Source: a virus
Reading direction: 5' to 3' (one strand)
IMG/VR virus record: IMGVR_UViG_3300025646_000125
Location: 1 to 38,675 of that record
Length of the DNA stretch: 38,675 bases
Shown: positions 1 to 38,675 of the stretch, piece after piece
Layout: every line of letters starts with the position of its first letter
Numbering within the stretch: the first letter of the stretch is position 1
Translations under genes and position numbers: made by a program
The notes under the pieces: generated by a model
What the model was told of the DNA's origin: nothing
What the model saw: only the letters and a program-made list of their open reading frames with translations
Databases searched by the model: none

Positions 1-98
1 CAATGCGCCGTCGTAAAACCTTTCATGTCTATTTTGAGACTCCAAAAGGCTTTACGGCGGGCTGTTATTTCAGTTGTGTATAATATCCTTTTATTCAT
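1..98 (-). CDS. Hypothetical protein, N-terminal part (cut by window edge)
   Basis: An open frame starts at an ATG (complement of 96-98) and runs off the left edge. It reads MNKRILYTTEITARRKAFW and onward, about 32 residues visible, basic in character. The ATG directly abuts a perfect copy of the 15-bp palindrome at 99-113, the arrangement seen at other minus-strand starts here, which supports the start. The preceding gene ends at 115. Function unknown; too little is visible for a family call. Confidence 0.55.
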   Translation of the reverse strand, partial: MNKRILYTTEITARRKAFWSLKIDMKGFTTAH

Positions 99-113
99 GT
101 TGTAATTTACAAC
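99..113. promoter_or_regulatory. 15-bp palindrome, operator-like copy 1
   Basis: GTTGTAATTTACAAC is a 7-1-7 inverted repeat directly upstream of the minus-strand ATG at 98. Related copies lie at 5763, 6544, 10917, 12676, 13402 and 13571. Repetition at gene starts and at the divergent control region suggests a site for a dimeric phage regulator. That role is inferred. Confidence 0.6.
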
Positions 114-114
114 T

Positions 115-351
115 TTATTTATTGTACACACGTTTTTTTATGTTATATTTAGCTAAATAATTGCACCTAGAAACCGCAAGTGTAATATCTGCGTATGCGC
201 TATCTAAAACTGAATGAGTTATGGTTGGTATCCAAACATGAAAATTGGGATCTTCATTAGTTCCTTCATTACTAACCCAGTATCCATTTGCATTGTGTAA
301 TATACCGAGCTTTACTTCTTCCTTAGTGCCATTTGGTTGATATTTCATCAT
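115..351 (-). CDS. Hypothetical protein, 78 aa
   Basis: A 78-residue product beginning MMKYQPNG; the start may be 351 or the adjacent ATG at 348. No signal peptide, membrane segment or known motif is visible. It contains the aromatic-rich stretch GYWVSNEGTNEDPNFHVW and a basic C-terminus (YNIKKRVYNK). It is the last complete gene of the transcript that begins with ArdA. Its leader carries a 10-bp stem (369-415) and the sequence AACTAACTAAAATTTT before the ATG, a tail shared with the leaders of the genes at 1174 and 1476. Function unknown. Confidence 0.7.
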   Translation of the reverse strand: MMKYQPNGTKEEVKLGILHNANGYWVSNEGTNEDPNFHVWIPTITHSVLDSAYADITLAVSRCNYLAKYNIKKRVYNK

Positions 352-368
352 TTCAAAATTTTAGTTAG

Positions 369-415
369 TTCCCAGCATCCGCATCAAAGGGTAGACTCTT
401 AGGCCATGCCGGGAA
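369..415 (-). ncRNA. Intergenic stem element (leader of the 351 gene)
   Basis: In minus-strand RNA, UUCCCGGCAU pairs with AUGCUGGGAA: ten pairs including one G-U, enclosing a 27-nt interior. The G-U would be an A-C mismatch on the opposite strand, so the fold favours minus-strand RNA. The stem is followed by AACTAACTAAAA, matching the 3' flank of the two three-way-junction elements at 1198 and 1514. The interior does not resemble theirs, so membership of the same family is uncertain. No U-run follows, so it is not a classical terminator. Confidence 0.45.
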
Positions 416-422
416 ATCTTTA

Positions 423-881
423 TTAATCCCGATAAAACCGAACAAAGGAAAGATCGGCTGTAAATTCAACTCGCAAAGGTTCGCCAATGCCCCAATACGC
501 GCCGCCTTTGTCGTATCCCCCTGAGTCGAGATATACGCGACGGTCGTATTTTCTAAGGTCGCCTGGATCTGGGTAACGATTATTTCTCCCCATTGGAGCG
601 CCGTATTTGGTGTTGACTTTGCAAAGGATCTGACTATAGGCGTAGTCGCTTGCGCTGATCACTTCCAATTCGTAGCCAATGTTCTCTAATTCGCGTTTTA
701 AGGCTTTGTATTCGGCTTTGGTTGCTTGCTTGGTAATTGATACTACCCAGGCATAATCAGCGCCGCCATGCTGCCCTATATGAGCGTAACAGGCAGGAAA
801 TTCGTTATTCCATTTTTCCTCCGGGAATAGGGCGATTATTTCGCCGTCTAGGTACTTTCTGAATACTGTTTTTACTTTCAT
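423..881 (-). CDS. Conserved-type hypothetical protein, 152 aa
   Basis: A 152-residue soluble protein beginning MKVKTVFRKYLDGEIIALFPE. It resembles, from memory, small uncharacterised proteins carried on Bacteroidota plasmids, conjugative elements and phages that share an N-terminal 'F+KY.DGEIIALFPE' and a central 'HIGQHGGADYAWV' stretch. The segment KAEYKALKRELENIGYELEVI is probably a helix-strand unit. The C-terminus is rich in Gly, Tyr and Asp. It starts 18 nt after the stop of the 899 gene with the A-rich leader AAAAACAGTAAAACC, almost identical to the leader of the 1174 gene. Function unknown. Confidence 0.85.
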   Translation of the reverse strand: MKVKTVFRKYLDGEIIALFPEEKWNNEFPACYAHIGQHGGADYAWVVSITKQATKAEYKALKRELENIGYELEVISASDYAYSQILCKVNTKYGAPMGRNNRYPDPGDLRKYDRRVYLDSGGYDKGGAYWGIGEPLRVEFTADLSFVRFYRD

Positions 882-898
882 GGTTTTACTGTTTTTAA

Positions 899-1174
899 TT
901 ATTTACATAACTTGTAATATCCGTCCTTATCAATCCACACACACCCATCTTCGATGGTGTTTGTCATTTTGACCAAATAAAAAACCCTGCCGGATAAAAT
1001 ATCTAATTGTGTGCCCCTATCTAATTGCAAATCAAAGCGATTATGCGAACGGGCAGCGCAATTTATTGCGTCATATACATGCTTCATTTGCTGGATCCAG
1101 TTGCCACCAGGGTTAGGAGATTCAACAAATCGTTCGCACATATTCCATAACTCCAAATCATTAAAATTTCTCAT
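899..1174 (-). CDS. Hypothetical protein, 91 aa
   Basis: A 91-residue protein beginning MRNFNDLELWNMCERF, probably helical in its first half and ending with a short beta-like segment (CVWIDKDGYYKLCK). No known motif recognised. It lies third in the ArdA transcript, directly downstream of three-way-junction copy 1 (1198-1248), whose 3' arm ends 23 nt before its ATG. A leader RNA that controls its translation is therefore possible. Function unknown. Confidence 0.75.
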   Translation of the reverse strand: MRNFNDLELWNMCERFVESPNPGGNWIQQMKHVYDAINCAARSHNRFDLQLDRGTQLDILSGRVFYLVKMTNTIEDGCVWIDKDGYYKLCK

Positions 1175-1197
1175 TGTTTTACTGTTTTTAATTAGTT

Positions 1198-1248
1198 CCT
1201 CAATCCAGGTTCAACCTATTGTACTTTGTTTTCAAGTACTGATTGAGG
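1198..1248 (-). ncRNA. Three-way-junction RNA element, copy 1
   Basis: Read as minus-strand RNA: outer helix P1 CCUCAAUC/GAUUGAGG (1241-1248 with 1198-1205); a single A; hairpin P2 GUACU/AGUAC with loop UGAAAACAA; AAU; hairpin P3 AGGU/ACCU with loop UGA; a single G; then P1 closes. Copy 2 at 1514-1566 has the same architecture and the same unpaired residues, but different bases in all three helices with pairing kept. It sits between the genes starting at 1476 and 1174. No terminator U-run follows; AACTAATTAAAA does. Not matched to any RNA family I know. Confidence 0.7.
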
Positions 1249-1257
1249 ATAGCCAGA

Positions 1258-1476
1258 CTATTCCCGATAATCGTCGTAAATTTCAATAGATGGTGTATCT
1301 CCCATGCTGATAATTATTTCACCGTACTTTTCGGCCAAATAGTTCAATTCCTCAAGGGTATTTATTTCAATAGTCCAAAACGTACGCCCATCAATGACTT
1401 TTTTTGTGGCTTCTATACATGGCCTTTCTTCGATCCAATGATAAGAGTCGGAGGTTCTTCTTATTTCATATTCCAT
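1258..1476 (-). CDS. Hypothetical protein, 72 aa, acidic
   Basis: A 72-residue acidic protein beginning MEYEIRRTSDSYHWIEERPC and ending SIEIYDDYRE. The pattern suggests a small alpha/beta fold: ATKKVIDGRTFWTIEINTLEELNYLAEKYGEIIIS reads as strand, helix, strand. Net negative charge and size resemble DNA-mimic or anti-defence proteins, and it lies directly downstream of ardA, but that is only context. Three-way-junction copy 2 lies in its 5' gap and copy 1 in its 3' gap. Confidence 0.75.
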   Translation of the reverse strand: MEYEIRRTSDSYHWIEERPCIEATKKVIDGRTFWTIEINTLEELNYLAEKYGEIIISMGDTPSIEIYDDYRE

Positions 1477-1513
1477 AGTCCTATAATTTAGATAGTTATA
1501 AATTTTAGTTAGC

Positions 1514-1566
1514 TATCTGGACCAGATTCGATCTATTGCAATCTGTTTTCAATTGCTGTCCAGATA
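1514..1566 (-). ncRNA. Three-way-junction RNA element, copy 2
   Basis: Minus-strand RNA: P1 UAUCUGGAC/GUCCAGAUA (9 bp); A; P2 GCAAU/AUUGC with loop UGAAAACAG; AAU; P3 AGAU/AUCU with loop CGA; G; P1 closes. Helix and loop lengths equal those of copy 1 apart from one extra P1 pair, while the helix sequences differ with compensatory changes. The 3' flank GCTAACTAAAATTT matches the flank of copy 1. It lies between ardA (ends 1590) and the 1476 gene. Confidence 0.7.
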
Positions 1567-1589
1567 GATTAATGACATAAATTACCACT

Positions 1590-2075
1590 TTAGAAATCCC
1601 GGAAAACGTAGCCGCCAATATAGGCGTAATCCATTTCAAGGTCACGTGCGAATTTTTCGTAGTCTATGTAATAGCGGATATGATCGGGAACGTCATGTAA
1701 ATAAACATCGTCGAACCATTGCTCGGCGTATTGCTCGAATGAATCCCACTTGCCCTGGTAGGATTCCTCGAATTTATCGAAAAGATCCGAGTCGTCGGCG
1801 TTAATTCCGTAATTATCCATAAAAGCCCCCAACGCCTCAATATCAATATCGTCGGGCATCTCCCAAAGCATCTCAGATACCCAGCTTTCGGAAATAAAAG
1901 CCGCCGGAATGTCTTCATAGTCTTGATACATGAACTCCGGGTCTTCCTCGTCTTTGTGAAGTTCGGCGCAATAGGCCAAAAAATCTTCCTTATCGGTGAA
2001 GTCGGTCAAGTCGATCCACTCTCCCGCCAAAGATCCGCAATTGTATTTGTGGTAGGTTCCGCAATAAACTTTCAT
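1590..2075 (-). CDS. ardA: ArdA-type antirestriction protein
   Basis: A 161-residue, strongly acidic protein matching the ArdA family of DNA mimics that occupy type I restriction enzymes (and often their methyltransferases) in place of B-form DNA. Family hallmarks visible: N-terminal strand and glycine turn (VYCGTYHKYNCGSLAGEWIDL, residues 3-23), the Asp-Tyr-Glu segment (YQDYEDIP), the acidic middle repeat (LFDKFEESY...FEQYAEQWFDD), and the C-terminal signature PDHIRYYIDYEKFARDLEMD. Length is normal for the family. It is first in its transcript, behind a clear promoter at 2120-2150, fitting early expression on DNA entry. Acts in the cytoplasm. The identification is from remembered family features. 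Confidence 0.93.
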   Translation of the reverse strand: MKVYCGTYHKYNCGSLAGEWIDLTDFTDKEDFLAYCAELHKDEEDPEFMYQDYEDIPAAFISESWVSEMLWEMPDDIDIEALGAFMDNYGINADDSDLFDKFEESYQGKWDSFEQYAEQWFDDVYLHDVPDHIRYYIDYEKFARDLEMDYAYIGGYVFRDF

Positions 2076-2119
2076 TTTCTTAAATTTAAAGGTTTAAAGA
2101 ATGATGTTTTAATTTATGT

Positions 2120-2150
2120 CAAAGATAGGGGAAATTTACGATATACACAA
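2120..2150 (-). promoter_or_regulatory. Promoter for ardA transcript
   Basis: On the minus strand: TTG (2150-2148), 20 nt, TATCTTTG (2127-2120), a full match to the Bacteroidota -33/-7 pattern TTG...TAnnTTTG. Same 20-nt spacing as five other promoters in this window. It is followed by a leader with AAACCTTTAAATTTAAG before the ArdA ATG at 2075. Confidence 0.8.
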
Positions 2151-2179
2151 TAGAAAAATGATAATTGTTTGAAAATACC

Positions 2180-2593
2180 CTATTTATGGTAGTTTTTATG
2201 TTCGTATAATACTTTTTTACCCTTGGCGGTTAATATCCTTACTATACAATGGTCCAAAACAGAACCGCCACCAATAGATCTTTTATTATGTATCAATATT
2301 GGTATCTTAATAGGTCCGGTTGACCTACCAATACAACCAATAATATCGTATACTTCGCCCCAACTTTTTTCTGTTTCACTATCCCCATAATCCAGTACAA
2401 TACGTTCTTTATTTATCCTTGACCACTCTAAAATATTAATAACCTTTTTGGGCGTATCAATATTGTAAAATGTACCGTTAACACTTTCAAGCGTTTTATA
2501 ATCCAAATTGCTGTTAGGTTGCTCAGTAGTGGTTGAGTAATTAAAACCCAAAGAACGGTTTTTGTCAGTACTTAAAATTTGATAATATCTCAT
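2180..2593 (-). CDS. Hypothetical protein, 137 aa
   Basis: I start it at MRYYQILSTDKNRSLGFN (ATG at 2593); the frame extends upstream only into promoter and terminator sequence. The leader AAACCTTTAAAATTTAAAAC matches that of ardA. The product is probably an alpha/beta protein: central helix (TPKKVINILEWSRINKERIVLDYG), then a segment with strands (GPIKIPILIHNKRSIGGGS) and a C-terminal strand pair. The stretch IVLDYGDSETEKSWGEVYDIIG with GPIKIPILIHN is reminiscent of small Bacteroidota mobile-element proteins, but I do not recognise the family. A terminator lies upstream at 2664-2687, so it is transcribed separately from the 2969 cassette. Anti-defence function is possible from context only. 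Confidence 0.75.
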   Translation of the reverse strand: MRYYQILSTDKNRSLGFNYSTTTEQPNSNLDYKTLESVNGTFYNIDTPKKVINILEWSRINKERIVLDYGDSETEKSWGEVYDIIGCIGRSTGPIKIPILIHNKRSIGGGSVLDHCIVRILTAKGKKVLYEHKNYHK

Positions 2594-2663
2594 TGTTTTA
2601 AATTTTAAAGGTTTAAAAATAGAAGAAAAGTAAAAAATACCAGAATAGGGTAGAAACAAAAAG

Positions 2664-2687
2664 GCCCCAACTTTTTACGGTTGAGGC
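2664..2687 (-). terminator. Cassette terminator, copy 1
   Basis: In minus-strand RNA GCCUCAAC pairs with GUUGGGGC around CGUAAAAA, followed by CUUUUUGUUU. It ends the 2969-2715 cassette. The same hairpin recurs at 3082, 3139, 3506, 3566 and 3626. Confidence 0.85.
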
Positions 2688-2714
2688 TATTCTTTGAGGT
2701 TGCGACGTCCCAAA

Positions 2715-2969
2715 TCAGTCAACCATATAAGATACGCTTAAGATCTCCCGAACGTCATTAAGTAAACATTCAAGATTGTATGGGGAAAAACACGGGGATA
2801 CGATTCTGTTATTATATTCGATCTTGTAACCACTAAGGCAAAAGTGGACCACGGAAATATCTTCAAAATGTTCTTTGGAGTTAACAACGTTTATAAAAAA
2901 ACCATAATAATGCTGGTCAAAATTCCAGCCAAGGGAAATTAACCGGTCAATAGATATACTAATTTTCAT
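2715..2969 (-). CDS. Cassette gene, hypothetical protein, 84 aa
   Basis: Start taken at MKISISIDRLISLGWNFD (ATG at 2969), because it sits at the same distance from the repeated leader motif as the starts at 3382 and 3914. An upstream extension would only translate promoter sequence. The 84-residue product contains a strand-rich middle (YYGFFINVVNSKEHFEDISVVHFCLSGYKIEYN) and a helical end (NLECLLNDVREILSVSYMVD). It forms a stand-alone unit: own promoter (3009-3039), one gene, own terminator (2664-2687). Family unknown. Small size, private promoter and neighbourhood of ardA fit an accessory or anti-defence gene, which is inference. Confidence 0.75.
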   Translation of the reverse strand: MKISISIDRLISLGWNFDQHYYGFFINVVNSKEHFEDISVVHFCLSGYKIEYNNRIVSPCFSPYNLECLLNDVREILSVSYMVD

Positions 2970-3008
2970 GTTTGAATTTTTTAAATAGTGATATAATAAA
3001 TAACACCA

Positions 3009-3039
3009 CAATAATAGTGGTAATTTCTGACATACACAA
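3009..3039 (-). promoter_or_regulatory. Cassette promoter, copy 1
   Basis: Minus strand: TTG (3039-3037), 20 nt, TATTATTG (3016-3009), one mismatch to TAnnTTTG. It is embedded in a repeated block containing CTATTGTGTATGTC upstream and GTGGTGTTATTTATTA downstream, nearly identical to the copies at 3423 and 3953. Drives the 84-aa cassette gene. Confidence 0.78.
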
Positions 3040-3081
3040 TAGAAAAGTAAAAAATACCTGAAATAGGGTAGAAACAAAAAG

Positions 3082-3105
3082 GCCCCAACTTTTTACGGTT
3101 GAGGC
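3082..3105. terminator. Cassette terminator, copy 2 (bidirectional)
   Basis: GCCCCAAC/GTTGAGGC hairpin with A5 on one side and T6 on the other, so it can work on both strands. With copy 3, 57 bp away, it ends the 3382-3182 cassette. Confidence 0.85.
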
Positions 3106-3138
3106 TTTTTTGGATTTAAACGTCCTAGAAACAAAAAA

Positions 3139-3162
3139 GCCCCAACTTTTTACGGTTGAGGC
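3139..3162. terminator. Cassette terminator, copy 3 (bidirectional)
   Basis: Same 8-bp hairpin with loop TTTTTACG, flanked by A6 on the left and T6 on the right. It lies directly after the stop of the 66-aa cassette gene and is followed downstream by copy 2. Confidence 0.87.
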
Positions 3163-3181
3163 TTTTTTGTGACCTTGCAGT

Positions 3182-3382
3182 TTATTCCCATTGTTTCCAA
3201 TTGGTCGGTAAATTGGCTTTTGCCAGATCCACGGACCAGTTCATAACTATTTTTCCGTCTTTATTCTTGGTATGCCCATATGCTGTTGGACCATAAGGAT
3301 CATTTGTGTCCACTTTGTGGACAAATAAAGATCCTTGTTCGTTTTTGCCGACGTAAATCGGCGTTTTGAAGTATTTTACCAT
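3182..3382 (-). CDS. Cassette gene, hypothetical protein, 66 aa
   Basis: A 66-residue basic, soluble protein: MVKYFKTPIYVGKNEQGS at the start and WSVDLAKANLPTNWKQWE at the end, with GPTAYGHTKNKDGKIVMNW between. It looks like a small beta-rich fold. It has its own promoter (3423-3453) and two terminators (3139, 3082). The leader from -7 box to ATG is almost identical to those of the 2969 and 3914 genes, whereas the proteins share no obvious similarity. That is the pattern expected when unrelated genes are swapped between fixed expression signals. Function unknown. Confidence 0.75.
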   Translation of the reverse strand: MVKYFKTPIYVGKNEQGSLFVHKVDTNDPYGPTAYGHTKNKDGKIVMNWSVDLAKANLPTNWKQWE

Positions 3383-3422
3383 CTGTTTAATTTTTTAAAT
3401 AGTGATGTAATAAATAACACCA

Positions 3423-3453
3423 CAATAATAAGACTTTTATTTGATATACACAA
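3423..3453 (-). promoter_or_regulatory. Cassette promoter, copy 2
   Basis: Minus strand: TTG (3453-3451), 20 nt, TATTATTG (3430-3423). The upstream block (CTATTGTGTATATC) and the further upstream TTTACTCCATCCTGGC are shared with the 3953 copy. Confidence 0.78.
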
Positions 3454-3505
3454 TAGAAAAGTAAAAATAAATAGGAAAATGCCAGGATGGAGTAAAAACA
3501 AAATA

Positions 3506-3529
3506 GCCCCAACTTTTTACGGTTGAGGC
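3506..3529. terminator. Cassette terminator, copy 4
   Basis: GCCCCAAC/GTTGAGGC hairpin inside the first 60-bp unit. The minus-strand tail is UAUUUUGUUUUU, weaker than copies 2 and 3 because U and A alternate at the start. Confidence 0.75.
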
Positions 3530-3565
3530 TATTCCCTGGGGTTGAAACATCCTAGAAACAAAATA

Positions 3566-3589
3566 GCCCCAACTTTTTACGGTTGAGGC
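3566..3589. terminator. Cassette terminator, copy 5
   Basis: Identical hairpin in the second 60-bp unit, tail UAUUUUGUUU on the minus strand. Confidence 0.75.
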
Positions 3590-3625
3590 TATTCCCTGGG
3601 GTTGAAACATCCTAGAAACAAAATA

Positions 3626-3649
3626 GCCCCAACTTTTTACGGTTGAGGC
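3626..3649. terminator. Cassette terminator, copy 6
   Basis: Identical hairpin in the third 60-bp unit, nearest the stop of the 78-aa cassette gene. On the plus strand it is followed by TATTTTG. Confidence 0.77.
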
Positions 3650-3677
3650 TATTTTGTGACCTTGCAACGGCCTAATG

Positions 3678-3914
3678 CTATCCCAAAGCTGACTCAAGGT
3701 TAAACCTTGATTTGGGATCTTTTGCAACAGCTAAAACAGATTCTTGAGCTGTCCTGTGAAACGTCTTGGTCAAGATTATTATTGCGGGCTCCCATGCCCA
3801 ATAATCATCTTTAATCATAGCTAATACCATGTTTAATTTAAGATCCGCCGGCTGACTCTTATCTCCATCCCAGCACAGACAGTCAAATTCCAATTTCATT
3901 GTTCTAGTAGTCAT
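3678..3914 (-). CDS. Cassette gene, hypothetical protein, 78 aa
   Basis: Start at MTTRTMKLEFDCLCWDGD (ATG at 3914), placed by alignment of the shared leader; MKLEF at 3899 is the alternative. The product has an N-terminal strand, a helix (PADLKLNMVLAMIKDDYW), then AWEPAIIILTKTFHRTAQESVLAVAKDP and a short tail. The layout is that of a small alpha/beta domain. It lies behind its own promoter (3953-3983) and before three tandem terminators, the most insulated of the three cassettes. Function unknown. Confidence 0.72.
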   Translation of the reverse strand: MTTRTMKLEFDCLCWDGDKSQPADLKLNMVLAMIKDDYWAWEPAIIILTKTFHRTAQESVLAVAKDPKSRFNLESALG

Positions 3915-3952
3915 TTTATTAGATTTAAATAGTGATGTAATTAATAACACCA

Positions 3953-3983
3953 CAATAATAAGAATTATTTCTGATATACACAA
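3953..3983 (-). promoter_or_regulatory. Cassette promoter, copy 3
   Basis: Minus strand: TTG (3983-3981), 20 nt, TATTATTG (3960-3953). Upstream runs the same block as copy 2, through TTTACTCCATCCTGGC at 4011-4026. Drives the 78-aa cassette gene. Confidence 0.78.
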
Positions 3984-4010
3984 CAGAAAAGTAAAAATAA
4001 ATAGGAAAAT

Positions 4011-4227
4011 GCCAGGATGGAGTAAATTTATAATACATATATATATAAGGTAGAATAGTTAGTTTAGATGTTAAACTAAGTAGATTAGTTAGTTTGGTTT
4101 GTGCACTAAGGTAGTTAGTGTAAAATATACACTAAGTAGGTTGGATCTTCAATGTAATTAATTTGATTATACTTTTTTATTTGTCACTAATTTGGTTATA
4201 TGCTGGGTAGGTTTACTCCATCCTGCC
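4011..4227. repeat. AT-rich tandem-hairpin block bounded by inverted repeats
   Basis: No gene is visible here. GCCAGGATGGAGTAAA (4011-4026) and TTTACTCCATCCTGCC (4212-4227) form 15-of-16 inverted ends. Between them, about 4060-4140 holds three roughly 30-bp units of the form AGTTAGT...ACTAAG. Units one and three are hairpins with different arms that still pair (TTAGTTTA/TAAACTAA and TTAGTGTA/TACACTAA); the middle unit keeps only TTAGT/ACTAA. The rest is very AT-rich with an alternating TATATATATA run near 4035-4050. It could be a replication origin, a structured RNA, or a cassette remnant; the sequence does not decide. Confidence 0.55.
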
Positions 4228-4519
4228 AAACAAACAAACGAGTGACCGAAAAATACAAATTAACAATTCCACCCCACATAGAGATCGCCACAAAATAAGA
4301 CACAAAGATAAGGGAGGCATAACATAAAGAATTGAATATCAATAGGTTTTAAGCCCGTCAACTTTCTACCGTAGAAAATAGGCGTATTTTTTGACGAAAA
4401 ATTGACATGCACACCCTACCCGGTTACGCCAGCACGTTCCCAAAAACGGCTTGGCATCCCACGTAAAGATATAACCCCAACCCCCCAACCAAAGCCAAAT
4501 CTAATAACAAAAGCGGCAA
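4228..4519. other. Intergenic stretch with one promoter-like box
   Basis: About 290 bp without a convincing gene. On the minus strand, TATCTTTG at 4310-4303 is a full -7 box, but no TTG lies 20 nt upstream, so any promoter is weak or activated. It would transcribe into the hairpin block at 4011-4227. A plus-strand frame from a TTG at 4402 to 4587 is open, but it opposes all neighbours and overlaps the frame described at 4520-4674; I do not count it as a gene. Confidence 0.4.
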
Positions 4520-4674
4520 TCAGAGAAAAACAAGAGCACTATAAACAGCGAAAGGAAACCCACTTTCGCAGATCTCCTTCCTTGTAATTCCATCAAAATT
4601 AAAACCCTCTATAACCCTTTTTAGTGTCCTTATTGGCGTGTAGTCATCCCAAGTATTATCTCCTCTTAGAACGG
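4520..4674 (-). pseudogene. Gene fragment or frameshifted C-terminus of the 4666-4971 gene
   Basis: A minus-strand frame without its own ATG reads LRGDNTWDDYTPIRTLKR, then VIEGFNFDGITRKEICESG and FPFAVYSALVFL before TGA at 4520-4522. Composition is protein-like. It begins where the 4666-4971 gene stops (KPF, stop), one frame away, so a single-base change near 4666-4674 would fuse the two into a 150-residue protein. Either that gene has lost its C-terminal half by frameshift, a programmed shift occurs, or this is a leftover of another gene. The segment GITRKEICESG looks like part of an HTH helix. Confidence 0.4.
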
Positions 4675-4971
4675 CTTAAAATGCGCCCTGGGTAGCCTAG
4701 CTTTGATGTACTCAATCTCCTCTTTAAGATCTCCTTCGTCCCAGCATACTTCCGGTCTTTTTAGGTGGTAATCTTTTTCCAGGAGATATTCATTGTCCTT
4801 TGCGTATAAGTCTGGACGCTTTATATGAAGAATCATTGGCCCATCTTTACCGGAATAGTATATATCAGCTATGATTGACTTATACTTTTTATTTAAGCCA
4901 AACTTGGTTATGTTGCTTGGGGTCAGATACTCCCCATTAATTGATACTCCATAAAAGTCGAAGAATGCCAT
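4666..4971 (-). CDS. Hypothetical protein, 101 aa
   Basis: A 101-residue protein beginning MAFFDFYGVSINGEYLTPSN. Strands dominate the first part (KYKSIIADIYYSGKDGPMILHIKRPD) and a charged helix the end (EGDLKEEIEYIKARLPRAHFKPF). No known motif recognised. The stop is followed in another frame by 48 further codons of protein-like sequence (4520-4674), so this may be a shortened form. The 115-bp gap upstream to the next gene contains no obvious promoter. Function unknown. Confidence 0.75.
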   Translation of the reverse strand: MAFFDFYGVSINGEYLTPSNITKFGLNKKYKSIIADIYYSGKDGPMILHIKRPDLYAKDNEYLLEKDYHLKRPEVCWDEGDLKEEIEYIKARLPRAHFKPF

Positions 4972-5086
4972 TTATTTCGTGTTACTCTAAAAGTTTAAAA
5001 CATTATTCCCGTATTGGCGCGTATCACAAAACCGAAGTCCTTCTAAAGCCGGGGTTTTACTTAACCACGCCAAATATTATTCTAAA

Positions 5087-5215
5087 TCAAGCCCTTTCTA
5101 TATCACACTCCCACCGCCAAAACCTTTGGAGGTCATCATAGAAGACATCTATTTCACCGGCTACCCACCCTTCCGAGGCAAGCATCCATCGTATATACTC
5201 TTCTACTGGCTTCAT
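5087..5215 (-). CDS. Small hypothetical protein, 42 aa
   Basis: A 42-residue frame beginning MKPVEEYIRWMLASEGWVAG and ending RFWRWECDIERA, with AGAAGG 9 nt before the ATG as a ribosome binding site. It is acidic, amphipathic and tryptophan-rich (four Trp). It follows the 20-codon frame at 5234-5296 by 18 nt. The presence of a purine-rich ribosome site and lack of long competing frames support it as real. Function unknown. Confidence 0.6.
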   Translation of the reverse strand: MKPVEEYIRWMLASEGWVAGEIDVFYDDLQRFWRWECDIERA

Positions 5216-5233
5216 AGTAGTTATGCCTTCTGC

Positions 5234-5296
5234 CTAGGGGTTATTTATCTGGTCGTTTATTTGTGTGTTTTCTCTGGTCGTTGCAAGGTTAGTCAT
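5234..5296 (-). CDS. Micro-ORF, 20 aa, translationally coupled
   Basis: MTNLATTRENTQINDQINNP followed by TAG. Its ATG overlaps the stop of the 5293-5523 gene as ATGA, the coupling used throughout this operon. The first codons include a copy of the recurrent boundary sequence CCTTGCAACGACC (5276-5292). It may be a coupling peptide rather than a functional protein. Confidence 0.4.
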   Translation of the reverse strand: MTNLATTRENTQINDQINNP

Positions 5297-5523
5297 TTGT
5301 CAAACGGCTTTATCTTCTTATTGACGCGTAATCTACTCCAAATCCGATCCCACCAAGAAGGTTTTTTCATAAAGCTACCATACGCCCAATACCCAGTCAT
5401 CTTCCCGCACTTCTTACATACTTCCTCGTACTCGCATACTATACCTGCTATGGTATCTATTACTACTTCTTTTCTTTGTTTGTGGGTGCAGAAGGTCGTT
5501 GCAAGGTTAACGAATAATTTCAT
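5293..5523 (-). CDS. Hypothetical protein with Cys cluster, 76 aa
   Basis: Start at MKLFVNLATTFCTHKQRK (ATG at 5523), which overlaps the upstream stop as ATGA; an earlier ATG at 5544 would overlap that gene more. A zinc-knuckle-like pair is visible in VCKKCGKMTGYWAYG, with a further Cys in VCEYEEVC just before, so a treble-clef or CxxC metal site is plausible. The C-terminus is basic and tryptophan-rich (KKPSWWDRIWSRLRVNKK). It could bind nucleic acid. The N-terminus carries the boundary sequence CCTTGCAACGACC as codons NLATT. Confidence 0.7.
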   Translation of the reverse strand: MKLFVNLATTFCTHKQRKEVVIDTIAGIVCEYEEVCKKCGKMTGYWAYGSFMKKPSWWDRIWSRLRVNKKIKPFDK

Positions 5524-5759
5524 TTCTTCCGTATTTCTTTCCACTCACTAACCATAGTGGCCTCAATCGATTTAATCCTGCTGTCGATGGCTGTCATTTG
5601 CTCTCGGTAGTTCATACGCATCAGATCCTTCACAAATAACAGTTCTTTGATCTGATCGTAGTAACTGTGGACGATTATAGCCCCCTTCTCCTCCTCCGTT
5701 CTTTCGCTAAAGTCTTCAAGTATATCACCATACTTCTCTCTGAATTTCTCGTAGTCCAT
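5520..5759 (-). CDS. Hypothetical helical protein, 79 aa
   Basis: Start at MDYEKFREKYGDILEDFSER (ATG at 5759), immediately after the palindrome-containing leader and AACGTT, the same layout as the methyltransferase start at 6540. The protein is almost entirely helical and charged: an N-terminal acidic helix, a central helix (YYDQIKELLFVKDLMRMNYREQMTAIDSRIKSIEATMVSEWKEI) that could form a coiled coil. No family recognised. Downstream coupling to the 5523 gene is by ATGA. Confidence 0.72.
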   Translation of the reverse strand: MDYEKFREKYGDILEDFSERTEEEKGAIIVHSYYDQIKELLFVKDLMRMNYREQMTAIDSRIKSIEATMVSEWKEIRKK

Positions 5760-5762
5760 AAC

Positions 5763-5777
5763 GTTACAATTTACAAC
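5763..5777. promoter_or_regulatory. 15-bp palindrome, operator-like copy 2
   Basis: GTTACAATTTACAAC overlaps the last codons and stop of the methyltransferase gene and ends 3 nt before the ATG at 5759. The same palindrome plus AACGTTATG arrangement is found at 6540. Confidence 0.6.
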
Positions 5778-6540
5778 AATGTTTAGAAATCCTATCAACG
5801 GCCACCTTGTATATCTCGTCATCTAGTTCCATACCGATAGCTTTGCGACCAGTATTATACGCGGCAATCAGGGTAGTGCCAGATCCCATTGTATTATCCA
5901 ATACTGTATCGCCAGGATCAGTGTACGTCCTGACAAGATACTCGCACAAGGCTACCGGCTTCTGGGTGGGGTGGAGCGCACTCTTTTGTATGTCCTTCTT
6001 AAATGTTAAGATAGAGGTAGGGAAACGCTCAGTACTGTCGTAGTCTTTTATATTCTCTAATTGTTGCGCTCCATAAGAGTAATGCTCTTTATCGTTTATC
6101 CTTTGCGCTGCATCTCTTCTGTTTTTAGCGGAAGCGGATTTCCTCGGATGCCCATCAGTCTTCTGTGGATTGTATACTGGAGACTTTTTATAGAACACCA
6201 GGATGTCTTCGTGCGCCCTCAGTGGCATCCTATTGGCGTTTAAGAACCCGGAAGGATTTGTCTTGTGCCACACCAGGGAGTAGCGAAACATCTTCTCGTT
6301 GCTGAGGATGAGCTTTGCGCTAAAGATTCCCTGGCCGAAGAGGACTATCGCTCCGTTGTCTTTGATGATCCTCTTATACTGCTTCCACAGTTCATCCAGG
6401 TCGATCACGCTATCCCACTTGTTTCTCGTAACCCCATACGGCAGATCTGCCAGTATCATGTCTATAGTTCCATCCTCTATGCTTTCCATTAGAGTTAGGC
6501 AGTTTCCTTTGGCCGTTGCAAGGTTTCCGATTACATTCAT
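5764..6540 (-). CDS. DNA methyltransferase, N4/N6 class (beta order)
   Basis: A 258-residue S-adenosylmethionine-dependent DNA methyltransferase. Start at MNVIGNLATAKGNCLTLMES (ATG at 6540), just downstream of promoter and palindrome. The catalytic motif IV is DLPYGVT (residues 32-38), a D-x-P-Y form used for amino-group methylation of adenine or cytosine. The SAM-binding motif I with flank lies at the C-terminus (TVLDNTMGSGTTLIAA, about 212-227). The order IV then I defines the beta class. No target recognition domain is obvious beyond the central insert (YNPQKTDGHPRKSASAKNRRD). No restriction gene is adjacent, so it is an orphan enzyme, most likely protecting phage DNA. The extreme C-terminus (HCCKL) is encoded through the palindrome at 5763. 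Confidence 0.93.
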   Translation of the reverse strand: MNVIGNLATAKGNCLTLMESIEDGTIDMILADLPYGVTRNKWDSVIDLDELWKQYKRIIKDNGAIVLFGQGIFSAKLILSNEKMFRYSLVWHKTNPSGFLNANRMPLRAHEDILVFYKKSPVYNPQKTDGHPRKSASAKNRRDAAQRINDKEHYSYGAQQLENIKDYDSTERFPTSILTFKKDIQKSALHPTQKPVALCEYLVRTYTDPGDTVLDNTMGSGTTLIAAYNTGRKAIGMELDDEIYKVAVDRISKHCCKL

Positions 6541-6543
6541 AAC

Positions 6544-6558
6544 GTTATAATTTACAAC
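6544..6558. promoter_or_regulatory. 15-bp palindrome, operator-like copy 3
   Basis: GTTATAATTTACAAC lies between the -7 box (6558-6565) and the methyltransferase ATG at 6540, thus over the expected transcription start. A bound regulator here would block the promoter. Confidence 0.65.
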
Positions 6559-6588
6559 AAAGATAAGAAAACTTTCAACCATAAACAA
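6558..6588 (-). promoter_or_regulatory. Promoter for the methyltransferase gene
   Basis: Minus strand: TTG (6588-6586), 20 nt, TATCTTTG (6565-6558): full match to the Bacteroidota pattern with the spacing used at ardA. It overlaps the 3' end of the 6575-6757 gene. The leader is only about 15-20 nt and is filled by the palindrome. Confidence 0.8.
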
Positions 6589-6757
6589 GTTGAAGGAACA
6601 ATAAAGAGATGAAAGATGAGAAGTATGTAAAGGTTAGAAGAAACACCACTGTACCATATTCATCAATTCCAGTCTCTTCAGTGACAGCATCACCCAGCTT
6701 CAGGGAGAAGACAAAGACGGCTATCGTGATCAGGGTTATTACTGCTAGGGTTTGCAT
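6575..6757 (-). CDS. Small membrane protein, 60 aa, two TM segments
   Basis: MQTLAVITLITIAVFVFSLK forms a first hydrophobic segment (about residues 3-19), a short charged loop follows (LGDAVTEETGIDEYG), then a second segment (TVVFLLTFTYFSSFISLLFLQLVYG). Two helices with a short acidic loop fit a hairpin inner-membrane protein. Holin-like function is possible but the endolysin gene is 5 kb away. The boundary sequence CCTTGCAACGACC ends 3 nt before its ATG. Confidence 0.65.
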   Translation of the reverse strand: MQTLAVITLITIAVFVFSLKLGDAVTEETGIDEYGTVVFLLTFTYFSSFISLLFLQLVYG

Positions 6758-6772
6758 GTGGTCGTTGCAAGG

Positions 6773-7090
6773 TTAGTGATTCTTGTTTCTATTAATGCGC
6801 TCGCGAGTCTTTCTTATCTTTTCTCTGTACTCATCTAGCTCATTGGCATCTAGGTTGTATGCGTCATTAAAAGCAGATTGGTGCGCTTTAAATGCTTCAC
6901 TCCGTTCCATCCCAAGTATTTCAAACATCTTACTCGGACTAACTTCTTCCATGTCTACCGCTGGAAGCAATGCCGGAAGAGTGTCCCATGCGCCTCCAGA
7001 TCCATTAGCCGTGAATGTGAACAAGAACCCTTGTCCACCATCTGTAATTAACGCTCCCCAGGTATTGTCTTTTCCTATGTATGCTTTCAT
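6773..7090 (-). CDS. Hypothetical protein, 105 aa
   Basis: Begins MKAYIGKDNTWGALITDGGQ; the glycine-rich first half (GFLFTFTANGSGGAWDTLPAL) looks beta-stranded, the second half is helical and basic (LDANELDEYREKIRKTRERINRNKNH). PSKMFEILGMERSEAFKAHQSAFNDAYN may be an amphipathic helix pair. No known motif. The ATG at 7090 directly follows the boundary sequence ATTGCAACGACC (7091-7107). Function unknown. Confidence 0.7.
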   Translation of the reverse strand: MKAYIGKDNTWGALITDGGQGFLFTFTANGSGGAWDTLPALLPAVDMEEVSPSKMFEILGMERSEAFKAHQSAFNDAYNLDANELDEYREKIRKTRERINRNKNH

Positions 7091-7103
7091 GGTCGTTGCA
7101 ATG

Positions 7104-7166
7104 TTAGCCTTTTTCCATATTCTTCAGGTGTTCCTCCGAGAACTTTTCAAACCAGGAGTCTTTCAT
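7104..7166 (-). CDS. Micro-ORF, 20 aa
   Basis: MKDSWFEKFSEEHLKNMEKG then TAA. Its ATG overlaps the stop of the 7163-7324 gene as ATGA. It would form one charged amphipathic helix. Coupling supports translation; function unknown. Confidence 0.42.
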   Translation of the reverse strand: MKDSWFEKFSEEHLKNMEKG

Positions 7167-7324
7167 TTTAACATGTCTTTTAAAAAGTCAACAAAAAGGC
7201 CGGTCAAAAAAATAGGCCATAGCAATGATGTGAACAGAAACAATACCCCGTCAACATCTCCCTTCGTTCTAAACACCACGGCTACCATGATCCCGATAAT
7301 AAGATAAAGTAAAACGTAAATCAT
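7163..7324 (-). CDS. Small membrane protein, 53 aa, two TM segments
   Basis: Begins MIYVLLYLIIGIMVAVVF (first TM), then the loop RTKGDVDG, then a second hydrophobic stretch (VLFLFTSLLWPIFLTGLFVDFL) and KDMLK. The ATG overlaps the upstream stop at 7321 as ATGA and the TGA overlaps the next ATG, so both ends are set by coupling. A two-helix membrane hairpin downstream of a secreted protein could be holin- or spanin-related; not recognisable as either family. Confidence 0.6.
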   Translation of the reverse strand: MIYVLLYLIIGIMVAVVFRTKGDVDGVLFLFTSLLWPIFLTGLFVDFLKDMLK

Positions 7325-7641
7325 TGCTCGATAAGTTTTTTCAGTTTGTAGAAGTCAGACTCTTCCGGCTTTATCACTTTGTAGCGGATGCGCCTGACAT
7401 ACTCCTCGTACTGTAAGCAATCCCGGCAGATCCGTTCGATACCTTTGTTGTTGCTTGTTTCGTGCAGGTTGACGGTAGTTGGCTTGTATACCCAGTCGTG
7501 ATCGCAGTTAAGGTTTCCTTCATGCCAGATGATCGTCTGGTGTATGGTGTCCCACTGGATGATCATCTCCGGTGGGGGTGGTACCGTTTTCTGCGCTAGA
7601 GAAAAGAACGGTATCAGTATCAGTATTGCTGCGTATTTCAT
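7321..7641 (-). CDS. Secreted protein with Cys motif, 106 aa
   Basis: The N-terminus MKYAAILILIPFFSLAQ is a Sec signal peptide with cleavage expected before or after Q17, typical of Bacteroidota. The mature part starts with a proline run (TVPPPPEM) and contains LNCDHDWVYKP and ERICRDCLQYEEYVRR; the Cys, His and CxxC residues could form a zinc site or disulfides. The end is helical and charged. Exported to the periplasm. It may act on the envelope or bind a host factor; no family recognised. ATGA links it to the genes on both sides. Confidence 0.78.
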   Translation of the reverse strand: MKYAAILILIPFFSLAQKTVPPPPEMIIQWDTIHQTIIWHEGNLNCDHDWVYKPTTVNLHETSNNKGIERICRDCLQYEEYVRRIRYKVIKPEESDFYKLKKLIEQ

Positions 7642-7796
7642 GCCGGTATCACTATTGCACCAGGGTACTTACTTGCAACGATCTCAGCATCCTGGTAGTT
7701 ATTGAATTTTTTGGCTATTGCTTTTACTGGGGTCCAATGAAGGATCAGCAGGTCATCTATGTAATACATGCCCGGTTCCTTCATTACCAGCCACAT
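7638..7796 (-). CDS. Hypothetical protein, 52 aa
   Basis: MWLVMKEPGMYYIDDLLILH at the start, then a helix (WTPVKAIAKKFNNYQDAEIVASKYPG) and the end AIVIPA. Reads as a compact beta-alpha-beta domain. TGATG overlap with the upstream gene and ATGA with the downstream gene fix both ends. Function unknown. Confidence 0.65.
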   Translation of the reverse strand: MWLVMKEPGMYYIDDLLILHWTPVKAIAKKFNNYQDAEIVASKYPGAIVIPA

Positions 7797-7987
7797 CACT
7801 TTACCTTTTCAAAGTCAGAGGATGCCACATAGTACTTCTCTGTATCCTTCTGCGCCATGTAAATGAATTGCTTTGCACCACCAATGACTTCCGTTTCTTT
7901 TACTGAGATCATAGTCACAACATCGCCAATGTTGAAATCGTGCATAGAGTCATTTTTGATTATCCTTACTTTGTCTCCAACTCGCAT
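7796..7987 (-). CDS. SH3/KOW-like small protein, 63 aa
   Basis: MRVGDKVRIIKNDSMHDFNI begins a pattern of short strands with VGDKV and IGDVV turns, as seen in KOW or SH3-like beta barrels that bind nucleic acid or proteins. The rest (VVTMISVKETEVIGGAKQFIYMAQKDTEKYYVASSDFEKVK) continues alternating strands. Similar small barrels are common in phage early regions. It overlaps the upstream gene by 22 bp. Specific role unknown. Confidence 0.72.
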   Translation of the reverse strand: MRVGDKVRIIKNDSMHDFNIGDVVTMISVKETEVIGGAKQFIYMAQKDTEKYYVASSDFEKVK

Positions 7988-8232
7988 AGTATTCCTATTT
8001 TAACTCTAACAATCATTAGGTGGTTTCTCAATGGCTCGTCAGGCTCAAGCCCTAATTTGTAGCGGCCATAGTAAGACATATCCAGCCACTTCTCTGCTAC
8101 TTTAATAGAGGTAGTCCCCAGAAAAGGCTTACTACTCCGTTCGTCTTTGTGCACCAAGTATCTCTTCTTGATAGTTCCTCTTGCCACGAACTGACGATCC
8201 TTTGACATTATCACAAATACTTCACGAACCAT
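7966..8232 (-). CDS. Hypothetical basic protein, 88 aa
   Basis: Start taken at MVREVFVIMSKDRQFVARGT (ATG 8232); a TTG at 8250 would be next to the upstream stop and is possible. The protein is basic and strand-rich (VARGTIKKRYLVHKDERSSKPFLGTTSIKVAEKW), followed by a helix and a C-terminal strand (LMIVRVKIGILCELETK). No known motif recognised. Overlaps the 7987 gene by 22 bp. Confidence 0.68.
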   Translation of the reverse strand: MVREVFVIMSKDRQFVARGTIKKRYLVHKDERSSKPFLGTTSIKVAEKWLDMSYYGRYKLGLEPDEPLRNHLMIVRVKIGILCELETK

Positions 8233-8246
8233 ACCTGAATAAAGTA

Positions 8247-8420
8247 TCAATCTCGTATGTTTTCATCACAGTATTCTCTCATTATATTTAGTATGGTTTG
8301 TTTTGCCCATCCTACGGACATCAGCGCACCAACAAGGGCGTACATTAACTGTTCTCCGTCGGTTTCTTCTGGTAGTTCTACTTTTACTGCCACTCCGTAG
8401 TTTTTGATTTTTATAACCAT
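8247..8420 (-). CDS. Hypothetical protein, 57 aa
   Basis: MVIKIKNYGVAVKVELPEET begins a strand pair, followed by a helix (GEQLMYALVGALMSVGWAKQTILNIMREYCDENIRD). A beta-hairpin plus helix domain. It overlaps the upstream gene end (8411) by 10 bp. Alternation of strands and the coupled position support translation. Function unknown. Confidence 0.65.
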   Translation of the reverse strand: MVIKIKNYGVAVKVELPEETDGEQLMYALVGALMSVGWAKQTILNIMREYCDENIRD

Positions 8421-8986
8421 CTTACGCTGTAATCTTTTGCTGGGTATTCTTTGTAGAACGCTTCCACTGAATCGTCCTTGTCAAACGCCGCCAGGTATCC
8501 TGCTGCATCTCTGTTGTGTACTACCTTGGCTACGTTGAGTCCGAAAACAGAGTGCTCTTCGGCAAGCCTTCTCATAAAGATACTGAATGTGCGTTCGTGG
8601 GCAATCTTCGAGTTGTGATGATCCCATACGTGCGTCCATCCGTTCGTGAAGAGTCCCTGTATTGCCGCGTCAATTTGCCTGGTGGTGCGGCCCGACGCTT
8701 TGTTAAAATACTGATAGTAGTTATTCTCTCCCCAGTCGTCAATCAACTTCTTAGCCCACTGTTTTACTTTAGAACCATGATAGGCATCGAGCGCATTAGT
8801 AAACGATTCAATGATCCCCTCGTTTGTCGCGCTTCCAAAGTAATATCCAGTATCAGCACCGCTGACGTAATGATACACCTTCCCTTTGTAGATGGCCCAA
8901 GGCTGTCCGGCTGCTTCAAACTTTTTATTGGCGCGTACATCTTTCAGGTAACTTTCTCCAGACTTGTTGAACTTAACGATCTTCAT
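8411..8986 (-). CDS. Hypothetical protein, 191 aa
   Basis: One of the larger left-arm proteins. It begins MKIVKFNKSGESYLKDVRAN and has a strand-rich N-terminal third (GQPWAIYKGKVYHYVSGADTGYYFGS), then helices (SFTNALDAYHGSKVKQWAKKLIDDWG), a Gln/Arg segment (ASGRTTRQIDAAIQGLFTNGWTHVWDHHNSKIAHERTFSIFMRRLAEEHS) and a C-terminal helix-turn (AKDYSVRWL). The WDHH cluster could be a metal site, but no catalytic pattern is certain. It lies between the SLOG gene and a run of small genes. Function unknown. Confidence 0.78.
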   Translation of the reverse strand: MKIVKFNKSGESYLKDVRANKKFEAAGQPWAIYKGKVYHYVSGADTGYYFGSATNEGIIESFTNALDAYHGSKVKQWAKKLIDDWGENNYYQYFNKASGRTTRQIDAAIQGLFTNGWTHVWDHHNSKIAHERTFSIFMRRLAEEHSVFGLNVAKVVHNRDAAGYLAAFDKDDSVEAFYKEYPAKDYSVRWL

Positions 8987-9401
8987 TTAATCCAAGTTTT
9001 TCTACCGCATACCAAAGATCCGCAAACTTATTGGGCTGATCAATCCTCACAACCCTTACGCCCAGGCCAAGCTTCTTAGCGGTATCAATCATATTTTTAG
9101 TTCCTCTACTCTTCCCATCCCAGAACGCCAGTAAGCCGTCCGCATATTCGGCCATGTCTCTGTTCCTGACTGGACCGCCAGCCTTGCCAAAAGCACGGAT
9201 ATACGGAAACGACTTTACCGGCCATCCTTTATATCTGGCAAATTCCTCTCCTAGTTTGTCTACTCCTCTACAGCCTCCGCTTACTATTTCAATGTTCTCT
9301 TTATTGGAGAGATACCATATTGCTGCGCCGAATACTACTCCTCTGTTGGTGTAGTGTCTTGATCCGGCTATTATTAGTTTATACGGTCGTTGCAAGGTCA
9401 T
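8973..9401 (-). CDS. SLOG-fold protein (DUF2493/YspA-like)
   Basis: A 142-residue Rossmann-like protein with the SLOG superfamily pattern: first strand and GSR turn (YKLIIAGSRHYTNRG, residues 7-21), the glycine-rich nucleotide loop VSGGCRGVDKLGEEFA (40-55), RNRDMAEYADGLLAFWDGKSRGTKNMI (79-105), and a C-terminal AKKLGL segment. Such proteins bind nucleotides or nucleotide-derived ligands; phage copies are of unknown role, and some SLOG proteins act in defence signalling as sensors or sponges. It overlaps the upstream 21-aa frame by ATGA. Its first codons contain the boundary sequence CCTTGCAACGACC. Confidence 0.88.
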   Translation of the reverse strand: MTLQRPYKLIIAGSRHYTNRGVVFGAAIWYLSNKENIEIVSGGCRGVDKLGEEFARYKGWPVKSFPYIRAFGKAGGPVRNRDMAEYADGLLAFWDGKSRGTKNMIDTAKKLGLGVRVVRIDQPNKFADLWYAVEKLGLNEDR

Positions 9402-9463
9402 CGAGTTACAAGGATCAGGATAATCACCGCAACAATTAGGACGTATATGTATTGGTCACGCAT
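9398..9463 (-). CDS. Single-TM micropeptide, 21 aa
   Basis: MRDQYIYVLIVAVIILILVT plus Arg: one hydrophobic helix with charged ends. Coupled by overlap at both ends (ATGCGTGA upstream, ATGA downstream), so translation is likely. It may be a membrane-acting peptide. Confidence 0.5.
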   Translation of the reverse strand: MRDQYIYVLIVAVIILILVTR

Positions 9464-9629
9464 GATCTAAACAGATTAAGATTTTATCGTCTTCTTCTTT
9501 AACCTCTCTTACAACATAAGTGCCGGTAATCAAATGGACAGTCACCCCTTTCATCGGGTAGTTAAACTCGTCCTTGTGCGGCATCCATACTTTGACACCG
9601 ATGGGCATTTGGTAATATACTCTAGCCAT
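9456..9629 (-). CDS. Hypothetical beta-rich protein, 57 aa
   Basis: MARVYYQMPIGVKVWMPHKD, then a strand-rich middle (YPMKGVTVHLITGTYVVREVKEEDDKILICLDHA). A small barrel-like domain is likely. ATG lies inside the last codons of the MazG-like gene and the end overlaps the next start. Function unknown. Confidence 0.65.
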   Translation of the reverse strand: MARVYYQMPIGVKVWMPHKDEFNYPMKGVTVHLITGTYVVREVKEEDDKILICLDHA

Positions 9630-10062
9630 ATCGCTCCTGTAGTTTTTTGATGTTTGCGTCTAAAGCTACTTGAGCGTCAATGTTTAGGATACTAGCAAGA
9701 ACCATCCAAGAATGCGTAAGTACGCCAAGCTTCCTTTTCTCTACACAATCCTGAATCACACTAGCGTAATGAATCAAGAACTTGAGATTACTATTGTCGG
9801 TATCAATGAATGGCTTGACTTCTTCTACATATAGTTCTCTACCAAGAACAGAATGCCACACAGCAATATACCACATGCCGTCTGCCCACTCTTCGGCCAG
9901 GTTGTCTTTGAACCGTTGTGGCGTGAAGATCTTCTTCTTCATTGCATCCACGATCTCGCCGTACTCGCCAAGGATACCGGCTTGCAGGTGGAGGATATTC
10001 TTCTCTCGATCTCCTGAATCGAGGAAGGTCTTTGCGGCTAAGTCTTTGTATTTGTTATTCAT
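9622..10062 (-). CDS. MazG-like nucleotide pyrophosphohydrolase
   Basis: A 146-residue all-alpha protein with the MazG metal-binding pattern: LGEYGEIVDAMKKK (E33 and E36 with D39) followed by AEEWADGMWYIAVWH (E57, E58, D61). These acidic residues bind Mg2+ and hydrolyse an NTP or dNTP to NMP and pyrophosphate. Phage MazG-type enzymes are thought to adjust host nucleotide or alarmone pools. Length is that of single-domain phage versions. It starts 8 nt inside the end of the upstream coiled-coil gene, indicating coupling. Confidence 0.85.
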   Translation of the reverse strand: MNNKYKDLAAKTFLDSGDREKNILHLQAGILGEYGEIVDAMKKKIFTPQRFKDNLAEEWADGMWYIAVWHSVLGRELYVEEVKPFIDTDNSNLKFLIHYASVIQDCVEKRKLGVLTHSWMVLASILNIDAQVALDANIKKLQERYG

Positions 10063-10195
10063 CTTTCACGCCAATTTTGGAGTACGACAATCTCCGCTTC
10101 TCGGCTTCTCTTGTCTTGCGGATCTTCTCTTCTGCTTTACGCTTCTTGTCTTCTTCGATCTTCTTTGCTCTTGCTACTTTGTCTTCAGGTGTCAT
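10055..10195 (-). CDS. Charged helical protein, 46 aa
   Basis: MTPEDKVARAKKIEEDKKRK followed by AEEKIRKTREAEKRRLSYSKIGVKDE: one long, highly charged helix or coiled coil. It overlaps the MazG-like gene start by 8 bp. Function unknown; the basic helix could bind RNA or a partner. Confidence 0.62.
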   Translation of the reverse strand: MTPEDKVARAKKIEEDKKRKAEEKIRKTREAEKRRLSYSKIGVKDE

Positions 10196-10245
10196 GGTTG
10201 TTGATTTAGTTAGTGCCGACCGGAAACCCAAGGAGCACCATTGCT

Positions 10246-10398
10246 CTACCTGTTTTGAGCTACAGTGGCGAGTTTTTCTTTTGCAGTTGCTACGGCCTCT
10301 TCACGGGTATTGTGCGCCTTTCCACAGGCGATATACTTATCTCCTTCTTTAATAACGACCTCAACCTGGTCGCCTTTCTCTACGGTGATAACTTTCAT
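10246..10398 (-). CDS. Hypothetical protein, 50 aa
   Basis: MKVITVEKGDQVEVVIKEGD then KYIACGKAHNTREEAVATAKEKLATVAQNR: two strands and a helix, a compact alpha/beta domain reminiscent of small hydrolase-inhibitor or DUF folds, not assigned. ATG overlaps the upstream lipoprotein-like stop (10395-10397). Confidence 0.65.
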   Translation of the reverse strand: MKVITVEKGDQVEVVIKEGDKYIACGKAHNTREEAVATAKEKLATVAQNR

Positions 10399-10736
10399 CT
10401 GATCAGGGTTATAGTGTCCATAGGGTTACTTTTCAAAATGTCGTAGTGCTCTGTATGACAGGCAGGTGCTCTGCGGATGATCACACTTACACTGTCACCG
10501 TCGCAAGAGTAGTATCCGCGCTCAAAGTTTGACTTTAGCCTGGATACAGATAGTAAATCTTTGTCGGAGAACCCACCGACACGGTATACTCCAAAATCTT
10601 GCGAGTGGCATACATATTCGTAGTTGAAAATTGGCCCATCGGCACACCAGAGATCAGAGCAGGAGGCGAGCAACAGGAGAGATACTGCAACTACTAAATC
10701 CTCAATTACTCCTTTACTTTTTCGTGAGACTGTCAT
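10395..10736 (-). CDS. Putative lipoprotein, 113 aa
   Basis: Start taken at MTVSRKSKGVIEDLVVAVSL (ATG 10736), giving a basic N-terminus, a hydrophobic core and a lipobox LLAS-C (cleavage before Cys in LLLLASCSDLWC). Upstream ATGs would place a longer charged region before it. The mature domain has four more cysteines (WCADG, YVCHS, YSCDG, PACHT), suggesting disulfides in the periplasm or on the outer surface. Phage lipoproteins often mediate superinfection exclusion; that role is inference. It overlaps the end of the 10899 gene by 23 bp. Confidence 0.68.
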   Translation of the reverse strand: MTVSRKSKGVIEDLVVAVSLLLLASCSDLWCADGPIFNYEYVCHSQDFGVYRVGGFSDKDLLSVSRLKSNFERGYYSCDGDSVSVIIRRAPACHTEHYDILKSNPMDTITLIR

Positions 10737-10899
10737 AGGTTTTAATGTAATCCTTGCACTCATAGAGTGATCCTTCATAGACTACTCTGGAGGCCGGTCG
10801 TTTAATAATTTTATCGTCACTAAGAAGGGTAGCTCCTGGAGAGTAGTTATCGGGTTTGATAAAGAACTTCCCTGTGTTGTCGTCGTAAATAACTTTCAT
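10714..10899 (-). CDS. Hypothetical protein, 61 aa
   Basis: MKVIYDDNTGKFFIKPDNYS then PGATLLSDDKIIKRPASRVVYEGSLYECKDYIKTYDSLTKK. Strand-rich with a helical end. ATG lies 18 nt after the palindrome at 10917, so this may open an operator-controlled section. Function unknown. Confidence 0.68.
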   Translation of the reverse strand: MKVIYDDNTGKFFIKPDNYSPGATLLSDDKIIKRPASRVVYEGSLYECKDYIKTYDSLTKK

Positions 10900-10916
10900 G
10901 CAATATACGATTTAAT

Positions 10917-10931
10917 GTTGTAAATTACAAC
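10917..10931. promoter_or_regulatory. 15-bp palindrome, operator-like copy 4
   Basis: GTTGTAAATTACAAC, exact match to the best copies. It abuts the stop codon of the 10931-11107 gene and precedes the ATG at 10899. Confidence 0.62.
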
Positions 10932-11107
10932 TACATTCTAAACTTTTTTTCAGATGTTTTCGACAGGATATTGGTGCGCATCTTTGACTTTCGACCTCGG
11001 TGACGACTGGGGTTGTAATCATCCCCTTTGGTGGGAGCCATGAAAATGGCTTTAGCTATCGGCCCAACGACCAGGGCGAATACAAGAATAATTAGCAGGT
11101 AGGTCAT
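10931..11107 (-). CDS. Membrane-anchored basic protein, 58 aa
   Basis: MTYLLIILVFALVVGPIAKA is a hydrophobic N-terminal segment (signal anchor), followed by a basic, polar tail (PTKGDDYNPSRHRGRKSKMRTNILSKTSEKKFRM). One TM with a cationic cytoplasmic domain. It overlaps the end of the 11267 gene by 56 bp, long for this operon, so one of the two ends may be misjudged. Function unknown. Confidence 0.6.
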   Translation of the reverse strand: MTYLLIILVFALVVGPIAKAIFMAPTKGDDYNPSRHRGRKSKMRTNILSKTSEKKFRM

Positions 11108-11267
11108 TAGAATGGCTTTTACGGATGGCTGCTTTTGCCGCCCGGATTTCAGATAAGGTTTCAGAATATTGCTTCTTCATCTCTTCATTGTTCGTATTAC
11201 GCTTCAATGTCTCAATGTACGTCTGGAGATCGTTCAAATCCTTCATGCTGTATTTCGTGTAGTCCAT
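11052..11267 (-). CDS. Hypothetical helical protein, 71 aa
   Basis: MDYTKYSMKDLNDLQTYIET then LKRNTNNEEMKKQYSETLSEIRAAKAAIRKSH: two helices that probably pair as a coiled coil. The last 20 codons overlap the membrane protein at 10931-11107 in another frame and look less coding-like, so the functional part is likely the first 50 residues. It lies just after tRNA-Tyr in the transcription direction. Confidence 0.62.
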   Translation of the reverse strand: MDYTKYSMKDLNDLQTYIETLKRNTNNEEMKKQYSETLSEIRAAKAAIRKSHSNDLPANYSCIRPGRWADS

Positions 11268-11288
11268 CTGTTGCTGTTTTAAAGTTAG

Positions 11289-11370
11289 TTGGCCGGGTAG
11301 GATTTGAACCTACGAAGTCGATGACAGATGTTTTACAGACACCTTGCTTTAGCCACTTGCATACCGACCA
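11289..11370 (-). tRNA. tRNA-Tyr (anticodon GUA)
   Basis: On the minus strand the 5' acceptor strand TGGTCGG pairs with CCGGCCA (one G-U). The D arm has TGC/GCA around AAGTGGCTAAA. The anticodon stem GGTGT/ACATC holds the loop CTGTAAA, giving anticodon GTA. There is a class II variable arm (GTC-ATC-GAC), as bacterial tRNA-Tyr requires. The T arm is GTAGG/CCTAC with loop TTCAAAT. The CCA end is not encoded. TAC/TAT codons are frequent in the late genes. Confidence 0.88.
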
Positions 11371-11519
11371 GTGTGGCCACACCAACATGGCCTGTGTTTT
11401 CTAGGGCGGGTTCGGCATGTTTCGTCATACCCTCATAACGGCTTACCGCCTTGCCTACTCGTCTTTCCGTAGTGTCACCCATATCCGCTTACCATAAAGG
11501 CAGGGAGGAGTCTGGGTTG

Positions 11520-11588
11520 TAGTCGGGCGGGATTCGAACCCGCAGCCCAGTTGCGCACCGTATTTTAACCAATTAAAACTACCGACCT
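11520..11588 (-). tRNA. tRNA-like element without a canonical anticodon arm
   Basis: Minus strand: an acceptor AGGTCGG/CCGACTA (A-A mismatch at the first pair and one G-U), a D arm GTTT/AAAT with the typical TTGG loop, and a perfect T arm GCGGG-TTCGAAT-CCCGC. Between D and T arms only 17-18 nt remain (ACGGTGCGCAACTGGGCT) where a normal tRNA needs about 22, and no stem with U33 and a 7-nt loop can be drawn. Best fold: CGGT/ACTG around GCGCA. It is either a decayed tRNA gene or a tRNA mimic. Its first eight bases resemble those of tRNA-Tyr. Confidence 0.55.
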
Positions 11589-11614
11589 CCATCCAGTTAT
11601 ATAGCCGCCTCTCA

Positions 11615-11818
11615 TTACGGCCCTGGCTTCCGGCGAAAAAGCCACCGAATTTCTGTTGCGACATCTTCAAAAAACTTACTACCGTAGTGGCCCATCCCGG
11701 AAACTCCCGCGCCAATAAGGACTGAATGAGCACCAGTCTCAGGATCAAACGGCACAATGACAAATCCGATACAGAAAATCAAACCTCCCAGGTTCTCAAA
11801 CACGTATTGGATGTTCAT
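11615..11818 (-). CDS. Small membrane protein, 67 aa; holin candidate
   Basis: Begins MNIQYVFENLGGLIFCIGFV. A hydrophobic segment covers about residues 9-24; a second, weaker one (SVLIGAGVSGMGHYGS) about 32-47; the C-terminus is charged (FFEDVATEIRWLFRRKPGP). The ATG overlaps the endolysin stop as ATGA. Adjacency to an endolysin and the membrane profile make a holin or holin-like role the natural guess, but no family signature is visible. It is transcribed after the endolysin. Confidence 0.7.
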   Translation of the reverse strand: MNIQYVFENLGGLIFCIGFVIVPFDPETGAHSVLIGAGVSGMGHYGSKFFEDVATEIRWLFRRKPGP

Positions 11819-12540
11819 AAGTCGTACAGTTTAATGAGTTTGTCGATCTTCGTGGCATAGGTGGTTGACGTTGCATACCCAGAGGCGCACAAGTGGATCG
11901 CCCACCATTCCTTGCCAGTGAAAGTGTAAGTTCTACCAGGCACTAAGGCCGTCCCATACCAGTCTACTTTCTTCTTCTCTTTGTATGGACGGTACTCTCT
12001 CTTAATTGGCGCGTCCGAGTAAGGGAAAGAAAGTAGTTCGTTGTAGTTCTCCTTCTTAAATACTTCGTCGTGATCCCGAAAGGATTCTTTTGGATCTTTG
12101 TACTTCCTGAAGAAGTCCTTGTGAGAGTCGTCTGTGTAGTTAAAACAGTGACCCTTGTGGCATCTCTTGGAGAAGCACTTGATTCCAAAGTGGTTGTTCG
12201 TTTCCCGCGCCAATTTGCTATTGCCAGCGTCACTCTCAAGGAGTCCCTGGGCAAGCTTGATGCCGGCTGGGATGCGGTGTCCTTCGGCTGCTTCGCGATA
12301 CTTTTCTATATAGGTGACGAATCTACTGTCCCTCATTAGAGACTTGAGATCCGGGGTGTCGTCAACTTCGACTTTTACAAAGATCGGAACTTCAACATCC
12401 GGCTCATATGTGTATTCGTCGATAGGTTCGTACCAGTCAATCTTCGCTTCAATCAGGATGGGGGAGTATTTCAAGCCTCCGAGATTGGCGAAAAGTAGGA
12501 AGCAGCCAAAAGCCCAAGCTTTTGTTACTGCGTTTTTCAT
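11815..12540 (-). CDS. Endolysin, glucosaminidase family, with N-terminal export signal
   Basis: A 241-residue peptidoglycan hydrolase. The N-terminus (MKNAVTKAWAFGCFLLFANL) is a signal peptide or signal-anchor, then a linker to about residue 75, then a glucosaminidase domain with the motif IPAGIKLAQGLLESDAGNS (90-108; catalytic Glu at 102) and NNHFGIKC (115-122), followed by the conserved AW-like and YRPYKE segments and the C-terminal helix. It cleaves the glycan backbone of the cell wall. The built-in signal suggests Sec export (pin-holin or SAR type), so lysis timing could be controlled by membrane release. Unusually it sits on the early-oriented strand rather than after the tail genes. 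Confidence 0.92.
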   Translation of the reverse strand: MKNAVTKAWAFGCFLLFANLGGLKYSPILIEAKIDWYEPIDEYTYEPDVEVPIFVKVEVDDTPDLKSLMRDSRFVTYIEKYREAAEGHRIPAGIKLAQGLLESDAGNSKLARETNNHFGIKCFSKRCHKGHCFNYTDDSHKDFFRKYKDPKESFRDHDEVFKKENYNELLSFPYSDAPIKREYRPYKEKKKVDWYGTALVPGRTYTFTGKEWWAIHLCASGYATSTTYATKIDKLIKLYDL

Positions 12541-12555
12541 GGTTACAATTTGTTA

Positions 12556-12852
12556 TTAAAACTTATCTACCTTTCGTAGAATGTCATCGTAAGGGATATT
12601 GAAGTGGTGCAAAAACTTTATCAAGCGACCCCTACTTTCACTTACGAAATCTACTGGGTAGTATTGTGGAATATTGTTGTAATATACAACAGGTGCAAAG
12701 ATACTTGTTTTTTGTTTGCCGATCACAGTCTCAACCGAAACTATGTACGTTTCATCTTCTACGTTTAAAAGAAAAGTATCGTCAGGCTTTACAGTCAATT
12801 CAGGCACCTCGGCATTAATAGGGCCATCAAACAGATCGCTATAATCATCCAT
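12556..12852 (-). CDS. Hypothetical acidic protein, 98 aa
   Basis: MDDYSDLFDGPINAEVPELT opens an acidic segment followed by strands (DTFLLNVEDETYIVSVETVIGKQKTSIFAPVVYYN) and a helical end (GRLIKFLHHFNIPYDDILRKVDKF). Its codons for VVYYNN run through a perfect palindrome copy at 12676-12690. It starts 3 nt after the stop of the 13215 gene. Function unknown. Confidence 0.72.
   Translation of the reverse strand: MDDYSDLFDGPINAEVPELTVKPDDTFLLNVEDETYIVSVETVIGKQKTSIFAPVVYYNNIPQYYPVDFVSESRGRLIKFLHHFNIPYDDILRKVDKF
12676..12690. promoter_or_regulatory. 15-bp palindrome inside a coding region
   Basis: GTTGTAATATACAAC inside the 12852 gene. It differs from the other copies by its centre (ATA). Could be an internal operator or roadblock; coincidence is less likely given the half-site conservation. 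Confidence 0.45.
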
Positions 12853-13031
12853 AGCTTAAACTTTTTGGCGACTTTTATCAATGTCCAGGAAAGATACCAG
12901 TGCTTGCCACGCTTTTCTGACAGGCCCATGTCCTCCGCTTCCTCGGCCCATTTCTGTACTTTGTGCCTGGTTTGGCCCGTCATCTTGGTGGCTTCCGGCA
13001 GACTGATCCATTTCTCTTCTTTCTTTGCCAT
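12795..13031 (-). CDS. HTH DNA-binding protein, 78 aa
   Basis: MAKKEEKWISLPEATKMTGQ then TRHKVQKWAEEAEDMGLSEKRGKHWYLSW: a winged-helix or excisionase-like pattern (LPEATKMTGQTRHKVQKWA as helix-turn-helix, then a wing around RGKHWYLS). It could be a phage regulator and is the best candidate to bind the recurring palindrome. The last 20 residues (KLWMIIAICLMALLMPRCLN) overlap the 12852 gene in another frame and look less genuine; a frameshift or a longer overlap is possible. It also overlaps the second half of the 13215 frame. Confidence 0.65.
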   Translation of the reverse strand: MAKKEEKWISLPEATKMTGQTRHKVQKWAEEAEDMGLSEKRGKHWYLSWTLIKVAKKFKLWMIIAICLMALLMPRCLN

Positions 13032-13215
13032 AGTGGGGGTTGTGTGGGAACTTACGAAACATCGTGATCGTATCCCAGTTGAAAGAATGGATCGATGTTA
13101 CCTCTCCCTTATTGTTGTGATCGGTGATGGTAAGGGTATATCCGTCGTCTTCGAATACGCAACAATAGAAGGAGTAGTAAGTACCGTTTGAAGTTAATCT
13201 GATGTAGTGTTTCAT
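12856..13215 (-). CDS. First gene of the early operon, hypothetical, 119 aa
   Basis: Begins MKHYIRLTSNGTYYSFYCCV right after the leader hairpins and half-palindrome at 13216. The first 65 residues are protein-like with alternating strands (FEDDGYTLTITDHNNKGEVTSIHSFNWDTITMFRKF). From about residue 66 it runs through the HTH gene in another frame and becomes Gln/Gly/Ser-rich (SAGSHQDDGPNQAQSTEMGRGSGG), suggesting either that the true protein is shorter with a frame error, or a real overlap. The stop at 12856 is followed at once by the next ATG (12852). Confidence 0.55.
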   Translation of the reverse strand: MKHYIRLTSNGTYYSFYCCVFEDDGYTLTITDHNNKGEVTSIHSFNWDTITMFRKFPHNPHYGKERREMDQSAGSHQDDGPNQAQSTEMGRGSGGHGPVRKAWQALVSFLDIDKSRQKV

Positions 13216-13231
13216 GGTTATAATTTGAAAA

Positions 13232-13379
13232 GAGTGGTATGTTAAAAAGCAATTCCACGAATGATAACACGATATACCGACGGACCACTCATTGAAATAA
13301 AAACAAAAACAATTTCCAAGAAGAGTGGCCACCAGTCGGGACAGATCATTGCTAGCCTGTAAAGGGTTGGCGACCACTC
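13232..13379 (-). promoter_or_regulatory. Early leader with two related hairpins
   Basis: Transcribed as minus-strand RNA between the early promoter and ATG 13215. Hairpin 1 (13323-13379): GAGUGGUCGCCA with UGGUGGCCACUC, 12 pairs including two G-U. Hairpin 2 (13232-13290): GAGUGGU with ACCACUC, 7 pairs. Each 3' arm is followed by CUUCUUGGAAAUUG or CUUUUCAAAUUA, so the two look like diverged copies of one leader unit. No long U-run follows; they are candidates for attenuation or RNA stability. Confidence 0.6.
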
Positions 13380-13384
13380 AGGAA

Positions 13385-13415
13385 CAAAAGTAAATAACTT
13401 TGTTGTAAAAAGCAA
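13385..13415 (-). promoter_or_regulatory. Early (leftward) promoter
   Basis: Minus strand: TTG (13415-13413), 20 nt, TACTTTTG (13392-13385), full match to the pattern. The palindrome at 13402-13416 covers its -33 element and half the spacer, so a regulator bound there would repress. Confidence 0.75.
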
Positions 13416-13416
13416 C
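13402..13416. promoter_or_regulatory. 15-bp palindrome, central operator copy
   Basis: GTTGTAAAAAGCAAC lies over the -33 region of the leftward promoter and directly after a plus-strand TAACTTTG box (13395-13402). It is thus placed to control both directions. The left half-site is perfect, the right half reads GCAAC. Confidence 0.62.
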
Positions 13417-13456
13417 ATTAATGGTAAAATAATTTCTTTTTTTTGAAAAGTTTTCT

Positions 13457-13464
13457 TATCTTTG
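13457..13464 (+). promoter_or_regulatory. Rightward promoter -7 box
   Basis: TATCTTTG at 13457-13464 is a full -7 match, and TAACTTTG at 13395-13402 is another. Neither has TTG exactly 20 nt upstream (TTC at 13434-13436 for the first), so rightward transcription may need an activator. The half palindrome GTTGTAAAAC follows at 13481. Confidence 0.5.
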
Positions 13465-13493
13465 TAGGGACACAATGGGTGTTGTAAAACGTG

Positions 13494-13523
13494 CCTGGTC
13501 CCTTCGGGGGCTGGGTGTTTTTT
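13494..13523 (+). terminator. Leader terminator 1
   Basis: CCTGGTCCC and GGGGCTGGG pair (9 bp with G-U pairs) around a TTCG loop, then TGTTTTTT. It lies about 30 nt after the -7 box at 13457, so it would end a transcript of roughly 50 nt unless read through. Confidence 0.75.
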
Positions 13524-13570
13524 GAAAGAGACATTGATTGGATTTTATTTTGCGTTGTTTTGCGACAAAG

Positions 13571-13585
13571 GTTGTAAATTGCAAC
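13571..13585. promoter_or_regulatory. 15-bp palindrome, operator-like copy in late leader
   Basis: GTTGTAAATTGCAAC between the two leader terminators, upstream of the polymerase-like gene. Same consensus as the other copies. Confidence 0.6.
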
Positions 13586-13609
13586 GTAATTCTTTTACAC
13601 AAAACCGGT

Positions 13610-13643
13610 GCCCTGGGTTTCGCACTTTTCCTGGGGCTTTTTT
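13610..13643 (+). terminator. Leader terminator 2
   Basis: GCCCTGGG pairs with CCTGGGGC (8 bp, two G-U) around a 12-nt loop, followed by T6 and AAATAAG. It ends 11 nt before the ATG at 13655, so it must be overcome for late expression. The flanking sequence resembles terminator 1 (GTGCC at the start, run of T at the end). Confidence 0.7.
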
Positions 13644-13654
13644 AAATAAGTGTA

Positions 13655-15046
13655 ATGCCTGACAAATATGATCATCTAAGACATAACGGGCTTCAACGCA
13701 AGCTCAAGGCCGAGAAGAAATTCAAGGCTGATATGAAAAGGGTTCTTGCCCTGATCATAAGCTTCAGAGGTCCGCGTACTCAGAAGGGGTTTGTCAGGAT
13801 CTCGTCAAAACTCCTCAAGAAGAAATTCCCATCCTATCAGAAAATAATCAGACAGTTAGAAGAAGAAGGCAAGATCGAGGTGTTGCGCCAATTTGAGGTC
13901 GGCAAGCTGGCATACGGGTACAGGTCTATGGTCACGCCAGAGGAAGAGGCTAAGATCTTGAAGTGGCACAGGAAGTACAATAAGCCAGATGGAGAATACT
14001 TTGGAGAATTGGCAAAGGTTTCACGCCCCAATATAGAGGAAGCGATCAAACTGATCAACGAGCACACCTCTGTTGAAGCAATCAGCAAGAGAGCGAAGAG
14101 AGTTTACGTGGAGGACGGAGTGGTTAAGATGAACGGAAACGAAGTGAAGCGAGACTTTTTTGCTTTGACGTACATGGGCAGCGGCAAGACCTACTACTAC
14201 GGTAAAGAGAAGTTTGCCAAGGTGGTTGACCAGATAAAGGTGTACTACTTTAGGAACAAATATTACGCGGGTAATTCTTTCATTGAAGACAAGAGCAGAG
14301 AGATCCATGCTACATGGTTGCAGAAAGTGATCGCAATGGAAGAGGGCCACTACATCTACAAGTCTTCAATGAAGAATGGCAGGACGTTTAACAACTTAAC
14401 GCTAATGCCTAAACCTTTGCTGACTCTCTATAAATACAACAATGAAGATCTAATAAACATAGATGGTATTTCATACCAAGCTACTCTAGCTAAACACTTA
14501 CCGTACCTCATTAATAGTATACCTCTATTGTCTATCTACTGCTCCTTTCTACTAACTATACCCCCTATTGTGCGAGGAGCATTCGCAGAGGCAGTAGACT
14601 CAGGAGGATTTTACGAAGAGATAATGCGAATATTAGCTTCAAGAGGGAGAGAAATAACGCGAGATGAGGCAAAAAAGATCTTCTTCATGTCAATTTTCTC
14701 AAAGAACTTCGATAATGAGTGGGGTCATCTGCTAAATGTATTTGATCCAGAGATGAAAAAACAGATTGACGACTTCAAACACATGTTTGGATACAACCAC
14801 TATGCTATTGCTCTACAGAGAGCAGAGAGTGGTATATGGTCACAGGTGAAGAAACAACTGGAAGACATGGGCATTTTCCATATCGGCAAGCATGATGCGG
14901 TATTGGTGCCTAGAAGCCAGTGGGAAGCAGCACTGAAAGTTGTGATCGACACACACACCAACTACATTGACAAGTTCCACATCTCAGTGGAAGGACCGGA
15001 ACTGAATCTTATTTATAACCAAGACTACGAAATTAAAGCAGCATGA
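13655..15046 (+). CDS. Putative family-A polymerase palm with winged-helix N-terminus
   Basis: 463 residues. The N-terminal part (about 35-92: RTQKGFVRISSKLLKKKFPS and on to KLAYGYRS) looks like a winged helix. From about 240 the features of family-A nucleic acid polymerases appear in order: motif A NIDGISYQATLAKHL with Asp270; motif B with R336, K340, F344 and F348 in R-x3-K-x3-F-x3-F spacing, the spacing of the Pol I finger helix (whose last residue is Tyr); LQRAESGIWSQ (about 388-397); and motif C KHDAVLVP with Asp414. No 3'-5' or 5'-3' exonuclease domain is present and the size is about half of Pol I. I infer a nucleic-acid polymerase, probably for phage replication or transcription. The family is seen as 'hypothetical' in Bacteroidota elements. 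It heads the rightward operon and overlaps the next gene by ATGA. Confidence 0.7.
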   Translation: MPDKYDHLRHNGLQRKLKAEKKFKADMKRVLALIISFRGPRTQKGFVRISSKLLKKKFPSYQKIIRQLEEEGKIEVLRQFEVGKLAYGYRSMVTPEEEAKILKWHRKYNKPDGEYFGELAKVSRPNIEEAIKLINEHTSVEAISKRAKRVYVEDGVVKMNGNEVKRDFFALTYMGSGKTYYYGKEKFAKVVDQIKVYYFRNKYYAGNSFIEDKSREIHATWLQKVIAMEEGHYIYKSSMKNGRTFNNLTLMPKPLLTLYKYNNEDLINIDGISYQATLAKHLPYLINSIPLLSIYCSFLLTIPPIVRGAFAEAVDSGGFYEEIMRILASRGREITRDEAKKIFFMSIFSKNFDNEWGHLLNVFDPEMKKQIDDFKHMFGYNHYAIALQRAESGIWSQVKKQLEDMGIFHIGKHDAVLVPRSQWEAALKVVIDTHTNYIDKFHISVEGPELNLIYNQDYEIKAA

Positions 15047-15399
15047 ACACGAAAGAATTAATGAAGGAGAAATTGACTGATGAGCAGTTGGCTAAGATTG
15101 GCATCACAAATGAAAAAGGACAGCACGAGAAAGATGCCTACATGTATAAACTATACAGGGAACTTACTGTGGAGCAAGCAGCATTGTTTAACAAACTTAT
15201 TTATTATAGCCCTGATCACATTGACTACTACATTGATTATAATTCCGGCAACTATGACGAGTGCTACGAATACGCAATGGAAAACAAACATTTGTCTTCG
15301 CTCGATATGGTTCCCGAAGAACATAAGGATAAGGCAAAGTTCATGGTAAACAGTTGGCTTGAATTAATTAATGGTGACGAAGAAATCGTAGAGGCATGA
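15043..15399 (+). CDS. Hypothetical protein, 118 aa
   Basis: Begins MNTKELMKEKLTDEQLAKIG; helical and acidic, with a Tyr-rich middle (YYSPDHIDYYIDYNSGNYDECYEYAME) and the C-terminal FMVNSWLELINGDEEIVEA. ATGA overlaps link it to the polymerase-like gene and to the 15396 gene. It might assist the polymerase (coupled expression), but nothing in the sequence shows it. Confidence 0.78.
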   Translation: MNTKELMKEKLTDEQLAKIGITNEKGQHEKDAYMYKLYRELTVEQAALFNKLIYYSPDHIDYYIDYNSGNYDECYEYAMENKHLSSLDMVPEEHKDKAKFMVNSWLELINGDEEIVEA

Positions 15400-15800
15400 C
15401 TACAGACGTACTAAACAGAAAGATCAAGAAGCACCCAAAGAAGGGCAAGATCAGCGACGGATACCATACGTTCGACGAATTATACATGCACCGTCACGCA
15501 CTCTTCATCGTGCTCTTAAACCAAATTGCCGCGTCAGACTCAGACATCGAAGCGTGGAAGTCCTGGAAGCAAAGTAACGGAGAAGAATACAAAGGCTGGT
15601 TCATTGCCGGTATCGGAAAGGAGATTACCTACAAAATGCCAGATGCCCTGTGGGACATTGTAGCGGCCCCTGAGATCGAGAGAGGCAAGTGGGATGGTCA
15701 TACATCAATGGACGTAATTAAGCGGCTCCTGGGTATTGCAAGAACGTTAAAAGAGAAACATGAAGACAACAGCGAACCACGTATTGATAGAATTGGATAA
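15396..15800 (+). CDS. Conserved-type phage hypothetical protein, 134 aa
   Basis: Carries a pattern shared, from memory, by many uncharacterised phage proteins: SDGYHTFDELYMHRHALF (20-37), EEYKGWFIAGIGKEITYKMP (63-82), and WDGHTSMDVIKRL (99-111). The conserved Trp, His and Asp residues suggest a binding site, function unknown. It overlaps the GroES-like gene by 41 bp at its 3' end, so its last dozen codons are shared DNA. Confidence 0.82.
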   Translation: MTTDVLNRKIKKHPKKGKISDGYHTFDELYMHRHALFIVLLNQIAASDSDIEAWKSWKQSNGEEYKGWFIAGIGKEITYKMPDALWDIVAAPEIERGKWDGHTSMDVIKRLLGIARTLKEKHEDNSEPRIDRIG

Positions 15801-16425
15801 GACCAGGGACGATACGTTCACCACCAAGTCTGGCATGACGTTTTACGTACCTACTATGGCTATCGACCCGAACGATCCAAACACAGAAACGGATGCTGAT
15901 GCGATCAGGACATACGGTATTGTGGCGGCTACTCCCTGGAAGTTAACCAAGTCGATGATGGTTCCGGTGGTAGTAAGAAAAGGAAACAGGGAGCAGATGA
16001 GGACGGTGGCTGACATCGTGCCTGAAGTAGAGGTAGGTGACAAGATCCACTTCCGCTACTCGGCCATAGACCGGATAGAGAACCGGATCTACAACGAAGA
16101 CGGTATGTTCCAGGCGATCCCATACTCGGACATCTTTGCCAGGGAAGTGGACGGACAGGTAATCCCGATTGGTTCCTTCGTGTTTGTTGAACCGATCAAA
16201 GAAAAGATCGCCAAGTCAGATCACCTCATTATACCGGACGACTTCACAAAGAAGACCAACCGGGGGATTGTTAAGTGGATCGGCAAGCCGTTCAAGGATG
16301 AAGCTGAAATTGGAGTGGAACCGGGTGATGAGGTGGTATACGATACTAAGTACGCCGAACGGCAGAAAGTGAACGACGAGTGGTATGAAGTTATTTACCA
16401 GGACGATATAATGTTAAAGGTATGA
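15760..16425 (+). CDS. Phage GroES-like co-chaperonin with two domains
   Basis: 221 residues. The C-terminal half (about 125-221) matches the Cpn10 fold order: GSFVFVEPIKEK, IIPDDFTKKTNRGIVKWIGK, VEPGDEVVYDTKYAERQKVN, WYEVIYQDDIMLKV. The N-terminal half (5-122) repeats the pattern more loosely (NHVLIELDKTRDD, YGIVAATP, VEVGDKIHFRYSA, FQAIPYSDIFARE). So it is a tandem two-domain co-chaperonin, longer than bacterial GroES (about 97 aa). The role would be to partner the host GroEL for folding the capsid protein, as T4 gp31 does. No GroEL gene is in the window. Confidence 0.85.
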   Translation: MKTTANHVLIELDKTRDDTFTTKSGMTFYVPTMAIDPNDPNTETDADAIRTYGIVAATPWKLTKSMMVPVVVRKGNREQMRTVADIVPEVEVGDKIHFRYSAIDRIENRIYNEDGMFQAIPYSDIFAREVDGQVIPIGSFVFVEPIKEKIAKSDHLIIPDDFTKKTNRGIVKWIGKPFKDEAEIGVEPGDEVVYDTKYAERQKVNDEWYEVIYQDDIMLKV

Positions 16426-16721
16426 CTTTGAAATTATTCCCTTGGGATAATGGCGGGAAGCCAGATTTTATAAATGATAAAGGTTTTGAATGGTACGTAA
16501 ATGATTCAATGACCAGGTGGTGCTCTCATCCAACGGCTGGCGACTTGCCGCCACTTAGGGCTGTATGCTTCTATGTTGCAGAAAGGGTAGATGGAAAGGT
16601 CAATCCTATAACTATGGTGTTAATAGACAGAGACACAAATGAAGTTTTATACGAAAATTCCAGGATTGAAGACATGGCTGTATACATAGATATGCTTCGG
16701 TTTGTAAATAAAGAACCATGA
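16422..16721 (+). CDS. Hypothetical protein, 99 aa
   Basis: MTLKLFPWDNGGKPDFINDK, strand-rich with the segment AVCFYVAERVDGKVNPITMVLIDRDTNEVLYENSRIEDMAVYIDML, resembling an alpha/beta domain. ATGA overlap upstream and downstream. Function unknown. Confidence 0.75.
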   Translation: MTLKLFPWDNGGKPDFINDKGFEWYVNDSMTRWCSHPTAGDLPPLRAVCFYVAERVDGKVNPITMVLIDRDTNEVLYENSRIEDMAVYIDMLRFVNKEP

Positions 16722-16795
16722 TCAGATTAATCGCAAACCTTGCAGCGACCATCGCCGGAACAATATTTCTAATAAAAGATAAACTAAAGAAATGA
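16718..16795 (+). CDS. Micropeptide with a hydrophobic helix, 25 aa
   Basis: MIRLIANLAATIAGTIFLIK plus DKLKK. One membrane helix with a lysine tail. ATGA at both ends supports translation. Codons 6-12 contain AACCTTGCAGCGACC, a variant of the recurrent boundary sequence on the minus-strand arm. Confidence 0.55.
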   Translation: MIRLIANLAATIAGTIFLIKDKLKK

Positions 16796-17124
16796 AAGAC
16801 ATATTCGAAGAACTAATACAGACAATAGAGCGCAACGCTGTAGACAATAAAGCTACGATAGAGAATGTAAAACTTTGGGCTGATTCGTGGAGGAAGGAAA
16901 GGGATTTGTTTTACGACAAGACGATGCCATTAAGGAAGGTGAATGTGGTGATTGACAAAGAAGCAACCCTAAAAGACTGCATCGTAGAAGTTCACTCTAA
17001 CAAGCACTATGCAGAGTACAGGATCAAAGAGATGTTGAAAGACCAGCAATATGGATGGTATGAAATAAAAGAATTTGAAGTGTTATCTCCCGGTGCCGGA
17101 TTTGTAACCATAAATAAGCATTGA
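16792..17124 (+). CDS. Hypothetical protein, 110 aa
   Basis: MKDIFEELIQTIERNAVDNK, helical N-terminal half, then a strand-rich region (NVVIDKEATLKDCIVEVHSNKHYAEYRIKEMLKDQQYGWYEIKEFEVLSPGAGFVTINKH). No motif recognised. Coupled on both sides. Confidence 0.75.
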   Translation: MKDIFEELIQTIERNAVDNKATIENVKLWADSWRKERDLFYDKTMPLRKVNVVIDKEATLKDCIVEVHSNKHYAEYRIKEMLKDQQYGWYEIKEFEVLSPGAGFVTINKH

Positions 17125-17354
17125 TGAACTACATAATCTCATACACAGCCAGAGACAACCAAGGCAATACTTTAAAGTCTGGCAAAATGCGAGCGAGGAA
17201 CAAAGGTTCCAAGTTCGAAGCAATGGCCGGACTGGAAAAGCATTTAGAAAAAACTGTTAAAGGATTTCACAAACTAGAAGTCCACTCTTGTTACGACGAG
17301 AACAACTTCATTGATATGTTTGATGAGTTCTCAAAAGGATTCTACGGCAAATGA
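17124..17354 (+). CDS. Hypothetical protein, 76 aa
   Basis: I use the ATG at 17124, which overlaps the upstream stop as TGATG; a TTG lies one codon earlier. MNYIISYTARDNQGNTLKSG, then a helix (SKFEAMAGLEKHLEKTVKGF) and KLEVHSCYDENNFIDMFDEF. A small alpha/beta domain, similar to single-strand or DUF-type phage proteins, not assigned. Confidence 0.72.
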   Translation: MNYIISYTARDNQGNTLKSGKMRARNKGSKFEAMAGLEKHLEKTVKGFHKLEVHSCYDENNFIDMFDEFSKGFYGK

Positions 17355-17689
17355 ACATAGACAAATTCAGAACGATAGCAAAGCACTTACACGACTACCG
17401 TATCGATATACGTGACGACAAGCTGTACAGCTACGCCAGTGACGAGAACGTACTTGAGTTTTTTGAGAAGCAAGCACAAGTCGCTGGATGTACGCCGTAT
17501 GAAGTGTGGAAGATAATGGTTGCCAAGCAACTGGTGGCCGTATACAATTACATGGACGGTAAAGACATTGATCCGTCAGAACCCATGATCAATCGTTTCT
17601 CAGATCTGATGAACTACATGGAACTGGGGTACGCGCTAACAGAGAACCATGACGATACACAAACCGAGACTGAACCCTGCGGAGTTTAA
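17351..17689 (+). CDS. Hypothetical protein, 112 aa
   Basis: MNIDKFRTIAKHLHDYRIDI, all-alpha looking, with NVLEFFEKQAQVAGCTPYEVWKIMVAKQLVAVYNYMDG and a polar tail (DDTQTETEPCGV). Its last 13 codons overlap the metallophosphoesterase start. Function unknown. Confidence 0.75.
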   Translation: MNIDKFRTIAKHLHDYRIDIRDDKLYSYASDENVLEFFEKQAQVAGCTPYEVWKIMVAKQLVAVYNYMDGKDIDPSEPMINRFSDLMNYMELGYALTENHDDTQTETEPCGV

Positions 17690-18377
17690 CCGACAGCAGA
17701 GGATTAAGGATAGCAACGTTGTGGGTATCATAGCTGATACTCACTTTCCGTTTGAGCACCCCGACTATCTGGACTTCTGCAAGGACATCTTCGACGCGCA
17801 CCGAGTGGACCAAGTGGTTCAAATTGGAGATATGTTTGACTTCTACTTCCTTAGCTTTCATCCAACATCTGCGAACGCAATGAGTGGGAATGAGGAGATC
17901 AACAAGGCGATGGAGTCTAAAGAAAAATGGCAAGAGGTGTTCCCTGAAATGAAGATCCTGATCGGGAACCATGAAGCTAGATTGATGCGCCGGTACAACT
18001 ACGGACTCATCCCATCCAGATTACAAAAGACAATCAATGAGGCATTCGGGTTCCCGGATACATGGACGGTGCACCAGAATTTGGAGATCGACGGGGTGTT
18101 GTACATTCATGGACATGGGGCAAAAGGAGGTCGGGACGCGGCAATCAACAATGCCATCGCCGCAAGACAAAGCGTGGTTCAAGGACACACGCATTTATAC
18201 GGAGGTGTCAAGTACGATACTTCGTTTGGCGGTACTGTCTTTGGGTTGAACGTAGGCTGTGGAGTGGACGAAAGTCAGTATGTATTCTCCTATGCAAAGC
18301 AATCTCCACAGTCAGGCACCCTTGGGTGTGGAGTTGTGGTCGGCGGCAAAGAAGCTCATTTTTTCCCGATGATATGA
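17649..18377 (+). CDS. Metallophosphoesterase (calcineurin-like)
   Basis: A 242-residue two-metal phosphoesterase with all five motifs: D30-x-H32 (IADTHFPF), G60-D61 (IGDMFDF), G106-N-H-E (ILIGNHEA), H154-G-H (YIHGHG), and G179-H-T-H (QGHTHLYG). The substrate is uncertain: phage members can cleave DNA or RNA ends, nucleotides or phosphoproteins. It stands directly before a NinG-like recombination gene, so nucleic acid processing is the most natural guess. The ATG at 17649 is the only suitable start. Confidence 0.9.
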   Translation: MTIHKPRLNPAEFNRQQRIKDSNVVGIIADTHFPFEHPDYLDFCKDIFDAHRVDQVVQIGDMFDFYFLSFHPTSANAMSGNEEINKAMESKEKWQEVFPEMKILIGNHEARLMRRYNYGLIPSRLQKTINEAFGFPDTWTVHQNLEIDGVLYIHGHGAKGGRDAAINNAIAARQSVVQGHTHLYGGVKYDTSFGGTVFGLNVGCGVDESQYVFSYAKQSPQSGTLGCGVVVGGKEAHFFPMI

Positions 18378-18988
18378 AAGCAGGATACATAGTAGGCGAC
18401 CGGCTATACGAAACGATTTGCTACTTTGATAAGTGGTCCAAGCCAAAGTCGCGCCCTGGAAGTTGGGATCAGTCTAAATTATTGGTGCGCAACTTTGAGA
18501 CACAAGAGCAGATCGGTATTAAACTACCGTTCCGCTTGCATCCATCCACGCAATATCAAGAACTAAACGCAGAAGAATTGAAGAAGTCAAAAGAACGAAA
18601 GGCATGGGAAGTATTCTCGCTATGGGTAAAGTTAGAAGCATCAAACGACTCAGGGATCTGTGATTGTTTTACCTGCAACACTTCCGACTTTTACGACAAC
18701 ATGGACTGTGGCCACTACATAGACCGTAGGTATAAATCAACCATGTTCGACCTCATCAATAACCATCCACAATGCAAGACATGCAACAGAACCAAAGACG
18801 GCAACCTTGCAACGTACATAGAAAAACTAAGATACAAATACGGAGAAGAGGCAGTAGAAGAACTGGAAGCAAAGAAGCACCAACATCCAGACTACACATA
18901 CGAAGAGATATACCAGGAGTACAGTAAAAAATTAAAGGAATTAAAGAGGGGTCGATTTCGGCACATTTTCTTTCCAAGAGCCAAATAA
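18374..18988 (+). CDS. NinG/Rap-like recombination protein
   Basis: 204 residues from MKAGYIVGDRLYETICYFDK (ATG 18374, ATGA overlap with the previous gene). Features of the lambda NinG family: CDCFTC (96-101), the motif DCGHYIDRRYKS (111-122), and NNHPQCKTCNRTKDGN (129-144), giving a zinc-binding HNH-like core, followed by YIEKLRYKYGEEAVEEL. NinG (Rap) is a structure-specific endonuclease acting on recombination intermediates, which could here resolve branched replicated DNA before packaging. It is the last gene before the packaging block. Confidence 0.82.
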   Translation: MKAGYIVGDRLYETICYFDKWSKPKSRPGSWDQSKLLVRNFETQEQIGIKLPFRLHPSTQYQELNAEELKKSKERKAWEVFSLWVKLEASNDSGICDCFTCNTSDFYDNMDCGHYIDRRYKSTMFDLINNHPQCKTCNRTKDGNLATYIEKLRYKYGEEAVEELEAKKHQHPDYTYEEIYQEYSKKLKELKRGRFRHIFFPRAK

Positions 18989-18996
18989 GTTGTATC

Positions 18997-19557
18997 ATGC
19001 ACGAAATGATCTTTGACAAGAGAGACTTCCAGGACATGACATTCAAGGTGAATGGTGTCAAGGATGTCACAAAAGCGGAAGGAGTAAAAGATATAGACGA
19101 GTTAAAAGAACTGCCCCAGGAAACCATCAAGTATTTGGCTTATGTCTACGACTCGAACAGTCCGGTCGTTAAGCGATCCAGAGACTTGAACGAGCGTAAG
19201 GAACGAGCCGCAAAGATGGCTGGGGTTGATGGCCCTGTTTCTCTCGATGATGAAAAGGTAGTCAGTGCGATCCATGCAATGCTACGTTACCAGGGGAGTT
19301 ACGAGTGGTCATTGATTACGATGAACGAGGAAACCTTCTACGAGAACCTGAAACGGATACTTAGCCCGGTAGAGGACGACAAGGATAAGGATGAGATCAC
19401 AGCACTTGAGAAGAAGGAAAAACTTCTTGGGTTCTGTGATGAGATACATTCGAGACTGAAAGACTACAAGCGAACTTTCTACATGGGTGATGTTGAACTA
19501 CAGGAGAAATCAGATCGTATAAGGTTTTCGCCAGAAGCGATAGCCAAGCATGTATAG
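18997..19557 (+). CDS. Hypothetical protein upstream of terminase; possible small subunit
   Basis: 186 residues, helical and acidic: MHEMIFDKRDFQDMTFKVNG, a basic stretch (VVKRSRDLNERKERAAKMAG) and long helices (DDKDKDEITALEKKEKLLGFCDEIHSRLKDYKRTFY). It overlaps the large terminase start by 8 bp. By position it could be the small terminase subunit, but I see no clear HTH, so the call is from synteny only. A motif GATTTCGGCACATTTTC precedes it (18954-18970) and recurs before the scaffold gene. Confidence 0.7.
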   Translation: MHEMIFDKRDFQDMTFKVNGVKDVTKAEGVKDIDELKELPQETIKYLAYVYDSNSPVVKRSRDLNERKERAAKMAGVDGPVSLDDEKVVSAIHAMLRYQGSYEWSLITMNEETFYENLKRILSPVEDDKDKDEITALEKKEKLLGFCDEIHSRLKDYKRTFYMGDVELQEKSDRIRFSPEAIAKHV

Positions 19558-21568
19558 AAAGTTTAAAGGAGGATCGACAGAAACGATACAGGGATTAAAG
19601 GTAAACATACCACCAGTTGGATATGTGTGGAATCCGATCACGCAGGAGCTTGAGCATCGTGGGGTTTTATCCAGGAGTAACGTAAAGAAGGAGCAGTACT
19701 GGGAGAGGATGTCGTTACCCGAAGATTGGAGCGACCTCCGTAAAGAAGAAGAAAGGAGACAGAAGCTAGATCCAGAGTACTACGATCCTGTGCTTGAATC
19801 GGTAAGACGACAAGCGTGGGATCGGCGATTATGCGGATGCTGGTTCAAGAACAATGGTAAGCCGGTGTATGTATCTCCGCTGCATTGTTTCTACCTTGAC
19901 TGGATCTATATTGCTGCGGAAGGGAATGGCGGTTATCCGAGCTTCTACGACAGTGATCGAAAGTTCTTTTATTTTTTGGAGTACTCTATTAATGACCCAA
20001 GGAGTCTGGGTGTTCTTCTAGTCACAAAGAGAAGATCTGGCAAGACCGCCAAAAGTGTAGCGTTCTTACTAGACTTGGCGACCAGAGCACTGGAAGTGAA
20101 TGCTGGTATTCAAAGCAAGACTGAGGAGGATGCGAAGAAGACGGTGTGGAGAGATGGAGTAATGAGGGCATTTAAAAAGCTACCAGACTTTTTCAAACCA
20201 ACATACGACCTAAGTGGTGGACGAGAACCAAAGTCGGAACTAAGGTTTGTCAATACTCCGTACCGAGGGAGTAAGAAGCAGGACAAGAAGCCGGAACTAG
20301 GAGGTACGTTAGACTGGAGATCTAGCAAAGACGTTGCTTATGACGGTCAGAAATTACAACGTTATGTTGGAGATGAAATCTTTAAAACAAAAGATGTTGA
20401 CATACGAGAGAGGCACCGTGTAGTTAGACTTTGCTGTACAGACGATAATGGCAACTTCATAGGCAAAGTTCTTAACACTTCAACTGTAGAGGAGATTGAG
20501 GGAGCTATTGATGATTACATAAAATTCTGGGAAGACTCTAATCCAGAGGATCGGAATGAAGTAACTGGAAGAACGAAAACTGGATTGTATAGATACTTCC
20601 TTAGAAGCGATGAAGCCAGGAATAGGGATCGGTACGGATACTGTGACACAGAAAAGAACCGAGATTTTATCCTGGCCGAAAGGGAAAGTTATAAAGATGA
20701 CTTGACCGAATACTACAGCTACGTGAGAAAAGAGCCACTAACTATGGAAGAGGCTTTCAGGGTTAGTGGACGGGATTCTTTGTTTGACTCCTTTGCTTTA
20801 AATCACCGGCTGGATGAATTGTCATGGCAGGACAACTTGTACGACATCGGAAACTTTGTTTGGAAAGACGGAATGAAAGATACGGCAGTTGTTTGGCAAC
20901 CAACCAAGAAGGGACGCTTCAAGGTTAGGTTGCTATACGAGTCTACTGAAGGAGTGATAAACGCTAAAAAAGTTGGCGCGTCCTACTACCCAAACCAGAA
21001 GACAAAATTTGTTATGGGTGTTGACCCGTTCGATCACAATGTCACGGTAGACAACAGGCGATCAGATGGATCAGGGTACATATTCAGAAAGTTCGATCCA
21101 TCGGACGAGTTAAGCTACTCCCCAGTCATGGAGTACATTCATCGCCCTAAGATGGCGAGGATATTTTACGAGGACATGCTGAAAGCAGCAGCGTACTACG
21201 GATCGCCAATACTATTTGAAAACAATAAACCAGGCATGGAATCCTACTTTGACGCTAGAGGGTACAAGGGATTCCTGATAACGCTGCCTGGAAGAAAGGC
21301 TCCTGGTATTCCGGGTTCTCAGCAGACACATCAGATGTTGGCCGAGCACCTGGAAGAATACATATTGGAGCACGTAAATAAGATATACTTTCCTGAGCTA
21401 CTAAAAGACTTAATCAATTTTGACATTAGCAATACAACAAAATCGGATGCTACGATGGCATTCGGATATGCGTTAATAGCAGACAAGAAGATGTTCATTA
21501 GGTCTGCAACGACCATAGAAAAATCAGGAGGCTTAGAAAGTCTCTTTAAGCGACGAAGAACCAGATGA
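19550..21568 (+). CDS. terL: Terminase large subunit
   Basis: 672 residues. ATPase domain: Walker A TKRRSGKT (159-166) after SDRKFFYFLEY, and the Walker B-like RYVGDEIF (271-278, acidic pair D275-E276). The nuclease domain begins about 485 with KFVMGVDPFDHN (D492) and contains ENNKPGMESYF and NTTKSDATMAFGYALIADK as later acidic sites. The protein packages DNA into the prohead with portal and uses an RNase H-like nuclease to cut it. Length and the HxFYLDWIYIA segment fit large terminases of Bacteroidota podoviruses including crAss-like phages, from memory. Overlaps portal by ATGA. Confidence 0.95.
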   Translation: MYRKFKGGSTETIQGLKVNIPPVGYVWNPITQELEHRGVLSRSNVKKEQYWERMSLPEDWSDLRKEEERRQKLDPEYYDPVLESVRRQAWDRRLCGCWFKNNGKPVYVSPLHCFYLDWIYIAAEGNGGYPSFYDSDRKFFYFLEYSINDPRSLGVLLVTKRRSGKTAKSVAFLLDLATRALEVNAGIQSKTEEDAKKTVWRDGVMRAFKKLPDFFKPTYDLSGGREPKSELRFVNTPYRGSKKQDKKPELGGTLDWRSSKDVAYDGQKLQRYVGDEIFKTKDVDIRERHRVVRLCCTDDNGNFIGKVLNTSTVEEIEGAIDDYIKFWEDSNPEDRNEVTGRTKTGLYRYFLRSDEARNRDRYGYCDTEKNRDFILAERESYKDDLTEYYSYVRKEPLTMEEAFRVSGRDSLFDSFALNHRLDELSWQDNLYDIGNFVWKDGMKDTAVVWQPTKKGRFKVRLLYESTEGVINAKKVGASYYPNQKTKFVMGVDPFDHNVTVDNRRSDGSGYIFRKFDPSDELSYSPVMEYIHRPKMARIFYEDMLKAAAYYGSPILFENNKPGMESYFDARGYKGFLITLPGRKAPGIPGSQQTHQMLAEHLEEYILEHVNKIYFPELLKDLINFDISNTTKSDATMAFGYALIADKKMFIRSATTIEKSGGLESLFKRRRTR

Positions 21569-23838
21569 AAAAAACTTACGACGAGACAACCTTCCCGTCA
21601 CATTTGATCGATCCGAAACGGAAAGACAAGGAATGGATACTCCAGTACTGTAAAGCAGTATGGACGACTTTCAATAAATACTCCTTTGGATCTTTCTATG
21701 ATAAGCGGCGCAAGTATGCAGAGATAATGGACTATGCTCAGGGAAAGCAAAGTATTAATGGATACAAGCCGCTGATGGGTATCGACGAGAAAGACGATAC
21801 TTCCTGGCTGAACATCAACTGGGATGTACTACCCATCTTCCCGAAGTTCCGTAGGCTTGCAATGAGCCGACTAAAGAAAATGGACTTCAATGTTAATGCC
21901 ACTCCAATAGATCCTCTCGCTCAGTCTGAGATTGAAGAGGTTTTCCAAGACAAGAAAGCAAGGCTTAAAGTAAGACAAGAGATCGAGAAGGTCGCCCCAG
22001 GATTATCCGAGATGACTCCTGTCGCCAAGAGAGAAGATGATCCAGCCGACTACGAAGAACTGGAGTTGCAGCGTATGTACACATACAAGCACCAGATGGC
22101 TGTTGAGATGGAGCAGTGGATCAACCTGGTGCTTGAGCAAAACAACTACAAAAATATCCGCAAGAACGTAAAGCAAACTCTGTTCGACTATGGTATCGGA
22201 GGCTACAAAGAATATGTAGACTCTAACGGAGCGATCAAAGTTCGGCAGGTAGACCCCACCAATATCGTAATCAGCCGTTGCAACCGTGACGACTTCACGG
22301 ACCTGCAATACATAGGGGAGGTGCTAGAGCTGAGTATCTCTGACCTGAAGCAATGGGCTGGTGATCAGTTCTCGGAGAAGCAATACGAGGACATTGCCAA
22401 TAACGTGGCCGGTCGTCACGGCAAAAACAGCATCCGTCCATTCCACTCCAACTTTTCAAGGGGATACGATGACGTAAAGGTTAGGATTATCGACCTGGAG
22501 TTTTTCTCGGTAAACGAGATGGTCCACCAAACTGGTTACGACAAACGCGGCAATAAGCGCGTAAGCCGAACCAAGTACGGAAAGGCAAATATGACCAACT
22601 CGAAGTATGAATACAACCGTACAGCGTACAAGGTACTGTACAAGGCTTGCTGGATTGAAGGAACAGACTACCTGTTCAATTACGGCCTATGTACGGACAT
22701 GAAGCGAGCAAAATCAAAGTTGATGGATACTACTTCCAGTTACCATATTGGCGCGATTGACTTTTATGACATGCGTGTGGTTGGTATTACTGAGCAGTGC
22801 ATCCCGGTAATCGACGAACTACAGATAGCCTGGTACAAGTTGCAGCAAACTATTGCTGAGGCACGGCCCAAGGGTATTGCAATTGAAATTGGCGCGTTGG
22901 AAGATGTCGCACTAGGCAAAGGAGGAACAACGCTATCTCCTGCATCCATCCTTGATCTATACTATCAGAAGGGTACGCTCGTATATAGGAAGATGGACCC
23001 AGCAGGTAATATGACTAACTACAAACCAATCGAGGAACTGACTGGCGGGGTAGGGGATGAAGTCATCCGTTGGTCGCAAACAATTGAGTTCCTTATCAAT
23101 AAGCTTAGGGACATCACCGGCCTTAATGAGTTCACGGACGGATCTACGCCCGACAGCAGGACTTTGACCACCGTCGCAAACATGGCCAATGAAGGCACTA
23201 ACAACTCTCTATACGCTGTGGTAGATATGGAGCGCAACATCTTCGAAAGGCTATGTGACTCGCTGGCTCAAAGAATCCAATTAATCTCCAAGAAAGGATC
23301 TGCCCCTGGCTACAGACAAGCCCTTGGTAAAGCGTCGGTTGACTTTATGAAGATGAACCCCAACATCTCAATTCATGAATTTGGAATCAAGATCGAAGAC
23401 AAACCAACAGACCAGGAAAGAGAACGGCTACGCCAACAGGCAGAGGCTATGGCCGGTCAAGACCTGCTAGACTTTGAAGATCTGATGATCATTCAGAGCA
23501 TGGAGTCTTTCAAGGTCGCCCAACTACTATTGGCGTATAAGATCAAGCGAAGAAAGAAAGAAAAGCAGGAAGAGTCGATGATGCTGCAACAGGCGAACGC
23601 ACAGGCACAGCAACAGTCGGCAATGGTAGCAGAGGAAGAAAAGAGAAAGACGCTGCAATTAGAGTACGACCTGAAGCTAAGGAACCTGCAAGCAGAGATT
23701 GAGGGCAGACTGCAAGAGGCTGGTATCGATGCCGAGTCTAGAATCCAGGTAGCAGACATCTCGGCAGAAGCAAGGGTAAGTGAAAAGGTTATCTCAGCAG
23801 AAAGTAAGGAATACATCGAGGAACGAAAGGGCGATTGA
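21565..23838 (+). CDS. Portal protein
   Basis: 757 residues, second in the packaging block. The N-terminal part holds helices and the conserved WLNINWDVLPIFPKFRR segment; a central region has alternating strands with DPTNIVISRCNRDDFTD. The tail from about 650 is a long coiled coil (MMLQQANAQAQQQSAMVAEE and on to AEARVSEKVISAES). Dodecamer gateway of the capsid, binding terminase and scaffold. Identified from position, size and layout. Confidence 0.88.
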   Translation: MKKTYDETTFPSHLIDPKRKDKEWILQYCKAVWTTFNKYSFGSFYDKRRKYAEIMDYAQGKQSINGYKPLMGIDEKDDTSWLNINWDVLPIFPKFRRLAMSRLKKMDFNVNATPIDPLAQSEIEEVFQDKKARLKVRQEIEKVAPGLSEMTPVAKREDDPADYEELELQRMYTYKHQMAVEMEQWINLVLEQNNYKNIRKNVKQTLFDYGIGGYKEYVDSNGAIKVRQVDPTNIVISRCNRDDFTDLQYIGEVLELSISDLKQWAGDQFSEKQYEDIANNVAGRHGKNSIRPFHSNFSRGYDDVKVRIIDLEFFSVNEMVHQTGYDKRGNKRVSRTKYGKANMTNSKYEYNRTAYKVLYKACWIEGTDYLFNYGLCTDMKRAKSKLMDTTSSYHIGAIDFYDMRVVGITEQCIPVIDELQIAWYKLQQTIAEARPKGIAIEIGALEDVALGKGGTTLSPASILDLYYQKGTLVYRKMDPAGNMTNYKPIEELTGGVGDEVIRWSQTIEFLINKLRDITGLNEFTDGSTPDSRTLTTVANMANEGTNNSLYAVVDMERNIFERLCDSLAQRIQLISKKGSAPGYRQALGKASVDFMKMNPNISIHEFGIKIEDKPTDQERERLRQQAEAMAGQDLLDFEDLMIIQSMESFKVAQLLLAYKIKRRKKEKQEESMMLQQANAQAQQQSAMVAEEEKRKTLQLEYDLKLRNLQAEIEGRLQEAGIDAESRIQVADISAEARVSEKVISAESKEYIEERKGD

Positions 23839-23901
23839 TTTCGGCCTATTTTACAATAAACAGAATGTTTTAACATAATTTTGAAAAAAACAAACCAAGC
23901 T

Positions 23902-24972
23902 ATGGCATTTATAGATTTAGTTAAGAAAGCAGTAACAGGAGATCAAGTAGAAACTCCGGCAACAGAGCCGGAACAACAAGCAGTAGTTGAGCAACCAGTG
24001 GCAGAAGAGACAGAAGCGGCGACTACTCCAGTCGAGGAGACAGCACCACTTGAGCAGGTAGAGGCACCACCTGTTGACCTTGCGACGACCGTAAGCAACT
24101 TAACAAAAAACAAGTTCCAATCAATAGAGGACTTGTACACTAAATACCAGGAACTTGAAAGCAAGACTCCTGAGCCAGAATTTCCTGATGAATGGAGTAG
24201 AGGTCTTTTCGAGAGGATAAAGGCCGGTCACGATATTACCCCGTACCTGGAAGCTAAGACAGTCAACTTAAAGGAGATGACTCCTGAGCAGTTGTTCCGC
24301 AAAAAGCTGAAGGATGAGTACGGCGTATCAGGGAAAGATCTTGAAAGACTTTACAAAGACGAAGTAATTGATAAGTACAAACTCGATCCAGAGTCCTACG
24401 AAGAAGATGAAATATCTGTGGGTAAACTCAGAATGGCAAAAGCCGCCGAAGCGATCCGAAGTGAGTACGAAGAGAAATTGAAGCCATATCTACAGCCAGG
24501 GCCGCTAAAACAGGAAAGCGAAACGCAAGAATCTCCGAAGCCAGAGGGTCCGACTGAAGAAGAAATCATGGCGCAATTCAAAGAGTTTGAGCAAAAACTC
24601 AAGACGAGTCCGCATACGAAAGAACTTCTTGAGAAGAAAACTTTCATTATCCCGACAGTCGATGATGAGAAGTTTAACCTTGAAGTTGAAAGTCCCGAAG
24701 AACTCGTTGACATGGCCGTGAATAGCCAGAAGTTTTTTGAACTCTTCAATACAGAGAATGGTCCTGACCTTCAAAGATTTTACCAGGTCGCCTCGTTTGC
24801 GCGTGACCCAGACAAGTTCATCAAACTGTTGGTCGCTCACGGCAAAGAATTGGGCCAGGCTAAAGTATTGAAAGAGATTGAGAATCCTTCTCAGACGCAT
24901 TCAGGCCCGACAAGTAAACAATACGAAGACCCGTTTCACAAGCTATTCGCCACAAAACTAAACAAGGGCTAG
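23902..24972 (+). CDS. Scaffold-like protein
   Basis: I start it at MAFIDLVKKAVTGDQVETPA (ATG 23902); a TTG at 23881 lies further upstream. 356 residues: an acidic, Pro/Glu/Gln-rich N-terminus (about 20-75), then helical segments with FRKKLKDEYGVSGKDLERLYKDEVIDKYK, a disordered stretch (QETQESPKPEGPTEEE) and a helical C-terminus. Position between portal and major capsid protein and its low-complexity charge fit a scaffold. No protease motif is seen. A -7 box TAATTTTG lies at 23876. Confidence 0.75.
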   Translation: MAFIDLVKKAVTGDQVETPATEPEQQAVVEQPVAEETEAATTPVEETAPLEQVEAPPVDLATTVSNLTKNKFQSIEDLYTKYQELESKTPEPEFPDEWSRGLFERIKAGHDITPYLEAKTVNLKEMTPEQLFRKKLKDEYGVSGKDLERLYKDEVIDKYKLDPESYEEDEISVGKLRMAKAAEAIRSEYEEKLKPYLQPGPLKQESETQESPKPEGPTEEEIMAQFKEFEQKLKTSPHTKELLEKKTFIIPTVDDEKFNLEVESPEELVDMAVNSQKFFELFNTENGPDLQRFYQVASFARDPDKFIKLLVAHGKELGQAKVLKEIENPSQTHSGPTSKQYEDPFHKLFATKLNKG

Positions 24973-24999
24973 ATGTGAAACTAAAAACCAAATGAAACA

Positions 25000-26346
25000 A
25001 TGGCACTAGGAACAATCAATAAGACCTATGTAAGCACGATCCCTTTCCTGGATCAGCGTGAAATTCTGAACGAAGCTCTGAATATCACCAATGAAGAACT
25101 GCATTTTCTGGACGTAATGGAACTTACGAACCGGATGGTTGAGACAGGCAATGTAACGTACCATCACTTTACCAACCAGGAGTTGTACGCAACCGAAACC
25201 ATCAAGACTGGTTCCAGCGTAACCGACAACTCTGGTGGATCTGGCCAAGGCGACATCACGTTTGTTGCAACGAGCGCAAACGGAACGACCAAGATCCGTA
25301 TCGGTGATACCCTTATGTTCCCCAGCGGATACGCCGGGTACGTATATGATAAGACCGCTGATGCAGGTGGCGACCAGATTGACGTAAAAGCAGTGTTGAG
25401 CACGGTAACGACCGCCAACCTAGCAGCCGCAGCCGACCAAGTAGTTGCTACGTTCGGTCAGGCATCCGGCGAAGGTTCCGGTTCTCCCGAAGCTGTACGG
25501 TACAGTCTTGATAAAGACTTCAACCAGGTGCAGATCTTCAAGAACAAGGCGGTCATCACCGACATCGAATCCCTGAACAAGATCGAGGTTAACTTCGAGG
25601 GCAAGCCGTACTATATGTATAAGGCAGTACACGACTCGCTGATGCGTTTCCGTGGTGACATCGCCTTTACGATGGTAATCGGCCAGATCTCCGACGAGAA
25701 CTTCACCAGCGCATCGCCTAAGCTTACCGACACGGGTGGTAACGCAGTACAGACTACCAAGGGTGTAGATCAGTATATCGCTGACAGCGGTGTGAATCTG
25801 ACCGGCGTAACCGTCAACTTGGCTCACTACGCAACGCTGACTCGTTCATTGAACGCCCGTCGATGCCCTGACACTTACTACCTGTTCGTAGGTACGGAGA
25901 TGAACATCGCCCATGACGACATGCTGACAGGTCTGAATACGGCACTGACCAGCAATGGCCGCATCAAGATGGGTGAAGGTTCTGAGTTGATGCTGGGTAT
26001 TGACACGTTCAAGCTGTATGGCCGCACGTACAAGAAAATCCACATGCCGATGCTTGACCACCAGAACGTGATCAACTTCACCGGCTCTGCTGGATACCAC
26101 AAGAAAGCCTATTACCTGCCGGAAGGTCAGATCAAGACTCACGGACCTGGTGGTGGAATGGTTGATCGCTTCCGTTGCCGCTACATGAATAACGGTGATA
26201 CCGACAGCCGATACACTGAGAGATTGACGGGTGGTCTTGCGCCGATCCCGACTGACGATACCGACCTGCTGAATGTAACCCACAAGGCCATCATGGGTCT
26301 TGAAGTCCTGGGTGCATACCAGTGTGCGTCTACGAAACTGTCCTAA
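25000..26346 (+). CDS. Major capsid protein
   Basis: 448 residues, following the scaffold in the usual order. N-terminal helical region (MALGTINKTYVSTIPFLDQR, ILNEALNITNEELHFLDVMEL), then a beta-rich domain (ITFVATSANGTTKIRIGDTLMFPSGYAGYVY) and a long axial-like region. Codon use is enriched for highly expressed type codons (CTG, AAC, GGT, CGT) compared with the small genes. Fold presumed HK97-like. A strong hairpin follows at 26360. Confidence 0.9.
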   Translation: MALGTINKTYVSTIPFLDQREILNEALNITNEELHFLDVMELTNRMVETGNVTYHHFTNQELYATETIKTGSSVTDNSGGSGQGDITFVATSANGTTKIRIGDTLMFPSGYAGYVYDKTADAGGDQIDVKAVLSTVTTANLAAAADQVVATFGQASGEGSGSPEAVRYSLDKDFNQVQIFKNKAVITDIESLNKIEVNFEGKPYYMYKAVHDSLMRFRGDIAFTMVIGQISDENFTSASPKLTDTGGNAVQTTKGVDQYIADSGVNLTGVTVNLAHYATLTRSLNARRCPDTYYLFVGTEMNIAHDDMLTGLNTALTSNGRIKMGEGSELMLGIDTFKLYGRTYKKIHMPMLDHQNVINFTGSAGYHKKAYYLPEGQIKTHGPGGGMVDRFRCRYMNNGDTDSRYTERLTGGLAPIPTDDTDLLNVTHKAIMGLEVLGAYQCASTKLS

Positions 26347-26359
26347 TCAGACAGCCAAT

Positions 26360-26386
26360 GGGGAGTCTCCTTTTCGGAGGCTTCCC
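26360..26386 (+). terminator. Hairpin after the major capsid gene
   Basis: GGGGAGTCTCC pairs with GGAGGCTTCCC (11 pairs with G-U/T) around TTTTC. The following TATTATATAATAACC lacks a clean U-run, so it may stabilise the capsid mRNA or act as a partial terminator. Confidence 0.65.
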
Positions 26387-26414
26387 TATTATATAATAAC
26401 CAAGCTATTACACA

Positions 26415-27239
26415 ATGAAAAAGGTAGGAGTCTACAACAACGTAAGCGATAAGCTTTTGAAAACAGCCCAACTAAAGAAGGGCGAGATGGCAGTATTCAA
26501 ATTGGTGCGTATGCGTCAGAAGCCTTGGGCACCAGGACAATGGTACATTCCAACTGTCAACGTTCCCAGTACTGACGTAATCTACGATCCATACGACGAC
26601 GAGTTCAAGGAGATCGCGTTCATCAAAAGTATCAAGCCGGACGGGAAGTTCGAACTGCAAGAGATCTGGGTAGGTCCAGATAGTCCGAGACAACCGGGGG
26701 CGATTGTGCTATCAGGAGACAACGCCAAGGACCGGGAACTGTACGAGTACCTGTTCTTGAGCAACTACTGGGATCGACAAGACCGAGATGAGAACAAAGA
26801 CCTTTTGCTAAGGTTGGAACGACCAGAGGAACAAGCAAAGGAAGAGAGAGAGCAGAGAGCAAAGATGATCGAGGCGGTAGTACTCGCACAGAAAATGAAG
26901 AAGTCAGACCTGATGGCGTTTATGGATGCAATGGGTCAGGACTCGGCACAATCGGAGGACATTATGCGAGACAAGGCAGAGAGCATGGCCGTAACCGACC
27001 CGGAGAAGTTCTTGAAACTTGCCAACTCGAATGAAACAAAGATCAAGTCCGTGGTAAGACGGGCAGCAAATATGAAACAGATCAGGTTCGATGCTTCGGT
27101 ATCAGCCTGGAGATGGACAGGAAACGAGGAAATTATTCTCAGCGTACCGCGAGGTAAAGATCGACACGATTTCTTCGTCCAGTTCTTGACGCAACACGAA
27201 AATGGTCCTGCAGTGCTTAGAGCACTGGAGGCTTTATAG
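26415..27239 (+). CDS. Virion-associated hypothetical protein, 274 aa
   Basis: MKKVGVYNNVSDKLLKTAQL, a first domain with many strands (FKLVRMRQKPWAPGQWYIPTVNVPSTDVIYDPYDDEFK), an acidic hinge, a helix with RERAEE-like repeats (LERPEEQAKEEREQRAKMIEAVVLAQKMKK), and a C-terminal HTH-like WRWTGNEEIILSVPRGK. By place after the capsid gene it could be a decoration or connector protein. Family not recognised. Confidence 0.72.
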   Translation: MKKVGVYNNVSDKLLKTAQLKKGEMAVFKLVRMRQKPWAPGQWYIPTVNVPSTDVIYDPYDDEFKEIAFIKSIKPDGKFELQEIWVGPDSPRQPGAIVLSGDNAKDRELYEYLFLSNYWDRQDRDENKDLLLRLERPEEQAKEEREQRAKMIEAVVLAQKMKKSDLMAFMDAMGQDSAQSEDIMRDKAESMAVTDPEKFLKLANSNETKIKSVVRRAANMKQIRFDASVSAWRWTGNEEIILSVPRGKDRHDFFVQFLTQHENGPAVLRALEAL

Positions 27240-27301
27240 TAGCTTGGTATATCATTTGGGTCATTCGCGTGGCCCTGATTTTTACCAAAACCAAAAACCA
27301 A

Positions 27302-28381
27302 ATGAGAAACCTATTTCTAGTATTACTCCTGATGGGATCGCTTGCTTTGAATGGGCAGGTGATCCCTTCAAACTTTCCGGTTCAAACCGCGCCGGACACA
27401 TCCAACTTTGAGTTCTACTCTCAGAAGGGCGGCAACCTGTACCGAACTAATCAGTACTACCTTGCGCCTTACTTTGAGCAGAGTCTATCCTTGTCGGGTG
27501 ATACACTGTACATCTCGAAGCAAGGCACCGATGGATTTGTTGTACTGAGTCCATATGAGCAAACGCTGTCATTGGATGGTAGCGATCTTTCGATCAGCGG
27601 CGGCAACACAGTAACTCTTCCGGCTGGCGGCAGCACACAAACACTCTCGGTAAGCAACGATTCACTGACGATCAGTGGCGGTAACACTATTGTATTGCCG
27701 CGCTATGCAACTTCTGACGGTTCTACAATTACCGGAGATGGGGCAGTGACGGCATTGTCTATCCCAACCGGAGGCGTAACAACTACTCAAATTCTGGACG
27801 GAACCATCGCAGAGGGAGATATAGCAAACGATGCAGTCACATTCGACAAACTACAAAATATCAGTGCAGCAAGGCTGCTTGGAAGAAGTTCTACTGGCAC
27901 TGGCTCGGTAGAGCAACTTACTATTGGATCTGGATTGCAACTATCTGGTGGGGTACTATCTTCTACGGCTAGTGGATCAGCGATCAGTTATATAGATTTT
28001 GCAGGTGGATGGAAGTTTGTATACCAAGGCAATAGCTTCCCTGTAGTTACCGGAACATCTGGTGTTTATACTATAACTGTGCCAAGCGGAACCAGCTTAC
28101 TATCCTTTAGATTAGCAGGGGGCAATAGCCGGTTGTCTGCTGGTGGAGACATAAGTATAACTATAACATGGAGTGGAGTATCTGTAAACAATGATGTTAC
28201 AGATGCCTTGTTCCCGGCAATCACTATCATTGAAACGGCCTCGGCAAACAACGTACAATTAAGCAACCAGGGAACAGGATACCAGATCACCCACCCAACA
28301 GTTGGAAGCGGATCGACTACTTCAGTAATTACAGGACTGAATGGCTTGGGAACATTCCACATCATTGGAAAAGTATACTAA
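27302..28381 (+). CDS. Signal-bearing fibre/adhesin protein 1
   Basis: 359 residues. N-terminus MRNLFLVLLLMGSLALNGQ is a Sec signal peptide. Then two similar units (SLDGSDLSISGGNTVTLPAG and SVSNDSLTISGGNTIVLPRY), a stretch of the tail-fibre type (DGTIAEGDIANDAVTFDKLQ, GSVEQLTIGSGLQLSGG) and a beta-rich end. The sequence style is that of Bacteroidota phage tail fibres. Its neighbours also carry signal peptides. The ATG at 27302 is chosen because it starts the signal. Confidence 0.78.
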   Translation: MRNLFLVLLLMGSLALNGQVIPSNFPVQTAPDTSNFEFYSQKGGNLYRTNQYYLAPYFEQSLSLSGDTLYISKQGTDGFVVLSPYEQTLSLDGSDLSISGGNTVTLPAGGSTQTLSVSNDSLTISGGNTIVLPRYATSDGSTITGDGAVTALSIPTGGVTTTQILDGTIAEGDIANDAVTFDKLQNISAARLLGRSSTGTGSVEQLTIGSGLQLSGGVLSSTASGSAISYIDFAGGWKFVYQGNSFPVVTGTSGVYTITVPSGTSLLSFRLAGGNSRLSAGGDISITITWSGVSVNNDVTDALFPAITIIETASANNVQLSNQGTGYQITHPTVGSGSTTSVITGLNGLGTFHIIGKVY

Positions 28382-28382
28382 C

Positions 28383-31300
28383 ATGAAATACCTCTTACCG
28401 ATATTGCTATTGATCCCGTTCTTGTCTTTTTCGCAAAAGGTGGAGAGGGATTTTACGGCAACGATAACCTTTGGTTCGTTCAGTGCAGTTAATGACTCTA
28501 CATTCCAGGGAGACATAACGATTAATGATCAGACAAATACGTATGACGGAAACGATGTAGCGGTTGGTCAGAGAGTATTCACTTCTTCAGGAAGAATGTA
28601 TCGAGTCTCTGCAGTTAATTCACAAGCCTTGTTTACGGCAAACGTAGACCTGATCGACATACAAGATTCAAAATACGCTTTTCCATCTGGAATTGGGCAA
28701 ATCTTTACAAAAACGACGAACTATGGTTTTGCTCTCTATACTCCAGATAATGCGAACGGCATAAGCCAGCAGTCCAAAAGCATTCTTGAATCACATAACT
28801 GGTTATTCCTTGATAGCATATTGATTAATGGTATTGGTTCGAACAGATACACTGTATCATCTGCAAGTCATGGATTTTCAGTTGGCGATCCAGTGGCCCC
28901 ATCTGCCGGTGGCTGGTACTTAGCCAATGCAAGTACCAGTGGAGATTCACTTCCATTGTCACTCGTTGTGTCAGCAACGGCCAACACATTCGACATATAT
29001 GTAGACACGATCACGCTAACCCAATATGATACGATCACTGTAGGCGACTACATATTTTTACACAAAAATGGATTAATGTATGACATACCCGATAGTCTTA
29101 ACTTACCAGTTGCTAGAAAGATAAACTCTTCCAATGTATTTCACATCCTTGATTGGCGACCATACTCTATATACTCAAGCATAATTTCTGGTGGATCTAG
29201 TGGCACAGATAATCAAACAGCAGCAGAGGTTCCTATTTCTGACGCTGGTGGTAATTACATTGGGACAGATGTTGAGGCGGCACTTGCTGAAGTTGCTGAC
29301 TCAATTGCTCAACATAGAACTGAATTAGATGCTATAACTGTGTCCGGGGTTTCTGATGGTGATAAAGGAGACATTACTGTATCCGGGGGTGGGTCCACAT
29401 GGAACATTGACTCTGGAGTTGTTGGTCCGACAGAACTTGCTTCTACCGCAGTTACACCTGGAGCATATACCAATGCTAACATTACTGTTGATGCCGATGG
29501 CCGGATTACAGCAGCCGCCAATGGAAGCACAGCGGGCGCAGAAATCAACGACCTTACCAGTTCCGTTACATGGGCAAATATTCCAGACGCGAATGTGTCA
29601 GAATCAGCAGTCACTCAACATGAAGCGGCTTTAAGCATTACTGAAAGTCAGATTAGTGACTTGGAACACTCTACAGTCGCAATCGTTGACACTTACAACC
29701 AGATTCGCGACAGCACAAAAAACGTACTTGGTTATTTTGTTACAAATCCAAGAAATAGAGGGTTTTTTATTCGTTCAAATGAAATCCTATCTGATAACGG
29801 AATGACTGTAATTGTAGACGGGGCGGGCACGGCGTACCAACGAACAGGTATTGCCGCAGATATTATGATGAAATGGGCAGAGGAAAAAGGCAGTTGGGAA
29901 AGTGTAGTTACTGCATTTGGTTTAGCCGGTGAAGTCGGAGCAAAAAGAGTTATTTTTGAGGATACTACGTATATCTGCACGACCGGAATAACTAACTCCA
30001 CAGGCTTTGAATTGATTGGGAATAATACGGTCTTAAAAATGGCTAACCAGGTAAGGGACACTATATTGATTGGGGCGGCAGCAAGCAACCAAATTACTGT
30101 CAATGACGGTAGCAAATTTCAAGTTAGTCAAGTCGTTAGCATTATAACAGACAACACCTTGTCTGGATTGCGTCAATTTTCCGATGATTCGTTTGGGGCT
30201 AGAATTATCAATATTACTAACAACACCCTAACGTTAGAAAAAACCCTTAAAGCTAACGAGGCTGGAAATTCAGTAATTGAAAACAACTCTATGTTTTACA
30301 TCCAGACACCTGGAGGATTAAAATTAAAAAACTTAACAATAGATGGAAATCGAAAAAACAGGACGGGAAATTACGGTTGGGTGCTTGGCTCTATTATTGA
30401 AACTAACAAGCACACTATTGCAGATAGCGTCAAGTTTAAAAACATTGTTCATACCGTCAACATAGGCCCATCGGCTGAATTTTACAATTGCAGCTTTGAT
30501 TCTTTAGCAACCGCAATTCATTTATCAACTCAAAATGTTGTAGACCCGTCTTTGCGCCAAAAAACGATATTTCGAGATTGTGATGTTAGGTATAGCGGCT
30601 TAAACGCAACAGAATGTAACCATTGCGAAGCTCTTATCACATATAGTAATGCAGGATATAATGTGCTAGTAGAAAATGCGAAAGTTTTTTATCCGCGTTC
30701 GTCAATTGTTTCTCCATTTTCCAATGATGATGACGGACTAGTTATAAGGAACTGTAATTTTATAGGCGACGAAGATTCCAACAGTACCGCTATACTGTTC
30801 CAGCAGAACACAGGAAGTCCAAATTCAACTGATGATAAAAATGACATCAGGATAGAGAATTGTATTTTTGATAGAGTTGGTAATATTAATATGGCTGGCC
30901 TAACAAGTACAGACCGGCGCGGTTTTTACCGCCTTAAATTCAAAAACAATGTGGTTCGAAATGGAATCTTGCGTTTTCAGGCGGTTGCTAATGCAGATGT
31001 GAGCGATAATCTAATATATTTTGATTCTCTATTTGATTACGCCAAGCACAAAATATCGGGACTGGCAAATGATACCGATAATGCGGGGGTGGTGTGGGGA
31101 TCAGGTTGTACAGACATAACCTTCAATAACAACAAAATATACTCCCTGAATGGAGATACAGATCTTTTTTTAGGCGTGTCAATCCAGCGAGGAAATAGAT
31201 GGAGGATGAGGGGAGGAGAAATCCTAGGGTTTAAAATTGGTCTTTCAGCTTATGACAACGCTAATGAAGGCGCAACGGCAAGAAGTGTTGAGCTAGACGG

Positions 31301-31775
31301 CGTATTGATAGAGGTAGAGGGTAAAGCCGATCCAGTTGAAGAACCTATTGCTGTAGGCGCAAGGATAAGCAGAGGTAACACAGTAAGAAACTGTACGATT
31401 CGCGCATCAAAAGGAAACGGGTTTTTAGCGTACCCTATACAGACCGCAATGAATAATTATAATGTGTCTGATTCCGTTGGTGTTTTTGTGATAAATAACC
31501 GGCTGGAAACAGATACAACAGCATTGGTTGGAGCCGTGCCTGGATTGGCTAATAATAATAATTCGGTGTGGATGGGCAATTATGGTTTTTCAAGTACTGG
31601 ATCTGCGACAACTCCGGGCCAAACCGGGTTTGGAAGTGACATAATTCATAATTCCATTACGCCACAAATCTCGAATAGCATTTTTATTAATAATTACATC
31701 TGGAAAAACACAATATTTGAGCCTATCACAATTACGTTACCTGAATATCTTAATTTAGTTGTAATAGATGACTAA
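28383..31775 (+). CDS. Signal-bearing tailspike with beta-helix
   Basis: 1130 residues from MKYLLPILLLIPFLSFSQ (signal). The N-terminal module (20-110) resembles that of the 32834 gene (NDSTF...RVFTSSGRMYRVSAV). A fibre-like linker follows (GDKGDITVSGGGSTWNIDSG, VDADGRITAAANGS). The large C-terminal part (from about 470) has a right-handed parallel beta-helix look: many short NNTxxI or NCSF rungs (GNTVRNCTIRASKGN, FNNNKIYSLNGD). A glycan-binding or depolymerase tailspike is likely. The catalytic residues are not evident. Confidence 0.8.
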   Translation: MKYLLPILLLIPFLSFSQKVERDFTATITFGSFSAVNDSTFQGDITINDQTNTYDGNDVAVGQRVFTSSGRMYRVSAVNSQALFTANVDLIDIQDSKYAFPSGIGQIFTKTTNYGFALYTPDNANGISQQSKSILESHNWLFLDSILINGIGSNRYTVSSASHGFSVGDPVAPSAGGWYLANASTSGDSLPLSLVVSATANTFDIYVDTITLTQYDTITVGDYIFLHKNGLMYDIPDSLNLPVARKINSSNVFHILDWRPYSIYSSIISGGSSGTDNQTAAEVPISDAGGNYIGTDVEAALAEVADSIAQHRTELDAITVSGVSDGDKGDITVSGGGSTWNIDSGVVGPTELASTAVTPGAYTNANITVDADGRITAAANGSTAGAEINDLTSSVTWANIPDANVSESAVTQHEAALSITESQISDLEHSTVAIVDTYNQIRDSTKNVLGYFVTNPRNRGFFIRSNEILSDNGMTVIVDGAGTAYQRTGIAADIMMKWAEEKGSWESVVTAFGLAGEVGAKRVIFEDTTYICTTGITNSTGFELIGNNTVLKMANQVRDTILIGAAASNQITVNDGSKFQVSQVVSIITDNTLSGLRQFSDDSFGARIINITNNTLTLEKTLKANEAGNSVIENNSMFYIQTPGGLKLKNLTIDGNRKNRTGNYGWVLGSIIETNKHTIADSVKFKNIVHTVNIGPSAEFYNCSFDSLATAIHLSTQNVVDPSLRQKTIFRDCDVRYSGLNATECNHCEALITYSNAGYNVLVENAKVFYPRSSIVSPFSNDDDGLVIRNCNFIGDEDSNSTAILFQQNTGSPNSTDDKNDIRIENCIFDRVGNINMAGLTSTDRRGFYRLKFKNNVVRNGILRFQAVANADVSDNLIYFDSLFDYAKHKISGLANDTDNAGVVWGSGCTDITFNNNKIYSLNGDTDLFLGVSIQRGNRWRMRGGEILGFKIGLSAYDNANEGATARSVELDGVLIEVEGKADPVEEPIAVGARISRGNTVRNCTIRASKGNGFLAYPIQTAMNNYNVSDSVGVFVINNRLETDTTALVGAVPGLANNNNSVWMGNYGFSSTGSATTPGQTGFGSDIIHNSITPQISNSIFINNYIWKNTIFEPITITLPEYLNLVVIDD

Positions 31776-31793
31776 AAGACTAAGAATAGTACG

Positions 31794-32837
31794 ATGAATA
31801 AACTAATAACAATATTACTTCTAACTCTATCCATATCTGCCTATTCCCAGAATGGTAGCAAGGTAATCGGTGGTGGTCAAAGCAGTTCCGGTGGTATTGG
31901 GGCCACTGACCAGTCACTTACCGGAAACAGATTGCTAAATGGAACTGGATTTTTCAATCTCACCATTGACTCACTGCCTGTGTTTAGCCTAAGGTCAAAT
32001 GAGATCTACATCACTGATGACTCTACAGATGTCTTAAACATAGTTGGCGCAACTACCAAGTATAGAAAAGAAAACGCAGGATACTCCAGAGTCAACTCAC
32101 TGGGTCTGGACTTTTTGTACTTCCAGAATACAAATGGCAGTGATGAGTTTCATCGGTTGTCTATAGATGAAGAGTCTCTTGGCCTTTCTTCCAAGAGGAA
32201 AGAAGTTGTCGGTAATGCAAGTTATGGATCTGAAGCGACCTTTGATCCAGACTTCCTTGACTTTAATATGTCAGATTCTTTATCAGCATCAAGGGCTAAG
32301 ATTCGACTAGCTAGAGACAAGATCACTATTACAGCACCGGACTCATTGGTACTTGATATTGGTGCGGAGACTTACGACGAAGACCTGAATACCGTACTGG
32401 CGATTGACACCGACACAAAGAGACTATACTACAAAACCGTAGAAATTGGACTAGTCAGCTACGACACATATGCCTCTGGCTTGGTGTCCACCACACTAAG
32501 CCGATTCGGTGGCTCTGCAACGACCATAACAAACCCATCCACAGGACAATACAATTACACTATAGCAAGTACATCACACGCGCTATCAATAGACTTTGAA
32601 GGTAATAACGCGAACCTGAATGGATTAAACGAATTGGTGCTTGTAATCAACAACACGGCCAACTCAAGAGACAGGATCTTCAACATACAAATCATAAATA
32701 AATCTGGCGACTCACAAGTAAACTCGTTCGCTACTGGAACGAACTACACTCAAGTAGTAAGTGGGTACATAACAACCATCACTATACCGAACATGAACGG
32801 CTTTGGTGCTAGTGGATACAAAGTGATGCTTCGATGA
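31794..32837 (+). CDS. Signal-bearing fibre/adhesin protein 2
   Basis: 347 residues beginning MNKLITILLLTLSISAYSQ (signal). After a Gly/Ser-rich linker (GGGQSSSGGIGATD) come strand-rich repeats (NEIYITDDSTDVLNIVG) and a C-terminal domain with SRDRIFNIQIINKSGDSQ. Probably a tail-associated adhesin or a spike base. ATGA overlaps the next gene. Confidence 0.75.
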   Translation: MNKLITILLLTLSISAYSQNGSKVIGGGQSSSGGIGATDQSLTGNRLLNGTGFFNLTIDSLPVFSLRSNEIYITDDSTDVLNIVGATTKYRKENAGYSRVNSLGLDFLYFQNTNGSDEFHRLSIDEESLGLSSKRKEVVGNASYGSEATFDPDFLDFNMSDSLSASRAKIRLARDKITITAPDSLVLDIGAETYDEDLNTVLAIDTDTKRLYYKTVEIGLVSYDTYASGLVSTTLSRFGGSATTITNPSTGQYNYTIASTSHALSIDFEGNNANLNGLNELVLVINNTANSRDRIFNIQIINKSGDSQVNSFATGTNYTQVVSGYITTITIPNMNGFGASGYKVMLR

Positions 32838-35800
32838 GATATACCCTTCTTGCCATATCCCTTTTTTTATCAATCCATCTGAGTGCTCAATTCAGAATGG
32901 TTGGAGAAGGCGCGTGGACTATCGTAAATGATTCTACCTATTCAGCTACGATTGAGTTCTATGGAGACTTAACCGGAATGTCATACTTGGCCACGAATAT
33001 CGCTGACACAATGCGCGTGTTCACCGGCACAGAGCAGATGTATCAAATTACTACTGTAGGTGCAACGACATTTGGTTCTGCTGAGTTAGTGGTAATAGAG
33101 TTGAATGGAAATCACGGCAAACCCATTGGGCAGGTCATGGTTTACGATCCGGCTGGAAAGACTACGATCCCACAGGTGCCCTTTGGATCGACCGGATCGA
33201 CGGCGCAAATTCAGGCAGCTATTGATACTTATAATGCTAGGCTTTTAGCGACGGGCGGCGTAGACCTGACACCATACTCCACGACCTTGGAAATGAGACA
33301 GGAAATCAGTGACTCTATCGCAACGGTAACAGGATTAGCAGATGGCGATAAGGGAGACATAAGTGTTTCAGGATCGGGTTCAACCTGGACGATAGATGCC
33401 AATGCAGTGGACGCTGACAACATCGCCACTAATGCCGTAGGATCTGACGAGATAGCGCCCAGCGGCGTAGCTGCCGGCAGTTACACAGCAGCGAGTGTGA
33501 CAGTTGACCAGGATGGCCGAATCACATCGGCTACCTCGAACACTACCTTAGTCAATCGCACGGAATTATCGGATAGCACGGCGGCGATACGAAGCGACAT
33601 TCCAGGACAGGAAGAGGTCGAGGATTTTGTCGGGGGCATGATTGCGTCTGGAGGTGGAATTAATACTTCTTATGATGATGCAGGTGGGCTTCTTACGATT
33701 TCTGCCGATAGCTCAGTGATGGCGACAGTTTCGGCGGTGCGGGATTCGGCGGCGGCGATTCGGAGTGCAATAACAGCGGCAACGCCTCTAAGCCTAACTG
33801 ATGCTGTTTTTTCAATTGCCCCAACTTACGAAGAGCCGGAAAAGCCAACGCGCCCGGAGGTGTTTGATTATTATATTGATCCATCCGGCGGCAATGACAC
33901 TAACGCCGGAACAAGCCGAACGGCGGCTTTTCAAACGTCTACGCCATTTAATACACTGATGTCGTCATGGTCAGGCGCTGACACGGTAGATGTATTAATG
34001 ATGGAAGGCACGCACACCGAGACTATTAGAACCGCATCCGCAATAGGAACTTATACCGTTTTTCGATTTTGGACGCAAGGAGATGTAGTACTCGATAGAG
34101 ATTTGTCAACGACAGGCGACGAATCCGGGTTTTCAGTCGGTGGAATCAATAACGAATTTCAGATAATTGGACCGATCATAATTAGAGATATATTCAATAA
34201 CGGGCTTTCCACATTCGATGCGACAAAAGCATACATATGGGATGCAACAATAATCAATGCAGATGATGGATTGAGTGCTCACGGAAGTAGCACTATGTAT
34301 GCAATTAACGTAAATGTAAGCGACTGCCGGAAGTATGCCATTGCACACGTTTCAACGTCAGATACTTATCACTGGAGGGTAACGGCTACCGGCAAAACCG
34401 GCGCTACCGGCGGGCTTTCTCTCATTGATTCGGGATGTACAGGATATTTCAACGAATGCGTTTTCCTTCCCCCGCCCGGCTCGACAGGCAAAGGGCCGGA
34501 GAGTGTAGGAACCGGCGCAAGTTTATACGAAAATTGTTTCATTGGTATGGACACAATGACCGGAACATGGAGCGATTACCTGAAATTAGAAACGGCTACA
34601 ATTTCGCACTCTTATATCAATGCAAAGCTTTCCTTTTACCTGAATACCGTTTTTGACCATGTTTATGGAAAATTGACTATTAGGCCACGCGGCCCGCAAA
34701 CCGATACACTAACAATAAAAAACTGCGCAATAACGCAGGCTTACGAATCCGGGCGGCTTCTTAATATGAATTTCTACTCATATCCGACCGAAGCGGGCGG
34801 GGTGATCATTTTCCAAGACAATATTTTCCAAGGGTTTGCACAGACCTATTGGGCAACTTCGGCGGCGGCGGGCGCTTACGTGGATAGTACGTACATTTTT
34901 CGCAACAATGTTTTGTTCAATAATACAACCAACTACACCAACATAAGCGACCCTGGCACGGATATAACCGGCAACCCAGATCTGTACACCGCCGCGCCAA
35001 CAAGCCGAAATTATTACGAGTACACACACAGCACAGCGAGCAGTGCAGTTAACGCGGGATGGAATGGCGACGATTGTGGACTAGGTGAAACAAACACTAC
35101 TTTTTTCGAGTATGAAGCAAAGTTAGACAGGAATGGAGATGTTAAACTAGCACGAAACCCAACTAGCATAGTAAATAATATCACAAACAACACCGGCGCA
35201 ACGTACACGGCGAGCGATGGCGTGAAAATTGACGTTGACAATATAGAACTAGATATTAATACATTAACGCAGGTCGGGGTAGACACATCCGATTTTTTGG
35301 CTGTTTGGCATCCAGCCACTAGCAATCACCGAAAACTGAAAATAAGCGATTTAAGGGATATAGAAGCAGAGCAAGGATTAAGGTCAGTACTTGGATCAAT
35401 TAGATTAGGAATGCCGAGCGCAAATTACGGCAATCCGCTTTTGCAGCACAGGCAAATCAATCTTAATAACGCAGGAACTTCATACGATTTGATGGTTGTT
35501 GATAGCAATGATACAAGCGGAAGAACAGGAGGTTTATTGATAACAGACGACGCTAGCGATGCTGTGGTATCTACCACAGGAAAGCTACACATCAAAGGAC
35601 GCGCCGACGATCAGGCAATGATGACTTTCATGCCTACGTTTGGAGATGGCAGAAGCGGGAACACAGAAATAGCGGCACAGATTGAATTTTGGAGCAATAC
35701 AGTAGGATTTGGAACACGCAAAAGCGAAATAAGAGCGTACGGAATTGGTACTCAATCGAGCCTCGCGTTTTTCACTAACGACGGCGATGGCGGCACAGTG

Positions 35801-36283
35801 CAAGCAGTAAATATCCGATACGACGGAAACGTAGGCATAAGAACCGGCACTATAACAAGCCCAACGGCAAAATTACACATTGCCGCCGGTAGCGCAACAG
35901 CAAGCACCGCGCCGCTGAAAATCGCGGAAGGAACAAACCTAACTACGCCGGAAGATGGCGCAATAGAGCACACCACAGACAATCTCCATTTTACGGCGGG
36001 TTCAACTCGCTACACACTTGCCAAAACGTTGACGGCTACGGCTACACTTGATTTTGGAAGCACTGCATCGCAGACTACCGCCGATCTTACAATAACCGTG
36101 ACCGGCGCGGCAACCGGCGACGCGGTAAGCCTTGGTGTTCCTGTCGAAAGCGTGGTGTCAGATAGTTCATTTTCGGCATGGGTGAGCGCCGCTAATACGG
36201 TAACGGTTCGATTCAGTAATCATAGCGCCAGCGCACTTGACCCGGCTAGTGGAACATTCCGCGCCGTGGTCATTAAATACTAA
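32834..36283 (+). CDS. Signal-bearing tailspike with beta-helix, 1149 aa
   Basis: Begins MRYTLLAISLFLSIHLSAQ (signal), then a module similar to residues 20-110 of the 28383 protein, then fibre linkers (GDKGDISVSGSGSTWTIDAN, VDQDGRITSATSNT). From about 340, YYIDPSGGNDTNAGTSR and repeated rungs form a beta-helix spike; the C-terminus (LRSVLGSIRLGM and ASATA-type repeats, then ATLDFGSTASQTTADLTITV) is a fibre-like end domain. DNA of the second half (about 33700-36200) is richer in GCG and GGC codons than the first, suggesting separate origin. Confidence 0.8.
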   Translation: MRYTLLAISLFLSIHLSAQFRMVGEGAWTIVNDSTYSATIEFYGDLTGMSYLATNIADTMRVFTGTEQMYQITTVGATTFGSAELVVIELNGNHGKPIGQVMVYDPAGKTTIPQVPFGSTGSTAQIQAAIDTYNARLLATGGVDLTPYSTTLEMRQEISDSIATVTGLADGDKGDISVSGSGSTWTIDANAVDADNIATNAVGSDEIAPSGVAAGSYTAASVTVDQDGRITSATSNTTLVNRTELSDSTAAIRSDIPGQEEVEDFVGGMIASGGGINTSYDDAGGLLTISADSSVMATVSAVRDSAAAIRSAITAATPLSLTDAVFSIAPTYEEPEKPTRPEVFDYYIDPSGGNDTNAGTSRTAAFQTSTPFNTLMSSWSGADTVDVLMMEGTHTETIRTASAIGTYTVFRFWTQGDVVLDRDLSTTGDESGFSVGGINNEFQIIGPIIIRDIFNNGLSTFDATKAYIWDATIINADDGLSAHGSSTMYAINVNVSDCRKYAIAHVSTSDTYHWRVTATGKTGATGGLSLIDSGCTGYFNECVFLPPPGSTGKGPESVGTGASLYENCFIGMDTMTGTWSDYLKLETATISHSYINAKLSFYLNTVFDHVYGKLTIRPRGPQTDTLTIKNCAITQAYESGRLLNMNFYSYPTEAGGVIIFQDNIFQGFAQTYWATSAAAGAYVDSTYIFRNNVLFNNTTNYTNISDPGTDITGNPDLYTAAPTSRNYYEYTHSTASSAVNAGWNGDDCGLGETNTTFFEYEAKLDRNGDVKLARNPTSIVNNITNNTGATYTASDGVKIDVDNIELDINTLTQVGVDTSDFLAVWHPATSNHRKLKISDLRDIEAEQGLRSVLGSIRLGMPSANYGNPLLQHRQINLNNAGTSYDLMVVDSNDTSGRTGGLLITDDASDAVVSTTGKLHIKGRADDQAMMTFMPTFGDGRSGNTEIAAQIEFWSNTVGFGTRKSEIRAYGIGTQSSLAFFTNDGDGGTVQAVNIRYDGNVGIRTGTITSPTAKLHIAAGSATASTAPLKIAEGTNLTTPEDGAIEHTTDNLHFTAGSTRYTLAKTLTATATLDFGSTASQTTADLTITVTGAATGDAVSLGVPVESVVSDSSFSAWVSAANTVTVRFSNHSASALDPASGTFRAVVIKY

Positions 36284-36287
36284 CACC

Positions 36288-36821
36288 ATGATCTATGAAA
36301 TCAAAAAAGGACAAAAAGACTGGAAACCCGTAGAGTTCCCATGCATATACTTCCCCAGAGTGGGCAGTCAATGGATCTTCGACATCGAGTTTACAGAGTC
36401 CTGCTACTACAACTGGTTGCCGGACATGGACCAGCACGACTACAACAAGATCGGTGGTGTTACTAACGCTCTATCCTTGAACAATGTAGACAATGCATTG
36501 ATAGGTTGGAGGCCGTCACTAATGGCCAAAAACTTATTTGAGATCGTTCCATACTTTAACGTAGGATCGGCATTTGAGATTGGTAATCCACTAATCACCG
36601 GGCCGGGCGTAACAAATAGGGTAATAATCACATACAAGGGCGACAAAACCTTTGAGACACAGATCGAGTCAATGGAACCAATGGAAAGAAAGCTCAATAA
36701 GTTCTGGTTCGGAAGAAGAATAGGCATGAACATGGGCGGTGCTAATAACGCACCCGGCCCTTATGGTGGAGTAGCCAGCCAAGATATGGAGATGTATGTG
36801 ACGTATTGGTATGTGAGGTAG
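36288..36821 (+). CDS. Hypothetical virion protein, 177 aa
   Basis: Start at MIYEIKKGQKDWKPVEFPCI (ATG 36288); an earlier in-frame ATG lies inside the spike gene. Strand-rich (FPCIYFPRVGSQWIFDIEFTESCYYNW), with GFVGSAFEIGNP-like loops. Possibly a tail or head-tail component; unassigned. Separated from the spike by four bases. Confidence 0.72.
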   Translation: MIYEIKKGQKDWKPVEFPCIYFPRVGSQWIFDIEFTESCYYNWLPDMDQHDYNKIGGVTNALSLNNVDNALIGWRPSLMAKNLFEIVPYFNVGSAFEIGNPLITGPGVTNRVIITYKGDKTFETQIESMEPMERKLNKFWFGRRIGMNMGGANNAPGPYGGVASQDMEMYVTYWYVR

Positions 36822-36883
36822 ATTTCCGCTAAGATTGCGACGACCAACTAACAAACCACTATATTGTGGTAAAATACAACAAC

Positions 36884-37267
36884 ATGAAAACATTACTAAC
36901 AGTAATATTATCCTTTATCGCCGTTGCAGTGTTAGCACAGGCAGACACTACGGTAGTTACCAATCCTTTCCAGGATGGCAACCTCGAAGGAGTGGTCAGC
37001 CAATACGAGTTGATCTATGCTGCATTAGCAACCCTGTGGGGATATGCCGCCAGAGCACTCTTTAAAAAAGAGTCTGGTGATCCATTGTTCTATCTCTCTA
37101 TTGTGGCGGGAGCAGCAACGATTGGAGGCATATTCGTATGGCAGGAATTGAGTGATGCTATCAGTTTAACGATCTCTTTCGTTATCTCTACCAAGCTGTA
37201 CGAACTGGCGTGGAAGCCAATTGAAAAGATCATCACATCTAACAGAGTAGAACAGCCCAAGGCATGA
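36884..37267 (+). CDS. Membrane protein with signal-like N-terminus, 127 aa
   Basis: MKTLLTVILSFIAVAVLAQ is another signal-like start. Then polar residues to about 35 and hydrophobic segments at about 42-58, 69-87 (LFYLSIVAGAATIGGIFVW) and 91-110 (ISLTISFVISTKLYELAW). Could be a holin, given three or four TM helices and position among late genes. Before it lie ATTGCGACGACC (36834-36845) and the small hairpin ACCAC/GTGGT (36855-36870). Confidence 0.72.
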   Translation: MKTLLTVILSFIAVAVLAQADTTVVTNPFQDGNLEGVVSQYELIYAALATLWGYAARALFKKESGDPLFYLSIVAGAATIGGIFVWQELSDAISLTISFVISTKLYELAWKPIEKIITSNRVEQPKA

Positions 37268-37914
37268 GGATTGACGAAGTACATAGGCTAATCCTGTTAG
37301 GTGTCAACAAGACACAGACCGGATACCTGTCTCCACCGGAGATCGATGACTTCTTCAATCGTGCACAGAGGGCAGAATTTGCAGACCTTCTTGGCATTCC
37401 AGGAACACAAGACCAGAAAGGATATGCCAGGGTGAGAAAGATTCACCGTGACCTTGCTCCATTCAGGGTTTCTGCTATAAGCGATTCAGATGCGGGTGGG
37501 CTTGTGTCTACTCCGACTGAGTTGGAATACCTGATTGCAGTAATGGCTAACGATAACACGCCAATAGACATTTGCACAGAGAGCCAGTTAGCATACAGAC
37601 TAACCAGCAACTTGATCCCGATCAATGCGTCCTTCCCTGCTGCTGAAGAAACCGATACCGGATTTCAAATTTACCCAAAGGAACAATACACGGATGTAAA
37701 GTACTGGTACTTGGCAACGCCTACAAATGTAGAATATGTACACACTGTGGCAGGAAGAACGATCATCTATGACGATGCCGCATCAACTCACCCACAATGG
37801 AAGGGTGCCGCATTAGAGCGTGTGATCAACCGAGCAATCGAACTGGCTGGAGAGTACCTGCAAAGTCAATATACTGCTGAGAAAAGCGCAGCTAAAACGC
37901 AAAGAGGATTATGA
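37264..37914 (+). CDS. Virion connector-like protein, 216 aa
   Basis: MRIDEVHRLILLGVNKTQTG, GYLSPPEIDDFFNRAQRAEFAD, an internal strand-rich domain, and a helical end (ALERVINRAIELAGEYLQSQ). The 'YLSPPEIDDFFNRAQ' start is familiar, from memory, in Bacteroidota phage structural proteins of unknown fold (probably head-tail or ring). ATGA overlaps on both sides. Confidence 0.75.
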   Translation: MRIDEVHRLILLGVNKTQTGYLSPPEIDDFFNRAQRAEFADLLGIPGTQDQKGYARVRKIHRDLAPFRVSAISDSDAGGLVSTPTELEYLIAVMANDNTPIDICTESQLAYRLTSNLIPINASFPAAEETDTGFQIYPKEQYTDVKYWYLATPTNVEYVHTVAGRTIIYDDAASTHPQWKGAALERVINRAIELAGEYLQSQYTAEKSAAKTQRGL

Positions 37915-38675
37915 CGACGCTACGGAAAATATCAGAACAGATCCACCGAATCCTAGAGGGTGGCGACATAACCACTGATACTCCTTACGACATCAGGGAG
38001 ATTCAGGAGTTGGTTGCCCAGACGGTCAACTCGCTACTAAAGGCAGAGTACGTTGATCTCCATATCCGTCAGCGTGAACACATTCCTCCTCATGCACTGA
38101 TCGCTGTGTACGAAGGCGTAGAGGTGCAGGGTGCTACAGGAAGCAACATTATGCGGTGCTCGTTACTTGGCCCTGATTTATACGAGGAGTGGAGAACGCC
38201 GGGTGGAGACACATGGACTACACCTGGTGGTGATCCCTGGATTACTGGCTTCGACTCCAGTGTTACAGTCAACGTCACAGAGGTCGCTGGAACTGGTAAG
38301 TACACCTACACGATAGTCATAGGCGACATGGCGATTCCAGGCGCAACCGACCTGGTGGCCTTGCAAGCAGAAATTGATGCGTGTATTGCGACTGAGAGCA
38401 GTTACATCAAGTTCGTGCAATTTGGTGATGGATTTCCGGCGGTATTCTCTACGTCAGGAATAACGGCCATGACAGTAGATGCCTCCTCGGTAACGATCAC
38501 TTATGACCCAAGCCTGACGTTAGGAGATCCGAAGCCAATCCAGACAGCAACAGCAGAAACACATGCGCTACTAGCAGACGGAACAGTTAACTACGGGACG
38601 ACTACATTAGACAAGATGCAGTGCTGTACGATGGCCGTTGACTTTGCAGCGTCCAACGCACACATAACCCTACCG
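37911..38675 (+). CDS. Virion protein, N-terminal part (cut by window edge)
   Basis: An open frame of 255 codons without stop to the window end. It begins MTTLRKISEQIHRILEGGDI, has a helical first segment (REIQELVAQTVNSLLKAEYV), then a strand-rich region (LIAVYEGVEVQGATGSNIMRCSLLG, TVNVTEVAGTGKYTYTIVIGD). The start overlaps the upstream stop by ATGA. Structural; possibly tail or ring protein. Confidence 0.75.
   Translation, partial: MTTLRKISEQIHRILEGGDITTDTPYDIREIQELVAQTVNSLLKAEYVDLHIRQREHIPPHALIAVYEGVEVQGATGSNIMRCSLLGPDLYEEWRTPGGDTWTTPGGDPWITGFDSSVTVNVTEVAGTGKYTYTIVIGDMAIPGATDLVALQAEIDACIATESSYIKFVQFGDGFPAVFSTSGITAMTVDASSVTITYDPSLTLGDPKPIQTATAETHALLADGTVNYGTTTLDKMQCCTMAVDFAASNAHITLP

Follow-up and report, generated by a model that had tools for sequence, protein, structure and literature searches.

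Paired three-way-junction RNA elements with fixed loops and covarying stems ahead of start codons in a phage antirestriction operon

Two intergenic elements in the antirestriction operon of a virus fold as RNA into the same three-way junction, and the differences between them lie almost entirely in stems whose pairing is kept. Element 1 (1197-1249) and element 2 (1514-1566) are read on the minus strand, and the window analyzed here is the whole 38,675-base IMG/VR virus record that carries them. Comparison of the two copies supports selection on the RNA fold; the elements likely have a role in cis, and they probably represent an undescribed control element for viral genes. We propose, at a probability of roughly 0.4, that they are cis-acting operators read through their loops by a phage-specific trans-acting factor, which would tune translation or processing of the next gene. 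To our knowledge, little is known about post-transcriptional control in Bacteroidota phages, and the combination of free stems and fixed loops at starts in antirestriction operons makes these elements a candidate RNA family.

The terminase encoded in the window is about 33% identical to Flavobacterium and Cellulophaga phage terminases, which points to a Bacteroidota-type tailed phage, with close relatives apparently absent from the collections searched. The minus strand carries genes across positions 1-13,400, and a single transcript headed by the antirestriction gene ardA (1590-2075, minus, 161 aa; PF07275, E 1.2e-29) is predicted, because the only exact match to TANNTTTG on that strand between 1 and 2800 lies just ahead of this gene. 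The match is a predicted Bacteroidota minus-7 box, TATCTTTG (2120-2127, minus), with TGTG 18 nt upstream and ardA about 50 nt downstream. After ardA the transcript would carry, all on the minus strand, a 72-aa gene (1258-1476; phrog_11889, E 6.5e-8), a 91-aa gene (899-1174), a 152-aa gene (423-881) and a 78-aa gene (115-351; phrog_20712, E 2.7e-20). The elements had been placed in the ArdA transcript by an initial annotation of this DNA, and the lone box ahead of ardA supports that placement. The ardA gene is followed by element 2, the 72-aa gene by element 1 and the 152-aa gene, which itself has no element before it, by a third hairpin. No function was assigned to the 72-, 152- and 78-aa genes, and a search for relatives of the 91-aa protein was empty. 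Distant relatives of the 72-aa protein (about 42% over the aligned parts) occur in many Staphylococcus phages, and a DNA methyltransferase gene is located near the operon. The proteins encoded after elements 1 and 2 are unrelated to each other, so that the element seems to be retained independently of the gene.

Folding of element 1 (1248-1198) as RNA gave -17.6 kcal/mol (z -4.4) and that of element 2 (1566-1514) gave -17.2 kcal/mol (z -4.3), no shuffled sequence equalling either value. The strand that gives the junction common to both is the minus strand, which is also the coding strand of the neighboring genes; plus-strand RNA folds less well, and copy 2 takes another shape there. When folded as DNA, a similar junction forms from either strand; as RNA, the sense strand alone gives one fold for both copies. 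In element 1, P1 (UCCUCAAUC/GAUUGAGGA) is followed by a single A, then by P2 (GUACUU/AAGUAC, loop GAAAACA), AA, and P3 (UAGGU/ACCUG, loop UGA). Element 2 has the same plan, with P1 UAUCUGGAC/GUCCAGAUA, P2 GCAAUU/GAUUGC under the same GAAAACA loop, and P3 UAGAU/AUCUG with loop CGA. P1 comprises 9 bp (10 in copy 2), P2 6 bp and P3 5 bp with a YGA loop, and P3 is stacked directly on P1, the junction strands being A and AA. The initial annotation had described two elements of common plan here, which folding of the minus strand confirms, and the exact pairing adds to its description a U-A pair in P1, a sixth pair in P2 and a U-G pair in P3. Both elements lie a few nucleotides past stop codons, and the distances of 23 and 37 nt that had been given to the next start codons are correct.

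The main evidence for selection on the fold comes from comparison of the two copies. Across 53 aligned columns there are 22 differences, 21 of them in the 40 paired columns and one in the 13 unpaired columns. Ten of the 20 pairs are changed on both sides (seven in P1, two in P2 and one in P3), one U-A pair has become U-G, and none is broken, in agreement with the earlier claims that all three helices differ with pairing kept and that the unpaired nucleotides are nearly identical. Random placement of 22 substitutions yielded at most 7 double changes in 200,000 trials, against the 10 observed; with positions fixed and bases randomized, 10 double changes were reached in 71 of 200,000 trials; permutation of the observed letters left zero broken pairs in 3 of 200,000; a shuffle control gave 0 of 500; and sliding the partners by 1-3 columns destroyed the pairing. 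Furthermore, eight Watson-Crick flank pairs around a core of element length are found at only 6 of 77,230 positions of the window (both strands), four of which are expected from the two elements read on both strands. Compensated changes therefore exceed the randomized, permuted, shuffled and slid controls, which upholds the selection on an RNA fold that had been suggested. The loops are fixed while the stems vary, all differences in paired columns being compensated, and this argues for recognition of the loops or of a tertiary structure.

Each element is followed directly by a RCTAAYTAAA leader (1187-1196 for element 1 and 1504-1513 for element 2, both minus) and then by a start codon. The same order is found at the third hairpin (369-415, minus; z -3.0 with flanks), which has P1 UUCCCGGCAU/AUGCUGGGAA, stands ahead of ACTAACTAAA and the start of the 78-aa gene, and has its leader at 360-369 (minus); its interior is unrelated to elements 1 and 2. 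The motif has four matches in the window against 0.41 expected, a figure that, like the other enrichment figures given here, is exploratory, since the window holds only two copies and the few analogues were picked up once the motif was already defined. The fourth match lies behind a hairpin at 10240-10211, which was considered as a tRNA remnant and dropped, having no model support. A tRNA-Tyr (GTA) at 11370-11288 occupies an element-like slot, directly before a related leader, AACTAACTTTAAAAC, and the start of a small gene. RCTAAYTAA also precedes starts without structure in Bacteroidota phages, and the leader is therefore best seen as a translation start feature. Hairpins before RCTAAH showed no bulk enrichment when compared with scrambled motifs, and the generic three-way-junction shape is not special by itself. 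Of 104 noncoding three-way junctions, 7 are followed by CTAA at an offset between -2 and +3, whereas other 3-nt bins hold 0-2 cases each; chance probably explains two of the seven.

More sequence copies in related phages, for which the initial annotation had proposed a search, were found neither by patterns nor by blastn nor by a covariance model (R1). Four patterns gave chance matches only against viral contigs, one pattern run against genome contigs returned 84 stretches of which none formed the element helices, and a Cellulophaga-type pattern had no match in 298 genomes (order of a Flavobacteriaceae genome). Comparison of both elements with phages by blastn gave chance matches only. The covariance model gave matches at chance level, both in phage records bearing ArdA or the 152-aa gene and in about 1,200 Bacteroidota genomes, and its best match (contig L212, 32.8 bits) was rejected because it lies inside coding sequence.

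The initial annotation had also proposed a look next to ardA-like genes; in other phages, in part directly behind ardA, look-alikes of like plan with other loops turned up, and no sequence copies. These candidates came from screening other phage contigs by structure for a junction hairpin ahead of RCTAA, and they share across phages an anatomy in which a junction hairpin leads to RCUAAY and a start codon. Cellulophaga phages phi18:3, phi13:2 and phi46:3 have two such elements apiece, preceding RCUAAUU and a start. The first lies behind ardA in phi18:3 (junction 20420-20375, minus, starting 12 nt beyond the end of ardA, with ACUAAUU and a start behind it) and in phi13:2, and behind another gene in phi46:3. 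It is identical in all three phages at 45 of 46 positions, compared with 37 of 64 in the flanks, and its P3 is likewise stacked on P1 with no linker between; AGGAACTAATTAA stands at the 3' end of both element 1 and the phi13:2 element. The second, upstream of the first, is found at about 22555-22488 (minus) in phi18:3 (contig L249), at 1347-1414 in phi13:2 (L252) and at 579-646 in phi46:3 (L253), and GCUAAUUAA follows it. Between the two Cellulophaga copies the loop UCGCUA is kept, and changes at four P1 pairs and one P3 pair leave the pairing intact; in the second copy the apical P3 pair is broken, and P2 is different and much larger. The minimum-energy fold of the second element differs from the drawn junction (-14.4 versus -13.8 kcal/mol), and that of the first element of phi13:2 also departs from it. 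The P2 arm of the second element contains an additional inner hairpin, AUACCU/AGGUAU, and in phi13:2 this element heads a gene group.

Two further pairs are less certain. In contig L013 there is a clean junction at 9110-9153 (z -2.4 by itself, -3.9 when the flanks are included) together with a less clear hairpin at 6519-6568, immediately after ardA, and AGCGAAA occurs in both. In contig L133, CUAAA starts are preceded by two junction hairpins, at about 1342-1387 and 2267-2306, which score weakly in folding and whose loops disagree. Within one phage the loops are mostly the same (GAAAACA, AGCGAAA and UCGCUA, each found twice), whereas other phages have other loops. The hairpins of the Cellulophaga phages, L013 and L133 are analogues in plan and place, not established kin of elements 1 and 2. 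The conserved fold and its position in the window are accompanied, then, by recurrence of the plan in other phages.

In the operator model that we favor, elements 1 and 2 would be paralogous cis-acting RNA operators in one polycistronic mRNA starting ahead of ardA. Each junction, with P3 on P1, would present the fixed GAAAACA, AA and YGA directly 5' of the A-rich start region RCUAAYUAAA...AUG. A trans-acting factor, probably encoded by the phage and specific to its lineage, would read the loops of all copies in one phage, and its binding would jointly alter how the following genes are translated or processed. What we infer here is that the elements act on the gene downstream, that such a factor exists, and which way its effect goes. 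That loops agree within a phage but not across phages points to a partner specific to each phage. The position immediately ahead of starts speaks for control of the following gene, in hosts that tune initiation through mRNA structure around the start and through adenines upstream of it, and not through Shine-Dalgarno pairing (PMC6847099). The Cellulophaga pair, in an unrelated lineage, repeats the arrangement, also where the preceding gene is not ardA (phi46:3). Against the operators speak the lack of bulk enrichment of hairpins before RCTAAH, the presence of RCUAAY at unstructured starts as well, the broken apical P3 pair in one Cellulophaga copy, the disagreeing L133 loops, and the lack of a sequence relative outside the window in the searches described above. 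Such elements occur in Cellulophaga phages phi18:3 and phi13:2, which can be cultivated, so that this kind of control is open to direct testing.

The initial annotation had listed both cis-regulators and processing sites; position and the recurrent plan in other Bacteroidota phages fit either role. Processing is the main rival because a tRNA occupies the same slot. The hairpins would then be punctuation for processing or stability, cut at or shielded from ribonucleases, with each downstream gene on its own mRNA from near RCUAAY; in a tRNA-like version, the coaxial P1/P3 stack would mimic the acceptor and T-arm. We regard this as possible, if rather unlikely. It accommodates the tRNA-Tyr with its following leader and start, the linker-free P3/P1 stack that elements 1 and 2 share with the Cellulophaga element, and the location of the elements a few nucleotides behind stop codons. 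However, a host ribonuclease leaves the loop agreement within phages and the difference between them unexplained. Neither ARAGORN nor RF00005 called the elements as tRNA or tRNA-like RNA, even at permissive thresholds, and arm lengths differ, P1 having 9-10 bp and P3 5 bp with a 3-nt loop, as opposed to a 7-bp acceptor and a 5-bp T-arm with a 7-nt T-loop.

It is improbable that the hairpin is a passive insulator which merely frees the start region from upstream pairing or blocks readthrough effects. The dependence of Bacteroidota initiation on structure near the start and on upstream adenines (PMC6847099) and the structurally unrelated third hairpin in the same slot are consistent with insulation, but fixed loops are not needed for it. 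Moreover, predicted start openness was unchanged, being 0.57 for element 1 against 0.54 and 0.55 with the element removed or shuffled, and 0.42 for element 2 against 0.50 and 0.51.

A role as DNA, at a recombination or exchange boundary or as a protein-binding cruciform for shuffling accessory genes, seems highly improbable. Conservation of the Cellulophaga element despite a different preceding gene in phi46:3, and the similar folding of single-stranded DNA from either strand, would suit it; yet every copy is oriented in the gene sense before a start, the copies share an RNA fold on the sense strand only, U-G changes pair only there, and the stems differ between two copies of one genome, which hence offer no recombination homologies. 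The initial annotation also raised decoys for host defence RNAs or proteins. The antirestriction operon and the nearby DNA methyltransferase gene might suggest such a decoy or mimic, working in trans, but this is hardly credible given the absence of any CRISPR, tRNA or other RNA family match, a fixed placement ahead of start codons that a decoy does not require, and a phi46:3 element without adjoining ardA.

As an extension of the operator model, a widespread and undescribed class of start-associated three-way-junction RNA operators may exist in Bacteroidota phages. Each phage would have a loop code of its own, common to all its copies, and its own factor to read it, which would unite early accessory and anti-defence genes at scattered sites into a post-transcriptional regulon; we hold this broader proposal to be doubtful.

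Other repeats and hairpins were observed in the window. The word AACCTTGCAACGACC (TTGCRRCGACC) has 19 matches with at most one mismatch against 1.6 expected, among them 5276, 5494, 6511, 6760, 7091 and 9385 (minus) and 16740, 24080 and 36835 (plus); it is often near gene starts, in some cases noncoding just before ATG and in others read as NLATT in the first codons. The hairpin GCCTCAACCGTAAAAAGTTGGGGC occurs six times between 2660 and 3660, as terminator-like punctuation separating small genes that have upstream repeats in common; on the minus strand its tail is rich in U. Three tandem repeats of about 31 nt at 4056-4142 have short inverted-repeat stems that vary (TTAGTTTA/TAAACTAA, TTAGTGTA/TACACTAA) and CTAACTA words inside. 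A long, very stable hairpin (1-63, z -5.5), with no clear U run, stands past the 78-aa gene, where the ardA group ends.

A search of Rfam 15 left the elements unmatched at the gathering score over the whole window and up to E 5 in 300-1700, in line with the initial statement that no RNA family of this shape was known and that a hammerhead core is absent; hammerhead and other small ribozymes were rejected, no Rfam ribozyme family being matched. Intrinsic terminators were rejected because A-rich ACUAAUUAAAA or GCUAACUAAAA follows, with no U run, and the stems are not G+C-rich. An integron attC site, an idea taken from the element-gene-element order, was discarded since the flanks, inspected by eye, have no paired RYYYAAC/GTTRRRY boxes. 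Within the collection of papers searched, none on such elements in Cellulophaga phages was found.

Among known systems, tRNA-gene spacers in polycistronic transcripts resemble the elements in the slot, here occupied by tRNA-Tyr, and in the coaxial P1/P3 stack; they differ in that the elements have no tRNA model match, other arm lengths and no T-loop. The promoter early stem-loops (PeSL) of T4-type phages (cited in PMC4503421) are likewise small intergenic stem-loop cassettes of accessory phage regions, but there the stem-loop is joined to an early promoter, whereas elements 1 and 2 have no nearby minus-7 box, the lone exact one on the coding strand (1-2800) being at 2127; PeSL cassettes were rejected on this ground. 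Closer are the start-associated sequences (SAS) and their extended form (ESAS), described in Cluster K mycobacteriophages (PMC3203893); Microbacterium phages have motifs like them (PMC7302621). In the Cluster K phages some of the non-structural genes have a short conserved motif in the translation start region, which in about half of the cases is immediately preceded by an inverted repeat, and the repeats are common to one phage group and different among groups; the third hairpin, like elements 1 and 2, similarly lies upstream of a start-associated RCTAAYTAAA. However, SAS is defined by a 13-bp GGGATAGGAGCCC at the ribosome binding site, with a Shine-Dalgarno core, and ESAS adds 17-bp inverted repeats whose sequence is conserved and whose departures do not support RNA pairing, which was judged unlikely, their function being unknown (PMC3203893). 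Our elements, with a RCTAAYTAAA leader, stems that share almost no sequence while keeping their pairing, and a three-way junction, are not SAS/ESAS members. The T4/RB69 gene 43 operator (PMC3014915) is a leader hairpin tens of nucleotides before the start, with loop and hairpin top conserved, and elements 1 and 2 correspond to it in having a leader hairpin near the start with a conserved loop and a free stem. It is a simple hairpin of 16-18 bases, in single copy and bound by the product of its own gene, unlike the two three-way junctions ahead of unrelated genes described here, which are at most candidate members of the gene 43 type. The nearest system in organization is SAS/ESAS, and the nearest in supposed action the T4/RB69 gene 43 operator.
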